From positions 806,001 to 870,000 of the forward strand of contig JAFCMP010000190.1 of NCBI GenBank assembly GCA_017506865.1: a DNA stretch of 64,000 nucleotides. The letters run 5' to 3'. A program made the position numbers and the translations under genes. The notes under the pieces were generated by a model, which ran no database searches, had not been told where the DNA came from, and saw only the letters and a list, made by a program, of their open reading frames with translations. This stretch comes from Tribonema minus. Taxonomy: Eukaryota; Sar; Xanthophyceae; Tribonematales; Tribonemataceae. Below, piece by piece: positions 1 to 64,000 of this stretch (its first letter is position 1; each line of letters opens with the position of its first letter).

Positions 1-2
1 GC

Positions 3-3000
3 ATGCTGCCCTCAACGCCAATATCGATGGCACCCTCACATGGCAGCAGTCCTGGCGATGCAGAGCTGTCCATGCGGTTCAGCCGTGTGAGCTTGGGCAA
101 GCGAGGCCAGGATAGTGGCAGAGGCAGCGATGAGTTCGGCGCAGCTGCTGGAGGAGCAATTGCCAGCGTGCCGTGGCTGCTGGGCGAGAGCAGCGGCAGA
201 CCCAGGAGCACAGTCAGCTTCAGTCCGTCCGTGATTATTGAACCTCTGCCCAAACAGCCCGCGAGCCACAGGCAGGCCACCCCTTACGGCATCCGGAAGC
301 TGAAGCTGGAGCAGCAGACCGGCGCTGTCACACCGCCAGCGCCACCGCAGCAGGAGGAGCCAGAGCAGCAGCAGTGCTCAGCGGCGGCGGAGCTGGAGCT
401 GCTGGTGCCCGCTGCAGAGCAGACGCAAACGTCCTCTCAAACCTTACAGCAGTCACCGATCACGCTGCGTGCCTTTGAAGACCATCAGCCCCTGACCGTG
501 CCCCCGGTGGCGCCGGCGTACGTTGTACGCGAGGTTCTGGCGGCGTTTGCACCAGAGGGCGCTGCTGCTGCAGCGGCCGCTGCTGTAGCTGCTGCTGCTA
601 GGACGGCGGAGGTGGAGGCGACCATTGCGGCTGCTCTGGAGCCTGTGAAGCCTACTCTGCTGCTGTACGTGCCAGACTGCCTCGAGGTGAGAACTCGATA
701 ACTGGCTGCTGAGCATAAATTCCTGACTCATCTCCGTCATCGTCCAATAGGTGATCCACTGCAGGGGTACAAACATCCACAGCTGTGGCACCATATGGCT
801 GACGAGCACACGATGACACACACGCGCACCTGGACCAGACGCGCTCGCACCCAATCTCGACGCACCGCGCCGCCAGACCTTTGCAGCATTCCTGTCACCA
901 CACTCCGTCAAATCAACAATGGCTGACGAGCGCAATGACACACGCGCGCGCCTGGATCAGACGCGCTGGCACTCAATCTCGACATACCGCACCACCAGGC
1001 CTTTGCATGATTCCTAACGCCACAATCCGTTATTCAACGATGGCTGACGAGCGCAATGACACACGCGCGCCTGGCCAGACGCGCTGGCACTCAGTCTTGA
1101 CGCATCGCCGCGCCGCCAGACCTTCTAATCATTCCTATCACCACAATGCACCAGTCAAGCGATGGCTGACGAGCGCAATGACACACATGTGCAGCTGGTC
1201 AGACGCGGGGCGCTCTACCTCGATGCACCGCGCCGCCAGCTCTTCACGTCATTCCTATCACCACAATCCGCCTGTTAGACCATCATGCCTAACGCCACAA
1301 ACCCACCAATTTCAATATGAAAACGTGCACGCGCAGCACGTCGCCTGGGCCACGCGCGAGCACCACCAGGAGTGCCCTGCGCGAATGGACGCGCTGTGCG
1401 GGCCCGCCGGCGCGCTGCACGGGCCCGCGTTCGCGGCGCTGCAGTGGGGCGACGGCGCGGCGGCGCGGCCCGCGACCATGTCGGACCTGCTGCGCGTGCA
1501 CGAGTACGACTACATAGCGCTGTTGCAGGTGACGACGGTGATTTTGATTCCGCGTAGTTCATTCGTCTTTGTCGTCTGAGAGATCGGTGCAGGCAGATGC
1601 GTGGTCTGTCCTGCTGCTGAGGTGCGGGCGTGGTCGAATGCCGCGGCGATTTGTGCACGATCCGCCAAACCTTGAAATTGGTTTCACCTTGCATAACGGC
1701 GTCTTGAGCAGGTGTGCAAGGCACGATATGCACAGTGTAATGCTGCACTCAAATGATATGGCAGCTCTCTTGAAATCAATGGCAAGCTCTATCGGCAGCA
1801 TTACGGCACAGGCTGCGTCCACTTCTATGCAACGCTTACAGAGTGTAACCACTGCTTCTGCACCACAGTGCCATTTCAGAAGCATGGACATTGACTATTC
1901 ACAAAGCACCCACCCCCGCATCCTCTTCTATCCCCTGACATCAAACACCGCCAGGCCAAATGCGAGGAGGCTGCCAAGTTTGAGCAGCGCTCGGCGACTG
2001 ACGCGGGGAAAGCTGCAGATCCAGCAGCCCTGGGGGGGACAAGGGGGGTGGACAGAGGGGCTGCGGGGGGGGCGGAATGGGGGAGCCCGCCGGGGTACTT
2101 GGATGCCGACACGCTGATCACTGCCAAGTCGTTTGCGGTCGCGCGCAAGGCGGCGGGCGCGGTGATAGAGGCGGTAGACAGGGTGAGTGTACTGCTGGTG
2201 TATGCCGTTGAACTGTGTTCTGCGTGGGGCTGTATCGGGGGATGACAGAATCCATACCACGCGGTTGCATCTGACACCCTCGCAGAGCTTCAGACATTGC
2301 GCCTCATTGACATGCAGGTGTGTTGACGTGCCTTGTGCACTTCAAAATAAGGTCTTGTTGCGAGTTTCGTTCGGGCGCAAAAGCGCCCTAGGGTTAGGGT
2401 TAGGCTGTGGTGTATGCATGTACTTCGAAGTATGACGGTATGTCATGGCATCAATGGGTTCCTCGTGCACACTCACAAATGGCCTGCACAGACAAAGTCC
2501 GCACGATGCAGCACGCATACGACCTCCGCGCGTGCAACGGCATGAGGACCAAACATCCGCTGCCTCAGCATTCACCCCCCCCCCCCCCCTCCCCCCCCTG
2601 CCCCTCCCAACCCCCACATCCCCCACACCCCCTATGCTGACATAACGATGACTCTGACTCTACTCGTGCGCGCACCGCTCAGGTGATGTCTGGCGCGAAC
2701 AAGAACGCCTTTGTGGTGGTGCGCCCGCCTGGGCATCATGCTGGGCCCAGTGGCTCCGTACCAGGGCCGAATTTCTGGAGGAATCCCGGTACGTCTGCCA
2801 TTAGCCCTGACCCAACCCCTAAGGACTGAGCTTCTGTACGATCCCCAGTATGTCTACTCCAAACCCTAGCCTGTCTCTGATCCCAAGGGTCTAAGTAAGT
2901 TTCTGGCGGAACCCTGATACACTTGGTGCCTGCCTAGCAAACCTTTGTGTGGTTGGTTGAGTGGATGGGGGCATTGGTGTGATCTGGACGATGACAATGT

Positions 3001-6000
3001 GCCCCTGCGGTACCCTTATGTACGCCACTAGTAGGAGGTGCAATGGGAGTACAGTACGGATGCAATGTGAGTACAGCGCAAGGACAGTGTGAGTACAGAG
3101 TAATCACGATTGCACCCGGGGCCGGCGCGCTGTATTTTCAGGACTGACATTTGCTCAATACAGGGATGTGTGTGTACAATGACGTATTGTTGGGAATGCC
3201 TCAGGCTTTAATTATAGCAGGTGTTCAATGGTGAACCCTCAGTCAGCTCAAGCCGAGCTGCATCGAAGCTGCGTTTTCACATGTACGTGATGGTCACATG
3301 CAACCAGTCTGAGAGAACATATCTGCTCTGCACATCACCCCTACACCGATTCAGCTCGTTGTCGTCCAAGCCTCTCCCACACAAAGCCTTCTGAAGCGGA
3401 CCTCTGCGCTGCACGACGCAACCTCTTCCACTGACGCCGCCAGACATGAACAGCTCGGGCTTCTGCCTGGTGAACAACGTGGCGGTGGGCGCTGCCTACG
3501 CCATGGCGCGCTACGGGCGCGGCGGACAGGGGGCTTCGGGGGGGCGCTTCAGGGTGGCCATCGTCGACTTTGACATCCATGTGAGTCCGAGTCTTGAATG
3601 ATTGAGTCAAGGAGTCTGAGTCAAGTTGAGTCCAAGGTCTGAGCATCTACCAAGAGTCTGACTCAAGATGAGTCTGGGTCTTGAGCATTTATCAAGAGTC
3701 TGAGTCAACATGAGTCTGAGTCTTGAGCGTCTATCATAGTCTGAGTCAAGACGAATCCGAGTCTTGAGCATTCATTCTGAGTACGATGCCAGTACATGCG
3801 TGCCCGTGAAGATGGATGCACGCCGGCACGCGCAGCGCAAGCGCCGTTCGTGGCGGACCGTGCGTGGGCAATGGCGCCGAGGGCCGCATCCTCCGCAGTC
3901 TGCGGCGACGCCAATGCTCTCAAAGCTTGTTGAAGTTTGCACTGACATCAAACAATTACCCCACCTTCACTGTGCCACAGTACGTGGACGGCACCGAGGC
4001 CACATCACCTGCAGTCCGCGGCCGCTGCAGCAACGCCGTCGCTCAACACTAATCGAAACCTCCACTGACATCATATCATTGCGCCGCCTTCGCCGCGCCG
4101 CAGCACGGCAACGGCACCGCGGCCACATCACCCGCAGCCCGCGGCCGCTGCAGCGCACTTGCTCACACACCTTGACATCTCCACTGACATCACCATCTTT
4201 CCCCGCCTTCGCCGTGCCGCAGCAAGGCAACGGCACCGAGGACATCGTGCGCAGTCTGCGACCGCGGCGGCACAGTCACTCAATGCCTGTTGAAGTTCAC
4301 TCTACGCCTGTTGAAGTTTCCACTGACGTCAACACTCAATCTCGCCTTCGCCGCGCCGCAGCACGGCAATGGCACCGAGGACATTGTGCGCAACCTGCGG
4401 CCGCGGCGCCGCCGCCGTCGCTCAACGCTCATTGAAACCTCCACTGACATCATATCACCGCCCCGCCTTCGCCGTGCCGCAGCACGGCAACGGCACCGAG
4501 GACATCGTGCGCAGCCTGCGGCCGCGGCGCCGCCGCCTGCCGCTGCCGCCGAGCTGGCCCCCCGCGTTCGCGGCGACGTACAAGCCGTGGCTCGACGAGG
4601 ACGACGCGGAGAACGTTATGTTTGCCTCCATCAACCTGGTGCAGGGGCACGACTTCTATCCGGCGTCGGGGCACGCAAGCGCGGGGGGGGGCGACGGCGA
4701 CGGCGATGAGCTTCACGGGGGGCACATGTGAGAGCGCGCGCGCGTTGCGCTCTGAGTTGAAGTGTTTGTTGTGCTTCAACTTGAAGTTTGTTGGGCCCGC
4801 AGGAAGTGCTGCTTTGAGGTGGGCGCTGCGAGGGCTGCGCGCACGGTCGATTTCACCTTGCGGGTGTGTGTGGGGGGTGGGTGGAGGGGGAGGGGCAGGC
4901 TGTGTGCAGCGATCGAGGTTTGGAGTATAGGCTTGAGGTATGGGACTTGCCACAAGGATGCACACGAGTGGGCATATGTATACTTCAAATAGAGTCCACT
5001 GTGTGTCAGTGACAATGCGCTTTTCTCCCCTCAATCTCTCATTCTCCACGCTGCGCCGCCGCAGCATCAACGCCGCGCTGGCGCCGGTCGGCGGCGTCGC
5101 TCCGGGGGACCTGCCCCCGCGCGCGCGCCTCGCCCAAGTGCACAACACTTCGCAACAGCCTCAAACAAACAGCGCGTGCTCTGCAACAGCATCATCATCG
5201 ACAATGCGCTTCTCTCCTCATTGAGTCCTCATCGTCTTCTTCTCGACGCTGCGCTGCCGCAGCATTAACGACGCGCTATCGCCCGTCGGCGGCGTCGCTC
5301 CGGGGGACCTGCCCGCACGCACGCGCCTCGCCCAAACTCACAACACTCTCTGAAACAGCCGCCATGCTCTGAAACAGCTCTATCGTTGACGCTTTTTCCC
5401 TCAATGTATCCTTATCCACGCCGCGCCGCCACAGCATCAACGTGGCGCTGTCGCCCGTCGGCGGCGTCGCGCCGGGGGACCTGCCCGCGCGTGCGCGCCT
5501 CGCGCCGGCGCGCGCTGCCAAGCTGCGCGCGCTCGCGAGCCTGCAGCTCCGCGCGTCGTGCGAGGAGGCGCTGCTGCCGCGCCTCGCAGCGTTCGCGCCG
5601 GACGTGCTGTTCGTGTCGGCGGGCTTCGACGGGCACCACGAGGACATGTGAGCGCCAACTTCAATTTGAATGCCAACTTCAATTTACGTGCTGCTGCCGC
5701 GCTTGGCGGCGTTCGCGCCGGACGTGCTGTTCGTATCGGCGGGCTTCGACGGGCACCGCGAGGCATGTAAGTTTACGCGACGCTACCGCGGCGGTCATGC
5801 TCAGCGCGCCTGCGTAAGATCGCGGCCGTCGATGTTGTTGAGGTCTACGAACATATATGGGCCTTATGGAGAGCATTGGCGTTGCGAGGAGGCGCTGCTG
5901 CCGCGCCTGGCGGCGTGTGCTGTTCGTGCACGGCGAGGGCATGTGAGCGCCAGCTTTAGTGTGCGCTAGATGCGGTTTTCCAGTGAAGTTCAGCTGCTAC

Positions 6001-7668
6001 GTTTACGATACCACGCAGTTTATTGAACACTGAAACCTTATTTTTTTTTCCATGGGCAGGGGGTTGGATTTGAGACCGATCGTCAACGGCTGTGTACTCC
6101 TGCTTACTCATAAGGAACCCCTGGGGGCAGCTGTCTCTTGCGAGGCAGCGCGGCAAGCTGAGAAGGAAGTGGGGGTTCGGTTGCGCTCCGGCAGGCGATG
6201 TAGGTCTGCGGGGCGCGGCCGCGGCGGCGATGCTCGTGTGCATCTGATGAGAAGGCAGCCGCTGATGTTCTTGTGAGGTTCATGGCCACAGATGGGCTTC
6301 GTTGAGAGTGTAGAGGTCTCGGGGAACGGGCCGACACGCGGCGACGGGCAGAGGTACCTTGCCAACACGCCCCTGGAGGCAGCCGTGCGTGTGCGGTGCA
6401 GCGCTGGCATCATCAGCTTTCTTCTGTCGGGGATACGCGCGACAAGGCTCTGCAAGAGTGTCTGCACATGCTGGTGACATCTTGCAACTGAATCCAGACC
6501 GGCGGTGCGTGCGCTGTCAAACATGTACTGCCGCCGCAGCGCCCGCATGCGCTTGCGGCTTTCAGCAACCGGTCGTCTGTGCCCGGCGTCTAGTCGCAGC
6601 AAACGCGCATCACCACCGGCAATGCCCAACCTCGCATGGGCGACCTGCTGAATGCGCGCCACCCGCCCCCGCCGCCGTGACGCTACGCCGCAGGTACCAC
6701 TGGAACACCAACGACGACTATGCGTGGCTCACGCGTCGCCTCATGGAGTGCGCTGCGGCCGGCGGCGGCCGCGTCGTGTCAGTGCTCGAGGGCGGTTACA
6801 GGTGAAAACCTGGGCCGCTTCAAGGCGCGCCACGCAGCGCACTGTCGCAAGCAGATGCACTGCGTCAACTGCTTCACGTAGTGCACTTGCTCCCATTGTA
6901 ACGGCGGGTGCGGCAGTTGCAGCGTGGGGCGCTGCTGCCGGCAGGGGCGGCGCCTTGTTAGCGCTGAGGTCCATCAAGCATAGTCATACTTGAAACATCT
7001 TACATCAGAGCAGTTTTCCACTATTGGGGCAACATTACCGCTGTGATGCCCAAGTTGTGCACAGAACTCTTATGTCTCATTTCATGCTGACTTCCCCGGT
7101 TTGCACACGTGGGCTCTGCAAATGCATTCGGGAACTTGGCGACAGGCGCGCTCTACTGACGTCGCCCTGTGCACTGTTAGACTCGGGGCGCTGCATGGCA
7201 CGCATTGCTCTGCGCGTAAGCCACGAGTTGTGAGGCTTGAATGCGCACGCTCACAATCTGTCATTCGCATGTTCACGTGTGCTGGCACAACCGAACGCGT
7301 CCTGCACACGCAGCTTGACCATGAACATTGCCACCTAGAGCTCTACGATGTTTTGCTAATCGTTTCAATTACAGGCGTAGCTATCATGCCCTTCCCTGCC
7401 CAGCGCCGACAGCGTTCGGTGCAACCACCTCACCCGCTGCAGCTCACCCGCGCCTCCTGTTGACCCCATCCGATGCAGCCTCGCTCCGCGCGACCCCCCG
7501 CCAGCCCCCCAGCCGCGTCAGCGCTCAACCGCGCGCGTGCGTGGCAAAGCGGAGCCGCAGCCGCCCGCCGCAGCAGCGCCGGAGCCCCCCGTACCCTCCT
7601 TCGAGGGGGGCGGGGGGCTGGCGCAGGGGGTGCGCGCACACGTGGCAGCGCTCATGGGACGTGTTTGA
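3..7668 (+). CDS. Class II-like histone deacetylase, 9 exons (5' end may extend left of window)
   Basis: This is a zinc-dependent lysine deacetylase of the arginase/deacetylase fold, acting on histones or other acetylated proteins. Reconstructed exons are 3-686, 1337-1528, 1955-2182, 2683-2788, 3444-3580, 4483-4727, 5435-5647, 6694-6801 and 7404-7668, giving 725 codons with all phases compatible. Exon 1 encodes about 228 disordered Ala/Gln/Pro-rich residues ending TLLLYVPDCLE, and the catalytic domain follows. Motifs in order are HVAWATREHHQECPARMDAL, LDADTLITAKS, RPPGHHAGP (active-site His pair), GFCLVNNVAVGAA, VDFDIH|HGNGTED (zinc Asp and His), DVLFVSAGFDGH (zinc Asp), VVSVLEGGY (catalytic Tyr), and a final VRAHVAALMG helix. 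All catalytic residues are present, so it should be active. The exon 9 start is the least certain, because two acceptors 9 nt apart keep the frame. Introns 5, 6 and 7 carry tandem copies of the neighbouring exon edges. The ORF is open to the left edge, so the true start could lie outside. Confidence 0.88.
790..1315 (+). repeat. ~121-bp tandem repeat in deacetylase intron 1
   Basis: Four diverged copies begin with ATGGCTGACGAGC at about 797, 919, 1040 and 1162, a spacing of 121-122 bp. Each contains CACACGCGCG, a CTGG-CAGACGCG block and a TCGACGCACCGCGCCGCCAGA-like block. The array ends just before the exon 2 acceptor at 1336. Confidence 0.85.
2389..2405 (+). repeat. Interstitial telomere-like repeat (TTAGGG) in deacetylase intron 3
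   Basis: The run CCCTAGGGTTAGGGTTAGG is a short TTAGGG tract inside an intron, and one of five such sites in the window. Confidence 0.7.
3583..3780 (+). repeat. Short-period 'GAGTCTGAGTCAAG' tandem repeat in deacetylase intron 5
   Basis: Degenerate units of roughly 50 bp contain GAGTCTGAGTCAAG and GTCTTGAGCATTTATCA. The array begins directly at the exon 5 donor (GTGAGTCCGAGTC), so it seems to have expanded from the donor-proximal intron sequence. Confidence 0.75.
3850..4515 (+). repeat. Six tandem copies of the exon 6 acceptor edge (deacetylase intron 5)
   Basis: The segment CCGCCTTCGCCGYGCCGCAG + CACGGCAACGGCACCGAG, which is the acceptor plus the codons for HGNGTED, recurs near 3962, 4087, 4203, 4341 and 4463. 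A more degraded copy lies near 3858. Spacing is about 116-138 bp. Only the last copy (exon from 4483) opens into the full exon. The others are truncated and would shift frame or stop if used. Confidence 0.88.
5040..5945 (+). repeat. Tandem copies of both edges of deacetylase exon 7
   Basis: The acceptor edge (GCAG then CATCAACG-GCGCTG and the codons for SPVGGVAPGDLP) is present near 5063, 5263 and 5435. Only the last runs through the full exon. Downstream in intron 7 the 3' part of the exon (codons for LLPRLAAFAPDVLFVSAGFDG) is copied at about 5691-5766, and a worse copy lies at about 5880-5945, each followed by a donor-like ATGTGAG or ATGTAAG. The same exon therefore shed copies into both flanking introns. 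Confidence 0.85.
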
Positions 7669-9442
7669 ACACGCGTGCGATGCTTGTTTGGACACCGGGT
7701 GGGCGCGCACGGTGGTCGTTATGCCCAAGTCGATGCGAACGAATGCGCTTGGCGGACGCGAACGGCGCGGCACAGCGAGCAGCGTCATCTGGACTAAGTC
7801 TCCGTGTAGCGGCCGCGGTGGCTGTGCCTGCCGCTATGCCACGGCGATGTGGCGGCAGTTACGATCGCATCATTGCTCAGGCTGCTGCTGCGTGTGTGTA
7901 GAATGCGTTGCCGCAGCGCAGAGTGAACAGAGCAGCTCTCTGCCTCTGGTGATTGTGCTGGCATTTACTCGCAGGTTTCTACCCACTGCCGGTTCAAGAT
8001 TGAGGTCCAAGCGAGCAGGATTAGCAAGGCAACAGGGGGGGAGGGGGGGGGGGGGCAACGTACTGTGCAATTATCAGGCTATAGTCAGCTACTGAGCTAG
8101 CCCGTCGCGGCCTGAAGGGCATAGCCACTGCTCCAGGCACCACCGATGTCTTCATGCACGCAAGGAAGTGGAGTTGTTTACGGGCAGAGCTGAGGGGGAG
8201 GGGATGGGGGGAAGGGGGGGGTCTGAAGCGGGCATCGGCAGTCCGAATCGACGAGAAATGCACACTAGTTTTGTTGTGTGCGCGTGCCGCGCGAGTCCAG
8301 TTGCCACTTTAATCTCCGACCGTATCACAGTGCTCAGCACTGCACTGGCACAACGCGTCTCGTTCGGCAGTGACTGGGGGGCAATTCAGTGAGGTGCCGC
8401 GTCGGAGCAGACATTGTCAACTGCGGTTTTGGTCTGAGCTTGAAGCAATCTCATAGCAATGTCGGTTTGATACGGCGTATTGGTGTACATGCGGTCTACA
8501 GAGGAGGCAGTGACGCGTGCAATTCTGAATGAAAGCAGCACGTGACCGGCTCAGTGTTCTGTCATGGGTGCTATATGTGTTGTTGTCCCGCCTGTCTGCA
8601 GTGCCGTCTTGCTTGCAAACGACCTCTGGCAATGTCTGCATGCGAAGTTACAGTTCGTCTTGCTGGCGTTTTATCATGAGTGGAACATCAATTGTTCGCC
8701 ATGCATGTTTTTGTCACGAATTGTCAGCTGTCGCTTGGGGCATCATCGCAAGCAGCTGTGATGACTGAGTTTGGTGGTGGGATTCCTAAGACTTGGGCTT
8801 TCGCGTGAACTATGCACACTGTGACCGAACACTGCGGCCTCATGTGTTCATTTCCATCAATATTTCTAGTCAAAGGAATGAATTCGTGCACAGCACGCAT
8901 CAGAGGCATTATGCCATGTGGCATGGCGCATTATGCCATGTGGCATGGCGTTAGGTCATATGCTGCATGTGCCATTGTGTTCGTCTGGTCATGTTCAGCT
9001 GTTGTGTACTTGAGTTGCCAGCGCTGGCGATGACCAACAATTTCTACTTTGCGTTGACAGCGTTCATACAGTCACGAGGTGAAGGAAGCTTTTGCGGTTG
9101 ACTGTTGCACTTTGTAGCGTCCTACATGCCTGCTTCTATGCAGAACAGCGCAACGGCATGTAGTCACGCCGCGCCAGACCCAGAGCAGTCGGCTTCACAT
9201 TGCCACCACATCAGGCCTTGCAGGCGCCACCAACAAAGAGTCTTGAGGTTGTGAATGGCACAGAGGACGGCTGTATGTAAAACGAGTGCAGCCCTCAACG
9301 CCATCGCCCGCGTCAGCAGCGCACGCCGCACCATATACCATAGCACCAAATCACACACGGCCAACAGGAAACAACCACTACTCAGCCAGTCGCACCAGAA
9401 CACCAGAACGCAGCACACTTTTTATCATTAGCGCGCGCGCCG
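7669..9442. other. Convergent intergenic region between deacetylase (+) and orphan (-)
   Basis: I see no coding sequence with recognisable domains here. It should hold the two 3' UTRs. Visible items are G-rich runs around 8035-8055 and 8190-8220 and a 22-bp direct repeat at 8906-8949. Confidence 0.6.
8906..8949. repeat. 22-bp perfect tandem duplication containing a hairpin
   Basis: The unit GCATTATGCCATGTGGCATGGC occurs twice in direct tandem. Each unit contains the inverted repeat ATGCCA-TG-TGGCAT, so each could form a small stem. Confidence 0.85.
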
Positions 9443-10345
9443 TCATTGCCCCTCGCCCCACTCGTCCTCGCCGGCGTCGGGCCCCAGCATGCGTGCGCGC
9501 CGCCGCGCGCGCCGCTCCGCGGGCTCCGCCGTCCAGCGCGCGCGCCGCAGCGCCTCCTCGCGGCGCGCTGCGCCGCCGCCGCCGTGCACATCGAGCGCGT
9601 CCGCGTAGCGATCCACGATGTCGTCGCCAAACAGCAGCGCCTCCTGCGCGTCGACGCGCGCGGCGAGGGCGCGCGGCAGCAGGCGCCGCGCCGCCGCGAC
9701 GAGCGCGAGCAGCGGCGCGAGGGTCAGCGCCTGGCGCAGCGCGAGGCGGCGCGCGTCGCGCAGGACGCGGCGGCGGCGGCGCAGCCGCCGCTGCTGCTGC
9801 GATGGGGGGGCTGCGTCCGCTGCCGTCACCTGGCCTTCGGCCGCCCCCGCGGTGACTACGTCTGTGGAAGATGATGTCTGGTCGTGGTGGTGCCGCTGAT
9901 CGTCTGCTGGTGGCTGACTAGAGCCGTCGTCGTCGCTCGCGTGTTTACGAGTGCCCTCAAGCCGCCGCAGCGCGTGCGCCGGCACGGCGGCGAGCGCGTC
10001 ATCCGCCACGACTTCGCTGAAAAAGAAAGCCTCCTCGCTGGCGTCGGCGGCGCTCTGTTGCATGGAGCGGAACAGCGAGACCACCGCCCACCCGATGCTC
10101 ACGCCCAGCAGCGAGTGCGCCGCGGTGGTGCTGGCCCGCCGGACGCTGCGCTCCAGTTCCGCCACCTTCTCCGCCCTCGCCTCCTCGCTCAGGGTCTCCA
10201 GGAGGACCCGTGTGAGGTCGGCCTCCACCTCTTGTGGATCCGGCTCCAAAACGGGTGGGCCGCGGGCAAAGGGGTTCGGGAATGCCGCGGCTGCGGGCGC
10301 GTGCAGCAGCAGCGAGCTCAGCGCCCATTTCAACCGTACATGCAT
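9443..10345 (-). CDS. Orphan protein with predicted plastid-targeting presequence, 300 aa
   Basis: I do not recognise the family. The single-exon minus-strand ORF starts at an ATG at 10345 and ends in TGA. Residues 1-21 form a signal peptide (MHVRLKWALSSLLLHAPAAAA) followed by FPNPFARGP, fitting the Ala-Phe cleavage rule for complex plastids. The mature part has an acidic helix rich in Glu/Arg (about 35-70), a hydrophobic stretch HSLLGVSIGWAVVSLF (about 77-92), a disordered Asp/Gln/His-rich linker (about 135-185), and a second hydrophobic stretch LTLAPLLALVAAARRLL. The C-terminus is Arg/Glu-rich. Two possible membrane segments suggest a thylakoid or envelope protein, but that is inference. 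The neighbouring minus-strand gene is also plastid-targeted. Antisense ORFs on + in this very GC-rich stretch are shadows. Confidence 0.7.
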   Translation of the reverse strand: MHVRLKWALSSLLLHAPAAAAFPNPFARGPPVLEPDPQEVEADLTRVLLETLSEEARAEKVAELERSVRRASTTAAHSLLGVSIGWAVVSLFRSMQQSAADASEEAFFFSEVVADDALAAVPAHALRRLEGTRKHASDDDGSSQPPADDQRHHHDQTSSSTDVVTAGAAEGQVTAADAAPPSQQQRRLRRRRRVLRDARRLALRQALTLAPLLALVAAARRLLPRALAARVDAQEALLFGDDIVDRYADALDVHGGGGAARREEALRRARWTAEPAERRARRRARMLGPDAGEDEWGEGQ

Positions 10346-11621
10346 ATTAAAAGTTTTCGTGACAGAAAGTGGGTGTCGGCCGGAAGAGCAGCGCTGCGTT
10401 GCAAGACGGCGGTTTTGTCGATGCTGCCGCAGCAGGCACTGGCACAGCTTCGTGACACTCGGCTGGACTCGAAGTTAGCGTCTCTTCCGCAAGTGACTTC
10501 AACGCGTGGCCTGGCGAACCAACTATCAGCAGCGTATGGGTGCTCCAAACGTGCACATCACCATGCCTGCCCTAGCTGTGTGAGGCCACCAGCTTAATTT
10601 TCACAAAAAACGTCAACTTCAATATAGCATTGAAGTTGAGCCTCAACTTCAATGTATAAAAGTTGAAGTTGAGCCGAAGGAGTTTTTCTGTATAAACCCA
10701 TGACATCAGTGTTGCACAGTGTTGCAATGTTGGAATGAGCAACGGGGCGATTTTGTGGCCAGGTAAAGACTCCAACTTCAATACCGCGACAGAGTGCTCA
10801 GTGCATGCAGCGCTTCAGTGCTAGTACACTGTGATCAGGCGGACGTCACGGTTTGGATTGGTGATGAGCACGAAATAGTCACAGCATGATCTACCAAATG
10901 CACTCCACGATTGACATGAACCCTACGCCGTGGTCCGAGGCAAGTGCATGCATGTATGTGCAACCAAACAATGAACTCATGGATCCATTCCACATACCTC
11001 CATACGCAAAAAAGCTGTCAGCATGCATGGCCCAAGGCAGGCAGCAGACACTAGGATGCGTGCAGCCATTTGAAGCCGTTCATTGACGTGATGTGTGTGC
11101 AAACGACTGGCGCGTCTAGAGGCCCCGCGCACACTCACCCTTGCAGCGACTGCTGCCCTTTAAGTTGCCGCATGCCCGGAATGGCCAGTTCCAGTCAGCA
11201 TAGCGCACGCCATGCAGACGAACGCCACGAAAATGAGGGGTCCACACAAGTTGTGCGCCACCTGCTGAGCATTGCTGCTGCAGCATCATCGCTCCTCTCT
11301 GTGGCCTCGAGAGGGCGCAAAAAGCGAGCGCGCAGGCGGCGTCGCGTGCGCGGCTCGCATCGCCCGTCGACGCCGTTGCCGCCGCGACTCACGGCGCGCG
11401 CGCGCACCGCACGCTTCGCGTCTATGTATAACGGCACGACCGCGCACGTGCCTCCTAAAGCCCCTGCGCGCCTCTGATTCCATGCATCCAGGGCGCGACC
11501 TCCTCTCCCCCCTCCCCCTCCCTTGCCCCCCCCCCCCCCCCCCCGCACCAGAACTGCTGTTGGAGACGGCGAGAGGAAGCCGACAGGGCGCGGGCAGCGC
11601 CCACTTTCATCCAGGCGCAGC
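10346..11621. other. Intergenic region between orphan promoter and 3' end of S1 gene
   Basis: No gene is recognised. Around 10600-10690 alternating AACTTCAA and TTGAAGTT motifs could pair into hairpins. A poly(C) run lies at about 11525-11544. The rest should contain the orphan promoter and the 3' UTR of the S1 gene. Confidence 0.5.
10605..10685. repeat. Alternating AACTTCAA/TTGAAGTT inverted motifs
   Basis: GTCAACTTCAAT, ATTGAAGTTGAG, CTCAACTTCAAT and AAAGTTGAAGTTGAG follow each other within about 70 bp, giving several possible stems. The same 8-mer recurs in introns throughout the window. Confidence 0.7.
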
Positions 11622-14600
11622 TTACGCCGAGTCCTTCTTCTCAAAGTACTGGTTGAGGTACTTCTGCCAGTCCGCCTCGCCGCCGCCGACGTTCAGCGCG
11701 GAGTCCTCGTAGTCGTTGAAGCGCGGGCGCGGCGACTTGCGCCTCTCGCCGGTGCCGAAGGGGTCGCTGGCGTCGTCCGCGGCGCCGTCCTCGCCGGTGC
11801 CGCGCCGCGCGTTCCGGGAGCGGTCCTTGGCGGAGCCCACCGGCAGCATGGACAGGTTCACCTTGCCTGAAGGCACGGGGAGGGGACACAGTGTGTGAGT
11901 GAGTGCGCTGCCGCGCTGCCTGACATGCCAGCCCAGTCGCTGTTGTACACCTGGTCGGCGTCGTGACGACAACTGCAAGGCTCATCGTGACAGAAACATG
12001 GCGAAGGATGGTGGCAGCAAAGCTCAGCACGGCAGGCACAGCACAGCGCGTGCAAAGGGCTGAGATGCTGCTGCGCACAAAGCTTGTTGCTCTGTCTGCA
12101 GACATAGGCACGCGCCATTGTCATCAACACCTGAGCCGCTGCTGGACAGACCTGTCTTGCTCAAACTGATGACATGACAGGACTGTTGACACTCTACAGC
12201 AAGCCTACCACATACTTACCATTGCAGAGGCAGAAGTGCATGCCATGAAGCGCTGGAGCTGCCATCGCTGGCTGCACTAGCCTCCATCCTCGACACAGTA
12301 CCCACACCACACAGATCCCGTACTTGCCAGCACCACACTCGACAACACGCACATCTACATGCGCCCGCCATCTGACAGCAGCAAATCCATGAAGCCGCTG
12401 CCCCTGTATGGTACCTACACGATACAATAACAGCACATATTGCAGAGAGCCATGGGTTGAAAGCAGCGCCAACTTCAACCGCAGCATCGGCAACGCACCT
12501 GCATCGAGGTCCACCTCCACCACGCGCACTTGCACCTTGTCCCCCTCCGCCACGACGTCCCCCACCTCCTCCACCCTGTCCTCGCTGAGCTGGCTCACGT
12601 GCAGCAGCCCCTCGATCCCCGGCGTGTCGTCCAGCGCGACGAAGCAGCCGTACGAGACAACGGACGTCACCGTGCCCGGCACAAAGGCGGTGGTGTCCAC
12701 GCCGGCGAGCACGCTGAGGTCGCGGCTGACGGGCGCGCGCCGCGCCTGGCGGAGGCTCAGGCTGTGATTTAGGGGGAGGGGGGGGGGGCATGGTGTGTGA
12801 TTGTGAGCCAGAGAGCATTGATGAGGCTCTGATTTCAGTTGGCAGAGATGTGGCGGTGTTGGACATGTTTGGAAGCCAAACGTGATGTAGTGATGCTTTC
12901 AGTAGAAGAGTGAGGCGCCAGAGCTGGCATTGCCTGTCATTGGGGGGGGGGGGGGGGGGGGGTGAGGGGTAATCCCAGCATGTATGTGCCCGGGCACTCA
13001 AGTACTGCAAACGCTCACTGCAAACGCTCACTTGTGCGCATGTGTGGCACAGAGGCGGGCATAGGATCCAGATAGGGTTCTTGCAGTGCGGGTGGGCGGC
13101 AGTGCCGAAACGAAACTGTTGCCGCGGCACGCTGAGCGATTCTGTACTGTACATCGTACAGGTGCTGTACTGTACAGGTGCTGTCCTGTACAGTGCACTA
13201 GCGACACCATGCAGTTCAGACAATGGCAATTCCTCATGCCACAGTCATTCCATGCCAGCAGCACGTACTCTGGGCTGACCCACCGCTTGCCGGTGAACGT
13301 GCAAATTCGACGCAGAGCCCACGCTGTGTGTGACTTCTAGCAAGAACATACGGAACAACTACAGCCAGGCGCTCCCGCCGCTCACTGAAACAGGCCCACA
13401 GCAGACCGCGAGATAGGCGACGCGGCGACCGCGCCCCAACCCTAACCCTAACGCGGCGGCGCAACGCGCGCGGCACTCACCCGATGCGCCCCGCCTCCGT
13501 GTCGACGTCGATGACGCGGACCTTGATCTCCTGCCCCTCGCTGAGCACGTCCTGCGGCGCCTCCACGCGCCCGCTCGCCATCTCGCTCACGTGCAGCAGA
13601 CCGTCCACGCCGCCCGGCAGCGCCACAAATGCGCCGAATGGCGTGAACGACACCACCTTGCCCTCCACCCACTCCTCCGCGCCCATGGCGGCGTACGCCG
13701 AAACGTCCTTCGGGCCGCGCGCGCCGCGGCCGCGCCGCGCGCCGCCGCTTGCCGCGCCGCGCGGCGCCGCCTCCGCCGCGCCGAACTCGCGCATGCTGAG
13801 GCGCACCTTGCGCGCAGCGGGGACGACCTCGATGACGCGCACCTTGACGGCGTCGCCGACGTTGAGCACGTCCGTCACGGCGTCGACGCGGCCCTCGCCG
13901 AGCTCCGAGATGTGGACCATGCCTGGCGTGCGCGCAGGGGGTGGGGTGGGGGGTGAGAGTTCGGCAGGGCGTAGGGTGGGAAGGGGTGGGTGGGGGGGGA
14001 GGTGAATGACAAGTAGGATTGAGTGTTGTAGGAACAGCGGCGTAGCCCGTGCTCTCGCAGCACTGAGATAGGAGCCATATCGTATTGCGCGTGTGGGGGA
14101 CATGTGGTAAGTACATTTTGAAGAGCCCTGCTGCAGGGGTCCTTGACAGGTAATGAACCACCACTCCGCAGTGTGCCTCCAAATCACGAGCATGAACAGC
14201 AACTGTTGGAAAACGCATTCGCTCCATGTATGCATACCAAAGGTCCACTCAATGCCTTGACTGCTCCGTACATCCTCAGTATAGATCAGTTGACCACGCT
14301 CAGTGCGTGGATTCCATCTAGCGATGTGCTTCGATGACGCTTAAAAGTTCTCGCGTGCATACATCCTGGGCATCGTAAGTTTCGACCAGGCAACACTACT
14401 CCAACTTCAACTTGTGGCGCGTCTTGCTGTCATCACGTTTGCCAAGGTGCAAAGTTGCACCATACATCGCGGTAGAGAAGACCTGTCCTTGCTTGCATGA
14501 GCATCAGCTTCTAAAGTGGCACAACCCATTCGAGAGACATAGTGTAGTATTTCAGGACCAGCTAACTTGAACTTGCAGCGCGCCTCACCGTCAATGCCGT

Positions 14601-17600
14601 CGCCGAGGTGCACGAACGCGTGGTAACGTTGTGACAGATACAGCCGTCCCTGTACCTGCATGAGCAGCAGATCCTGGAGTTGCAAACATACCAGAAACCA
14701 GTGTTGTACTTCAGAACCGCAAACACACAAAACAACTTCAACCCGCAGCGCGCGCCTCACCGTCAATGCCGTCGCCGAGGTGCACGAACGCGCCGTACGT
14801 CGTGGTCGACACGACGGAGCCCTCGATCCACTCCTCCGGCGAGCGCGCGGCGAGCGCGCTCAGGTCCGGCTCCGGCTTGTCCGCGATCATGGTGAGGCTC
14901 AGCTTGTTGGCGGCGACGTCAACGCTCAGGATGCGCACGCTGACCTCCTGCCCGACGCTCAGGCGCTCGCGCAGCTGCGCGGGCGTGAGCGCGACGCCCT
15001 CCTCGATCTTGCTGATGTGCAGCAGGCCGTCGACGCCGTCGACGGCGACGAAGGCGCCGTAGTCGTGCACCGCGGAGACGGTGCCCGCGCGGAACGTCGC
15101 GCGGTCCGCGGACGCGAGCGGCGACACGTCCTTGGTCGCCGCCGCCGACGTCGCGCCCGACAGCGGCAGCAGCGACAGGTTCACGCGCTTGAGGTCCTGG
15201 TCCACGTCGCGCAGGCGCACCTGCGTGTGTGCAAGGGGGTGAGGGGTGGGGGGGCAGAGTCAGAATCGATGGGGGGGGAGGGGGATGGCGCACAGGCACG
15301 CAGCACGTAAACGCCGAGAGGGGGACCGGTGCAGAACCACTGACCTAACCTAACACTAAGGAGCGGCGCGCACAGGCGCATGTGAAGCCGTGAGGGTGAA
15401 GAAGGGATGCAATGTGTTGAACCGTACTGATTCTGGAGATACTCACTGTCCCGCCGACCTAGAAAAGGCTGTACTTTTCACAGATAAGAACACGCTTTCT
15501 GAAAGGTGATGGTTACGCTGTTCTTTGCACACAATTATGTGTGCTTGCGCTGGAAAAGTAGGCAAAATCTCATTAACGTTTGCAGAAGGTGCCCAATAGC
15601 GATGAAGAACTACGAATACAAATGCTGCAACGCATTCAGCAACCACAGAAGCGCAATCTCTCTGAGTAAATGTTTTTAAATCTGACACAGGCAATGCAAT
15701 GTGCCGATGCTGTTGGCCTGAATACGGTAAACTATGCGCTTGCTGTTGGCGTGATAAACGAGGCTATGCTGGTATCGCAAAAAAACGGACAACACTGTGA
15801 TTTGCGTTCAAAATCTCATCAATGTCCCTATATGAGTAGACGTTGACAAAAGTCACAGTACCATGTTGAAAACATATACGTCGAAGTAGATGCGTTTGCA
15901 GTTTACCATGAGCAGCAGTGTGGCGTGTTTGCTTGGCAGTGCACAACGGGCAGGGATGGTGAACATCAAGCAACATACTACTTCAACCCGATAACGTAAA
16001 AAAAAGCTTTCATTCAAAATCAGTCGTCAGCATGCAACCAGATACTTTTTCAAGCCAAAGTAACTGGGCAAAGAGGATAAACCAGCACGCAATACACATG
16101 CCCTCAATAGCAAAACACATGATGATCTACTCGAAAAGAAAGGTGGGTGCTGTATGCATGCAATGCACAAGACTTACATGTGAGAAACCATACGCGATGA
16201 TCTAATTATAATTAAATACATAGCTCTCGCGCAGTGCAACACACACTGACGAACGTGAAAGTTAAATTGTCGCTGTTGCCCATATGTTTTTGAACGGCGC
16301 CACCAATGCTACGAAAAAGAACCATCGCCAACAAAAGTGTGAACGCACCAGCAATTGTACAGCACCGTCATCGATCAATGTGCAGAGTGTGCATGCACAG
16401 CACTATCACGCTCATGACTTCGCAATTATCCACCCAGCATCCTCTGAACGAGTTGTTGCAGATGACGATGTCGTCCTGTTGGACAACCAGGCCTGCCCTG
16501 CCGGTGTCCACAGTTCAACAGCGCACTTGATACGCAAGTCTGAGTATCACTTGAGTGTGTAAACGGATCCCCAGCGCCATTGTAAAGAGCATACAATTCG
16601 GTTGCAGCTAAAGACGGACATCCCCTCACCGCTGCATCACCTACGTATTGCGTTCAAATGGTTTCTCTTACGGTTGCGGATGGCGCATCAGTTCATTGAC
16701 ACACACCTGAACCTCCTGCCCCACGGTCACGACGTCGCTGACGTTGCTGACCCGCTCAGCCCTGGGCTTGAGCTGAGAGATGTGCAGGAAACCCGAGCAC
16801 CCCTCCGCCAGCCTCACAAAAGCTCCATAGCGCACCACGCTCTCTACGGTGCCAGGGAGCATGCGCCCGGGGTCCGTAGCCAGTATCTCAGCGTACGGGG
16901 ACAGGTCTGCCTCCTGCTGAATGTGAGCTGCCCGCGGGGACGTGCGCATGGTGAGGACCAGCTTCTTCTCAGCCTGATCGATGGACAGCACCTTCACGCT
17001 GACTGAGTCCCCCTCCGCGACGATTTCTGTGGGGTTGCTGACGAAGGCATCCGCGAGCTGCGAGATGTGAACGAGTCCATTCGCCTCTGCGCCAATGTCA
17101 ACGAAGGCGCCGTAGGAAAGGACGTTGCTCACAACGCCCTCATACTGCTGGCCGACGACGAGGTCAGCCAGGAGAGTCTTGGAGGCCGCGGCGGAGTTGT
17201 CTGCGAGGTCTGCTGGCGCCACAGTTGACATCCGCACAGAGAGCCTGCAGCCATTACCAACCCGACCGGAGCCAAGGATGTGAAAAAGAGACGAGGAGAA
17301 AGGTTAAAAAGGTGACAGCTGCAGCATAATCCGAACCAGATCACCGCGATATACCACAAGCACGCACTGCATGTGTATGACCTCAGGTGAACTTCGCGGG
17401 CAGAGCCACACACCCCGCCTTGCATGTTTCTGTTGAAGAAGGCGTCGCACATGTCTCTGAGAGTCAAGCCAGCGCTCGAGACGAACTCCTTGCGGCTCAA
17501 TAGTTATCGAAAACTTGCTGCGTGCCACGCACCTGCTGCGGGTGTTGCTGATGGCCCTGTTAAGCCTGTGTTGATGCACGACAACCTTGGCATTGGGGGC

Positions 17601-17675
17601 GAACGCGAAGGCGGCAGAGCCGCTCACGAGCCCAAGCAGGACGGCCGTCTGGAGGGGAACCGAGACGCAGCGCAT
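11622..17675 (-). CDS. Plastid-targeted six-S1-domain protein (ribosomal protein S1-like), 696 aa, 6 exons
   Basis: This is an RNA-binding protein resembling bacterial ribosomal protein S1, predicted to help mRNA binding by plastid ribosomes. Minus-strand exons are 17675-17533, 17244-16707, 15220-14761, 13922-13481, 12761-12499 and 11866-11622, and all phases join exactly. The N-terminus is a signal peptide ([19 protein letters not shown]) with the motif AAFAFAP, then a basic Ser/Arg transit-like stretch. Six S1 domains follow, recognised by GxV..V..YGAFV and GLLHIS/VS motifs: [75 protein letters not shown], and [14 protein letters not shown] charged tail ends in [12 protein letters not shown] and TAA. 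Six domains matches the bacterial count. Intron 3 carries copies of the exon 3 donor edge, and intron 2 is unusually AT-rich. Family assignment is secure. A direct ribosomal role, rather than another S1-type translation or RNA factor, is inferred. Confidence 0.88.
12944..12962 (+). repeat. Poly(G) run in S1 intron 4
   Basis: A run of about 19 G lies on the + strand, which is a C-run on the sense strand. It is one of many homopolymer C/G tracts in introns of this window. Confidence 0.8.
13437..13452 (+). repeat. Interstitial telomere-like repeat (CCCTAA) next to S1 exon 4 donor
   Basis: CCCCAACCCTAACCCTAAC lies within about 30 bp of the exon 4 donor of the S1 gene, inside intron 4. Confidence 0.7.
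14390..14795 (-). repeat. Copies of S1 exon 3 donor edge inside intron 3
   Basis: The exon 3 3' edge (codons for [11 protein letters not shown] followed by GTGAGGCGCG) at 14761-14795 is copied almost exactly at about 14582-14620, 178 bp away. A badly decayed third copy lies near 14400-14440. Shared flanking text (CCTGTACCTGCATGAGCAGCAG-like and AACTTCAAC) shows the unit is about 178 bp. Confidence 0.85.
15440..16680. other. AT-rich island within S1 intron 2
   Basis: Base composition here is clearly lower in GC than the flanking exons, with sequences such as TAATTATAATTAAATACATAG. I find no conserved ORF, terminal inverted repeats or target-site duplication, so an old insertion is possible but unproven. 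Confidence 0.5.
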
Positions 17676-18674
17676 GGTGCTGGTGCGGCGTGATTTGACG
17701 CTGCTGGTGCCGTGTATGGCCTCTGACCAAGCGTGTCCGTTTGACTCGTGCGTTGACTCGTCAACAAGCGCGGTGACACAAGGCGAGCGCACGAAATGAA
17801 ACGAGAATGAAGCCAAAATTAGGCTGCTATTATTGCTCTCATTGATCATCAAAAGTTCACAAGTACGCCGAGTACAAGCAGTCTCCCGGAGTTGAGCCTG
17901 GCTTGTGCCCACTCCTTTGTGCAACAGACCTCAGCATTGCACTGACCTTATGCTGGTATGCTGGCAAACTCATAAAAACTTATGCTGGGCAAGAAGCTGT
18001 GCATACAAGCGCAGCATCTGGAGCTTGTTGTGGGTTCAGGGCGCAGACAACAACGCGCCTGCCATCAACTGCTACCACCATTGCAGACATGTTAGGCGGC
18101 AGGGCAAGCCCGAGGCAGCGTGTTTGCGGGCCGTGATCCTGAGGGGCATCAGTATTGCCGCTGCGCTACACAATTCTGGCGAGATGAGGTAGCCACAGGT
18201 CACTCGAGACATTCTGGGCCTGAACCACAAGCGCCCATGACCACCTTGGTCATCTGGCAGGGGCAGCGCTGAGCATGGCTGCGTCGCCGCCGCGCCAGCA
18301 GCGGCGGCGAAACGTCTTTCCTCATGGTGGATGGCGCGCCGCACAGCAGCGATGCTGGGCGCCGCCGCGCTGGCTCGTGCTACTGTAGCGCGTGGCGCCG
18401 TCGCCGTTTTGTGCTGGCTCTGCTCGTTGACACAGCGTGTCTGCTGCTCTCACTCCTGAGCACTGCTGCTTGACGGCTGCCTTGCTTGCTGAAGCGGAAG
18501 CTGCGTGCGGACCAGCGCGCACTCTGGCCAGGCGGCGGCAGCAGCCGCTTTGCCTGCCTTGTGTGCGCATTTGCGGTTGCCCCTGTGCAATGAGGCGCAA
18601 CCCGAGTGTCACAGTTGAAGTTCACTAGCAGCCCTTCCTCTTTCCAGTCAAGCACCCCTTCTCTGCAGCGCGCC
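17676..18674. other. Intergenic: S1 promoter and transporter 3' UTR
   Basis: No gene is recognised. Both flanking genes are on the minus strand, so this region should carry the S1 promoter on its left side and the 3' UTR of the SLC35F-like gene on its right. Confidence 0.5.
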
Positions 18675-21211
18675 TCAGTCCTTGTCCTTCTTGCGGCGGC
18701 TCACCACCGCGAACCCCGACACGACCATTGCGGCGCCGAGCACCTCGAGCGGCGCGGGCACCATGGCGTGCAGCAGAAAGTCTGTGACGAACGCGAACGG
18801 TATCGTGAGCGCGAGCCCCACCGCCGCGACGGTCGGCGTCGTGAGCACGACCGCGCGCGCCCACAGCATGTCCGCGAGCACGTTGTCGAAGACGCCATTC
18901 GCCACGATGATGGCGGCGGCGCGCCGCGTGAGGCCCGCAAACGGCGCGTGCGCGAGCGCCAGCAGCGGCGCCCCCGCCGCCGCGCTGAGCGCGCCGAGGT
19001 AGCCGAACAGCAGCGGCATGGAGACCTCCGCGTCGCGCGGGAAGTGCACCGCGAGCAGCGTCGAGTACACGCCGTACAGCACCGCGGCGAGGACGGCGAG
19101 GGCGTCGCCGAGCAGCGTGCCGCGGTCGCCGCCGCCGCCGCCGCCGCCGCCGCTGCCGCCGTGCCTGGCGGCGGTGTCGGCGACGCCCACGAGCGCGCCG
19201 CCGCCGACGGCGAGCAGCACGCCGAGCGCGGTGCCCCACGTCGCGCGCTCGCGCGCGCACGCGACCGACAGCAGCAGCGTCCACAGCGACGACGTGCACG
19301 AGATGATGGTGTTGGAGGTGACGCTCGTCGAGCGCAGCGACGCGTTGTACGCGAGGTTCGCCGCGAACCACACGGGGCAGATGCTCAGCGCCGCCCTAAA
19401 GGTGGACCAGTGGCTGCGCAGGCGCGGTGGCGGCGGCGCTGAGAGCGCGCTGGCGCCGCTGCCGCTGCGGCTGCGCCCGCCGCCTCCGCCGCCGCCGCTG
19501 CCAAGAGTATGTGCGGCGCCGCCGTCTTCGCTGCCAGTGCCGCCGCCATCGCTGCCTGCAGCGCTGCCGGTGCGACGCGGGGCCCCATCCCCATCGCTGA
19601 GCTGCTGCTGCGGCAGCTTTGTGTCGCGCAGCGGCGGGTTGCGGACGCAGCCGCAGGCGACAGCGCAGAAGTACGCGGGCAGGTACATGGCGAACATGGC
19701 GTTGCAGATGTAGGTGAGGGCCATGGGGCTGTCGAAGCCGGAGTCGTCGTACACGTACTGCACGACCACGGAGGACCCCGCCCAGATGAGCGACACCTAT
19801 TTGGGTGCAGGAAGGGTACAGTGGCGGTTCATCGATGCCGATGAGTGCAGCATGTGAACCGGAAGGGTACAGGGACACTTCATTCATGCCGATGAATGCG
19901 GCGCGTGTGCGGACGTCCAGCGCAGGTCGCCGCCCACCACGTGCGTCCTCATGAGATGTCTGTGGATGAAGTACTTGAAAAAAGGCACATGTGAATCAGC
20001 GAGGATGCATGAGCCTCCTGATATGGACCAAACAAAGTGATTCCACTCAGAATCTACTTGCTGCCGATACAGATTGCAAGGCCGAGAGGTGTGCGCACGC
20101 CAGCCAATAAGGGATGTGCGGACGTTTTGCAGTTGCCGACCGCCCGATCTCAGCGCAAGATGCTTGAGGAATCACCGTCAGAAGTACCTGACGGGCACTT
20201 GTGAACCATCAAACATACCAGGAGTCTCCTGTCACAAGCGCATCCTGCACTGTATCAGAACGCGCATTTGGCTGCCAGCATCAGAGGGCTGCCGCCGGTT
20301 TGAAGCCTAGAGTTATCAGCGCACACGGTTCCGCGAACCAGGCAGGCAAAAGCTTGGCAGGCTGGCACAAGGCAACACTAAAGCCTGGAGGGAGGAGTGC
20401 TGACAACTGATGTGGGTAAGGACAGTGGGGTGTCACAAAAGAGCATCCGCTCGTGCGATGACTGTTTTTATCACTTTGGGCCTGCGTTTTAAGTTCAAAC
20501 ATTGTGTCCACGCATTCAGAGGTCATGCTAGCCGCACATTACGGCTGTGGCACCATTCGTCGCAGTAACAAAGCGCTGGATAGGAGACAGTGTATGAACG
20601 ACGGCTCAGATGATGCGCACAGTGTGATGGTACCCAAGGTTGTCGCGGCATTATTTTGAAAGTAGGGTCAGTCCACCAGCACATCTCACCACCAGCCATG
20701 TAAGCGGCACACTGATGCCCGCAAGGATATACAAGCATTCATGAATCAAAGGAGGCAGTAGGTTTTGACTGCTGTGCGCAGGTGTAACTTCATAAATGAG
20801 CCTCAAGTTGGCAATGCATGAAGCCAGCTGGCCTGGTGTAAATGGTTCCGTGCAATAATCGAAATCAATCACAACGCGAATGGGCCGAAGCGCGGTCGGT
20901 GCCTATTGCCTATCGAGCAAAAAACTTCGGTTGCTCGGTTGTCTCCGATTTCGTTTTACACCGTGGCAGCAGCCGAATGAATAGCAAAGTTGTCATATCG
21001 CATGTCGCGCTGTCACCGTGCCACTCACACAGATGATGAAGAGTACTCCCAACGCCCAGTCCGCTGCAGCCCTCTTGCCAACTCCTGCTGCATCGTCATC
21101 CTGTACTGCTTCTCCTCTGCTACTGCCGGTCAGCGGCGCCTCCGAGTCCGACTGCTCCAGCTCCACGTACCGGACGCTGGATGGAGGCGTCGCGGCACCG
21201 CCAGTAGTCAT
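18675..21211 (-). CDS. SLC35F5-like drug/metabolite transporter (EamA/DMT fold), 434 aa, 2 exons
   Basis: This is a multi-pass membrane transporter of the drug/metabolite transporter superfamily, closest by eye to the SLC35F5 group, whose substrates are poorly known. Exon 1 is 21211-21029 (61 codons, from MTTGGAATPPSS) and exon 2 is 19796-18675, joined in phase 0 so that the first helix reads ALGVLFIIC|VSLIWAGSS. Family-typical segments are SPMALTYICNAMFAMYLPAY, ICPVWFAANLAYNASLRST with SVTSNTIISCTSSLWTLLLS, LGDALAVLAAVLYGVYSTLL, NGVFDNVLADMLWARAVVLT, and VGLALTIPFAFVTDFLLH. The C-terminus RRKKDKD is a basic cytosolic tail. A Ser/Gly-rich loop of about 80 residues sits between helices 2 and 3, and a poly-Gly stretch lies in a later loop. 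The gene is divergent from the PPR gene, with only about 150 bp between the proposed starts. Confidence 0.87.
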
Positions 21212-21364
21212 GGTGGCGGCTACTCGCTCGCGGGAGCTGAAGTTTCGACCGAACTTCGTGAACGTGAAGTTCCGCCTGAAGTTGATGTGTGCAGAGGCAG
21301 GCAGGCAGTACCAGGCCAGACATGAGAGCTGCCAGGCGCGCTGCGACCGTCTTAGAGGCTTGCC
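21212..21364. promoter_or_regulatory. Putative compact bidirectional promoter (SLC35F5-like / PPR)
   Basis: Only 153 bp separates the proposed start codons of the two head-to-head genes. The segment contains a TTCGACCGAACTTCGTGAACG stretch with repeated GAAGTT/AACTTC motifs. No canonical TATA box is evident. If the true PPR start is further downstream (next ATG near 21853), the shared region is larger. Confidence 0.4.
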
Positions 21365-24300
21365 ATGCCCGCTGCTGCTGCCGCAGCCAGCCCGCACGAG
21401 GGTGAGCTACCTATGCCTTGTTTATGTCATGCAGCCATTCAGCTCTTGCGTGCGGTCGTCCAATGCAATTCTCCATCGCTTCGCGCCAGATGCTGGGGCA
21501 ACCCCTGTCGCAGCCTTTTCGTGGAGTCGCTGTCATGTTGCACCACTTCCTGTCGTCGTTGTACTGTCAGGCTTTCAACGGCGGATTCGACAGCAGCCGC
21601 AGCGGGCACCCGGCGAAGTTGGAGGGAGCTCTCTCGAACAGAAGTCGGCGTTGCCGTTGTCAGTGATGCCTTCGATGAGCAGTCGAGGAGAGATTCGGCG
21701 GAGCCGCAGCGACAGCAGCAGCAGGATCGCAGAGCTCCACGTGCGCAATCAGGAAATTCAGATGACACTGACAGAAGCAGCAGGATCCACCGCAGCGGCT
21801 CCGGCGCGAGGCGAAGCTCTGATACATCATTTGCCACGCGTGACAGCCGTATGACAACGGGCCGTCAGTCGCACGTCGGCAGCGGCGGCAGGTCGGCGCT
21901 AGGGCCAGCAGCCCCCAGGGCGAAGCTGTCGGCGATATCCAGGGCGGGGCGGGAAGCAGCTGCGTCGGCGCCTGGGGGCGCTGGCGCCGCGGCAGGAGCG
22001 GCGCAGCGACAGTCAGCGGCGCTGGGCGCTACAGCGCCTGGCAGCGGCGCTCGTCCTGCTGATTTCGAGCGGCGCGGCGGCGGCGGCGGCGGCGCGAAGC
22101 CGCGCTTTGCCGCTCATAGCAGCAGCGGCGGCGGCGCGGCCGCCACTAGCATCAGCGGCAGGACACAGCGCGCGCGTGACGGGCCGCGCAATCGTGGCAG
22201 TGACACAGCGACGGAGAAGGCGGCGGCGCCGGCGTCGGCAGCGTCGTCGCAGCCGGGCGGCAAGCTGATGCGGTTCTCGCCGCGGCAGCGCCAGGCCATG
22301 GGCGTGTCCGCTGACGAGGGCGAGAGGGATCGCCAGCTGGCAGTGCTGAAGGCGGTGCAGGAGCACGGGCGCGCTAGCAGGTACGCAATGCGCTCGCAGT
22401 CAGTATCAGGGCGGGTTTGGTTGCTTCAGTTCGCGGGCGCCTGCATGGTCTGAAGGCACCTCCTCAACTGACGGCTACAACCGCAGCTGTCTTCTGCTTC
22501 ACCGCAGGCAATCTCAATTCACGTCGGTCCTGCGGTTGCATTGGGTGTTTGATTCAGGCATCGACCCGTCGTCAGTGTCGACAGGGCCGATACGCTGGTC
22601 TTGCACGTGCGGCAGACGTGCTGGTTTACAGTTTGCGTGTGTCTCCGAGGAAACCCCGCCGGCAGCCCTCCTCACCGTGAACGCTGGCGGCCTTCAGCCT
22701 CCTCATCTGCTTCACCATCGTTGCTCAGCGCTGTGAAGCTTCGCACCCTTTCTTCACTACGCTCATGACAATGAGCCCTACTCCTCTCACACGCTCTCTC
22801 GCGACCGCGCTCCCGCCGCCGCAGGTGGAAGGAGGCGCTGGGCGCGCCGCGCTCTGTTTCACCGCCGTTGCTCAGCACCGGAAGCGCCGTACTCGCTCTT
22901 CTCATGACGCCAACGGACCATTGCTCGGCGCTAGAAGCGTCGTACTCGCTCTTGTCATAACGCAAACGGAAATGCGCGCAGCTGCTCTCACGTCCTTTCT
23001 CACGACCGCGCTGCCGCCGCCGCAGGTGGAAGGAGGCGCTGGGCGCGCTGCGCGCCGCGCGCGCCGCCGGCACGCGCCTCAACGTCTTCGTCTTCGGCGC
23101 GGCCATCACGGCGATGGCGCGCAGCGGGCGCTGGTCCGAGGGCGTCGCGCTGCTGGACGACATGGCTGCGGACGGCCTGCAGGCGAACGTCGTCGCGTAC
23201 AACGCGGGCATCGCGGCATGCGCGCGCGCCGGGCGGTGGCAGGAGGTGCGCGCGCCGACGTCACCATGCGTGGCAAAATGAGGAGGCTAATCTGCGACGA
23301 TGCGATGACGAAACTGGCACGCGGGGCACTTCTTGATCATGGTTGCCGCCGCTCCCCTGGAAACGCTGACCTGCGCACAGAATCGCGGTGGCGGTGTCTG
23401 CGGCGGGTGCCGCCACTCGACAGCCAGTTCGCTCCCTGTTCACTGGTTGCTTCACGCGGCGCGGCGCGTGTGCCCGCCTCCCTGTGCTCGCAGGCGGTGG
23501 CCGTCCTCAAGCGCATGGACGCAGCCACGGCGGCCGCTGCCTCATAGTGCACTGAAATGATGGCACCAGGTCGTTGTCCCCCCCCCCCCCCCCCCCCCCC
23601 CCCCTTCATGATTTAGACCAGGGGACCACTGCTTTTTCGCGCCCCCCCCCTTGCCCCCCCTTATGTTTCAGACCAGGGCAAATACCGATTTTTCGTGTGC
23701 CCCCGCCCCCCCTCAGGCAGTGGCCCTCCTGGAGCGCATGGACGCAGCCGGCGTCGCGCCCGACAAGTATTACGATACAATTTTATAGCACCAGGTCATT
23801 GTCCCCCCCCCCCCCCCCTCCGAACGCAGCCTGTATTTCTTAGACCCACTGCTCCCCCCCCCCCCCCCCCCCCCCCCCCGGCGCTCGCAGGCGGTGGCGC
23901 TCCTAGAGCGCATGGACGCGGCCGGCGTCGCGCCCGACAAGTACTCGTTCGCGTCCGCCATGAACGCGTGCGCGCGCGCGGGCCACGCGGAGCGCTGCCT
24001 CGAGCTGCTGCGCGAGATGGCGCGGCGCGGCGTCGTGCCGGACGAGGTCGGCTACGGCACCGCCATCGCCGCCTGCAGGTGAGCCGGCGTACGGCGCTCT
24101 CACGCGATACATCAAGCGTTCACAAAGGGCACACACGTATGCGATTTTTATCTGCAGGGGGACAGGAGGGGTCACGCGATGGGGACTTCGACCAATGCTT
24201 GATACATGCTGCGTCGGCCACATACTTCGGCGCGTCACGCGGTGCATCACAAGCTCATCGAGGGCGCGCGCGTGGAAGTGCGGTGCCTTCGACGCTGCTC

Positions 24301-27300
24301 CATGCAAGTTGTGCATGGCGGCAGCAAGCGGTTGAAGCACATTGGGCACAGCCGCAGCTGCGACGTCTTTGCACACAACACAACACCATGCTCCCGCATG
24401 CATGTAGTTGTGACACGGTCTTCAAGTTGAACTCGAACTGAATTCACAAAAGTTCAGGCGTGCGTGTGCCAGCCTGAGCTTTCTCGGACATGGCCAGCTC
24501 TCGCCGGCCCTGTTTCTATTCATCACTGGCAGTGTGTTTACAGCCTGCAGCATCAGTGCTGGATGTTGATGTTTGTTCACCCGCCTCGGTCTCTTGCGCT
24601 TGGTCTGTCGCGCTCGCGCCGCAGCGCTGGCGGACAGTGGGAGCAGGCGGTGAAGCTGCTGGAGGAGATGCGCAACATCGGCGTGCTGCCCAACGAGGCG
24701 AGTTACTGCAACGGCGTTTGCGTGCAAACATTGCGTTGTCTTTGCAGACATGGCTTTAAGTTCAGCCCAGCCTTAGCCCTTGCGTGCTGATGCCAGGGGA
24801 GGTCGTATTTGACAGTGAAGCATGTGCGCCATCAGGCATACATACTGTATGAGTGTGACGGCAGCATCGCCGCTGGACGCGCTCATGCGCGCAGTTGCTC
24901 AAATTCATGAGGGCCCCCGTCGTCGGCGGCGCGTCATAATGTTCACCTCATGTGCGCGATTGCCGGCATGCGCACTTGCAGGTCGTTTCCTGCGGGCGTG
25001 CTGACATGACTTCGTCGATACGTGGCATTGAGCTCCACTGGCGTGTCGTGGCCAAGGAGTGGTGCCGACCTAAGGATCTTTTGGTTTGTTTTCATTTCAT
25101 ACGGACAACGCATGACAGCACGGCGGTCTAGCAGCGTATCGCTCGCCCGACAGACCCAGCCAACCAAGAACCGCGGAGCGTGTTGTGCATATTACGCGTT
25201 GGGACAGCGTCTTGCATTCCCAAAGACAAAGCAGAGTGAGAGCAGAGGACAGACAAACTGCATGGTGCAAGAGCTGCATCGCACATTTGCACCCAACAAC
25301 ATCAAAACCACCCCCGCCAAATGCGGCGCCTCTCCACTTGCCGACGCCGCTCACACCTCAGCGATTAAAACCTCTGCCCTAACGGCCACCGCGCGATGAA
25401 GACTGAGCCCGTGCCGCTACCTGAGCCCATCTGAAATGCCACTCGCGCCGCGCCGCCACCTGTGTGCTACAAGGGCGCCAGCAACGCGTGCTTCACGCAC
25501 GCCCCAAAGCGTGCTTCGCTACTACAGTCACAGTATGTGCCGCCATCTTAACCCACGCGCGCCGCCGCCGCGCCGCCGCCGCGCCGCCGCCGCGCAGGTG
25601 TGCTACAACGCCGCCATCAACGCGTGCACCAAGGCGGCGGCGTGGGAGGAGGCGAACCGCCTGCTGGAGGAGATGTCGGCGCGCGGCCTCGCGCCCAACG
25701 AGCGCAGCTACAACGCCGTCATGGACGCGTGCCGCCGCGGCAGCGACGGCGGCGCCGCCGCGCTGCAGCAGCTCGACCGCATGAAGGCGCGCGGCGTGGC
25801 GCCGTCGCTGAGGTGCGCAGTGATGCAGCGCCGCGCACGGGACAGAAGAGGAAGTTTGTTCGGGCTGCACTGTTCGTAAAGCGTGTCAGGAGCGCTTGCG
25901 CATACGCACCGCTTGTCAAGCGTGTTTGGGTCGCGGCGCCCACGGAAGGCACACGCAGCGACGTCACGTGGCACTGCAGATTGGCTGCGATGGCTGCGAT
26001 GAACCAGTTCGCAGGGCTCTCATGTATGCGGGAGTGGCTTGCTGTCACGTGCGCATGCCCACCGGACGCCGCACCCACATGAGCATCTGCAGATGCAGCG
26101 GCGGCAGCGGCGCGGCGCCGCTGCTGCGGAGGGGTCATTGGTACTGTGCGGCAGCGGCGCGGCGGCGCTGCCGCGGAGGGCTCGTTTTGCGCGCTCACGC
26201 ATTATTGCAAGCGCAGCGGCGGCAGGGGCAGTGAATCTGCAGCACTCAGTAGCTACACGGCGCATGTGTTTGTGCTTGTGTGGAGGTTTACACGTGGATC
26301 AGGCGCGCCGCACTGCAATCATCGCCACCAGCTTCCGCAGGCAGCCGCGGCGGCAACCACGGCCCACCAAGCAGCGCTTCTGTCAGCAGTCACAGCCTAG
26401 CATCCGCCCTCATTGCAGGGCACGACTCTCATGTGCAGAGCAGTATACGTATGTTAAACCCCTCCAGTGCCCGCCGAACACGGCCGCATGCTCTTACTGA
26501 GCACTGCTGCCAGAAGTCAGGACATATTTATGCTTGCAAGCAGCGCACGAAGGCGTGCATACAAGTACATACACGCTGAATACGCGCGCTTGCCCTCTCA
26601 CGCCCGATGCACACGTGCCCCCCCCCCCCCCTCCCGCGCCCCCCTGCGCCGCTTCCGCCGCCGCGCAGGGCGTACACGGCGGCGATAGAGGCGTGCGGCG
26701 GCGGCGACGCGCAGCGCTGGCAGCGCGGCATGGGGCTGCTGGAGGAGATGCGCAAGGCGGGCGCAGCGCCGGATACGCGCGCGTACATGGCGGCGATAGG
26801 CGCGTGCGCGGCGCACCGCAAGTGGCGCCGCGCCGTGCAGCTGCTCGAGGAGATGCGCGAGGCGGGCGTGCCGCCGGACCGGCCGTGCTACGCGCGCGCC
26901 ATCCAGTGAGTGGCCGCGCACTGCGCTGCGCTGCGCTGCGCTGCTGCTGCCTCGTCCATTGTCGTTGTGCCGCTGCCAGCTCATGTGCATCCTCGGTCCC
27001 AAGGTTACATACTTGACTTTTTTTAAAGTATTGCAATTCTCAGGCACGACTTCAAGTGGGGATGGGCCGTGCTACGCGCGCGCCATCCAGTGAGTGACGG
27101 CGCGCTGCGCTGCTGCTGCCTTGTCCATTGCGGGTTGTCATGTTGCTGCCAGGACATGGAGTTCTTGCATCCTTGATTGAAGGTTACTGCTCTTAATGCA
27201 CAACTTCAAGTGGTGACGTGCCGTGCTACACGCGCGCCATCCAGTGAGTGACCGCGCGTTGCTGCTGCCAGGTCGTGTCGCCATTGCATACATGGGGATT

Positions 27301-28591
27301 TTGATGTGCGGCTGCCAGGTCATTGCAACATCGGGCAGAGCTCGGGGCACAACTTCATGTGGGGATTGGCCGTACTATGCGCGCGCCATCCAGTGAGTGG
27401 CGCGCGGTCGCTGCATTGCTTGCGCCACGAATGGTCGTGCATCCGCCAGCGCATGTACTTCACGCAAAATCAGGTCACTGCATCTTGGGCAAAGCTCCGG
27501 GCATAGAGTGGGGATGGACCGTGCAACGCGCACGCCATCCATCGTGAGTTGCCGTGCGCTGCGCTGCTGCTGCCTTGTCCATCACGGGTTGTCATGTTGC
27601 TGCCGGTACTTGCTCTCAGCCAATCCTAACTCCAGCAGCCGCCTGCTCCAGCTGTTCAAGACTTCTATTTCTATCAGAAATGCCCTCTGTGGGCGGCGTG
27701 CAAAAAGAAAGTGCGCTCACCCCGCAGCCCGCGCTCAGTCAACCTCAACTTCAACACTTCTTCAACTCCGAATCGATCTTCAACCGACCGCGCCAGCGTC
27801 AGGCAGAGCGTACGTGCTAATGTGTCATAATTGTCACGAGCCGCAGGGCGTGCGCCACGCAGTCCAAGTGGGAGCGCACCGTCGGCCTGCTCGTGGTCAT
27901 GGCGGACCGCGGCGTCGCAACTTCAATACTTGTTCAATCCCCAATTGAACTTCAACCGACCGCGCCAGCGTCAGGCAGAGGGTACGTGCTAATGTGTCAT
28001 CATTGTCACGTGCCGCAGGGCGTGCGCCACGCAGTCCAAGTGGGAGCGCGCCGTCGGCCTCCTCATGGACATGGCGGACCGCGGCGTCACAACTTCAATA
28101 CCTTTTCAACTCCTAATTGAACTTCAACCGACCGCGCCAGCGTCAGGCAGAGCGTACGTGCTAAACGTGTCATGACTGTCATGCGCCGCAGGGCGTGCGC
28201 CACGCAGTCCAAGTGGGAGCTCACTCAACTTCAAAACGGACTTCGCATTCGCATTCGCAGGGCGTGCGCCACGCAGTCCAAGTGGGAGCGCGCCGTCTCC
28301 ATCCTCGTGGACATGGCGGACCGCGGCGTCCCCCCCGACGAGGGCTGCTACGTCGAGGCGATCCGCGCGTGCCGCGGCGCCGGCGTTGTGCGCGAGGCGC
28401 AGCGCCTGCAGGAGGTCCTGGACGAGCTGCGCGCTGCGCGGCAGCAGCGCGACGCCGACGCGGATGCGTACCGGCGCGGCGGCGACGGCGCGCGCCAGGC
28501 GCTCCGCAGCGGCGCCGCGGAGCAGGAGGAAGAGGGCGCGCCCGCGCTGGCGACTGCGGCGGCGGCGGCTGCGGCGGGCGGCGCTGCCTGA
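21365..28591 (+). CDS. P-type pentatricopeptide repeat (PPR) protein, about 759 aa, 7 exons
   Basis: This is a sequence-specific RNA-binding helical-repeat protein, probably for organellar RNA processing or translation. Exons are 21365-22380, 23026-23245, 23891-24078, 24625-24697, 25598-25812, 26669-26905 and 28261-28591, summing to an exact multiple of three. Exon 1 is low-complexity Ser/Ala/Gly/Arg-rich. Its start is uncertain, and the ATG at about 21853 is an alternative. About ten PPR motifs follow in near-perfect 35-residue register, for example RSGRWSEGVALLDDM, AVALLERMDAAGVAPDKYSF, EANRLLEEMSARGLAPNE, MGLLEEMRKAGAAPDT, AVQLLEEMREAGVPPDR and AVSILVDMADRGVPPDE. No DYW, SMR or LAGLIDADG domain follows; the protein ends in an Ala-rich tail and TGA. 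Exon 4 appears to use a GC donor (GAG|GCGAGT), which alone keeps the PPR register. No clear targeting peptide is visible in the chosen N-terminus. Introns 1, 2, 4 and 6 carry exon-edge copies. Confidence 0.87.
22795..23065 (+). repeat. Duplicate acceptor edge of PPR exon 2
   Basis: The segment CTCACGACCGCGCT-CCGCCGCCGCAG followed by GTGGAAGGAGGCGCTGGGCG occurs at about 22795-22845 and again at about 22995-23045. The first copy runs off into non-PPR sequence after about 20 bp of exon. The second is the functional exon 2. The spacing is about 200 bp. Confidence 0.88.
23490..23945 (+). repeat. Three copies of PPR exon 3 acceptor edge separated by poly(C) runs
   Basis: CTCGCAGGCGGTGGC-CTC--GCGCATGGACGC is present near 23488, 23715 and 23884. 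Copies 1 and 2 are truncated after 40-60 bp of exon, and copy 3 is the real exon. C-runs of about 15-25 bp (around 23579-23604, 23803-23818 and 23857-23879) sit between the copies. Confidence 0.87.
25455..25635 (+). repeat. Duplicate acceptor edge of PPR exon 5
   Basis: GTGTGCTACAAGGGCGCCAGCAACGCGTGC-like sequence at about 25462 matches the start of exon 5 (GTGTGCTACAACGCCGCCATC) at 25598, with a shared GCGCCGCCGCC tract upstream of each. Confidence 0.75.
26875..27550 (+). repeat. Five copies of PPR exon 6 donor edge (intron 6, left half)
   Basis: The exon 6 end CCGTGCTACGCGCGCGCCATCCA|GTGAGTG at 26882-26912 is copied near 27068, 27221, 27368 and 27518, with spacing of roughly 150-180 bp. 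Each copy keeps the GTGAGT-like donor and a downstream GCTGCTGCC/TTGTCCATTG block. Confidence 0.88.
27835..28345 (+). repeat. Four copies of PPR exon 7 acceptor edge (intron 6, right half)
   Basis: GCAGGGCGTGCGCCACGCAGTCCAAGTGGGAGC recurs near 27844, 28017, 28191 and 28258. Copies 1 and 2 keep about 80 bp of exon (through ATGGCGGACCGCGGCGTC). Copy 3 is truncated, and copy 4 is the functional exon 7. AACTTCAA-containing text separates the copies at a spacing of about 170 bp. Confidence 0.9.
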
Positions 28592-30148
28592 GTGCAGCGC
28601 AAGGCGGGGCGGGGCGGTGCGGGAGCGTGTGCGAAGCATGCGCGTAGCAGTAACAGGGCTCGGCAAGTCATGCATGGCAGTGACACGGCTTGGGCAAGTC
28701 TTGCTGTGGAGTGGCAGAGGGGGGGACCAGCGCAGCAGTTGTCCGTCGGCGGCGGCGGCGGCGGCGGCGGCAGCGGCAGCTGGTGAGCTTGTGCTCACAA
28801 AAGCAGCGCAGGCGGCGCACTGACCGGTGCGAACGCGCACAGGCGCGTTGGCGACAGACAGCGGATGCGGCGATGAGCTGGAGGCTGCGCTGTTGTCGAT
28901 GACAGCAGCAGCGGCGGCGGAGGCAGGCGCGGGTTGCAGCGCTGCGGGCTACATTACGGCAGCAGCGACGGCAGCGGCGGCGGAGGCTGCGCGAAGACCT
29001 AAGCACGGCGCGCTGGCGACAGGCTACTGGAAGAGGAATACGGAGAGCAGGAGCACCTATGCTCGCTGCGCATCTCGAAGCAGTTGACGCTGCAGCTAAG
29101 CCAGTGGCGGCAGCAACTGCCGCTGACTCAGCGCCGTCACCTTGGCTGAGCTGATTCAGCAAGCACGCTGCGCTTGCCACACCGCGCATGGCACTGGCCT
29201 GCAGGGCCGCAGGCTGCACTGTTGGGGTTTTGGCAAAGGCCTGCGGGGTGCACACTTGTTGAGCACTGCTTTCAGGCACCAGGCAGTCGTTGGGTTTAGT
29301 GGCATTCCTGGCCATGTCGGCGCAGTGCTCGCTACAGCAGCTGCTATGAGACCTTGCGGCAGTGCGGTGGCAGGGCGCGCAATGCCCTCTACGCACACTG
29401 CTGAATGTGCAGGCGCCTCAGTGAGACTGGGCATGATAATGAAATGCTGCTGCAATGACAGAGATTGTTAGTGTTTTGCCTGCGCATGTGTGCGTGTCTG
29501 CGGATTGTCGGGGGGTATCACCATAGGGGGGATACTTTGTGCAGCACCACAAGAGCGCCATCGGCATTACCATGACTCAAGAGCGAGTAGCACAAGCAGG
29601 TCAGGTCACTGCTGGGATGCGACAGCGCTTGTGAATGCAATCGGATTGGCTGTGCACATGCAAGCAAGGTAACTGCTATCGGTGGTGGCTGCCGAGCAAA
29701 GTGCGCACGCACACTGTGGCCATGCACATTCACCTCACAATCAAAGGGTTGAGAGGCTGCCATGAAATCTGGATACCAAAAGATTTGAGCGGATGAATTC
29801 ACAGGTGGCATGTCCAGGGCACTACTGTTGTCTATAATGACAAGGTCACATCCCAGGCACAACCAGGACAACAGTGTTTACATCAGTTCTATGCAAGAAC
29901 AAGAGCGGCTCCAGATTGCAACAGCATCACCGGGGTTGTGGCGACCAGTAAATACAGTCATGCGACCTTTGTGACATCCACTTCCAGTCCACACCCTCAG
30001 TTCACATCATGCACACAAGCAGGTCGGATGCTGACACGCAGCGCACACAAATGAGACGGCACAGCAGAGGACTGAAAAGAGACACGCCAGCGTCTATTTA
30101 TAGACACGAGGAGCCCCTCCCCCCCCCCCCATCACACCCTCCAGCGCT
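28592..30148. other. Convergent intergenic region between PPR (+) and RPS20 (-)
   Basis: No recognisable gene. There are GGC/GCA-rich low-complexity tracts at about 28740-28790 and 28905-29000 that create long meaningless ORFs in several frames, and a poly(C) tract at about 30119-30130 next to the RPS20 stop. Confidence 0.6.
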
Positions 30149-31450
30149 TCAGTTGGAGTCCTTGATGGTGACCTCGACCTCCACCCCGGGCTCGATGGAG
30201 ATGGACGTGATCTGCTTCACAATCTCCGAGGGGCTGTGGAGGTCGATGATGCGCTTGTGGATGCGCATCTCGAAGCGGTCGAACGTGTTGGTGCCGTTGC
30301 CGCAGGGCGACTTGCGCGTCACGATCTTGAGCTTGCGCGTGGGGAGGCGCACGGGGCCGGAGACCTGCGCGAAGGGGGGGGGGCGGGGGGGGGGGGGGTA
30401 CGTAGGTAAGCACGCTGGGGTGCTGGGTGCGGAGGGTGCTGGGTGCGGAGGGTGGGGCACTGCGATACTTGGCTGATGGAGGGGCGAGGGGGGGATACGC
30501 ACGCAGTGTGTGCAGTGTTGGCGTGACTCATGGACGTGGCGTTTGCAAGGCTGCTGTGCGCCGACACCTGCCCCGTTTCGCGCAGCGATGCGCACAGACA
30601 GAGTGGACCGCGCCAGCAGCTGTGCGCAACTTCAGAACCGCAGTCGCCGCTCGCAACGAGAGGTCGCAGGCCACTTGACACACGGCTCTTGCTAGCAGCT
30701 CAATCAGGGCTACATGTCTGATCCAGAGCCCATCAGGCTCTTGAAACATCAGCAACCCTGCCAACTTACTCGTTCTCACATGATGCACAAGCGTTGATGC
30801 AATTCGCCTGCCCAAGAGGCCCCCTAAGAGCTACCTGTGGTGCGAGTGATCGCAGGAAACGCCTCTTTTAGCAGGACCCATTTTTAGTGCCCGGCGCCTG
30901 GTGAAACATGTGCTGACGGTTTACAATAGCAACAGGTGATCATACATCAACTCGGGACAGCATCTCAGGCTACATGCGGGCTTAGCATCAGCACCTGATG
31001 TGTAGCTGCATGTTGAAACTGGCTGGGGTCGCACTTGTCGTGGATTACTTGCTACCGACCACCCTATGGCACCACCGGCGCCTGGAAACAGAAAGACTTC
31101 CAATCAAGGGCAACCGCTGCCCATTGAGAGAGCTGATTTTTCAGCTTCAGGTTCATAAGAAATTTGAGTGCCATTCGCAAAAACATCGAAGAGCCTTATT
31201 CGTTCGAGTGAACAGAAAACCTCAATGCTGCGTACAGGGCTCCAGAAAAGACAACTTGAATTAAGTGCAGCGTACTATAAGGCACCGTAGAGGGAACACG
31301 TACCTTGAGCTGGTGCTTGACGGCTCCGCTCTTGAGGTCGGCGCACACCTTCTCCAGGTTCTTGACGTTCCTGGAGGTCAGGGTGATCCTGATGCGGTGG
31401 ACGCGGGACTCCTCGCTGGCGATGTCCTTAGTTTTGGTGAAAGACGACAT
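30149..31450 (-). CDS. RPS20: Cytosolic ribosomal protein uS10 (RPS20), 120 aa, 2 exons
   Basis: This is a small-subunit ribosomal protein of the cytosolic 40S head. Exon 1 is 31450-31304 (49 codons: [20 protein letters not shown], then [19 protein letters not shown] and ending KHQLK). Exon 2 is 30364-30149 ([40 protein letters not shown] and [20 protein letters not shown], ending KDSN and TGA). The junction is phase 0 with GTACGTG and GCGCAG splice sites. Length and sequence fit eukaryotic uS10 throughout, including the [17 protein letters not shown] signature. The gene lies head-to-head with the kinesin gene. The intron of about 940 bp shows no exon-edge duplicates. Confidence 0.97.
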
Positions 31451-32168
31451 TGTGGATGAGGCGCTGGGAACAGCGGTAACCTGTCGAGCGCAGGATCAAA
31501 TTGCAGCAATTTCGAGTTCAAGGGTAGCATTTTGGGGTTCTCTCCCAGCGTAGCTGCACAACTGCTGCACAAACTGCTGCGTGAAGAAGTGTGAGGCATG
31601 AGATAGCACATGAGTGTCGGCAAGCCTCCTAGTGCTGTGGTGAGCTGCCTTGGCAAAGGTGCCTGTGCACTTCATCACCACCCTGCACACCAACAGCTTC
31701 AAAGCTGCCGATGAACCAGCAACTTGGAGCAACCGCATACATCAATAGACAGAGGACCGTCAAGGCATAGCGGCAGCGCGTCTCACCTGGTCCTGATGTC
31801 GTTTTTTGTGGTCCCAGGCGTGCTTTATGGGCGCATACCTACATACCATGATGAACTGCCATTCGGCGTTCACTTCCCAGCAGTTGTTTGCGAGCTTTGA
31901 GCTGTTGCTCCAGGAGCAGGGGATTTGGTTTGAGCGTGCGATCATCACTCTAAATTCTCGACGCAGACGCGGCTGTAGAAGTCTGCCTCCCATACATCAC
32001 TCGTTGCCTGGGTCTCGGCAGCAGCTCGACGTGATGCGGCAATCAGGTGTTTGCATTGTTACATAGGTGCCAGCCTCAGGCCATTGGCCTAATCTCACAA
32101 TAGCTGGCCATTGCCTAGTGCAGCTGACGACTGGTACAGTCACCTGAGGTAATTATTGAGGTGCAACA
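31451..32168. promoter_or_regulatory. Divergent promoter region RPS20 / kinesin-7
   Basis: 718 bp lies between the two head-to-head start codons and should contain both promoters and 5' UTRs. I see no clear TATA box. No coding sequence is recognised. Confidence 0.4.
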
Positions 32169-35100
32169 ATGCTCAAAAGCCTGGTGCCACCGCGGCTGCC
32201 AGCCCGGACGCCTACAGCTACGCCGTCGCCTGCATCGCAACGGCGAGGTTCTGGCGGCAGTGCCAGTGTTGCGTCCAACAACACCTTTTCCGATGCCACG
32301 CCTCTCAACTCCTCGACTGCTGGCGGACGCCGCAGTTCAAACTCGGTGGAGCGAAGTATACAGGTTCGTGCATGTTGGGGGAAGGTCATCGACTATAATA
32401 GTGTTCAGCCCTATTGTAATCTGAATGCAGTTGTTGAACTGATCATCAGTCAGCAAACCAGCTGCGGGCTGGCACGCAGCTTGTTTTGAAGTTGCCAATA
32501 ACGGCGACTGCCCCCCCCCTCCCCCAAGCCGCCACCATACAAATTTGCTTCTCTACTGCGTGCTGCTGCATCACACAGGTGTGCGTCCGCATCCGGCCGC
32601 TCAATCACAGAGAGATGCAGATGCAGGGGCACGACCGGCCATCGTGGCGCTGGGACAACGACAAGATTGTGCAGAATGTGGTACCCGGCACAGAGGTGAG
32701 GCCTTCGGCAGGAAACGGGCTCACGCGATGCCTACCGATAGATGATGGTCTTCAGCATGAGAGTTCAAAGGCAGGCAGTGGTGCTGTCATACACTGAAAT
32801 CCTGTGCTGTAAGGCTTACTGTTCACATAGAATGTTGCTCATAAGGTAGTGCAGTGACCGATGGTGCTAAACACCGAGCTGCTGGTCTGATGCATGTGTA
32901 CGCTTCATTTATATACTGTGTTGTGGCCGCCTGCACAGACAGCTGCTGCACCACGTTAAGACGCAGGCCTTTTTGAGCAATACACAGTGACAGTGCAGTG
33001 ACACGGCGCAGCCTACCAGTTGCATCTCTCTCCAGCGCCCTCACCGCTGCCCCCCTGTCCCCCTCGCAGAAAACGAGCAACAACACGGCGCAGCTGGCGG
33101 GGTTCGAGTTCGACCACCTCTTCTATCCAGACTCGCTGACACAGGATATATACGAAAAGGCGGTGAAGGGCGTGGTGCTGCGGACGATGGAGGGGTATCA
33201 TGGCAGCGTTCTGGCGTACGGGCAGACGAGCACGGTGGGTTTTCCTGTGTTGCGCAGTGCGGACGCGGACTTCACTCTGTGAGCACTGCTGTCGTGGCAA
33301 TTCATGTCATGAATTGCAATTCACGTCATGACGCGGCTTCCTGAGGGGCCTCGCGTGACAGCAGCGCTCTGATACGTATTGCATATTGCCATGGCAGCGT
33401 TCTGGCGCATGGGCAGACGAGCACGGTGCGTGGCAGTTGTGTCCCTGTGTTGAGCCGCGCGGACGCGAACTTCACTCTGTGAGCACTGCCATTAGGTGAG
33501 TCACCAGTGACGTCATTGTGTGACTTCCTGAGGGGTATCGCGCGACAGCAGCGCTCTGATACGTATTACGTATTACCACGGCAGCGTTCTGGCGTATGGC
33601 CAGATGAATACGGTGCGTGGCAGTTGGCTGCCCCTGTGTTGAGCCGTGCGGATGCGAACTTCACTCTGCGAGCACCGCTGGCATAGGTGACTTGCTTGCC
33701 ACTGAGGTCATCATGTGATTTCTGGGTCATATGTGACAGCAGCGCTCTGAGACATGCCAGCAGGCACAGTGTGGGGGCATTGTGTGCGCAGGCTGCAGCG
33801 CAGGGAAGGCGCACTCTGCCGTCAAGGCTGTCAACAGTGTCCCCTGCAAGACGGGACGCGCACCGCATACATACTCAATGCGTCCATTCTGCACATGCCG
33901 TGACTGAGCAGTGAGACGCTCCAATATGCACGGGTAAAACACATACTTCATGTTGTCTGCCGTGCCTCGAGACTGGATGAGGAGTAACACCTGCTGCTGT
34001 GTGCTTGAATGCCACTTTCAGGGGAAAACTTTCACAATGGGCGGAGTGGGGACTCAGCCAGGCGTGATCCCGCTGGCGGTGGAGGAGTGCTTTGGCTATG
34101 TCGCGGTGAGTCACCGGGGCTGCACTTCAACTCTCTGATTTGAAGTCACCAGGACTGCTGTTCAAGTTACTGATTTGTCAGGTGTTCAGATGCACTTTCC
34201 TGATGATGCTGCACCTTGGGAATGTCGCGTACGTGTGCGAGCATTGTGCATACAACTTCAAGCAGGGAAGTTGGAGTGCTGTGGCTTGAGACCCTGTTGA
34301 ACACATTCGTTGACAGCGGCGGTTGACAGGCGACGAGCAGAGGAGCAAATCATGGTGTTAGGACACTGTTGGTGACGTCGCTGCAGTGCTAGCGCACTAC
34401 AGCAAAATGCTCATGGCGGAACACAAGTCTCTCCCAGCAGTCTCACACGACCATTCACTGCAGCGGCAGGCAAGCAATGCCTGCTTGGAGCTTTGGCTCT
34501 CGTCCGAGTCACAGATGAACAAGAGCAGTGTCTCACTTGATCATGAATTTCCTTTAACATGAATGCTTGAACATGCATCGACTTGCTGCACGCAAGCGAT
34601 CTCCTGTTGATTGCCGGCCCTTGCTTCACAGATGCGCACAAGAGCGTTATCATGCTTGATCATGAGTTTCCTCAAACACGAATCATGCTTGAACACGAAT
34701 CGACTCTCCTCTTGTGCTCCGCGTTGCGCGCAGGCGAGCTCGGAGGACCGCGAGTTCCTCTTCCAGGTGTCGTACCTCGAGGTAAGGGTGGGCCTACAAG
34801 ATGTCTGTTTCGTTACTCGAGGTGTAATAAACTGCCATGCCAAATGTCAGATGCTGCAAACGCTGTTGCTGCATGCCTCAATCGCACATGTCGCAAGCAA
34901 CAAGCTGAAACAATGCTGCATATGAAAGCACAACCAAGTTGTATACAAAGCTGTGGTGCTTGACTGCCTGTGTGTGGAAGTCTGTGCTGAACTGCCTGCT
35001 GTGCAAGGGCTGCGGCGCTTGACTGCCTATGTATGTCTGAACTCCCTGCTGAACTCTCTGCTGTGGTGCTTGACTGCCTGTATATGTCTGAACTGCCTGC

Positions 35101-38100
35101 TGAACTCTCTGCTGTGGTGCTTGACTGCCTGTGTATGTCTGAACTGCCTGCTATACCTGCAGATCTACAATGAGCAGATCAACGACCTGCTATGCCCGGC
35201 GAGCACCAACGTGCGCATCGTGTCGGACAAGCGCGACGGCGTGGCGGTGGTGGGCAACAAGTCGGAGGTCGTCATCAGCCCGCAGCAGGTGACTCTCCTG
35301 CCCCTGCCGGTGTGAATTGTGGCAGTTTGAGCGCTGTGCATACATCTCTCGCTGTGTGGGGATGACTTTTAAATCGTGCAGCATGACGCACTTGTGCACG
35401 GGATGGCACGTGCGTCTGTGAGTGGCAGCTATAGGTTGTCGCGTAGCAAGAGCAGCTTTCACCGCTTCAAGGCAACAAGTCGGAGGTCGTAATCAGTCCG
35501 CAGCAGGTGGCGCTCCCGCGCCTGGCGGTACAAGCGACTTCGCGGCAGCTTGGGCGCTGTGCACACGTATCACGCGCTGTATGACTTGAATTCTGTATAT
35601 GTGCGGTGGCGCGGCGTGCTTGTGCACGGGATGGCGCGTGCGCGCTGCCCGTGAGTGGCGACTGCATGTTGCTGTGTAGTAAAAGCAGCGCCAACCACTT
35701 GCAGTTCATGGCACGACACTTGTGCGCTTTGACACGCAACAACAGCCATGGGGCAATGTGCGCCCTCAAAGCCCACCATCACCAAGCGCGGCTGCTTTGA
35801 ACGCAATGCCAAGTTGGCAGCAGACCACTTGCACCTTGAATCTGGCTCGTGCGCATCCTCTTTAGGAGCACGCAGGACACAGGCATAAACCTGAGCCTCT
35901 GCCACCTGCATCGAAACTCTCACTACGATGCCTGTTTGCAGCGTAGCGTGGATGTCGATGATGCTCATCTGCGCTGCCGCCGCCGCGCCGCACGCGCCGC
36001 CCACGACAGGTGTACGCCCTGATCTCCGCGGGCGAGGCGCAGCGCCACATCGGTGCGACCGACGCCAACAAGAACTCCTCGCGCAGCCACACCATCTTCC
36101 GGATGACGGTGAGCGAGCGGCGCCGGAGTGTAACTTCAACTTGAGTTCAACTTCAACTTGATGTTCAACTTGATGTATGGTGGGTGCTGAGCAAAATCTG
36201 ACTTCAACTAGCGCGTTTGGTCTTGTCCGACGTCAACCAGTGCGATCCGCCTGGTGGGCCGTAGAAACCGCTGACACATCTGCTGCAACGGCCGCTGTGC
36301 GCTTTGGCGTTCGTAGTGCCATGCGATCATGTTGGGCAATGCTCGCACGCAGCCATCAGAGCCATGGATCCGGCCATATCATGACCCGATTTAATGGCGG
36401 AAGAGACTCATGCCCACTGTCATGGCATTCATCACTAGCACCCGCCTGACCTTCAATGTGGACACATATCCTCAGCTGATACGACTTGTAACTCCGTCGG
36501 TGTGCAGATCGAGAGCCGCGCTCGTGACGGCGGCAGCGGCAAGCAGCGCAGCCGCGTGTCAACACTCAGCCTGGTGGACCTGGCGGGGTCGGAGAGCGCC
36601 AAGCTGTCCAACACGCGCGGCGAGCGCCAGCTCGAGGGCGCCTTCATCAACAGGAGCTTGGTGAGGGCAATTCATATATGTACATGCATGCGCCTCTCAA
36701 ATCACAGGGCTCGGGACTTGTCGTCATCACCTGATCTGCGAACTGAGCATGCGTAGGAGCTGCCTAACCCTAACCCTAAGCCCACCAGTTTGCCAAACCG
36801 TTTGATTGCGGACGAAGTGAGACAGACAGGAGAGGTGTTTTGTTTCTTCACTTCACCGCGTCACGTGGGCGAGGAAGTCAACTCCGCCACTGTGTGCGTA
36901 TCACGTGCTCCGCGGTCAACGCCATATAACCCTAACCCCTACCCAGCAGTGCAGATCACACGCCATGGGGCTCTGCGCCGACAGTAGTAGATCATCACCA
37001 AGAAGCAAGAGCATGGAGCTTCAGTTGACTGCCAAGTACGCCATGTGGGCGTCCGCAGTTCTGACAGTGATACATATGCGCGCGCGGCCATCACAGTTGT
37101 GCTGACCACAGCGCGTCTCCGCGTCTGCCGCCGCAGCTGACCTTGGGTCACATCATCTACAAGCTCACGGAGGAGGACCGCTCCGGCCGCGCCAATGAAG
37201 GTCAGCGCAAGTTCACCCATACTTACCTACCCCAGTGAGCTGGTGGCATGCATGGACATGGCCACGCGCATTAACTCGGTACACGTACAAAGCAATCACG
37301 TGTATGCATATAACATGGTACACGTACAATGCAATTACGTGTATGGTAGGTTTATTTGCACAAGCCCGTGTCACCGTAGCACTCCTGACTTTGACATATC
37401 AAACGCAATACCTGCCAGCTGTGGTCATAATTCGCTGTGCCTGAACAATGTTACAGCGGACCAACTGGAATGAGAGAGCGCCCGACTTTTCACTCTATGC
37501 GCCAGGAAGCCAACCGCATTAACAGCAGCGGCATTGCTAGTCACGCATCGCATCGACACAAGCAAAGGCAGTAAGTTATTGCCCTTGTCTCATGAGCACT
37601 GTCTAGCGAGAGCAGCTGATCTGGCTGCCCCATGACTGGTATCACGCATTTTTGAGCAGCACGCCCGTCGCGCTTGATGCTGAAGCTGATGAGCGCACCT
37701 TAGGGTTAGGGTTACACAGTGACAGCGCTCAGACAGTCATCATCATGCACCGTCACGTGAGAGCACGTGACCCCGGCGGCTCCGTTTCGATCTTTGTTGA
37801 GGTGTTCAAGGAGATGACTGTGTCCTTCATGGCAATCAATTCTTGTGAAAGTGACATCATACAGAGATTGCGTGTGACTGACCTTGCGCGACTACTTCTA
37901 TTCCATTTCCGTCAGGACACCACAATGTGCACTCCAGTCCCATGGCAGCTTTAGAGGCAAAACATTGCACGGGTTTTGGGCAATGCCATCGTTCAAACAG
38001 CGCCTCAACGCACTCGCGCCCGCCCGCCCGCTCCTGGCCCGCTGCATGCGCGCAAGCGCCGCCCCTTGCAGATTTCGATGATAACTTTGGGTTAGGGTTA

Positions 38101-41100
38101 GGTTTAGGGTTTCGGTGAGCCGTGCCACGACTTGAAGTATCACACCCTTCATGATGGCAGGAGAGCCACAATTGCACCGTCATGTTCAACTCCGGTCACA
38201 GCATATTTTGTAAGATCAAACTGGTACACGGTCATCACCAAGCCCTCATATGACATGATCTTGACAGCGTCTCAACGTGCACGGTCCGCCCGCCCGCGTC
38301 CTGCGCCGCAGACTTCCAGAAGCACCTGCCGTGCCGCGACTCGAAGCTGACACGTCCTTCATGCGGTAGGAAAGTGACAATGATGATGCCATTATTATTC
38401 AAACTCAGTCAAAACGACCTTTGCCAAATCAAGGCCGATTTATGTTCATCCAGGCCTCCGCATGCTACACACATACATGCATGATCTTGACGGCGTCTCA
38501 ATACACGCGCCCGCCCTGCTCGCCCGCCTATGTATCTTGTGCAGCAGACTTCCAGAAGCACCTGCCGTACCGCGACTCGAAGCTGACGCGCCTGCTGCAG
38601 CCGTCGCTCGGCGGCAACGCGCAGATAGCAATCATCTGCACCGTCTCGCCCGCCGCTGCCAACGTGGAGGAGACGCGCAACACGCTCAAGTTCGCGAGCC
38701 GCGCCAAGAGGATGCGCAACACGGCGCGGGTGAGCCAACCTTAACAAGTGCTTGAAGCACCCGCAGCAGTGCGCATGCGCGCACTGAGCATAGCGTTCTG
38801 CGCCGGGTTGGGGCGCTCGTGGGTGTAAATGCCCGGGCATGTGCTCAGCACCGTTTGCTGTGCTCTTTATGCCTGCTGCGCCGAGCGGATGCGCATTTTC
38901 ATCTTCATGTTGCAGGCGGCGCAGCAGTGGGCAGCGCACAAGCTTCGTGCGCGTTATTAAACTGGTCGTGCTGTTTTGTGGTGACAAGGCATCCACGCTG
39001 AGCGCATGGCTGTACGCAGTCCTGATGCGGTAACATTTGACGGCTCGTAGCAGTGCGCGAAGCTGGAACTATGAGCAGGCGCGTGGAGGAGGTCATGTGA
39101 CGGCTCGTAGCAGTGCGCGAAGCTGGAACTACGAGCAGGCCCGTGGAGGAGGTGGATGCTGAGCCACGCTCTTTCTTTGACGTACTGCAAAATGGTTGGA
39201 GTGCCACGAAAGGCAAGCTGCCACCGAAGATGATGTGCCAATAGATGTGACAAGCCATGAGATGTGACATGCCACAGGTGACTTGCCTGCAAGGGCGCTT
39301 GAGGTTACTCGCCACCAAAGGTGACGCGCCACTTGAGGTGACTCGCCGCCAAAGTGATGCGCCACTCGAGGTGACTCGCCACCAAAGTGATGCGCCAGTA
39401 GAGGTGACTTGCCATTATGTAAGAGGTGACACGCCACCTGAAGTGACTTGCCACTAGGCTGTTGACTTGCCTGTAGATGTGACTCGCCACTTGAGGTGGC
39501 TCGCCACCACAGGTGATGCACCACTTGGGGTGACTTTCCACTGGAGATGACACGTCACCGGAGGTGACAGGCCACTAGCTGTGACGCGCCACTACTGTAG
39601 AGCCCGTGCCACCGGAATTGCCTTTCACAAGAGGTGACATGCCACCTGTGGCGACGTGTCACTTGCTGATGCGCAACAACAGCGCAGTCAAGCCAACGGG
39701 TCAGAGGTTGGCCAACCTGTACTGCCGATTGAAGTGCATGCCTTCAAGGGGAGTACAATAGGGCACCGATGCCACTGTTGCGGAGGCTAGGCTGCGAAGT
39801 AGTATGGATGACAATTTTTTCTTGGTCGAGTGATTCGTACTGCATTGTCAGTGACCAGCACGCCACCAAGGCCCCTCCGCGTACCACATGGGCCATCCTG
39901 GGCATTATCGCGCCGCGCGTGCAAGTCAATCAGAAGCACAACGTGGCGATGCCGTATGGAAGTGATCGTCAAAGTGTACAAGGTACGTTCAGTCTGGTCT
40001 GGCAAGCTTGACATGAGCCATCTGGACAAACATGTCCGTGCCTTAAGGGTAAATTTAATTTAATTCATATCGGTCATGCACCCTCTCACCTCGGCTGCGC
40101 CCCGCGCCGAACGCTGCTGCAGAAGTCACCCTCTTTACTTACAGTTGAACTACATTGCTCAGGTGGTTGAAGTACGTGCGCTCCCCTCATCATCGCGCCC
40201 CGCGCGCCGCATGCGTGCACGCTCACGCCCGCTCACGACACGTCAACGACATGCTCATGCAACGCTGAGCGCTGCTGCAGCGAACTGTAACTGATTATAC
40301 TTCCTGAAGTACTTGGAATGCAAAGATGAAGTACCCCCCCTCACCACCGCGCCCCGCACGCGCCCGCGCTCGGCAGGTCAACGACGTGCTGGACCAGGAC
40401 ACGCTGCTGCGCAAGTACCGCGAGGAGATCTCCAACCTGCGCGAGCAGCTGGCGGAGGCGCGCGCCGCGGCGTCGCACGGCGGCGGCGGCGGCGGCAGCG
40501 GCGGCGGCGGCGCGCACTCGCACCAGGGCAGCAGCGAGCTCAGCCTGGACGGCCTCACCATAGACTCGGAGGACGAGTCGGAAATACAGGTACATGGAAA
40601 CGAATCAGAATATCGTAGAGCTTTAGGTGACAAGGTGCGATTAGCAGCGAGTGCCTTCCGCCATAGTGAAGTGGTCTCGCGAGCGCTCTTGCCCTGCTGT
40701 GACTCATTTTGAAGCTATTTGCGGAGGCATGCGCGCAGTCGCGCTCTCGCAACGGTTGCCCACAAGTGGAGGCGCGACGGCCGTGTGGAGCGCTGCCGAA
40801 GCCGGTAGAGGCGTGTCTCATCCTCAGGCCATGTGCCAGTGCTCGACGGCGCCCCGTTGGGCAGGCAGCGCACCCTGGAGTTGCCTGCAGCGGCTTCGCT
40901 CAGAACATGGCGCACGCGCCTGCTGCGCGCGCACTTATGTGAACCGGCAAGGCTTCCGGCCGCTGGTTGCTGACTCATCATGCGCGATGGCGGCTCACCC
41001 CCTGCCCACTCTCATCCTCTCCAGGCCCGCACCAACAGCTTGACAACGCCGTCCGAAAGCTACTCAAAGAGGCTGGAAGGTGACTTGATGTGCTGACTGC

Positions 41101-42990
41101 TGTGCTGACTCGGCTCTTGCTCCCGCTGCCTCCTCCGCAGCTGCAAAACGCCATCTCGCATCTGGAGCGCCTCATCCTCAAGTCGCGCATTCAGGCCCCC
41201 GAGAGCCCCCTCTCCGGCAGCGCGCGTAGCCGCACGCTGCCCGCCTCCGGACCCAGCAGCCCGGATGTCGACCTCTTCTTCAGGGCGCGCAAGCCCGTGC
41301 ACTTCGGCAGCAGCGGCGGCGCGGCGGCGCAGCTGCGGATGTCCGCGCCACCCAGGTCAGTGCTCAGTCCGGTAGGCTTATAGGCGGTTTTGCGTGCGTG
41401 GCAGTGGCGGCATGGGTGTGCTTTGCGATCGGGTAACGGTGCTGCAAATGCGGCCGTGTTAGGGCGCATGGGCGCTGGCGATGCGGGGGCGAAACGGTGA
41501 TGCCGCCATAGGTGCGGCGACGGCATTTGACTTGAGCTCAGCATTCGGACAGCCCCAGCAGCGTATGTTGCTGCTGACCCCATGATCACGTGGACCTTCC
41601 TCCAAGAAGGCAGTGGTGGCGCTTGGTACGCACCAGCTGCTGACTGCGCGCCTGCGCCACCGCCATGCGCCACCGCCGTCACCGCACCCAACCACCGCCG
41701 TCGTCAAGTCAGACAAAATGCGGCTGACCAGTGACCACCTTCTCAATGTGGGACACTGTCCGATGCTCGGGGCGAGCCACTCTGAGCACTGCTGCTGCCG
41801 CGATGACCGCATCGCAGGCCCGCCACAGCGACGGGGGCAGGGGTGAGCGGCGCGGCGCTGCCGCCTCCGTCGCCGAGCCACAAGGCGGTGTCGCCGCGGC
41901 CACCGCCGCGCGCGCCGCGCACGCGCTCCCGCGAAGCTTTCGCCGTGGACGCGGAGGACGAATCGGGCGGCGGCGGCCGCGGCGTGTTTGAGATAGGCGC
42001 CGAGCTAGAGCGCGTGCACACGGAGCTGCGGGAGTTCCTGCAGCGGAAGCGGCGGCAGCGCGGCGGCGCGGCAGCGGCGGCGGCGGCGGCGGCGCGCAGC
42101 CCCGCGGAGCGGCGCTACGACCAGGTGCGGCGCGCGCGCGCGTGTGCAGGGGTGAATGGTGTGGTGGGTAGGTTTGTGGGTCTATGAGTCGGCGCGTGCT
42201 TTGCGCAGTCATATGTCGGTGTCTGTGCACCAATACATACTGCATCACTGCTTGTTTTGAGAGTATGCCTGTTTTGCGGTAAAGGACCTGCTGAGCAGCG
42301 CTGCCCACAGGCAGGCTACATAGGCGCTGGAAGTCGCCGCGTGCGGCGTTCCCCCTGACTCAGCACGGCGATCGCTGTTCGCTGAGCTACTGTGACGTGC
42401 TGCCAGGGCTTTGCGCGACCAGGGACCAGGGCTGTTGTGCGCTCGCGCATCACATCGTCCAGTAGCTATGTGCCACGTGCTTGATCGCACTTCGCACTAG
42501 TCGCTGGCACCGCCTTGCAGCATGATGGCGGTACCAGCCAGCAGGCAGATTGTCCTCTACGTCAAGTGCCCTAGATTCTGATGCATGCTGTTCCCTCCTC
42601 CCCGCCCAGTACACACACTTGAGCATTCAACACCCAATCCTAATACTATGACGTTCACGCATTCACTGAATCCCAATACTATGTACCAACCCCCCCCCCT
42701 ACCTATGCCTCAACGCTCAGGGCGACGCGGACAACGGCTCCGACGAGCTGCTCAGCGACACGGCGCCGTCGTCGCAGCACAGCCGCGCGACCGCCGCTGC
42801 CGCCGGCGGCGCGGACTCCGGCGGCGACTACGTGGCGGTGCTCGAGCGCATGGAGCGCGCGCAGCGCGCGCTGGAGGCGGACAACGCGGCGCTGCGCGCG
42901 GAGGTCGCGCGCCTGTCGGCCGTCCTGCTCGCGCGTGAGACGGAGCTGCTGGCGCTCAAGGGGGTCGCGGCGGACGAGGAGATGTTCTGA
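32169..42990 (+). CDS. Kinesin-7 (CENP-E-like) motor protein, 745 aa, 14 exons
   Basis: This is a plus-end microtubule motor with an N-terminal motor domain, probably mitotic. Exons are 32169-32363, 32579-32695, 33070-33234, 34022-34105, 34734-34781, 35163-35288, 36010-36108, 36508-36660, 37137-37200, 38548-38729, 40377-40589, 41141-41355, 41818-42124 and 42721-42990. The sum is 746 codons and all phases agree. After a Ser-rich 60-residue leader come VCVRIRPLN, the P-loop [15 protein letters not shown] (Walker A), [14 protein letters not shown], switch [12 protein letters not shown], switch [40 protein letters not shown] and ISRAKR-like [11 protein letters not shown]. The neck [20 protein letters not shown] is typical of kinesin-7. 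The stalk is short with Gly/Ala-rich linkers and ends in a coiled coil ([20 protein letters not shown]) and TGA. At 745 aa it is much shorter than animal CENP-E, like algal and plant short members. Introns 3, 4, 5, 6, 9 and 10 contain local duplications, most including splice junctions. Confidence 0.93.
33190..33760 (+). repeat. ~190-bp triplication spanning kinesin exon 3 donor edge
   Basis: CATGGCAGCGTTCTGGCGTACGGGCAGACGAGCACG-GTG (end of exon 3, P-loop codons plus donor) at about 33198 recurs near 33389 and 33577. The downstream text (CGGACGCGGACTTCACTCTGTGAGCAC and GACAGCAGCGCTCTGA) repeats with it, and a partial fourth unit lies near 33735. Confidence 0.9.
34515..34740 (+). repeat. ~118-bp duplication upstream of kinesin exon 5
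   Basis: ACAAGAGCAGTGTCTCACTTGATCATGAATTTCCT and CTTGAACATGCATCGACT text at about 34517-34580 recurs in related form at about 34636-34700, directly before the exon 5 acceptor. Confidence 0.7.
34950..35165 (+). repeat. ~59-bp tandem repeat reaching the kinesin exon 6 acceptor
   Basis: TGTGGTGCTTGACTGCCTGTATATGTCTGAACTGCCTGCTGAACTCTCTGC-type units begin near 34950, 35000, 35059 and 35118. The last one ends CTGCCTGCTATACCTGCAG, which is the functional acceptor, so the repeat itself supplies the splice site. Confidence 0.8.
35250..35530 (+). repeat. Copy of kinesin exon 6 donor edge in intron 6
   Basis: GGCAACAAGTCGGAGGTCGTCATCAGCCCGCAGCAG|GTG at 35252-35291 is copied at about 35469-35510 (214 bp downstream) with the donor and flanking CCTGCCGGT/CCTGGCGGT text. 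Confidence 0.88.
36762..36943 (+). repeat. Two interstitial CCCTAA tracts in kinesin intron 8
   Basis: CCTAACCCTAACCCTAAG lies at 36762-36779, and ATAACCCTAACCCCTACCC lies at about 36926-36944. Confidence 0.7.
37699..38113 (+). repeat. Two interstitial TTAGGG tracts in kinesin intron 9
   Basis: TTAGGGTTAGGGTTA lies at about 37700, and TGGGTTAGGGTTAGGTTTAGGGTTT at about 38088-38113. Confidence 0.7.
37975..38600 (+). repeat. Copies of kinesin exon 10 acceptor edge in intron 9
   Basis: GCGCCGCAGACTTCCAGAAGCACCTGCCGTGCCGCGACTCGAAGCTGACACG at about 38307-38358 copies the exon 10 start (38548 on). A more decayed copy lies near 38060-38165 (GAGCCGTGCCACGACTTGAAG). Upstream text (GATCTTGACGGCGTCTCAA and GCGCCCGCCCGC) repeats with it at about 230-240 bp spacing. 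Confidence 0.85.
39039..39158 (+). repeat. 60-bp direct tandem duplication in kinesin intron 10
   Basis: GACGGCTCGTAGCAGTGCGC and its following 40 bp are repeated exactly 60 bp later with only a few differences. Confidence 0.9.
39242..39670 (+). repeat. GGTGACTCGCCAC minisatellite in kinesin intron 10
   Basis: More than 20 degenerate units of about 17-18 bp of the type GAGGTGACTCGCCACCAAA or GAGGTGACACGCCAC run over 430 bp. Half-units contain GTGAC and GCCAC spaced alike, giving a two-step periodicity. Confidence 0.9.
40070..40400 (+). repeat. Copy of kinesin exon 11 acceptor edge in intron 10
   Basis: CATCATCGCGCCCCGCGCGC...CGACACGTCAACGACATGCTC at about 40188-40257 parallels TCACCACCGCGCCCCGCACGC...CGGCAGGTCAACGACGTGCTG at about 40341-40391. 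A partial earlier copy lies near 40080-40125. Confidence 0.75.
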
Positions 42991-44517
42991 GATGCGGGGG
43001 GGGTGCGCGTCTTTGGGGCGCGCTTCGCTGCGTGTCTGGGCTGCTGCTGCGGCGGCTGCCGCGCCCTCCTCTGTGTCGCGCGCGCGTGCGTGCCGTCGGG
43101 GCAGAGTCCAGGCTCTTTGAGAGCGGGGACCGCGCCTCGTCGCACGCGTTCCGAGGGGTTTCAGCAGGGCGTCGTTTAGCTCAAGCAATTCCAAGGCAAT
43201 GAGTACGCCGCGTACAAATCTGGTAGAGGCACAGGCAGCCTGAGCGGCATCGTGTCCTGACGCAGACCACGTCACGCAGTAGATGTCCTGCGCGCGCGCT
43301 GTGTTTTGGGCGGAGACGCTTGTGCGCAGTGCACGGTCTGCTGCTCTCTCAGAGCCGCGCCAGCCCCTGATATGTTTTGCCAGACCTCGTCGCAGTGGTC
43401 GCGCAGTCTAGAGCGAGCGGCGCTTTCCCTCAGCCTGCGCATCTGCAGTTTTCGCAGCCAGCGAGGCGCGTCAGGCTGCGGCATGCATAATGCTGAGGCA
43501 TGCGCCGAGCTCGATCGCAGCGCGAGCAGCAAGCGTGTGCGTTGTCGTATCGGCGCTTTGGCGGCGGTCTTCAACTCAGCATTACCCCTGGCTGAGCACT
43601 GATCACTGGCTACGGAGCTCATGCTCACGCATCACGGGGAGCTACAGCACTGCTCGCCCGCCCCCGTCGCTCCGTGCCTGTCCTCTTTTCAGCGGCTGCG
43701 CATGTTGGCGCAGCCTGCAAACCTCTGTATGCGTCTGCCTATACTTGGTGTGTGTGTGATGCGGCACTGTTGTGGGGGAGAGCCGGGCGGCCTGTTTCAG
43801 TTCAGTTTGTTCGACATACAGTAGTCTTGTGACAAAGCACTTGCAAATATTCACACCACATTTGTACAGCCAGCACTGCACATTATCGTGTGATGTTCGT
43901 CTTCTCCTTCATTGAGCATGGCTCAAATGAGGGCTTTGCGTCCAGCACGACGCATTCGTGCTTGCTTTGTGCTCGACCAGTGATTGCATCAGTCTCAATA
44001 CATTGCTCCCCCATCTACCTCTTGCTTGTTATCTGATGCACACCCGCTGAAGGCGTACTGGTCCGACTCAGGTCTTCCCCGCGTTTAGCACGGCCGCAGT
44101 GCTCAGCATACTGCACTCCAAACCTTTTGCGCTTCTTGACAAACCTGCCACGCAACAGCCGCTCCACACCATTGCATCATGCCTTGCACACATATCGACA
44201 CACCTTAATGGCGTCGCAGTTGCCCACCGATTCATGCATAAAGCGCTCACATGACACCGTGCACATATATGCCGCCAACTCAAACCCACGCCAATCAAGG
44301 CTCACTGGCTGCAGTCACAGCTCTGCACATGCATTGCATCGTACCATCCACGCTGCTCTTGGGTGAGATTGTAAGGTTGAACATAGTGACGTGTTGAATG
44401 TATTGAAAGCAAAGAGTGTAGTCTGCAATATGACGGTTGATGTGTCGAGACCAAAGTCCAATACTTCTACTTCTATATCATTATAGACCACACTCTCTGA
44501 CACACTGCCCCTGTTGC
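42991..44517. other. Intergenic: kinesin 3' flank
   Basis: No protein-coding gene recognised. The ORFs here lack domain features and codon consistency. The region should begin with the kinesin 3' UTR and ends where a mobile-element relic starts. Confidence 0.5.
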
Positions 44518-44890
44518 AGGTGCCGCAGCAGTCCTAGGACCTGGAGCACTGGCTATACATGTTGCCTGCAGCAGCTGCCATTGGTGCTGCTGCCTCAGAG
44601 TCTGACGCCGCAGGGGCAGGTAGAATATGCGCTGCAGCTGCTGCTGCTGCTGCTGCTGCCTCTAATGCTGAAGCAGCTGCTGCTGCCGCCGGAGTAGTTG
44701 CGCGGTGCGCTGCTGCTGCCGCTGCCGCTGGTGCCGCCTGTGCTGCCACCGCGACCACTGATCCAGCGGCAGCTGCGCCGTGTGCCACCAGAATGGCTGC
44801 GCCATTGTCAATTATCGTCAACTTGGCGGCTGGCACTGGAGCGGCTGTGCCGCCTGCCTCTGCCGCTAGTGCTGTAACGGCCGCCGCCGG
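44518..44890 (-). mobile_element. Inverted relic of the Ala-rich segment of the non-LTR element
   Basis: On the minus strand this segment reads AAAAGS-VAVAAQAAPAAAAAAA, H-ATTPAAAAAA and further Ala-rich text. It matches the plus-strand Ala-rich linker at about 49260-49665 of the large ORF in both DNA and protein. The match includes non-Ala landmarks such as AAQAAPAAAA, H-ATTPAA and the 3' block CTGCGGCACCTGCAACAGG. Homology stops abruptly near 44518 and about 44890. It is a truncated, inverted copy from the same or a sister family. Confidence 0.75.
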
Positions 44891-44994
44891 GGCGGCGGCG
44901 GCAGCTAGCTGCGCCAGGCAGTTTGATTCGATGCGATGTTTGGTTTGTCACGATGCATACTCTGAACTGCTGGTGCAGCTGCGAGCTGCAATGC

Positions 44995-45450
44995 CTACTC
45001 GCTGTTGTGCGCGTCGCCTGCATCGCCCTCGCCACCAAACCTGCGCAGCTCCGGCACATCTGTGAGATGCTTGCACAACTCAAGCAAGCACGCTGCCTCT
45101 GCTGTGCTCCACTGGTCCACAAAAATGACAACCTTGTCTTGCGTTGTGCAGATGGTGCTGTGTATCTCATCGGACGATCTGCTGTACATGGCTGCAATGG
45201 CGTGCGGCAGCTTGTCCTCGGGCCAGAGTGTCGCCGCGATGATGTTGTGCCGCAGCTGAGAGTGACGCTTGAGGTAGCGACGCCACCGCGCAGACCGTTC
45301 ACTTTCCATCATTCCTCCCTTCGCCTCAATCTTCTCGATCAGGCCGCGGCAGTGAAGCATGCCCTGCACCCTCATCAGCAGGCCGTTTGTCGCCTCCAAC
45401 TCTCGTGTTAGCAACTCCGTCTGCGAACCGTGATGAGCGACAAATGGCAT
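44995..45450 (-). CDS. Unrecognised minus-strand ORF (possible element remnant)
   Basis: A 151-codon ORF reads MPFVAHHGSQTELLTRELEA, with later segments such as IEKIEAKGGMMESERSARWR and LPHAIAAMYSRSSDEI. Codon usage looks protein-like and there is little simple sequence, yet I cannot assign a family. It directly precedes the inverted Ala-rich relic on the same strand, so it may be part of that decayed element. A weak pattern similarity (MPFV, then QT and an EL pair) exists with the minus-strand ORF at 51706-52194, which might mean paralogous fragments. Confidence 0.3.
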   Translation of the reverse strand: MPFVAHHGSQTELLTRELEATNGLLMRVQGMLHCRGLIEKIEAKGGMMESERSARWRRYLKRHSQLRHNIIAATLWPEDKLPHAIAAMYSRSSDEIHSTICTTQDKVVIFVDQWSTAEAACLLELCKHLTDVPELRRFGGEGDAGDAHNSE

Positions 45451-45550
45451 ATAGAGAGCATGTCAAAGTTGTTCTACCACAGGCACGCAGGGGTTAGATA
45501 CTGTCGTCCATGCCATGCAGCTGGCAATGCCTCATGCGTCAACTTGTCTA

Positions 45551-45604
45551 TAGAACTTGAGTATAACTTGTTGAGTTTTGTACAAGTATGATGAGATAGT
45601 ACAC
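45551..45604 (+). repeat. 54-bp direct repeat, left copy
   Basis: TAGAACTTGAGTATAACTTG and onward is identical over 54 bp to 51569-51622. It sits immediately left of a 73-bp repeat that is itself duplicated beyond the ORF. Confidence 0.95.
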
Positions 45605-45677
45605 CTTACAGCTAGATGCGAATCATCTGGGCTTTTTCGCGCCCTGAGCGAGAATTAATAAAAAGTACACTGTACAG
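45605..45677 (+). repeat. 73-bp direct repeat, left copy
   Basis: CTTACAGCTAGATGCGAATC continues through GGGCTTTTTCGCGCCCTGAG and ends AAAAAGTACACTGTACAG. It differs at one base from 51146-51218. GGGC-TTTTTC-GCCC may form a short stem, and GTACA-C-TGTAC is palindromic. Confidence 0.95.
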
Positions 45678-45879
45678 GTACACATATACTAGTAGGCCTC
45701 CACGAGATGCGGATAGGTATGTAGCTGTAGCATGTAGCACCATGGCGTAGCAGAGATCATGAAAAGAATATCATGGCGGCGGCGGGAGGCCCGTATTGCC
45801 AACTCTGAATCAGCGCAGAAATGCAAGGAATCCGATCTAGCGTGCGCACAAGCGCAGGATATTAGCACCAGTGCTGCAG

Positions 45880-46086
45880 ATGGCAATGGCGCTTGTCAAC
45901 AGGACGATGGCACGAGTGGCAGCAGCAGAGCAACTGGAGACGGACGCGCAGCGCACAAACGCAAGAGGGTCTAGAATGACGGTTGGTCAATTTCCGATCA
46001 AACAGGCGAAGGGGAGCACACGGGCGGGCAAAGTGCAGTCAAGCGCTCTAGAACAGGTCATAACAGCCTGGAACAGCAACGTCTGA
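45880..46086 (+). CDS. Small upstream ORF overlapping the RT ORF by TGATG
   Basis: A 68-codon ORF (MAMALVNRTMARVAAAEQLE, later QFPIKQAKGSTRAGK) ends in a TGA (46084-46086) that shares its A with the ATG (46086) of the large ORF. Stop/start overlaps of this form allow coupled re-initiation in some non-LTR elements. The ORF is basic and short. A second overlapping ORF in another frame starts at 45759. Coding status is unproven. Confidence 0.35.
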   Translation: MAMALVNRTMARVAAAEQLETDAQRTNARGSRMTVGQFPIKQAKGSTRAGKVQSSALEQVITAWNSNV

Positions 46087-49000
46087 TGCTAGACGACGAA
46101 GCTGGAGGTGGAGGCAGTGCGGACCCGGAGTACAAGTGCAACTTATGCGACCTCGTGGTGAAGAAGGGCATGTCGCTGCTCTCGTTACAGCAGAGGTTAA
46201 ACGCCCACATCGCGGCGAAGCACCAGCGCAAACACCACAGTGGGACAGCAACAACGTTCCTGGAGCGCTCCGACCTCAGCACGTCGCACTTGCAAACCAT
46301 CTACACCGAGTGTGCCTTGTGCAAAAACCTGTTTCATGCCAACAAGACATTCAGAGTGGACAGCAGCGATGCCAGCGCGGGCAAGCACTGCCGCAAATGC
46401 AGGCCTATCACTTCACCCGCTGCAGTGGCGGCAACATTGTCAACAACAGCATCAGCAGCACCGCTAGCACCTGATGCATCGACGGCAACAGCTACCACGT
46501 CGCTGCCACAGCAGCAACCGGCGTGCACACCCATCGGCAACCCCTACGCAAAGGGACCAGCGCACGCGCAGCAGGCACCTGCTGCTCAGGCTGGTGGCAG
46601 CAGCTCCTCCGGCAGCTCAAAGAGGCCGGAACGCGGGGGCAGCAGTGCTACACGAGGGGGTCGGGGTCGCAGTGGAGGGCGCGGACGTGGCAATGGAGGA
46701 CGCGTTCGCAGCGGCAGCAATGATGCAGACATCAGCAGTAGCAGAGCGACTAGCGGCAGCAGAACCGGAGGCGGCAGCAGCAGCGGTGCCGGCGGCGGCA
46801 GTGCAGCCGGTACTAAGGACAGCGGCGCTGGCAACGGCCGCAGCAGTGATGCCAGCAGCCGCAGCGGCGGTGCTAGCAACAGCGGCAGTGGCGCGCGAAC
46901 TCAAAACGGCCGCGGTGGCCGTGGCAGCGGTCGCAGCAGCGACAGCGGCGGACGAGGCTGTGGTCGTGGCGGCCGCGGCGGCGGCGGAGGGGGTCCCAGA
47001 GCGGCAGGTGCGGCGACAGCAGCGGCAGCGCCAGGCCCTGCAGGCGCAGCAGGTGGGGCAGGTGGGCTTTTCACGTGGACCATCTCAACCCCCGCAGTCG
47101 CAGCAGTGCTTGACAGCATCAGCCTCGATGAGCTGTGCAAGCTGCAGTTCGCGACAACTAGAAGCCTTGCTAGACCACGCAATCGTCGCTATGTGGGAGC
47201 TGCACTGGAGAACGCAGCAACACATCTGTTGGCACACACAATGACGATGTTCGTCAATGCGGCGCGGGAGCCAGATTCTGCAGGGCGGGTGCAGCGACTG
47301 CAAAGATCCACGATTCTACACCACCTCATGCCATCACTCATCACCTCCACCGATGGCGCACCTGGCATCACTCGCTCCGACAGAATCAGAATGTTGGCAC
47401 GCGGTGAGCTTGACCGGTTGGTGCCAGCGCTCCTCGCGCACGCGCGTGCGCACCGGCGCTGGCGCGCGCGCCAGCAAACGGAGGCAGCGATCAACGCCTA
47501 CGTCCTACAGTGCATGGGCACACGGGGGGGGCTACAGCAGGCAGCGCGTTTCCTTCAGCCCAAAACGGTGGCGATACCTGATGATGACTGCTTTGCCGCC
47601 ATGCAGTCCAAACACCCCCCCGCTGCGCCAGGGGAACAACTCCATGAGCTATCCGGCATGGTTGATCAGCTTGTGGCGAAAGCAGCCGACATGCCAGCAG
47701 AACTCAGCCTGTTACAGGGGGAGGGAATTGAGCCAGAGACGGTTGCCAAGCTCATCCAGCGAGCAAGCCCTTACAGTGGAGCAGGCCCATCGGGGCTGCG
47801 CTACAGCCACCTGCAGGATGCGCTACGCACAAGCTGGGGACGGCATGAGTTTGCTAATGTCCTCACACGGTGGCTTCAGACCGTTATGCGGGAGGCTGCG
47901 CGGCTGCCGGATGCCTTCTGGCAGTTGCATGGCGCGGGGCGCCTGACGCCACTTGCAGAACAACAGGAAGATGGTACAGCTAAGCAGCGGCCCATCGTTT
48001 GCGGCGAGGTGCTGCAGCGACTATGCACTTCGGTGTACGTGGCAGACCGCAAAGACTTCCTGGCGGAGCTCCTTGAGCCAGACGGGCAGTATGGGGTAGC
48101 GGTCTCAGCAGGAGCGGAGAAAGCGGCCATGGCCGGCAAACTCGCGTATGAGCTCGGTCACTGGCAGTTCATGCTGGACCTCAAGAATGCCTTCAACATG
48201 GTGTTCGTCCTGGCGGCAGCGGAATGGGTAGCAGCACAGCTGCCGGACTTCCTCGACTACTTCATCGGCACATACGTTCGCACTCGGCCACGCCTGCTGT
48301 TCCAGCACGTTGACGGCTCCACGCGCATCATCATGTCTCAGCGCGGGTTTAAGCAGGGGGACCCCGCGGCACCGATGCTCTTCTGCGGCGCCATTGCTCA
48401 GTGCTTGAAACGGTTCAATGAGGCGGCGGCTGCGCAGCGCGCGCGGAGGCGGATGGGCGCCTACATGGACGATGCCAACGTCCGAACAGGCGCTTGCACG
48501 CTGACTCAGGATGACATACAGGCGGTGGCGCAGCTCAAACAACACTTTGCGGAGGTGGGGCTGGAGCTAAACCTCACCAAGTCACGCGCGCTGCCTGGCA
48601 GGGGGCATGTGGTGACAGACCACGAGCGGCAACTGCTGCAGCAGCTGGGCGTTCAGCTAGTGGGGGATACGGATGAAAATCAGAACCGTGGAGCTGTGTT
48701 GCTGGGGGTGCCGGTGGGCCACAGCAGCTTTGTGGACGCATGGCTGCGCAGGGAAGCGGGTGCAGGCGGGGCAGGGGCTCGATTTGCAGAGCGATGCGCG
48801 CGCCTGACATCTCCGAGGGCTATGATCAGGTTACTGCGCTACTGCGTGGTGCCTCGCATGACGTACTGCCTGCGCACCATTCCCACTACGCAGACAGCGC
48901 CAGCCGCCAAGGAGTGGGATCGGGTCACGCAGTGGGTGCTTGAGCACTCAATGGGCCTGCAGCCACCAGGCCAGACCTGGCGCCAGTTTGAGCAAAGTGG

Positions 49001-51056
49001 GGCCCACTTCCATCTGGCAGCGCACGGCCCAGCCTTACAGCAAGCGCGACTCCCAACACGGCATGGCGGCCTTGGCATTACCAGCGCCTGCGACATCGCT
49101 GATGCTGCGTATGTGGCGGGCACGTTGCAAGCGCTGCAACCAGCACTCTCTGGATGGGCGGGGGTGCTGCAGCAGGCGGCTCCTCAAGCGGCTGCAGACA
49201 ACGCTGCTGAGGATGCGGCAACACAAGCGGCACCGGCAGCAGCGGCAGCAGCACCAGCACCAGCAGCATCAGCAGCGGCAACTGTTACAGCGGCAGCGGC
49301 GGTTGCCAGTGGAGGCGCGACCGCTCCGGCAGCGGCAACTGCATCAGCGGCTGGCCGCGCTTATGGCGCAGCCATTCCGGCAACACACGACGCAGCTGCC
49401 GCTGGATCAGGGGCCGCGGCGGCAGCACAGGCGGCACCAGCGGCAGCAGCAGCAGCGGCGGCGCACGGCGCAACTACTCCGGCGGCAGCAGCAGCGGCGG
49501 CAGCAGCAGCTGCTCCAGCATCAGAGGCTGCTGCAGCAGCGGCAGCACATGTTGCACCTCAAGTGGCCTCGGCGGCATCACTAACTGCAGCATCAACAGC
49601 AGCGGCTGCGGGCATAGGCAATACAGCTGCTACAGGCCCTACTAGCCTAAGGGCTGCTGCAGCACCTGCAACAGGAGCAGCGTCGGCAGGCGGCGCCGCA
49701 ACCGTGCCGGCTGCGACAGCGGCAATGGCGGTGGCAGCGGCCAATGCGGCAGGTGCTGCACCAACACCTGCGGCAGCAGCAACACCACTGGCAGCAGCAG
49801 CAACGGCAGGCGGCACAGCTGCAGCACCAGCGCACGCAGCAGCGGCAGCCGTCAATGCAGGCGCTGCGCGTTCCACACCAGCAATGCTACAAGGCGCAGC
49901 AGCGGCAGAGGTGGCGCGCCTGCCCCTCATGCGGACGATCGCCACAGCTGCCACATCTCTACGTGCAGCAACAGGTGACAAGCTGGAACATATACTGCCA
50001 CCAGCGCTAACGCCACTGCAGCAGCAACCACCTACGCAGCAGCCGCCGCTGCGGCCGACAGCAGGTGGTGGCACTGGTGCGGATGCTGCTTGCGTACTTG
50101 ACGCCAGTGCTCTGCAGTTGCAGTGTAGCCTGAAGCGCCCCAATCAGAGTGCGCTTGCAGATGCCGTCGCTACCGAGCTTGCAGATAAGGTGGAGGCGGA
50201 CCTGCAACAGCTGCCGCAGGGCACGCAACGCACGCAAGCACTTGCTCGATTCCGGTCGCAGCGCCACATGCACTCGATCGGCATGGCATTCCTCAACGAG
50301 CCCATGTACTCCACAACGGCTTCGTTCGATGGCCTATCCTGGCAGCTGGCCGTCAAACGCGCCATCGGAGTAGAGGAGCAGACGGCAGGCTGCAAGCTGT
50401 GCGGGAAGTCGCCGGGCGGCACCCTGCATGCACGGCTGTGTCAAGCGCCACGCGTCAAGGCGCACGACACCATTGTCCACAATAGCGTCAAGAGGGCCAC
50501 GCAGCGCCTCCTGCGGCAATACCTCAAAACGGGACTGGTGGACGAGGACTACACGCCGTTTCTGGGGTCCGCCGGGCCGCCGGGGAGTCGCAGGATGGAC
50601 ATCGTGCTGCCTGCCGACGCCTTCCCGGTGACCGGCTACGACGACCCGACACGCCACCTACCGCTCATGGTGGACGTTACCTGCTTCGAGGCACAGGTGG
50701 CGTCGCGGGCGGCGAAGACTGCAGCAGACCCCGAGCGATGCTGCCGCGACCAAGAGGCCGCCGAGACTACCCACTATTCTGGTCATTATGATCAGAATTG
50801 CTACAAACTTGCCACATTGGCAATAGGGTCATTTGGCAGCATCGGGGAGCAGGGGCGGAAGCTGCTGGAGGCTGTGGCGATGGAGTATGCCAGCAGGATG
50901 TCAGTGCCCGGAGGAGCGCGCCCTAAAGCTCTCAAGGGCATCGCCCTGGCGCGCTTACGCTCGGCACTGTCGGCAGCGCTCCACATGGCGTACTCTGGCC
51001 GTGTCATGACACACATGGCAGAATCCAGGGGGGGGGGCACATGGAGGAGGACGTAG
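46086..51056 (+). CDS. Non-LTR retrotransposon polyprotein: zinc fingers - RT - CCHC - restriction-like endonuclease, 1656 aa
   Basis: This is a self-mobilising retroelement protein. The N-terminus has CNLCDLVVKKG...HIAAKH (C2H2-like, residues about 17-45) and a second Cys cluster CALCKNLF...CRKC. A Ser/Gly/Arg-rich RGG-like basic region (about 170-320) follows. The reverse transcriptase spans about residues 550-900: GPSGLRYSHLQDAL, TAKQRPIVCGEVLQRL, FMLDLKNAFN, RGFKQGDPAAPMLFCG and the catalytic GAYMDDANV. A repetitive Ala-rich linker of roughly 240 residues (encoded about 49190-49910) follows the thumb. The C-terminus has CKLCGKSPGGTLHARLC (CX2CX8HX3C-type) and RMDIVLP...LPLMVDVTCFEAQV, the layout of R2/NeSL-group restriction-like endonucleases. 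No apurinic endonuclease or RNase H domain is seen. The ORF is uninterrupted, so the copy may be young. The exact clade is not certain. Confidence 0.8.
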   Translation: MLDDEAGGGGSADPEYKCNLCDLVVKKGMSLLSLQQRLNAHIAAKHQRKHHSGTATTFLERSDLSTSHLQTIYTECALCKNLFHANKTFRVDSSDASAGKHCRKCRPITSPAAVAATLSTTASAAPLAPDASTATATTSLPQQQPACTPIGNPYAKGPAHAQQAPAAQAGGSSSSGSSKRPERGGSSATRGGRGRSGGRGRGNGGRVRSGSNDADISSSRATSGSRTGGGSSSGAGGGSAAGTKDSGAGNGRSSDASSRSGGASNSGSGARTQNGRGGRGSGRSSDSGGRGCGRGGRGGGGGGPRAAGAATAAAAPGPAGAAGGAGGLFTWTISTPAVAAVLDSISLDELCKLQFATTRSLARPRNRRYVGAALENAATHLLAHTMTMFVNAAREPDSAGRVQRLQRSTILHHLMPSLITSTDGAPGITRSDRIRMLARGELDRLVPALLAHARAHRRWRARQQTEAAINAYVLQCMGTRGGLQQAARFLQPKTVAIPDDDCFAAMQSKHPPAAPGEQLHELSGMVDQLVAKAADMPAELSLLQGEGIEPETVAKLIQRASPYSGAGPSGLRYSHLQDALRTSWGRHEFANVLTRWLQTVMREAARLPDAFWQLHGAGRLTPLAEQQEDGTAKQRPIVCGEVLQRLCTSVYVADRKDFLAELLEPDGQYGVAVSAGAEKAAMAGKLAYELGHWQFMLDLKNAFNMVFVLAAAEWVAAQLPDFLDYFIGTYVRTRPRLLFQHVDGSTRIIMSQRGFKQGDPAAPMLFCGAIAQCLKRFNEAAAAQRARRRMGAYMDDANVRTGACTLTQDDIQAVAQLKQHFAEVGLELNLTKSRALPGRGHVVTDHERQLLQQLGVQLVGDTDENQNRGAVLLGVPVGHSSFVDAWLRREAGAGGAGARFAERCARLTSPRAMIRLLRYCVVPRMTYCLRTIPTTQTAPAAKEWDRVTQWVLEHSMGLQPPGQTWRQFEQSGAHFHLAAHGPALQQARLPTRHGGLGITSACDIADAAYVAGTLQALQPALSGWAGVLQQAAPQAAADNAAEDAATQAAPAAAAAAPAPAASAAATVTAAAAVASGGATAPAAATASAAGRAYGAAIPATHDAAAAGSGAAAAAQAAPAAAAAAAAHGATTPAAAAAAAAAAAPASEAAAAAAAHVAPQVASAASLTAASTAAAAGIGNTAATGPTSLRAAAAPATGAASAGGAATVPAATAAMAVAAANAAGAAPTPAAAATPLAAAATAGGTAAAPAHAAAAAVNAGAARSTPAMLQGAAAAEVARLPLMRTIATAATSLRAATGDKLEHILPPALTPLQQQPPTQQPPLRPTAGGGTGADAACVLDASALQLQCSLKRPNQSALADAVATELADKVEADLQQLPQGTQRTQALARFRSQRHMHSIGMAFLNEPMYSTTASFDGLSWQLAVKRAIGVEEQTAGCKLCGKSPGGTLHARLCQAPRVKAHDTIVHNSVKRATQRLLRQYLKTGLVDEDYTPFLGSAGPPGSRRMDIVLPADAFPVTGYDDPTRHLPLMVDVTCFEAQVASRAAKTAADPERCCRDQEAAETTHYSGHYDQNCYKLATLAIGSFGSIGEQGRKLLEAVAMEYASRMSVPGGARPKALKGIALARLRSALSAALHMAYSGRVMTHMAESRGGGTWRRT
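49190..49910 (+). repeat. In-frame GCA/GCG/GCAGCACC minisatellite (Ala-rich linker of RT ORF)
   Basis: The DNA is built from degenerate GCAGCGGCAGCAGCACC-type units that encode almost only Ala, Pro, Thr and Ser. It stays open in several frames, which explains long shadow ORFs on both strands here. Confidence 0.85.
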
Positions 51057-51145
51057 GGGAGGACCCCGAGATGCCATTTGGCGGCGGCGGCGTTTGAGTG
51101 GTTGTCGTTGCGACACTTTCAGACTGTCATACGACATGTAGATTC

Positions 51146-51218
51146 CTTACAGCTAGATGCCAATCATCTGGGCTTTTTCGCGCCCTGAGCGAGAATTAAT
51201 AAAAAGTACACTGTACAG
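51146..51218 (+). repeat. 73-bp direct repeat, right copy (3' region of non-LTR element)
   Basis: One mismatch to 45605-45677. A third, more diverged copy is at about 52232-52310 within the second 3'-region copy. Confidence 0.95.
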
Positions 51219-51319
51219 TAGGCAACCTTAAATACTCAACTTATTGACTCAGTACACAACAACATGGTGAGACAGCCTGTAGGTAACTTTCAGGGCTCTG
51301 GCCTTCATGTAACGGATTC

Positions 51320-51568
51320 GTTTCTCACCTAGTGATTCTACTTTTGAATCGATTGGAAATCATATAGTGCAAAGCAACAAAAACCGAACGAGCGTCGTAG
51401 CGGCGCCATTTTGGGTCAGTCTCTTTGGAAAAGTAATATCTGAGGCAGCCTTTAAAAGTTCAAGTCAAAACTTCAAGTTGATTCAAACACAAACAGCCAT
51501 AGGACAGGACAGCAGCATGTGGGCCAAGCTTGGGCATACAAGAGTGTCCAATGCAGCCCTAAGCTATG
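51320..51568. other. Unassigned stretch between element 3' region and right 54-bp repeat
   Basis: I see no gene or repeat. It contains an AACTTCAAG motif. It may be the rest of the element or a separate insertion. Confidence 0.4.
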
Positions 51569-51622
51569 TAGAACTTGAGTATAACTTGTTGAGTTTTGTA
51601 CAAGTATGATGAGATAGTACAC
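51569..51622 (+). repeat. 54-bp direct repeat, right copy
   Basis: Identical over 54 bp to 45551-45604. Confidence 0.95.
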
Positions 51623-51705
51623 TGTACGTATGGACTTGTATTTATAAAGGCCCAAGGGAGGCCGGGTTGCCTATGCAATCGAAAAGCTTGCGTCAACGCA
51701 GCAGC

Positions 51706-52194
51706 CTAGTCTGCGCTGTGCCCTAGGAGCTTGGATACCGGCGCTGCAATACAGCCCAGCATTCGCGCTCCGCGTGTGTACGCCATGACGCGCTCCGCCA
51801 ACTCCCGCGCCAGCGATATGCTCAGCTCAATGAGGATCTGACGCTTAGCTAACCCGGCCTTGCGTAACACATCTGCCTTCCCTCCCCCTGAGCACAGTGC
51901 TGAGTGCATTGCCAACTCCTTAACAAAAACGCTTGTCTGCTTGCTCAGCCGGCCGTACGACTCCTGCACGAATGGCATAAATGCCCAAGATGACGTCAAG
52001 GTGCCAGTGTGGTGCTTGACCTTCGCGTCCTCCCCCACCCCAGCAGCATAGCCGTCCGTGTTCGAGGCATTTGTTTTGCCTGTCAGGTACGAGCTCGCTG
52101 TGGGCGCGCGCACACTGTACAGGGAGGATCCCGAGATGCCATTTGGCGGCAGCGGCGTTTGAGTGGTTGTCGTTGAGACACGTTCAGAAGTCAC
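51706..52194 (-). CDS. Unrecognised minus-strand ORF in the second element copy
   Basis: A 162-codon ORF starts MTSERVSTTTTQTPLPPNGI and includes WAFMPFVQESYGRLSKQTSV and LIELSISLARELAERVM, with a plausible amphipathic helical C-terminal half. No family recognised. Its first about 25 codons are antisense to the duplicated 3' region of the non-LTR element, so it may be a chance ORF or the 5' end of an opposite-strand element. Confidence 0.3.
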   Translation of the reverse strand: MTSERVSTTTTQTPLPPNGISGSSLYSVRAPTASSYLTGKTNASNTDGYAAGVGEDAKVKHHTGTLTSSWAFMPFVQESYGRLSKQTSVFVKELAMHSALCSGGGKADVLRKAGLAKRQILIELSISLARELAERVMAYTRGARMLGCIAAPVSKLLGHSAD

Positions 52195-52404
52195 ACGACA
52201 TGCAGATTCCGTACAGCAACATCAAGTTAGACCATCATCTGGGCTTTTTCGCGCCCTGAGCGAGAATTTATAAAAAGTACACTGTAATAGAATAATAAAA
52301 GTACACTGTACAGTAGGCAACCTCAAATACTTGACTTATTGACTCAGTACACAACAACACGGTGAGACAGCTTGTAGGCAAATTCCAGGGCTCTGGCCTT
52401 TATG
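52115..52404 (+). mobile_element. Second, diverged copy of the non-LTR 3' region, cut by the LTR insertion
   Basis: From AGGATCCCGAGATGCCATTTGG onward this parallels 51061-51314 at high but imperfect identity. Shared text includes GGCGTTTGAGTGGTTGTCGTTG, the TCTGGGCTTTTTCGCGCCCT core, CAGTAGGCAACCT and GACTCAGTACACAACAACA. It includes an extra AATAATAAAAGTACACTGTA block. The match continues to GGGCTCTGGCCTTTATG, exactly where the LTR begins. Confidence 0.85.
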
Positions 52405-53071
52405 TGAACCAGGCTACCATGTGATGCTGTCATAAATGCAAACATACAAGCTGGAAGAGCAATCACAGGCAGACAGCTCAGAGAACATGCTGAAGTAGAA
52501 TAGAATGAAATGGGAGCGCTTACCGATAGGTCTTATTGTTGCACGCGTCACGTAGGAAGGCTTGGGGCTTCAAGGAGTCTGCTACAGCTGCTGTCTTGCA
52601 CAGGCTCCACAACACCTCGTAACTCTTAGACTGATGTTGTGCACAGCAAACTGATGTGCCCTTTGGCATGTGACCAGTGTTACTGAACCAGGTCTAGTCT
52701 GACCTCTAGAACAGACATCTACTCACATGCAAAGGTCTAGGGTGACCATAGAGGTCGAAGGATGACCTGTAAGGGCTATGAGGTGTAACTGCTTATGCTA
52801 ATATACCCCCAAGCCGTATCAGATCCCCCTTCCTTGTTGAGCATCGCCCTCGATGCGGAGTTGAATGTGACGCGGGTAGCTGACCGTCGACTTGCACTTT
52901 TCTGATAGTTGTAGCTTGCTCGCACTTGGTGCACTACTGAGCAGGAGGCCAATTAAAACTGGTTGAAAACCCCATTAAAAACCTGGGAGGCAAACCTGCT
53001 ATTCAGGTGAATCCTCTCTGCAGGAAAAGGGAGTTCTCGGCCCCAGGTGTGACTCAACTGGAGTCCCCACA
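52405..53071 (-). repeat. 3' LTR of Ty3/gypsy chromovirus (667 bp)
   Basis: It begins TGAACCAGGC and ends GTCCCCACA on the + strand (TG...CA). The first 230 bp are identical to 63771-64000, as far as the window allows. Since the element is on the minus strand, this is the 3' LTR. Confidence 0.9.
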
Positions 53072-53090
53072 ACTATCTCTCCTCTAAGGG
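53072..53090 (-). other. Polypurine tract of the chromovirus
   Basis: On the minus strand the sequence CCTTAGAGGAGAGATAGT lies directly before the 3' LTR and overlaps the stop codon of the last ORF. It would prime plus-strand synthesis. Confidence 0.7.
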
Positions 53091-56000
53091 TACAGGGCGA
53101 GCGGCGAGCACGTTCCATGAGGAATGCGCACTGTCTTTAGGCGTGCGGTAATCACTCGGACGTAAACGCATACGCCTGACGGTCTTCTCACCGTCAAACA
53201 GCACGTCGAACGTGAACTGCGACCTTGCGGGGTAAAACTCGCCTAAGGTGCCGCGGCTCCAGCCTGTTGGGAAGTGATACCAGATCACCTCACCCTCAAA
53301 GCTTGATCCGAAATCAGATGGCAATCTGGGCAGTCTCACCAATATGATCTGCGGCTGAGCAGAATCTTGAATTGGGCTTGCCTCAGAAAGACTTTGGGAT
53401 TGTGGCAGACTTTGCGTAGCCTGGGAGCTGGGACCTGCGCTCTTGGCAATGTCCGGCGCACTTCGCGCTTGCAGTCTCCGGGCCTTGTCACGCACTGCCT
53501 CTGCCAACTGTATGGCAGACTTGACCTGCGTACGGGTCATCTGTTCCCACTCGCCATCTTCATATCTGATCCTCCAGTATGGTGATACAAAGTTCTTTAC
53601 TGCCCCCCATACGTAAGTAAGTGGGCCTCCCAATTTAACCCTGTGTTCCCTCACCAGCGCTGTGCCGATGGGATAAAGCTGCAGCGCGCTCTCTCGGCGC
53701 ATACTTGCATCTTCTTTGGGTGTGGGTCTGATGGCATATGCGGGTAGCTTTCCTTCGTTACGCAGCTCATAGAGCGCGTGAAAAGCATCCAATGTCCATG
53801 GCATGACTTCTTGCAGCATGTCGTCTTCCGACACCCATGCATGCGACTTGCCATCTTTGGACTGCCACTTGTACTGCCATGAACCATTAGGGCTCACTTG
53901 GCGGTCTAGAACTCTGTACAGTTTCTCGCCATCTGCTAGCTCTTCCACTTGATGTGGGCTAAGCGTGGCATGCACACCAGGTTCCAACATGGCATTAGGC
54001 CTCATGTGAAATGGTTTCATGTTCTCTACATGAGCTGTGGTGTGTCTGACTCGTCTGCCCATCATTCTGCATATGAAGGAAAGACCTGATTCGCCTGTGC
54101 GAGCCTCGATCTGCCAAGGCCCCACATACCTAGCGTCTAGAGCAGCTGATCTGTTTCTCTGCTTAGGTAGTCTGATCATGACATAGTCACCGACCGCGAA
54201 CTTCACTGCACGCTTAACTGCTTCGTTGCGCTTAGTGATCTTCTGGGCGCGCAACTGCAGCGCCTTTGACACAACCTTCAAGTTGTCTGCGAGCTCAAGC
54301 ATGTCTAACTTGCGCTCAATTTCTTCGTGTAGGTCTAGCTTTCTACTGCCATCTTCGTGCATAAATGCATCATGTGGCAGAGAAGCTTCGCGACCGTACA
54401 CACAGAAAAAGGGTGTCAATCCTGTCTCATCTCGGGGAGTTGTCCTCAACACAAACTGTACGAGCTCTAAGCCTTCGTGCCAGTTTGTCTGCTGAGCGCT
54501 GACCCAAGATGCTAGTGCCTTCTTAGCACGACCATTTGCATGTTCTGCCACACCATTGGTTTGTGGGTGGTATGCACTGGTCTCTATGCGTTTAACTCTA
54601 AACGCTCTGCAAAGGTCACTGACCACATTGCCAAGGAAGACTTTGCCCTTGTCTGAGCATAGTTCCTCCACTAATGCTCCAACCTCTAGGAACACTGTCA
54701 TGAGGTGCGGGGTTACATCTTTAGTACCCTGGCCATGCATAGCGGCTAGCCATACAAAACCGGACCTCGTCTCCACAATAGTCAGAACATACTTATGCCC
54801 CGCTGCGGACTGGATACCAGGCTCTGTGATATCAATGTTGAGACGTTGCCACATGCGCACTGGCTCAGCCAACCACTGCTTATATTGAGTGGAGCTGGCG
54901 CGCTTGCGTTCTAGGCACGTCATACAACTCTGCACGTACGTTCGTGTGTCTGCGCCCATACCAGGCCAGTAATATCTCTCGAAAATACGTGTGTGCGTAG
55001 CACCTATGCCACAATGCATAGCACTAGCATCATCATGCCCTAAGCGCATGACTACTAGGGTTCTGAGTGCAACTGGCACTACCCACTGCAACAACACCAT
55101 ACCTCTCTTGGGGTGGCTTGTTGCACTGTGCACCAAGAGACCATCTTCTTCAATGGTATACTGCTCTTGTCGCGCTAAGACGTGAGCAACTAGCTCTGCG
55201 CCCTCGGGAATATCTCCCACGGTAAGCATCTTGCTCACCGCCTGACAGAAGCCATCCGCTTTCTGAATTTCAAGAAAAGCGACTTTGCTGAGCATCACCG
55301 GTGTGGCTTGTGAGCCCCCTTCGGCAACTTGCTTCAACAATTGTATTACTTCTGGTCTGGGCAACGTTTTTTTACGTTTGCCTAAGACAGCCTCACCATC
55401 GTCACCCGGTGGTTCGTCTGCTTCTTCAGTCTCAGCTGGAGCGTCAACTTCTAAAAGTTCACCTTCTTCAAGTGCGCTCGTATTCTCAGCTGACTGAGCT
55501 GTAGTGACGCTGCATTTGGCTCTCTTTGAACCTATGCTGCGCCGCCTGTCGCATGCGATCTGTCTTAAGAGTCGCTGCGCCTGGGATTGCTCCCACGAGT
55601 CAGAGTACTTTTGCACTGGCTCGGCATATGCTGTGTTGATCTCAATCTCATCGAACTCAGCCTCCTCCACTGTGGAGTCATCTAACCGTCTGTCTAATAA
55701 CTGTGTTAACTCCACAGCTGACAGGGCGGCTAGTCTAGCGGCCACCGCGCCTGACACGGCGACGGCCTCGTTGAACTTGAACGCGGGACCGTAACGTGCA
55801 TCCGCTGTGTAACCACGGCAGCTGTTCACGTCGGCTACTTTGTGCGTTCTAGTGGCATCATCAGCAAAGCGCACGCCCGAAGGTGGTGCATCCATGCTGG
55901 GGACTGCATCTGGCCACTGTTCATCTGCTGGCTCTGTAGAGCGTTCAGCGTCTAACTCTGCCTGCTGAGGCAGTCTGGATGGGGCATCAGCATTGGCATT

Positions 56001-56453
56001 TCTTCTGCCAGGTCTGTGCTGAATGGTAACGTCATACTCTTGTATGCGCATAGCCCATCTAAGTAGCTTGCCGTTGTAGTCTTGCAACGTCAAAAGCCAT
56101 CTGAGCGCTGCAGCGTCTGTGACCACTGTAACAGGATTACCCCAAATGTAGGGCCTGAAGTGGTTAAGTGCCAGCACTACTGCTAGACACTCAACTGCTG
56201 TTGCTCCTAACTTAGCATCAGGTTCTGAGTTCAGTTTGCTGAAGTAGCCAACGACCACTTCTCTGACTTCTTCACCTTCAGCTATACGGCGCCTGCCAGT
56301 ACTGGCGTATGGCTGCCCTGCAGTTGCCTTCTCGACCTCTGTTACGGGTCTGAATTGCGTAAGCACACCTGCTGTTGCCGTTTTAGAGGCGTCGGTGTAC
56401 AGTACAAATGGCAAACTGAAATCTGGGTGCATGACTATGCGACTATCGCACAT
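53073..56453 (-). CDS. Chromovirus pol part 2: RNase H - integrase - chromodomain - Tudor-like tail, 1126 codons
   Basis: This continues the RT frame after the TAA at 56574. In-frame coding similarity actually begins at 56573, upstream of the first Met. RNase H: FVLYTDASKTATAGVL and the later AVECLAVVLALNHFRPYIWG and VVTDAAALRWLL. The integrase zinc domain is H-H-C-C (LGHDDASAMHCGIGATHTRI ... CMTCLERK). The catalytic triad is D in NIDITEPG, D in CSDKGKVF and E in NGVAEHANGRAKKAL. A GPY/F-like segment (YVGPWQIEARTGESGLSF) is followed by a chromodomain (YRVLDRQVSPNGSWQYKWQS ... AWVSEDDM), marking it as a chromovirus that may target silent chromatin. Two further small beta-rich segments follow (SPYWRIRYEDGEWEQM; GWSRGTLGEFYPARSQFTFD), the second Tudor-like. 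The ORF ends in TAG at the polypurine tract. Confidence 0.9.
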   Translation of the reverse strand: MCDSRIVMHPDFSLPFVLYTDASKTATAGVLTQFRPVTEVEKATAGQPYASTGRRRIAEGEEVREVVVGYFSKLNSEPDAKLGATAVECLAVVLALNHFRPYIWGNPVTVVTDAAALRWLLTLQDYNGKLLRWAMRIQEYDVTIQHRPGRRNANADAPSRLPQQAELDAERSTEPADEQWPDAVPSMDAPPSGVRFADDATRTHKVADVNSCRGYTADARYGPAFKFNEAVAVSGAVAARLAALSAVELTQLLDRRLDDSTVEEAEFDEIEINTAYAEPVQKYSDSWEQSQAQRLLRQIACDRRRSIGSKRAKCSVTTAQSAENTSALEEGELLEVDAPAETEEADEPPGDDGEAVLGKRKKTLPRPEVIQLLKQVAEGGSQATPVMLSKVAFLEIQKADGFCQAVSKMLTVGDIPEGAELVAHVLARQEQYTIEEDGLLVHSATSHPKRGMVLLQWVVPVALRTLVVMRLGHDDASAMHCGIGATHTRIFERYYWPGMGADTRTYVQSCMTCLERKRASSTQYKQWLAEPVRMWQRLNIDITEPGIQSAAGHKYVLTIVETRSGFVWLAAMHGQGTKDVTPHLMTVFLEVGALVEELCSDKGKVFLGNVVSDLCRAFRVKRIETSAYHPQTNGVAEHANGRAKKALASWVSAQQTNWHEGLELVQFVLRTTPRDETGLTPFFCVYGREASLPHDAFMHEDGSRKLDLHEEIERKLDMLELADNLKVVSKALQLRAQKITKRNEAVKRAVKFAVGDYVMIRLPKQRNRSAALDARYVGPWQIEARTGESGLSFICRMMGRRVRHTTAHVENMKPFHMRPNAMLEPGVHATLSPHQVEELADGEKLYRVLDRQVSPNGSWQYKWQSKDGKSHAWVSEDDMLQEVMPWTLDAFHALYELRNEGKLPAYAIRPTPKEDASMRRESALQLYPIGTALVREHRVKLGGPLTYVWGAVKNFVSPYWRIRYEDGEWEQMTRTQVKSAIQLAEAVRDKARRLQARSAPDIAKSAGPSSQATQSLPQSQSLSEASPIQDSAQPQIILVRLPRLPSDFGSSFEGEVIWYHFPTGWSRGTLGEFYPARSQFTFDVLFDGEKTVRRMRLRPSDYRTPKDSAHSSWNVLAARPVPLEER

Positions 56454-56573
56454 GGCCCTCTTCAGCCTGTCGAAGGCGCGCTGCTGCGCGGGCCCCCAGA
56501 CTAGGTCTGACTTGTTCTTGGTTAGGGCTACTATAGGCTCTGATATTGCCCCGAAATTGGGTACATACCTCCT

Positions 56574-59327
56574 TTAATAGTTAAATACTCCCATAACCAC
56601 TTGCACTAACTGTTTGTCGGCCCGCCCATTCTTTATCGGTGGACTCATGTCAAACATGGCCTTGACCTTGTCAGGGTCGGGTCTGGTTCCTGCTGCGCCA
56701 ACTATATGGCCTAGAAACTTGACTTCAGCTTGAAAAAGCTGACACTTGGGACGAGACACGCTCATGCCTGCCGCACCTATGCGGCCTAACACATCGTCTA
56801 GCTGATCAATGTGGTCTTCAACGTCCGTACCGTATACCAGCACGTCGTCGATGTACACTAACGCGTGAGAGCCCAAAGCATCTCCTAACACGTTGTGCAT
56901 CAGTCTGGTGAATTGCGCTGGCAAATTCACTAAGCCAAAAGGTGATACCTTGTAGTGCCACAGCGAGCCGTCTGGGGCCCTGAATGCTGTCTTAGCTTTG
57001 GCTCCTTCTGCCAACGGATTTTGGTGATATCCCGCTGCCAGATCTAATGAGGACAGAATCCTCGCACCTTGCACAGCTCGCATCATGTCATCCATGTTGC
57101 CTAAGCCATGACTGTCTCTCTTCGTAACTGCATTTAACTTTCTGAAGTCAATGCAGAAGCGAATCTTATCGCCTTGAACAACTAGCACTGGGTTGCTTGC
57201 CCAAGCACTGTCTGAGGGTTCAATTTGTTGGCGCTTTGCCATCATCTGAATCTGTTTCATGATGTACTCGGCTTCTTTAAATGCCCAGTGCCGCGCTTTG
57301 TCGGCCACCGGCTCTGCCGTCTGAGTGTCAACATCAATCTTAAAGTGTTGAGTGACTCTGGGATTTTTGGGATCTTTTGCAAAGACATTTCTGTGCTTTT
57401 TGAGCATGTCTAATGCTTTTTGTTTTAAGGGTACCCCATCTCTCCCCCTTCCTTGTAAATGAGGTGCTAATTTACCATCTTTTTCAAGGATTTCTTGTAA
57501 CTCTGCATCTGTGCAGTGTTCTGACTGAGCATTGTGCTTTTGACTTAGCTCTGTTAATCTTTGCACTTCTTGTGCAACCTCTACGGTAGTTTTACCAATG
57601 GCCGCAGCTATTTCTGCCACCAACTGAGCATTTTCTGAATGCTTTCTGACTGCTATTTCTAGCAGTTTGGTCTGCAGTGCCTGTTGAGTTGCTTCTTGCA
57701 CTTCTAACAGGTCATCTGCTTTTAATGGGGTTACTTTACCCCAATAGGTGTTGCGGCGTACGTATACTGGATACATTGAAGTATTGCTCAATGTTGCGTA
57801 TACTGTGCCACTGGCATTTACGGTGAGCGCAGTAATGTTAGCTTTAACACCTTTGCATCTCATTATTTCCGTGGTAACTGTTTGGTCTGGTATGAGCAAA
57901 GCCTCATAGGGCTGTACGCGCTTCGGTTTAGGAAACAGCGTAAGCTCCACGATCGTTTCTGACGATGGTGCCAGCACAGTATTGTATGCCATTCTCACTG
58001 AGCACTGCTTGGGCGCTACTGGCGCTTCTGCAGTCTCAGCACTGCCATTGCCTTTGCAACTGGCTAAACTAGCTGCATGTGTGCTCGCATTGTCTGTGCG
58101 CGCTTTCTCATGCACTGGGCGTATAGCTACGCCTTTTAGTCCCCCTGGGAAAAAGGCTGGGCTACCACCATGATACGAGATTACTGAGCCGGGTGGGGCA
58201 AAGAAGTCTGTACCAAGTAACACATCCATGGGTGTGTTCACCACATAGAACTTGTGTAAAAACATTTTATTTTTGAATCTCAGCCATGCATTAACTACAC
58301 CACTGATCTGCAGGGACGTCTTGCCATCTGCCAAAAGGATCTGAGTGTAGTCACCTTTTTGACGTGAGCATATGTAGCTGCCTGGCAGTTTGTCTGCTAT
58401 GCGCTTGCCCATGATGGTTACGGTAGCACCGCAATCCACCATTGCACGCACATATAACTCTTTCGGCGTTCGCGAGTTACTCTGAACACGCAGTGACGCT
58501 GAGACAAACATTTGCCCTGGGGGTACAACGCCAGCGACTGGCCGTATGTACTCCACTGGCCCCTCTAACTGAGAGTGTGCCACTGAACTAGGTTCGGTTG
58601 ACCCTACTGCAAGGTCTACTGGAGGTAATTGAACCTGCTCTCTCTGTATCGCAATCTCATCTGCGAGACGCTTTACAGTTTCTGCTACACTTTCTTGTGT
58701 AGTAGTTGTGATGTCTTTCTGGACATCGCGCATATGGTCTAATATGCCTAGTGACTGCGAGTCTAAACCAGCGCGCCTGAGCGCTGCTCTGAGCTCACCT
58801 GGAGCAAGGCGTGGGTCTGTACCACCGCCAAGCTTTTTGCGCGCCGCTACGGCCGCAACTGGTTGAGCACTGACTTCTGCGTCAATGTTCATGTCCTCTG
58901 GACTACTGCACACGCTCATACATGACTTTGAGTCGTATTCAGAGTCAGAACCTGAGTCATCAACTTCCATGATGTCAGCCATGCCAGGTTGAGTCACGGC
59001 TAAGTCTACTTCTGACTCCTCCCATGCGCTATGCATTGGGACTACTGGTACCGTGGGGTACTCTGCATTATGCGGTCTAGCATTAATGCCCTGCAACATT
59101 GCCACTGAGCAATGCGCACTGGAAGTGGACATTGAGTGCGCCGTCGCTGCGGTACGCACCATTGAACCACTACTCTCTGCCAACCAAGATGGTGGTGGGC
59201 AGTCTACTGAATGCCGCAACATCAACTCTGATTTGCGCGGCAAACGCATCTGTTGTTCGGGCAAAGTACACAAGCCTGAGGCTTCTATGGCCACGAACAA
59301 ATGAAACGCCATCTCTGGGATGAACAA
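56574..59327 (-). CDS. Chromovirus pol part 1: aspartic protease - reverse transcriptase, 917 codons
   Basis: It is in the same frame as the Gag ORF upstream. Coding similarity starts before this first Met, because the methyltransferase motif X region (ADLFIPEMAFHLF) spans the start. Retroviral-type protease motif: YVRAMVDCGATVTIMGKRIA (DCGAT in place of the usual D[ST]GA). The reverse transcriptase begins around DKIRFCIDFRKLNAVTKRDS. It continues with LSSLDLAAGYHQNPL, KVSPFGLVNLPAQFTRLM, catalytic YIDDVLVYG and VKFLGHIVG. The ORF stops at TAA (56574-56576) just after VVMGVFNY, a point where Ty3 elements normally continue without a break into RNase H, so the TAA looks like a nonsense substitution. 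Confidence 0.9.
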   Translation of the reverse strand: MFIPEMAFHLFVAIEASGLCTLPEQQMRLPRKSELMLRHSVDCPPPSWLAESSGSMVRTAATAHSMSTSSAHCSVAMLQGINARPHNAEYPTVPVVPMHSAWEESEVDLAVTQPGMADIMEVDDSGSDSEYDSKSCMSVCSSPEDMNIDAEVSAQPVAAVAARKKLGGGTDPRLAPGELRAALRRAGLDSQSLGILDHMRDVQKDITTTTQESVAETVKRLADEIAIQREQVQLPPVDLAVGSTEPSSVAHSQLEGPVEYIRPVAGVVPPGQMFVSASLRVQSNSRTPKELYVRAMVDCGATVTIMGKRIADKLPGSYICSRQKGDYTQILLADGKTSLQISGVVNAWLRFKNKMFLHKFYVVNTPMDVLLGTDFFAPPGSVISYHGGSPAFFPGGLKGVAIRPVHEKARTDNASTHAASLASCKGNGSAETAEAPVAPKQCSVRMAYNTVLAPSSETIVELTLFPKPKRVQPYEALLIPDQTVTTEIMRCKGVKANITALTVNASGTVYATLSNTSMYPVYVRRNTYWGKVTPLKADDLLEVQEATQQALQTKLLEIAVRKHSENAQLVAEIAAAIGKTTVEVAQEVQRLTELSQKHNAQSEHCTDAELQEILEKDGKLAPHLQGRGRDGVPLKQKALDMLKKHRNVFAKDPKNPRVTQHFKIDVDTQTAEPVADKARHWAFKEAEYIMKQIQMMAKRQQIEPSDSAWASNPVLVVQGDKIRFCIDFRKLNAVTKRDSHGLGNMDDMMRAVQGARILSSLDLAAGYHQNPLAEGAKAKTAFRAPDGSLWHYKVSPFGLVNLPAQFTRLMHNVLGDALGSHALVYIDDVLVYGTDVEDHIDQLDDVLGRIGAAGMSVSRPKCQLFQAEVKFLGHIVGAAGTRPDPDKVKAMFDMSPPIKNGRADKQLVQVVMGVFNY

Positions 59328-59384
59328 GTCTGCAATGTATCTCTGTACATCACTCTGTGACGCACGACTCGGTAGATCATGATG

Positions 59385-62300
59385 CTACGTCATGAGTACT
59401 GCCATCTCAGCAAGCGATAATACGCGAGCTGATGACACCGGGCCAGCATCCTTAACATGCGCAACATAGCTTGCAGCAGGTTTTCCAGGCAATCTGCGCA
59501 CTGGACTGGGCAACAGACCATCAGCATTCAACACACCAGGATGCTGAGCACTGCGCGGTTGCAAAAAGAACGTGCGTTCGGGGCAGCGCAAACGAGAACG
59601 AACAGATGTCTGTCTGCTGTGTGAACGCTTGTCATTTATAAATGCACCGAACCGCTGGAGTGCCTTTCTTGAGGCCACCCCAGCTGGCACTATGAGAATG
59701 TACACTCTCTGCCTCTTGCAAGGTACTTCAAACTCAGAAGCCTTAAGCTTGGCAATGTACAGCATATAGCCAGCTGCCTTTAGAATGCGTACTGCGCGTG
59801 CAAACGCGCGTGACACTAGCACTCCGGGCACATTCTCATATAACACCACTTGAAGCTTGGCTCGCACGATGAGTCGTGCGGCGTGAACCGTGCACTCGGC
59901 AGCTTCACCCTCGACGCGCTTGCCCTCCGTTGAGAAGTCTGTGCAAGGCGGCGAGATGGTGGTGATGTCAGGTTTCTCGTCAAGTAGACGTGTAACAACA
60001 CTGGCATCAGTCATGCATGCTGCAATAGTGGGCACTTCTGGATGAACTTCATTCAGAGCCTCAATTGCTTTGACACTCTTGTCAACTGCAAGCACCGTGC
60101 GTGTTACAAAACCTGCTCTGGAGCTCATCTTACCTCCGGCTATGGCACCACCAAGCGCCCCACAGCAGATTGACGCATGTGTGATGATCCGAGGTGGCGG
60201 GCCTACGCCACTCTCAATTGCCGCTGTCTGCGCGCGCAATGGAACATCATCAACAGTGTCAGTGACTTGATCAATGGTCTGATTGATATTAGTATCTGCC
60301 ATGTCTACATCAAGTAAATCACTGTTTACTGATGACAACTCTGCAACTGAACAATCAGGTGCGCTGGGCAACTTCAAGTGTGACTCACTTTTACGTTGCT
60401 CCGCTCTGCGCTTGTGAAACGCTATGCATGGTGCGCAGGTGGTCTTGTGCTCCATGAGAGCAGCCCACGTAACCATGTCTTGCTTGCACCCAAGGCACTC
60501 GCAGTTGTTGCGAATGATCTTGCTGATGCCTCTGCCTGCTGAACCGTCTTGGCTCGGCATGGCACTGCCAGGTTGTCCCACTACCTCGGCGCGCTGCTGC
60601 GGGGTAAGACCCGCCAGCGCTGCACGTAAGGCAGCAACCTTCTTCTTCTTGGGCGCATTGTGGGTAACAATGCTCCAACTGTCCCTGGCTTGACGCTTGC
60701 CTGCGTCAAAGTGGGATGGCTGAGAGATGTGAGTCGCAGCTAATGCAGACACAACATTCCTCGTCTCGCGCTCGCTCACTGGCGAGGCCTGCCACTTTTG
60801 CTGAGCAGTGGCAACTACCTTTGTGAAACTTGTATGGAGCAAGTCCCACGTGTCATGCAAGCCGTTTACTTCTTGACGGCAGCATAAAGGCAGCTCATGC
60901 ACAAACTTCATACGAACAATTTCTTCATTGTCCGCACAGCCAGCGTCATGCGCAGCTGCAACCACCTCCCTGCCCCAAACTTCGGGACTGGTACCAGTGG
61001 TTGTTATGAGTTCGTGATACTTCTGCAAAGCTATTTGCTTCGCGGATGTGCTGTCATACGTGTCAGTAAGACACTGCAACATATGCTCGTATGACAAGTC
61101 ACTGAACGAACGTGTCTCCATTACACCTGTTCGCTCATTTCTCACTTTGCGGGTTAAATCTGCATGTTGACTCTTAGTCAGACTTAACAAAAGTGCCTCT
61201 GCGTAAGCAGACCTGGGCAAGCCGCGAGTGTCGCAACTACGCTCAAAAGCCCTAATAGAGGCTTGAAGTCTGCCCACCTGGGTGACTATGACTACTCCCG
61301 TGCCGCCAAACCCTCTAAGGTCGACTTTAGGCTTGGAAGGTGTCATTGCTACAGCAGAATAAGAAGGCGTGACTGCGCCAACCAACTCCCTGCGCTCACC
61401 TGTCTCTGGGCGTGCGGTGGCTGCCGCTGCGCCGGTCTCTGTGGCATCACGCGACTCCCAGTAGGAAGCAGGCACGTTGTTCGCGGCCCGACGCGTCTCC
61501 TCCGTGATGAGCGGCGTTGCGTTGAAGCCCCGAAGGTACTTCTGCAACTCTGGCTCGCTGTCATCACCAGGACTGCCAAATGCGAAACGGTAAAAGTCTT
61601 GCGCCTTGCGGCGCCTTTCACCCATGGCAAAAAGCATGCGGTACTGGCTTGCTTTGACACTGTGACCTCGCATCTCTAGTGCAGCAAGGGTTTGCTTCTG
61701 GCACTCCTCGACCTCTGCCTTCTTAACTGCACGTATTTCCAGTGTCAGATGTAAAGTCTGAGCTGGCCTCTCGTGATTAAGGCTGAACTCTAACTGGCCA
61801 AGCCTTTCAGCCAACATTTGCTCTGTTGCTACTGATATGGCTTTTATCTGCTTAGCGCTTCTGGCCTTGCCTTCATGAGTAGTAATGATGTGGTTCATGC
61901 TCACACACCACTGCTCATAAATCTCGTCGGTGCCCTCGGGGTCAAGGGGTATAGCCCCATTAACTTCAGGCGCTACCGGCGTCTGTGGCACAACTGGTGC
62001 CGTCTGCTGCACAACTGGTGCAAGCTGCTGCGCGACTGGCGCGGTCTGCGGCACAACTGGTGCTGCCTGCTGCACAACTGGTGCAAGCCGGTGCGCGACT
62101 GGCGCGGTCTGCGGCACAACTGGTGCTGCCTGCTGCACAACTGGTGCAGTGTACGCTACCGGGGCTCTGGGCCTGATAGGCTCGGGAGCGGGCGGCGTAT
62201 AGACCACTGGCGCAACTGGCGCGGTCTGCACACTTCGCGCATCTGCAACTGGCGGCGCCAATGGCGTCGCTGCAGGCGTTTGTGTTTGTTCTGCAACGAC

Positions 62301-62864
62301 AACTGGCGCGACTGGCTCAACTGGAGCTGCCGACGCTGTCGCTGCGCTGGGGGGGGTTTGTTCTGTACTTCGCTGCACAGTACTGTCGGCATCTGCAGCT
62401 GGCAGATTGAGTTTATAGCCTAGTACAGCGAGTTTCTTTATCAGTGCATCTGCTTCTTTCTTGTTTCTGGCTCTAAACATATCTGCTTGAGAACCACCAC
62501 CGTTGGGCTCGGTGTCTGAATCTGAACTAGATTCTAGGAAGCTGCGAATTATAGGGGGCGAGGAGCCGGTGACTGCCGACTGTGGAGGCCTCGCTGCCTT
62601 CGCTGATAAAGACTTGCCGGGCTTACTGGCACCGGATCTGCCGGGCGCGCTGGCACCGGCCTGGCTGGGCCGCGCAACTGGCGCGGGCCGTGCTGAGGAG
62701 GACGACGACTGGTCATCTGAGCTGTCGGGTTGCGCGACTGGGCGCTTACCGCTCTTGTTGCTCGTAGTAGCAGCGCTGCCAGTAGGCCTAGCGCTACCAC
62801 CACCACCCATAGGACGGCTTGCCCCACTTGATGGCTTCTTTGAGCCATGGCCTGTCTTGGCCAT
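59385..62864 (-). CDS. Chromovirus Gag fused to C5-cytosine DNA methyltransferase, 1159 codons
   Basis: The N-terminus is disordered, with Pro/Ala/Val repeats such as QQAAPVVPQTAPVA (about residues 200-300). A capsid-like helical region includes LQASIRAFERSCDTRGLPRS and SYEHMLQCLTDTYDSTSAKQ (about 510-700). A zinc finger CECLGCKQDM...HKTTCAPC (about 785-810) replaces the usual CCHC knuckle. The C-terminal about 270 residues form a Dcm/Dnmt-type methyltransferase. Motif I-like is SICCGALGGAIAGG, motif IV ISPPCTDFSTEGKR has the catalytic Cys, motif VI is VLYENVPG, and motif VIII is CKRQRVYILIV. A target-recognition-like region and motif IX-like LSLAEMAVLMT follow. TAG at 59385-59387 cuts the domain before motif X, which continues in the same frame. 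Methyltransferase domains in retrotransposons are known from a few protist and algal lineages. A role in methylating element or host DNA is inferred. Confidence 0.88.
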   Translation of the reverse strand: MAKTGHGSKKPSSGASRPMGGGGSARPTGSAATTSNKSGKRPVAQPDSSDDQSSSSSARPAPVARPSQAGASAPGRSGASKPGKSLSAKAARPPQSAVTGSSPPIIRSFLESSSDSDTEPNGGGSQADMFRARNKKEADALIKKLAVLGYKLNLPAADADSTVQRSTEQTPPSAATASAAPVEPVAPVVVAEQTQTPAATPLAPPVADARSVQTAPVAPVVYTPPAPEPIRPRAPVAYTAPVVQQAAPVVPQTAPVAHRLAPVVQQAAPVVPQTAPVAQQLAPVVQQTAPVVPQTPVAPEVNGAIPLDPEGTDEIYEQWCVSMNHIITTHEGKARSAKQIKAISVATEQMLAERLGQLEFSLNHERPAQTLHLTLEIRAVKKAEVEECQKQTLAALEMRGHSVKASQYRMLFAMGERRRKAQDFYRFAFGSPGDDSEPELQKYLRGFNATPLITEETRRAANNVPASYWESRDATETGAAAATARPETGERRELVGAVTPSYSAVAMTPSKPKVDLRGFGGTGVVIVTQVGRLQASIRAFERSCDTRGLPRSAYAEALLLSLTKSQHADLTRKVRNERTGVMETRSFSDLSYEHMLQCLTDTYDSTSAKQIALQKYHELITTTGTSPEVWGREVVAAAHDAGCADNEEIVRMKFVHELPLCCRQEVNGLHDTWDLLHTSFTKVVATAQQKWQASPVSERETRNVVSALAATHISQPSHFDAGKRQARDSWSIVTHNAPKKKKVAALRAALAGLTPQQRAEVVGQPGSAMPSQDGSAGRGISKIIRNNCECLGCKQDMVTWAALMEHKTTCAPCIAFHKRRAEQRKSESHLKLPSAPDCSVAELSSVNSDLLDVDMADTNINQTIDQVTDTVDDVPLRAQTAAIESGVGPPPRIITHASICCGALGGAIAGGKMSSRAGFVTRTVLAVDKSVKAIEALNEVHPEVPTIAACMTDASVVTRLLDEKPDITTISPPCTDFSTEGKRVEGEAAECTVHAARLIVRAKLQVVLYENVPGVLVSRAFARAVRILKAAGYMLYIAKLKASEFEVPCKRQRVYILIVPAGVASRKALQRFGAFINDKRSHSRQTSVRSRLRCPERTFFLQPRSAQHPGVLNADGLLPSPVRRLPGKPAASYVAHVKDAGPVSSARVLSLAEMAVLMT

Positions 62865-63750
62865 TTATAATGTGTATCCTGCACACGGATGCGCGCATGA
62901 AGCTGAGTACCGAGACAAAACCGTGTGCAATGTCAAGGCAAGAGCCGTCTGTACCCCGCACGCCCGTGCACATGCACTGGGTGGTGCTACTAAGGCACTC
63001 TGACTGCAAGTTAGCCACATGCAGTGCAGATGCGACCGCAACGTCAGATTTGTAACACAACTGCGGCCACAATTGTGGGACAAACATGCATTGCTTTGCT
63101 CTAAAGCTAGCATTCCTCTCCTCTCCCCCTTCCTTGCAAAAAGACTAACCATAAGCTTTTGAGCAAAGCGGGCGTGAGAGCATGCGGTAGGGTGTCTCTA
63201 ATCATAGGCTATTTTAACGAAAGGCTATTGCATTTCGCAACCCCATCGCTAAATATGATTACTTATCATGTGTCTGCATGATAACTGAACGCGTCTACCA
63301 TGTGTCCTCCCCTAAAGGATCTTCAGCGAAGACCCAGGTCTCCTTTAGCTTAATGACATGATAGTGCAAGGTGCGTGACTTGCGATCAGCAGTCCGTCTA
63401 CCTTGCAATCTTAACCCTCGAGTAGCGCGCAAGTCCGTATAACTGCGAGCACATCCCCAGGGATGTCTACTACGCAGAATAATGTCGGCCAGGTGAATTA
63501 GCCATCACCGCCGCTTAGACTCACTGCAGCACGCACTGCACATGCTAACAAGGGTGATGCGACAATGGAGTGTTGCAACACCGACCATCATCACACCATA
63601 CACGGTTTGCGCAGGATGTCTCGCGTGGTTCTCTGAACTCGGGCCCCCCCGGGCTTTTCGACAGCTTTTGACACGATCGAAATGATGGGTGAAAGTATAG
63701 ACAGCGATCACCACGCTGCTGCCTTTGCGAGAGGCGGGGTGACGCGCAGT
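62865..63750 (-). other. Chromovirus 5' leader between primer-binding site and gag
   Basis: About 890 bp without a convincing ORF on the element strand. It should hold the packaging signal and 5' UTR. No similarity to other parts of the window was noticed. Confidence 0.6.
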
Positions 63751-63767
63751 GGACTGCTCGGGTGCCA
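63751..63767 (-). other. Primer-binding site
   Basis: The + strand reads GGACTGCTCGGGTGCCA, the 3' end of a tRNA-like sequence including CCA. The element strand is therefore complementary to a tRNA 3' end. It is separated from the 5' LTR by three bases (AGT). The tRNA species is not identified. Confidence 0.75.
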
Positions 63768-63770
63768 AGT

Positions 63771-64000
63771 TGAACCAGGCTACCATGTGATGCTGTCATA
63801 AATGCAAACATACAAGCTGGAAGAGCAATCACAGGCAGACAGCTCAGAGAACATGCTGAAGTAGAATAGAATGAAATGGGAGCGCTTACCGATAGGTCTT
63901 ATTGTTGCACGCGTCACGTAGGAAGGCTTGGGGCTTCAAGGAGTCTGCTACAGCTGCTGTCTTGCACAGGCTCCACAACACCTCGTAACTCTTAGACTGA
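63771..64000 (-). repeat. 5' LTR of the chromovirus (partial, cut by window end)
   Basis: The 230 visible bases are identical to 52405-52634. The rest (about 437 bp expected) is outside the window. Confidence 0.92.

Follow-up and report, generated by a model that had tools for sequence, protein, structure and literature searches.

On the minus strand of the window, the 64,000-nucleotide stretch of Tribonema minus DNA that was analysed, lies an element bounded by two long terminal repeats (LTRs). The 3' LTR (52405..52821) is 417 bp long, has TG...CA ends and is the same sequence as the 5' LTR, part of which falls within the window (63771..64000) and which runs on to 64187, past the window end. 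A TATG target site duplication occupies positions 52401..52404, and its second copy lies directly outside the 5' LTR, past the window. By eye, a putative primer binding site (TGGCACCCGAGC..., 63751..63770, minus strand) adjoins the 5' LTR and a polypurine tract (52822..52835, minus strand) adjoins the 3' LTR. Two direct LTRs together with a short target duplication identify the element as an LTR retrotransposon.

The coding features are likewise on the minus strand. The N-terminal part of ORF1 (60204..62864) is called Gag-like by position only, as its best Pfam match reached E 0.053, short of the 0.01 threshold. Further downstream are an aspartic protease (PR) domain with the motif VDCGATV (58200..58451; E 2.5e-5, slightly under the Pfam cut-off), a reverse transcriptase (RT) domain matching RVT_1 (56700..57170, YIDD at 56844-56855), and Pfam matches to RNase H (RT_RNaseH, 56034..56423) and to the H2C2 zinc-binding domain of integrase (IN; 54900..55052). 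The integrase core, rve (54531..54848), scored under its Pfam cut-off (E 4.4e-6), and its three acidic motifs were recognized by eye. The order PR-RT-RNase H-IN, with the PR and rve matches under their cut-offs, is that of Ty3/gypsy elements. When the RT of a family-A copy (L015) was compared with PDB sequences, the Ty3 RT was the top match (E 5.8e-44), with 8r0s and retroviral RTs behind, which places it closest to Ty3. We take 8r0s to be a caulimovirus. Yeast Ty3 and 8r0s were the only outsiders in the RT tree, from which L029 was left out. We interpret the window element as a Ty3/gypsy LTR retrotransposon of recent age, resident in a xanthophyte alga.

Between the Gag-like part and PR, ORF1 encodes a C5-cytosine methyltransferase (DNMT) domain (59388..60203, minus strand), supported by Pfam and TIGR00675 matches, an AF2 model and motifs, and comprising motifs I to VIII plus the sequence up to a stop. 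ORF1 residues 915-1057 matched Pfam DNA_methylase (PF00145) with E 1.7e-16, scoring 61 bits where the cut-off is 22; the TIGR00675 match was under its cut-off (46 bits versus 100.65). Motif I (60147-60173), motif IV (SPPCTDFS, 59931-59954, with the predicted catalytic Cys codon at 59943..59945), motif VI (YENVPG, 59823-59840) and motif VIII (CKRQRVY, 59700-59720) are all present, which together with the profile match assigns the domain to the C5-cytosine methyltransferases. An in-frame TAG (59385..59387) falls within the domain in the window copy, and the C-terminal end, the motif X region, was found beyond it in the next open stretch (59193..59384). The AF2 model predicts a fold of the Dcm/DNMT type, with residues 9-27, the motif I region, at pLDDT under 50. 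A chance or pseudo-motif origin was ruled out by the Pfam match, the fold and hundreds of matches in the genome.

A first-pass annotation of this DNA had described motifs I, IV, VI and VIII here, and the motifs and the profile search that it envisaged bear it out on the minus strand. Its placing of the domain in frame with PR, RT and IN holds in that ORF1, ORF2 (encoding PR and RT) and ORF3 (encoding RNase H and IN) lie in a single frame; in the window copy this frame is interrupted by the TAG, which the annotation noted, and by a TAA 3' of the RT domain (56574..56576), which it did not mention. Fusion to Gag is correct for the window's Gag-pol frame but too narrow for a module that occupies three positions in several Ty3 clades. 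The chromodomain, and with it the name chromovirus, is at best tentative: no Pfam Chromo match was obtained at E ≤ 10 in the window or in pieces of five further elements. A conserved C-terminal module (53763..53921, minus strand) looks chromodomain-like by eye, and we regard it as putative. A PDB profile search with this module was empty; with a poor single-sequence model (pLDDT 51), approximately 23 of 50 structure-match rows were chromo or chromo-shadow by title, the best of them at E 0.27, and the top row was an unrelated PX domain. The proposed stramenopile host is borne out by red-plastid-type rbcL fragments and by a Tribonema minus protein, P0013, which is 77% identical to L007 (alignment 527), 72% to L005 (525) and 89% to L029 (220). 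The host is taken to be Tribonema itself or a near relative within the Xanthophyceae, although mobile-element copies are unable to settle the species. Two such rbcL fragments, both nuclear, occur in the assembly; their motifs are presumably those of Form ID, the red-plastid type. Residues 840-1400 of L015 retrieved no match in a protein search whose candidate lengths were tied to the 2887-residue whole.

DNMT sequences occupy at least 352 places in the genome, fragments included. Of the top 150 RNase H matches, 124 had a DNMT in cis, compared to 3-4 for controls; among the matches listed, 26 of 150 for RNase H and 41 of 150 for integrase were without one. The DNMT of C117, present in L034, is absent among the matches listed. 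The module is found between Gag and PR, between PR and RT, or between RNase H and IN. L038 (C334) was considered as a DNMT-free Ty3 family and rejected because its DNMT lies downstream of RNase H, as seen in L120 and the sister copy L119; L121 was likewise set aside on account of a DNMT remnant upstream of RT. Among the few loci whose insides were examined, no Ty3 family proved to be entirely DNMT-free.

Full-length family-A DNMT matches are stop-free in 36 of 38 cases. Four full-length matches, the window's included, form a set at 87%, and the DNMT stop occurs in the window's alone; in the relative C193 the window's RT stop is absent and another is present. Since these copies do not share the window's stops, read-through of a shared stop and a non-autonomous lineage were both rejected. 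A one-off insertion of the domain, which the first-pass annotation had set against its own proposal along with a missing profile match, was rejected because many family-A copies and related families also carry it. For four pairs with unsaturated dS and more than 20 changes, dN/dS of the DNMT domain was 0.08-0.23, which shows purifying selection acting on it.

We give a probability of about 0.55 to the reading that a young Ty3/gypsy element carries, between Gag and PR, a Dcm-type C5-methyltransferase that methylates its own cDNA or the DNA at its insertion site. The window's own family has the canonical motif IV SPPC, and seven A/B domains show no variation at Cys, ENV and RxR; motif IV reads TLC in L034, SSC in L021 and SNC in family E. 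In family D, L035-type copies aligned to the L036 query lack residues 85-108, the catalytic loop: by eye, at least 28 rows start at residue 109 (one at 113) and run to 318, and at least 27 of those 28 have an adjoining piece that ends at residue 84. The L035-type reading frames are open, up to 3455 residues, and the L035-L036 pair gave a dN/dS of 0.156 at a near-saturated dS of 1.47. One amplified family-D subfamily lacks the catalytic loop with its frames still open. These copies, their dN/dS and the altered motif IV sequences favor the alternative that the DNMT is kept mainly as a non-enzymatic fold that binds nucleic acid or SAM and aids particle assembly, packaging or integration, catalysis having been lost in some lineages. 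Given the intact SPPC of the window family and the invariant residues of the A/B domains, we consider this unlikely, although a serious competitor.

The affinities of the domain bear on its substrate. Among solved sequences, the A/B profile matched DNMT2s best (E 7e-12 to 4e-11), and Dnmt2 chains ranked 2 and 4 in a Foldseek search with the domain model. The A1 profile matched 53 distinct sequences at E ≤ 1, including DNMT2, HhaI, plant CMT, DNMT1 and 7r76 (presumably DNMT5), and none of the 53 was named DNMT3. In the DNMT tree, which as the first-pass annotation had envisaged places the domain relative to a host DNMT2-like exon (L004), phage Dcm-type enzymes and DNMT2, a lone DNMT3A was set apart on a long branch. 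A DNMT3 origin as in Klebsormidium found no support on these two grounds, and the retrotransposon domain lies closer to DNMT2/Dcm than to DNMT3. The retrotransposon domains formed a group of their own, with support (82/83) that is not strong. Phage rows came from a family-C pattern scan, which biases the reference set towards C; 85 matches were reduced to 38 non-redundant ones, of which 25 entered the first tree. The final tree omits ten of its rows (three phage, one host-like and six near-copies of retrotransposon rows) and adds two of family E. An enzyme that, like DNMT2, targets RNA (primer tRNA or genomic RNA) would accord with the DNMT2 matches, and RNA methylation has also been raised for SymbioLINE (PMC5890265). 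However, families A-E fall outside the DNMT2 clade (100/100), which includes L004 and 0 of 16 retrotransposon rows, and the VIA ranking puts DNA methyltransferases first (3g7u 17.8, HaeIII 17.1, HhaI 16.2, compared to 14.4 for Dnmt2). We therefore regard an RNA target as improbable.

CpG was depleted in the measured copies of families A, B and D (one copy per family; D 0.71) and not in those of C (1.01) and E (1.14), one copy each, both with the motif IV Cys; 2-kb slices of the remaining window ranged from 0.77 to 1.24. Other C/G changes among six chosen family-A copies, L011 being left out, lean the same way, with 3 at CpG and 4 elsewhere. Family D is equally depleted despite its degenerate DNMT, and CpG depletion does not track the catalytic state of an element's own DNMT. 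The host could be the cause of the depletion, and the data are weakly consistent with methylation of the element itself or of its integration sites. The depletion would also fit self-limitation, in which the DNMT marks new copies for host silencing and is retained because elements that do less harm persist; a host with DNMT5, as reported for T. minus in PMC10538959, could maintain such a mark. The missing link between DNMT state and depletion argues against it, and we consider self-limitation quite improbable. Least credible by far is a functionless passenger in decay, which the stop within the window's DNMT might suggest, but which is already contradicted by the selection data, with dN/dS far under 1, the largely stop-free family-A matches and the absence of the window's stops from its relatives.

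The likely function, judged from sequence, is methylation of the element's own cDNA, and we hypothesize either such self-methylation or the marking of integration sites. The DNMT domain would be produced together with RT and integrase, be packaged alongside them, and methylate cytosines, probably in CpG, in new element cDNA or in insertion-site DNA. A new copy would thereby arrive already marked; a host maintenance-type enzyme could make the mark persist, and the mark might disguise the copy as host DNA or curb expression that does harm. Several observations run against methylation by the element. Some lineages have weakened forms of motif IV (TLC, SSC, SNC), and one amplified subfamily has lost it altogether. 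Further points against are the low pLDDT of the motif I region, the CpG depletion that does not follow catalytic state, and the inactivity of the KnitGypsy DNMT in yeast described below.

Cytosine methyltransferases are normally host-owned and help silence retrotransposons. Their presence at three places in Ty3 elements of several clades suggests a recurrently useful retroelement part and raises the question of how far retroelements write the host methylome. Canonical, weakened and missing catalytic loops provide natural contrasts within one organism, so that the need for catalysis versus the fold alone is directly testable. A wider and rather doubtful proposal is that the C5-methyltransferase is in this alga a near-standard Ty3 module, that elements rather than the host supply de novo methylation by marking cDNA before integration, that host DNMT5 maintains it, and that one subfamily, its catalytic loop gone, has kept the fold as a structural or nucleic-acid-binding part.

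Retrotransposon DNMTs are known from Symbiodinium and Klebsormidium (de Mendoza et al. 2018, PMC5890265). The Klebsormidium nitens element KnitGypsy-Dnmt3 is likewise an algal Gypsy-type retrotransposon that encodes a C5-methyltransferase under purifying selection. Its DNMT showed no activity in yeast, a result that the authors call inconclusive. It is of the Dnmt3 type, lies in the Pol ORF of a charophyte element and has repeats described as DIRS-like. In contrast, the Tribonema domains are Dcm/DNMT2-like, neither the A1 profile nor the tree placing them in the Dnmt3 class of KnitGypsy-Dnmt3 and SymbioDIRS-Dnmt3; they lie between Gag and PR, PR and RT or RNase H and IN, in many copies and several clades of a red-plastid stramenopile, and the window element has ordinary, simple direct LTRs rather than DIRS-like repeats. 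SymbioDIRS-Dnmt3 and SymbioLINE-Dnmt of Symbiodinium (PMC5890265) resemble the Tribonema elements in hundreds of DNMTs per genome, repeated acquisition and purifying selection, but are DIRS and LINE elements with Dnmt3 or orphan-class domains in a dinoflagellate. Prokaryotic and phage Dcm-type enzymes (PF00145, TIGR00675; 3g7u, M.HaeIII, M.HhaI) share motifs I, IV, VI and VIII and the fold but are free-standing, and the retrotransposon domains group separately from them, if not strongly. DNMT2, the tRNA C38 methyltransferase, is the best solved-sequence match yet forms a separate, strongly supported clade to which the domains do not belong. The new combination suggested by the first-pass annotation stands relative to the published DNMT-bearing retrotransposons compared here, and the Tribonema architecture appears to be a variant beyond those described from Symbiodinium and Klebsormidium.

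The first-pass annotation had recognised a C5-cytosine methyltransferase (DNMT) by its motifs, and the Pfam profile match is significant: DNA_methylase covers residues 915–1057 of the 1159-aa ORF1 (59385–62864, minus strand) with an E-value of 1.7e-16 and a score of 61 bits (cut-off 22). The domain extends beyond ORF1, its C-terminal end, including the motif X region, lying in the same frame at 59193–59384 past an in-frame TAG (59385–59387, minus strand) that interrupts it. ORF2 carries protease (PR) and reverse transcriptase (RT) and ORF3 carries RNase H and integrase (IN) by Pfam, with a TAA (56574–56576, minus strand) between them. The claim that the DNMT is in frame with protease, RT and integrase holds: all three ORFs share one frame, which in this copy the TAG and TAA interrupt.

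Identical LTRs of 417 bp (52405–52821 and 63771–64187), starting with TG, ending with CA and bordered on their outer sides by TATG, flank the element; a polypurine tract and a TGG-type primer site were seen by eye. We sorted the DNMT-bearing Ty3 elements of this genome into families A–E; the best solved-structure match of the RT of family A, to which the window element belongs, was Ty3 RT (E 5.8e-44). The identity of the two LTRs points to a recent insertion. The RT stop has no counterpart in a relative on contig C193 (94% identity to the same RT query), and the other full-length DNMT matches at 87% identity lack a stop (3/3 among the matches listed). Since the stops are missing from relatives and the LTRs are identical, the window probably holds a dead copy from a recently active lineage. 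A second family-A copy with identical LTRs (412 bp) lies at C190:920500–936499.

Several other features were seen. After a putative chromodomain-like piece, a second conserved piece (WRxRYxDGxWE; 53454–53762, minus strand) weakly matches Pfam PTM_DIR17_Tudor (E 0.003–0.14 in the window, L018 and L021). A 1656-aa ORF at 46086–51056 (plus strand), with a YMDD-type reverse transcriptase motif by eye, is probably a non-LTR retrotransposon. A direct repeat (51057–51310 and 52122–52405; 82% over 285 bp) has a second copy that stops at the Ty3 insertion point. Plastid rbcL fragments, whose motifs we take to be of the red-plastid form, lie in nuclear loci L031 and L032 (C334, C112).

The domain is abundant in the genome. 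A first profile search (158 Mb, 554 contigs) scored 123 of 378 candidates, all 123 positive, giving at least 123 DNMT places. One protein query each from families A, D, C and E was then added; the rows of the union were entered by hand, and weak fragments were excluded from it. The possibility raised in the first-pass annotation, that other copies lack the domain and that it arose by a one-off insertion, is contradicted by at least 352 distinct DNMT places, decayed fragments counted, and by the stop-free state of 36 of 38 full-length family-A DNMT matches among those listed. DNMT and RT matches shared one open frame in 20 ORFs across 19 fetched loci, and in one further family-E frame, L119. 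Around the 150 best-scoring RNase H matches, a same-strand DNMT lay upstream in 115 and downstream in 9, against 4 after a 30-kb shift (a lenient control, as the shifted position may fall off short contigs) and 3 on the opposite strand; 109 of 150 integrase matches had such a DNMT (controls, 5 and 5).

The position of the domain differs between families. Family A has the order Gag-DNMT-PR-RT-RNase H-IN (window, L015), also found in L033 and L034 (about 64% and 68% RT identity; PR by eye). In family B (L018, L021) the DNMT precedes RT, and Pfam found no PR in either locus. Family C has PR-DNMT-RT in L024 (PR E 0.001, under cut-off), PR placed ahead by eye in L007, and the DNMT ahead of RT in L022 and L023. 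Family D (L035–L037) has PR-DNMT-RT, with PR by eye and a degenerate DNMT. Family E (L119, L120) has RT-RNase H-DNMT-IN, and in its copy on C401 the RNase H, DNMT and IN matches share an open frame of 2085 aa. L022 holds two divergent family-C elements within 10 kb (2–4357, minus strand; 4677–9998, plus strand), each with a DNMT. A DNMT-Ty3 copy at G000:C311, about 3907–9033, has a 6208-aa open frame, twice the usual length, perhaps two tandem elements.

DNMT domain pairs were compared by the Nei-Gojobori method, alongside RT pairs. The dN/dS values were 0.128 for window–L015 (dS 0.53), 0.107 for L015–L016 (dS 0.09), 0.231 for L014–L025 (dS 0.06) and 0.078 for the family-C pair L024–L020 (dS 0.41); five remaining pairs gave 0.16–0.32 at dS of about 1.5 or more, near saturation. 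Too close to judge were L024–L019 (0.33, six changes), L119–L120 (0.88, seven changes) and L023–L022 (two changes, both nonsynonymous); the L018 and L017 domains are identical. RT was tighter than DNMT in distant pairs (window–L015, 0.032), but not always in close ones (L015–L016, 0.235).

All 7 A/B domains compared share the motif IV Cys, ENV and RxR, but the Pro preceding the Cys is replaced in L034 (TLC) and L021 (SSC); motif IV of family E is SNC. In family D, the catalytic loop of L036 is missing from L035-type copies: at least 28 rows, counted by eye, match the L036 query from residue 109 (113 in one) to 318 at 64–66%, and 27/28 such rows adjoin a piece that stops at residue 84 (by eye, among the matches listed). 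Because L121, an old relative, retains GPPCTDF while loop-less copies, with open frames of up to 3455 aa, multiplied, we infer that the family-D enzyme was once competent and that the loop was lost in a lineage that went on amplifying.

CpG observed/expected was 0.73 in the window element and 0.33 in its 417-bp LTR, against 0.99 for the window outside the element (0.77–1.24 in 2-kb slices); it was 0.81–0.85 in L015, L033, L034 and L018 and, in one copy each, 0.71 (D), 1.01 (C) and 1.14 (E). When five family-A copies were compared, C>T changes confined to one copy affected 11/298 CpG and 13/1407 other C/G positions (Fisher p 0.001), but non-C>T changes at C/G lean likewise (3 at CpG, 4 elsewhere). 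The pattern fits CpG methylation of these copies, with host or element alike as the possible writer. PMC10538959 credits T. minus with DNMT5, HELLS, a putative CDCA7 and one protein grouped with DNMT4, and treats it as exceptional in having CDCA7 without DNMT1; PMC9998398 describes DNMT3 as missing in most stramenopiles, diatoms excepted.

The RT tree recovered A/B (100/99), C (99/98) and D with L121 (99/99), with E on a very long branch. The DNMT tree recovered A/B (97/85), C (100/99), D (100/100) and E (100/99), and placed all 16 retrotransposon rows on one side of a branch that is not strong (82/83); in an earlier tree, before E was included, D grouped with A/B (97/91) and C stood unresolved amid phage rows. 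The domain may therefore have been captured once and then relocated or, just as well, captured several times from related Dcm-type donors. The retrotransposon DNMTs fall outside DNMT2, which includes the host exon L004, and apart from DNMT3A, represented by one sequence on a long branch. Among solved sequences, the A/B profile matched DNMT2 (E 7e-12), HhaI (6e-9) and plant CMT (2e-5), weakly DNMT1 and 7r76, which we take to be DNMT5, and no DNMT3 at E ≤ 1. A database protein named as T. minus is 72–89% identical to three family-C proteins of this genome, which points to Tribonema or a close xanthophyte (stramenopile) relative as host. Metagenome proteins P0001–P0007 reach 61% identity to the family-A domain and P0009–P0011 carry a related one, showing that related domains occur in the environment. 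The genome's three best DNA_methylase matches, L001–L003 (C223, C181; L002 and L003 near-identical in the tree), are free-standing Dcm-like ORFs of 367–390 aa with a motif X-like stretch (LGNSVVP) ahead of a motif IX-like one; no RT lay beside the DNMT within the fetched stretches of L001–L004. Among the viral matches listed, the top score against the retrotransposon DNMT profile (141 bits) belongs to the Dcm domain of a 600-aa ORF on the IMG/VR viral contig L064.

Beyond the observed domain, its predicted fold, conservation, position and copy number, we propose that the DNMT would be translated within Gag-Pol, packaged alongside RT and IN, and act on cDNA or at the insertion site. For family A, the canonical motif IV speaks for DNA methylation as the likely activity of the DNMT. 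That family D lacks the loop and that motifs are weakened in other lineages suggests that the fold itself may supply part of the benefit.

Retrotransposon DNMTs are known from Symbiodinium (LINE, DIRS) and Klebsormidium (Gypsy, Dnmt3) (PMC5890265), work that PMC12344493 cites for DNMT3 in Copia LTR elements and DIRS elements. PMC6338049 mentions DCM-type methylases in Ty3/Gypsy and DIRS elements, with stramenopiles among the hosts named for DAM and DCM jointly, in passages that describe no architectures comparable to those of this alga. For Ectocarpus repeats, PMC12477816 mentions a DNA transposon that carries a methyltransferase of the N4C/N6A type. Among the open-access journal papers listed, titles and abstract openings gave no report of xanthophyte DNMT-bearing Ty3 elements, of a Dcm-type DNMT between Gag and PR or between RNase H and IN, or of fixed catalytic-loop loss in a retrotransposon DNMT.
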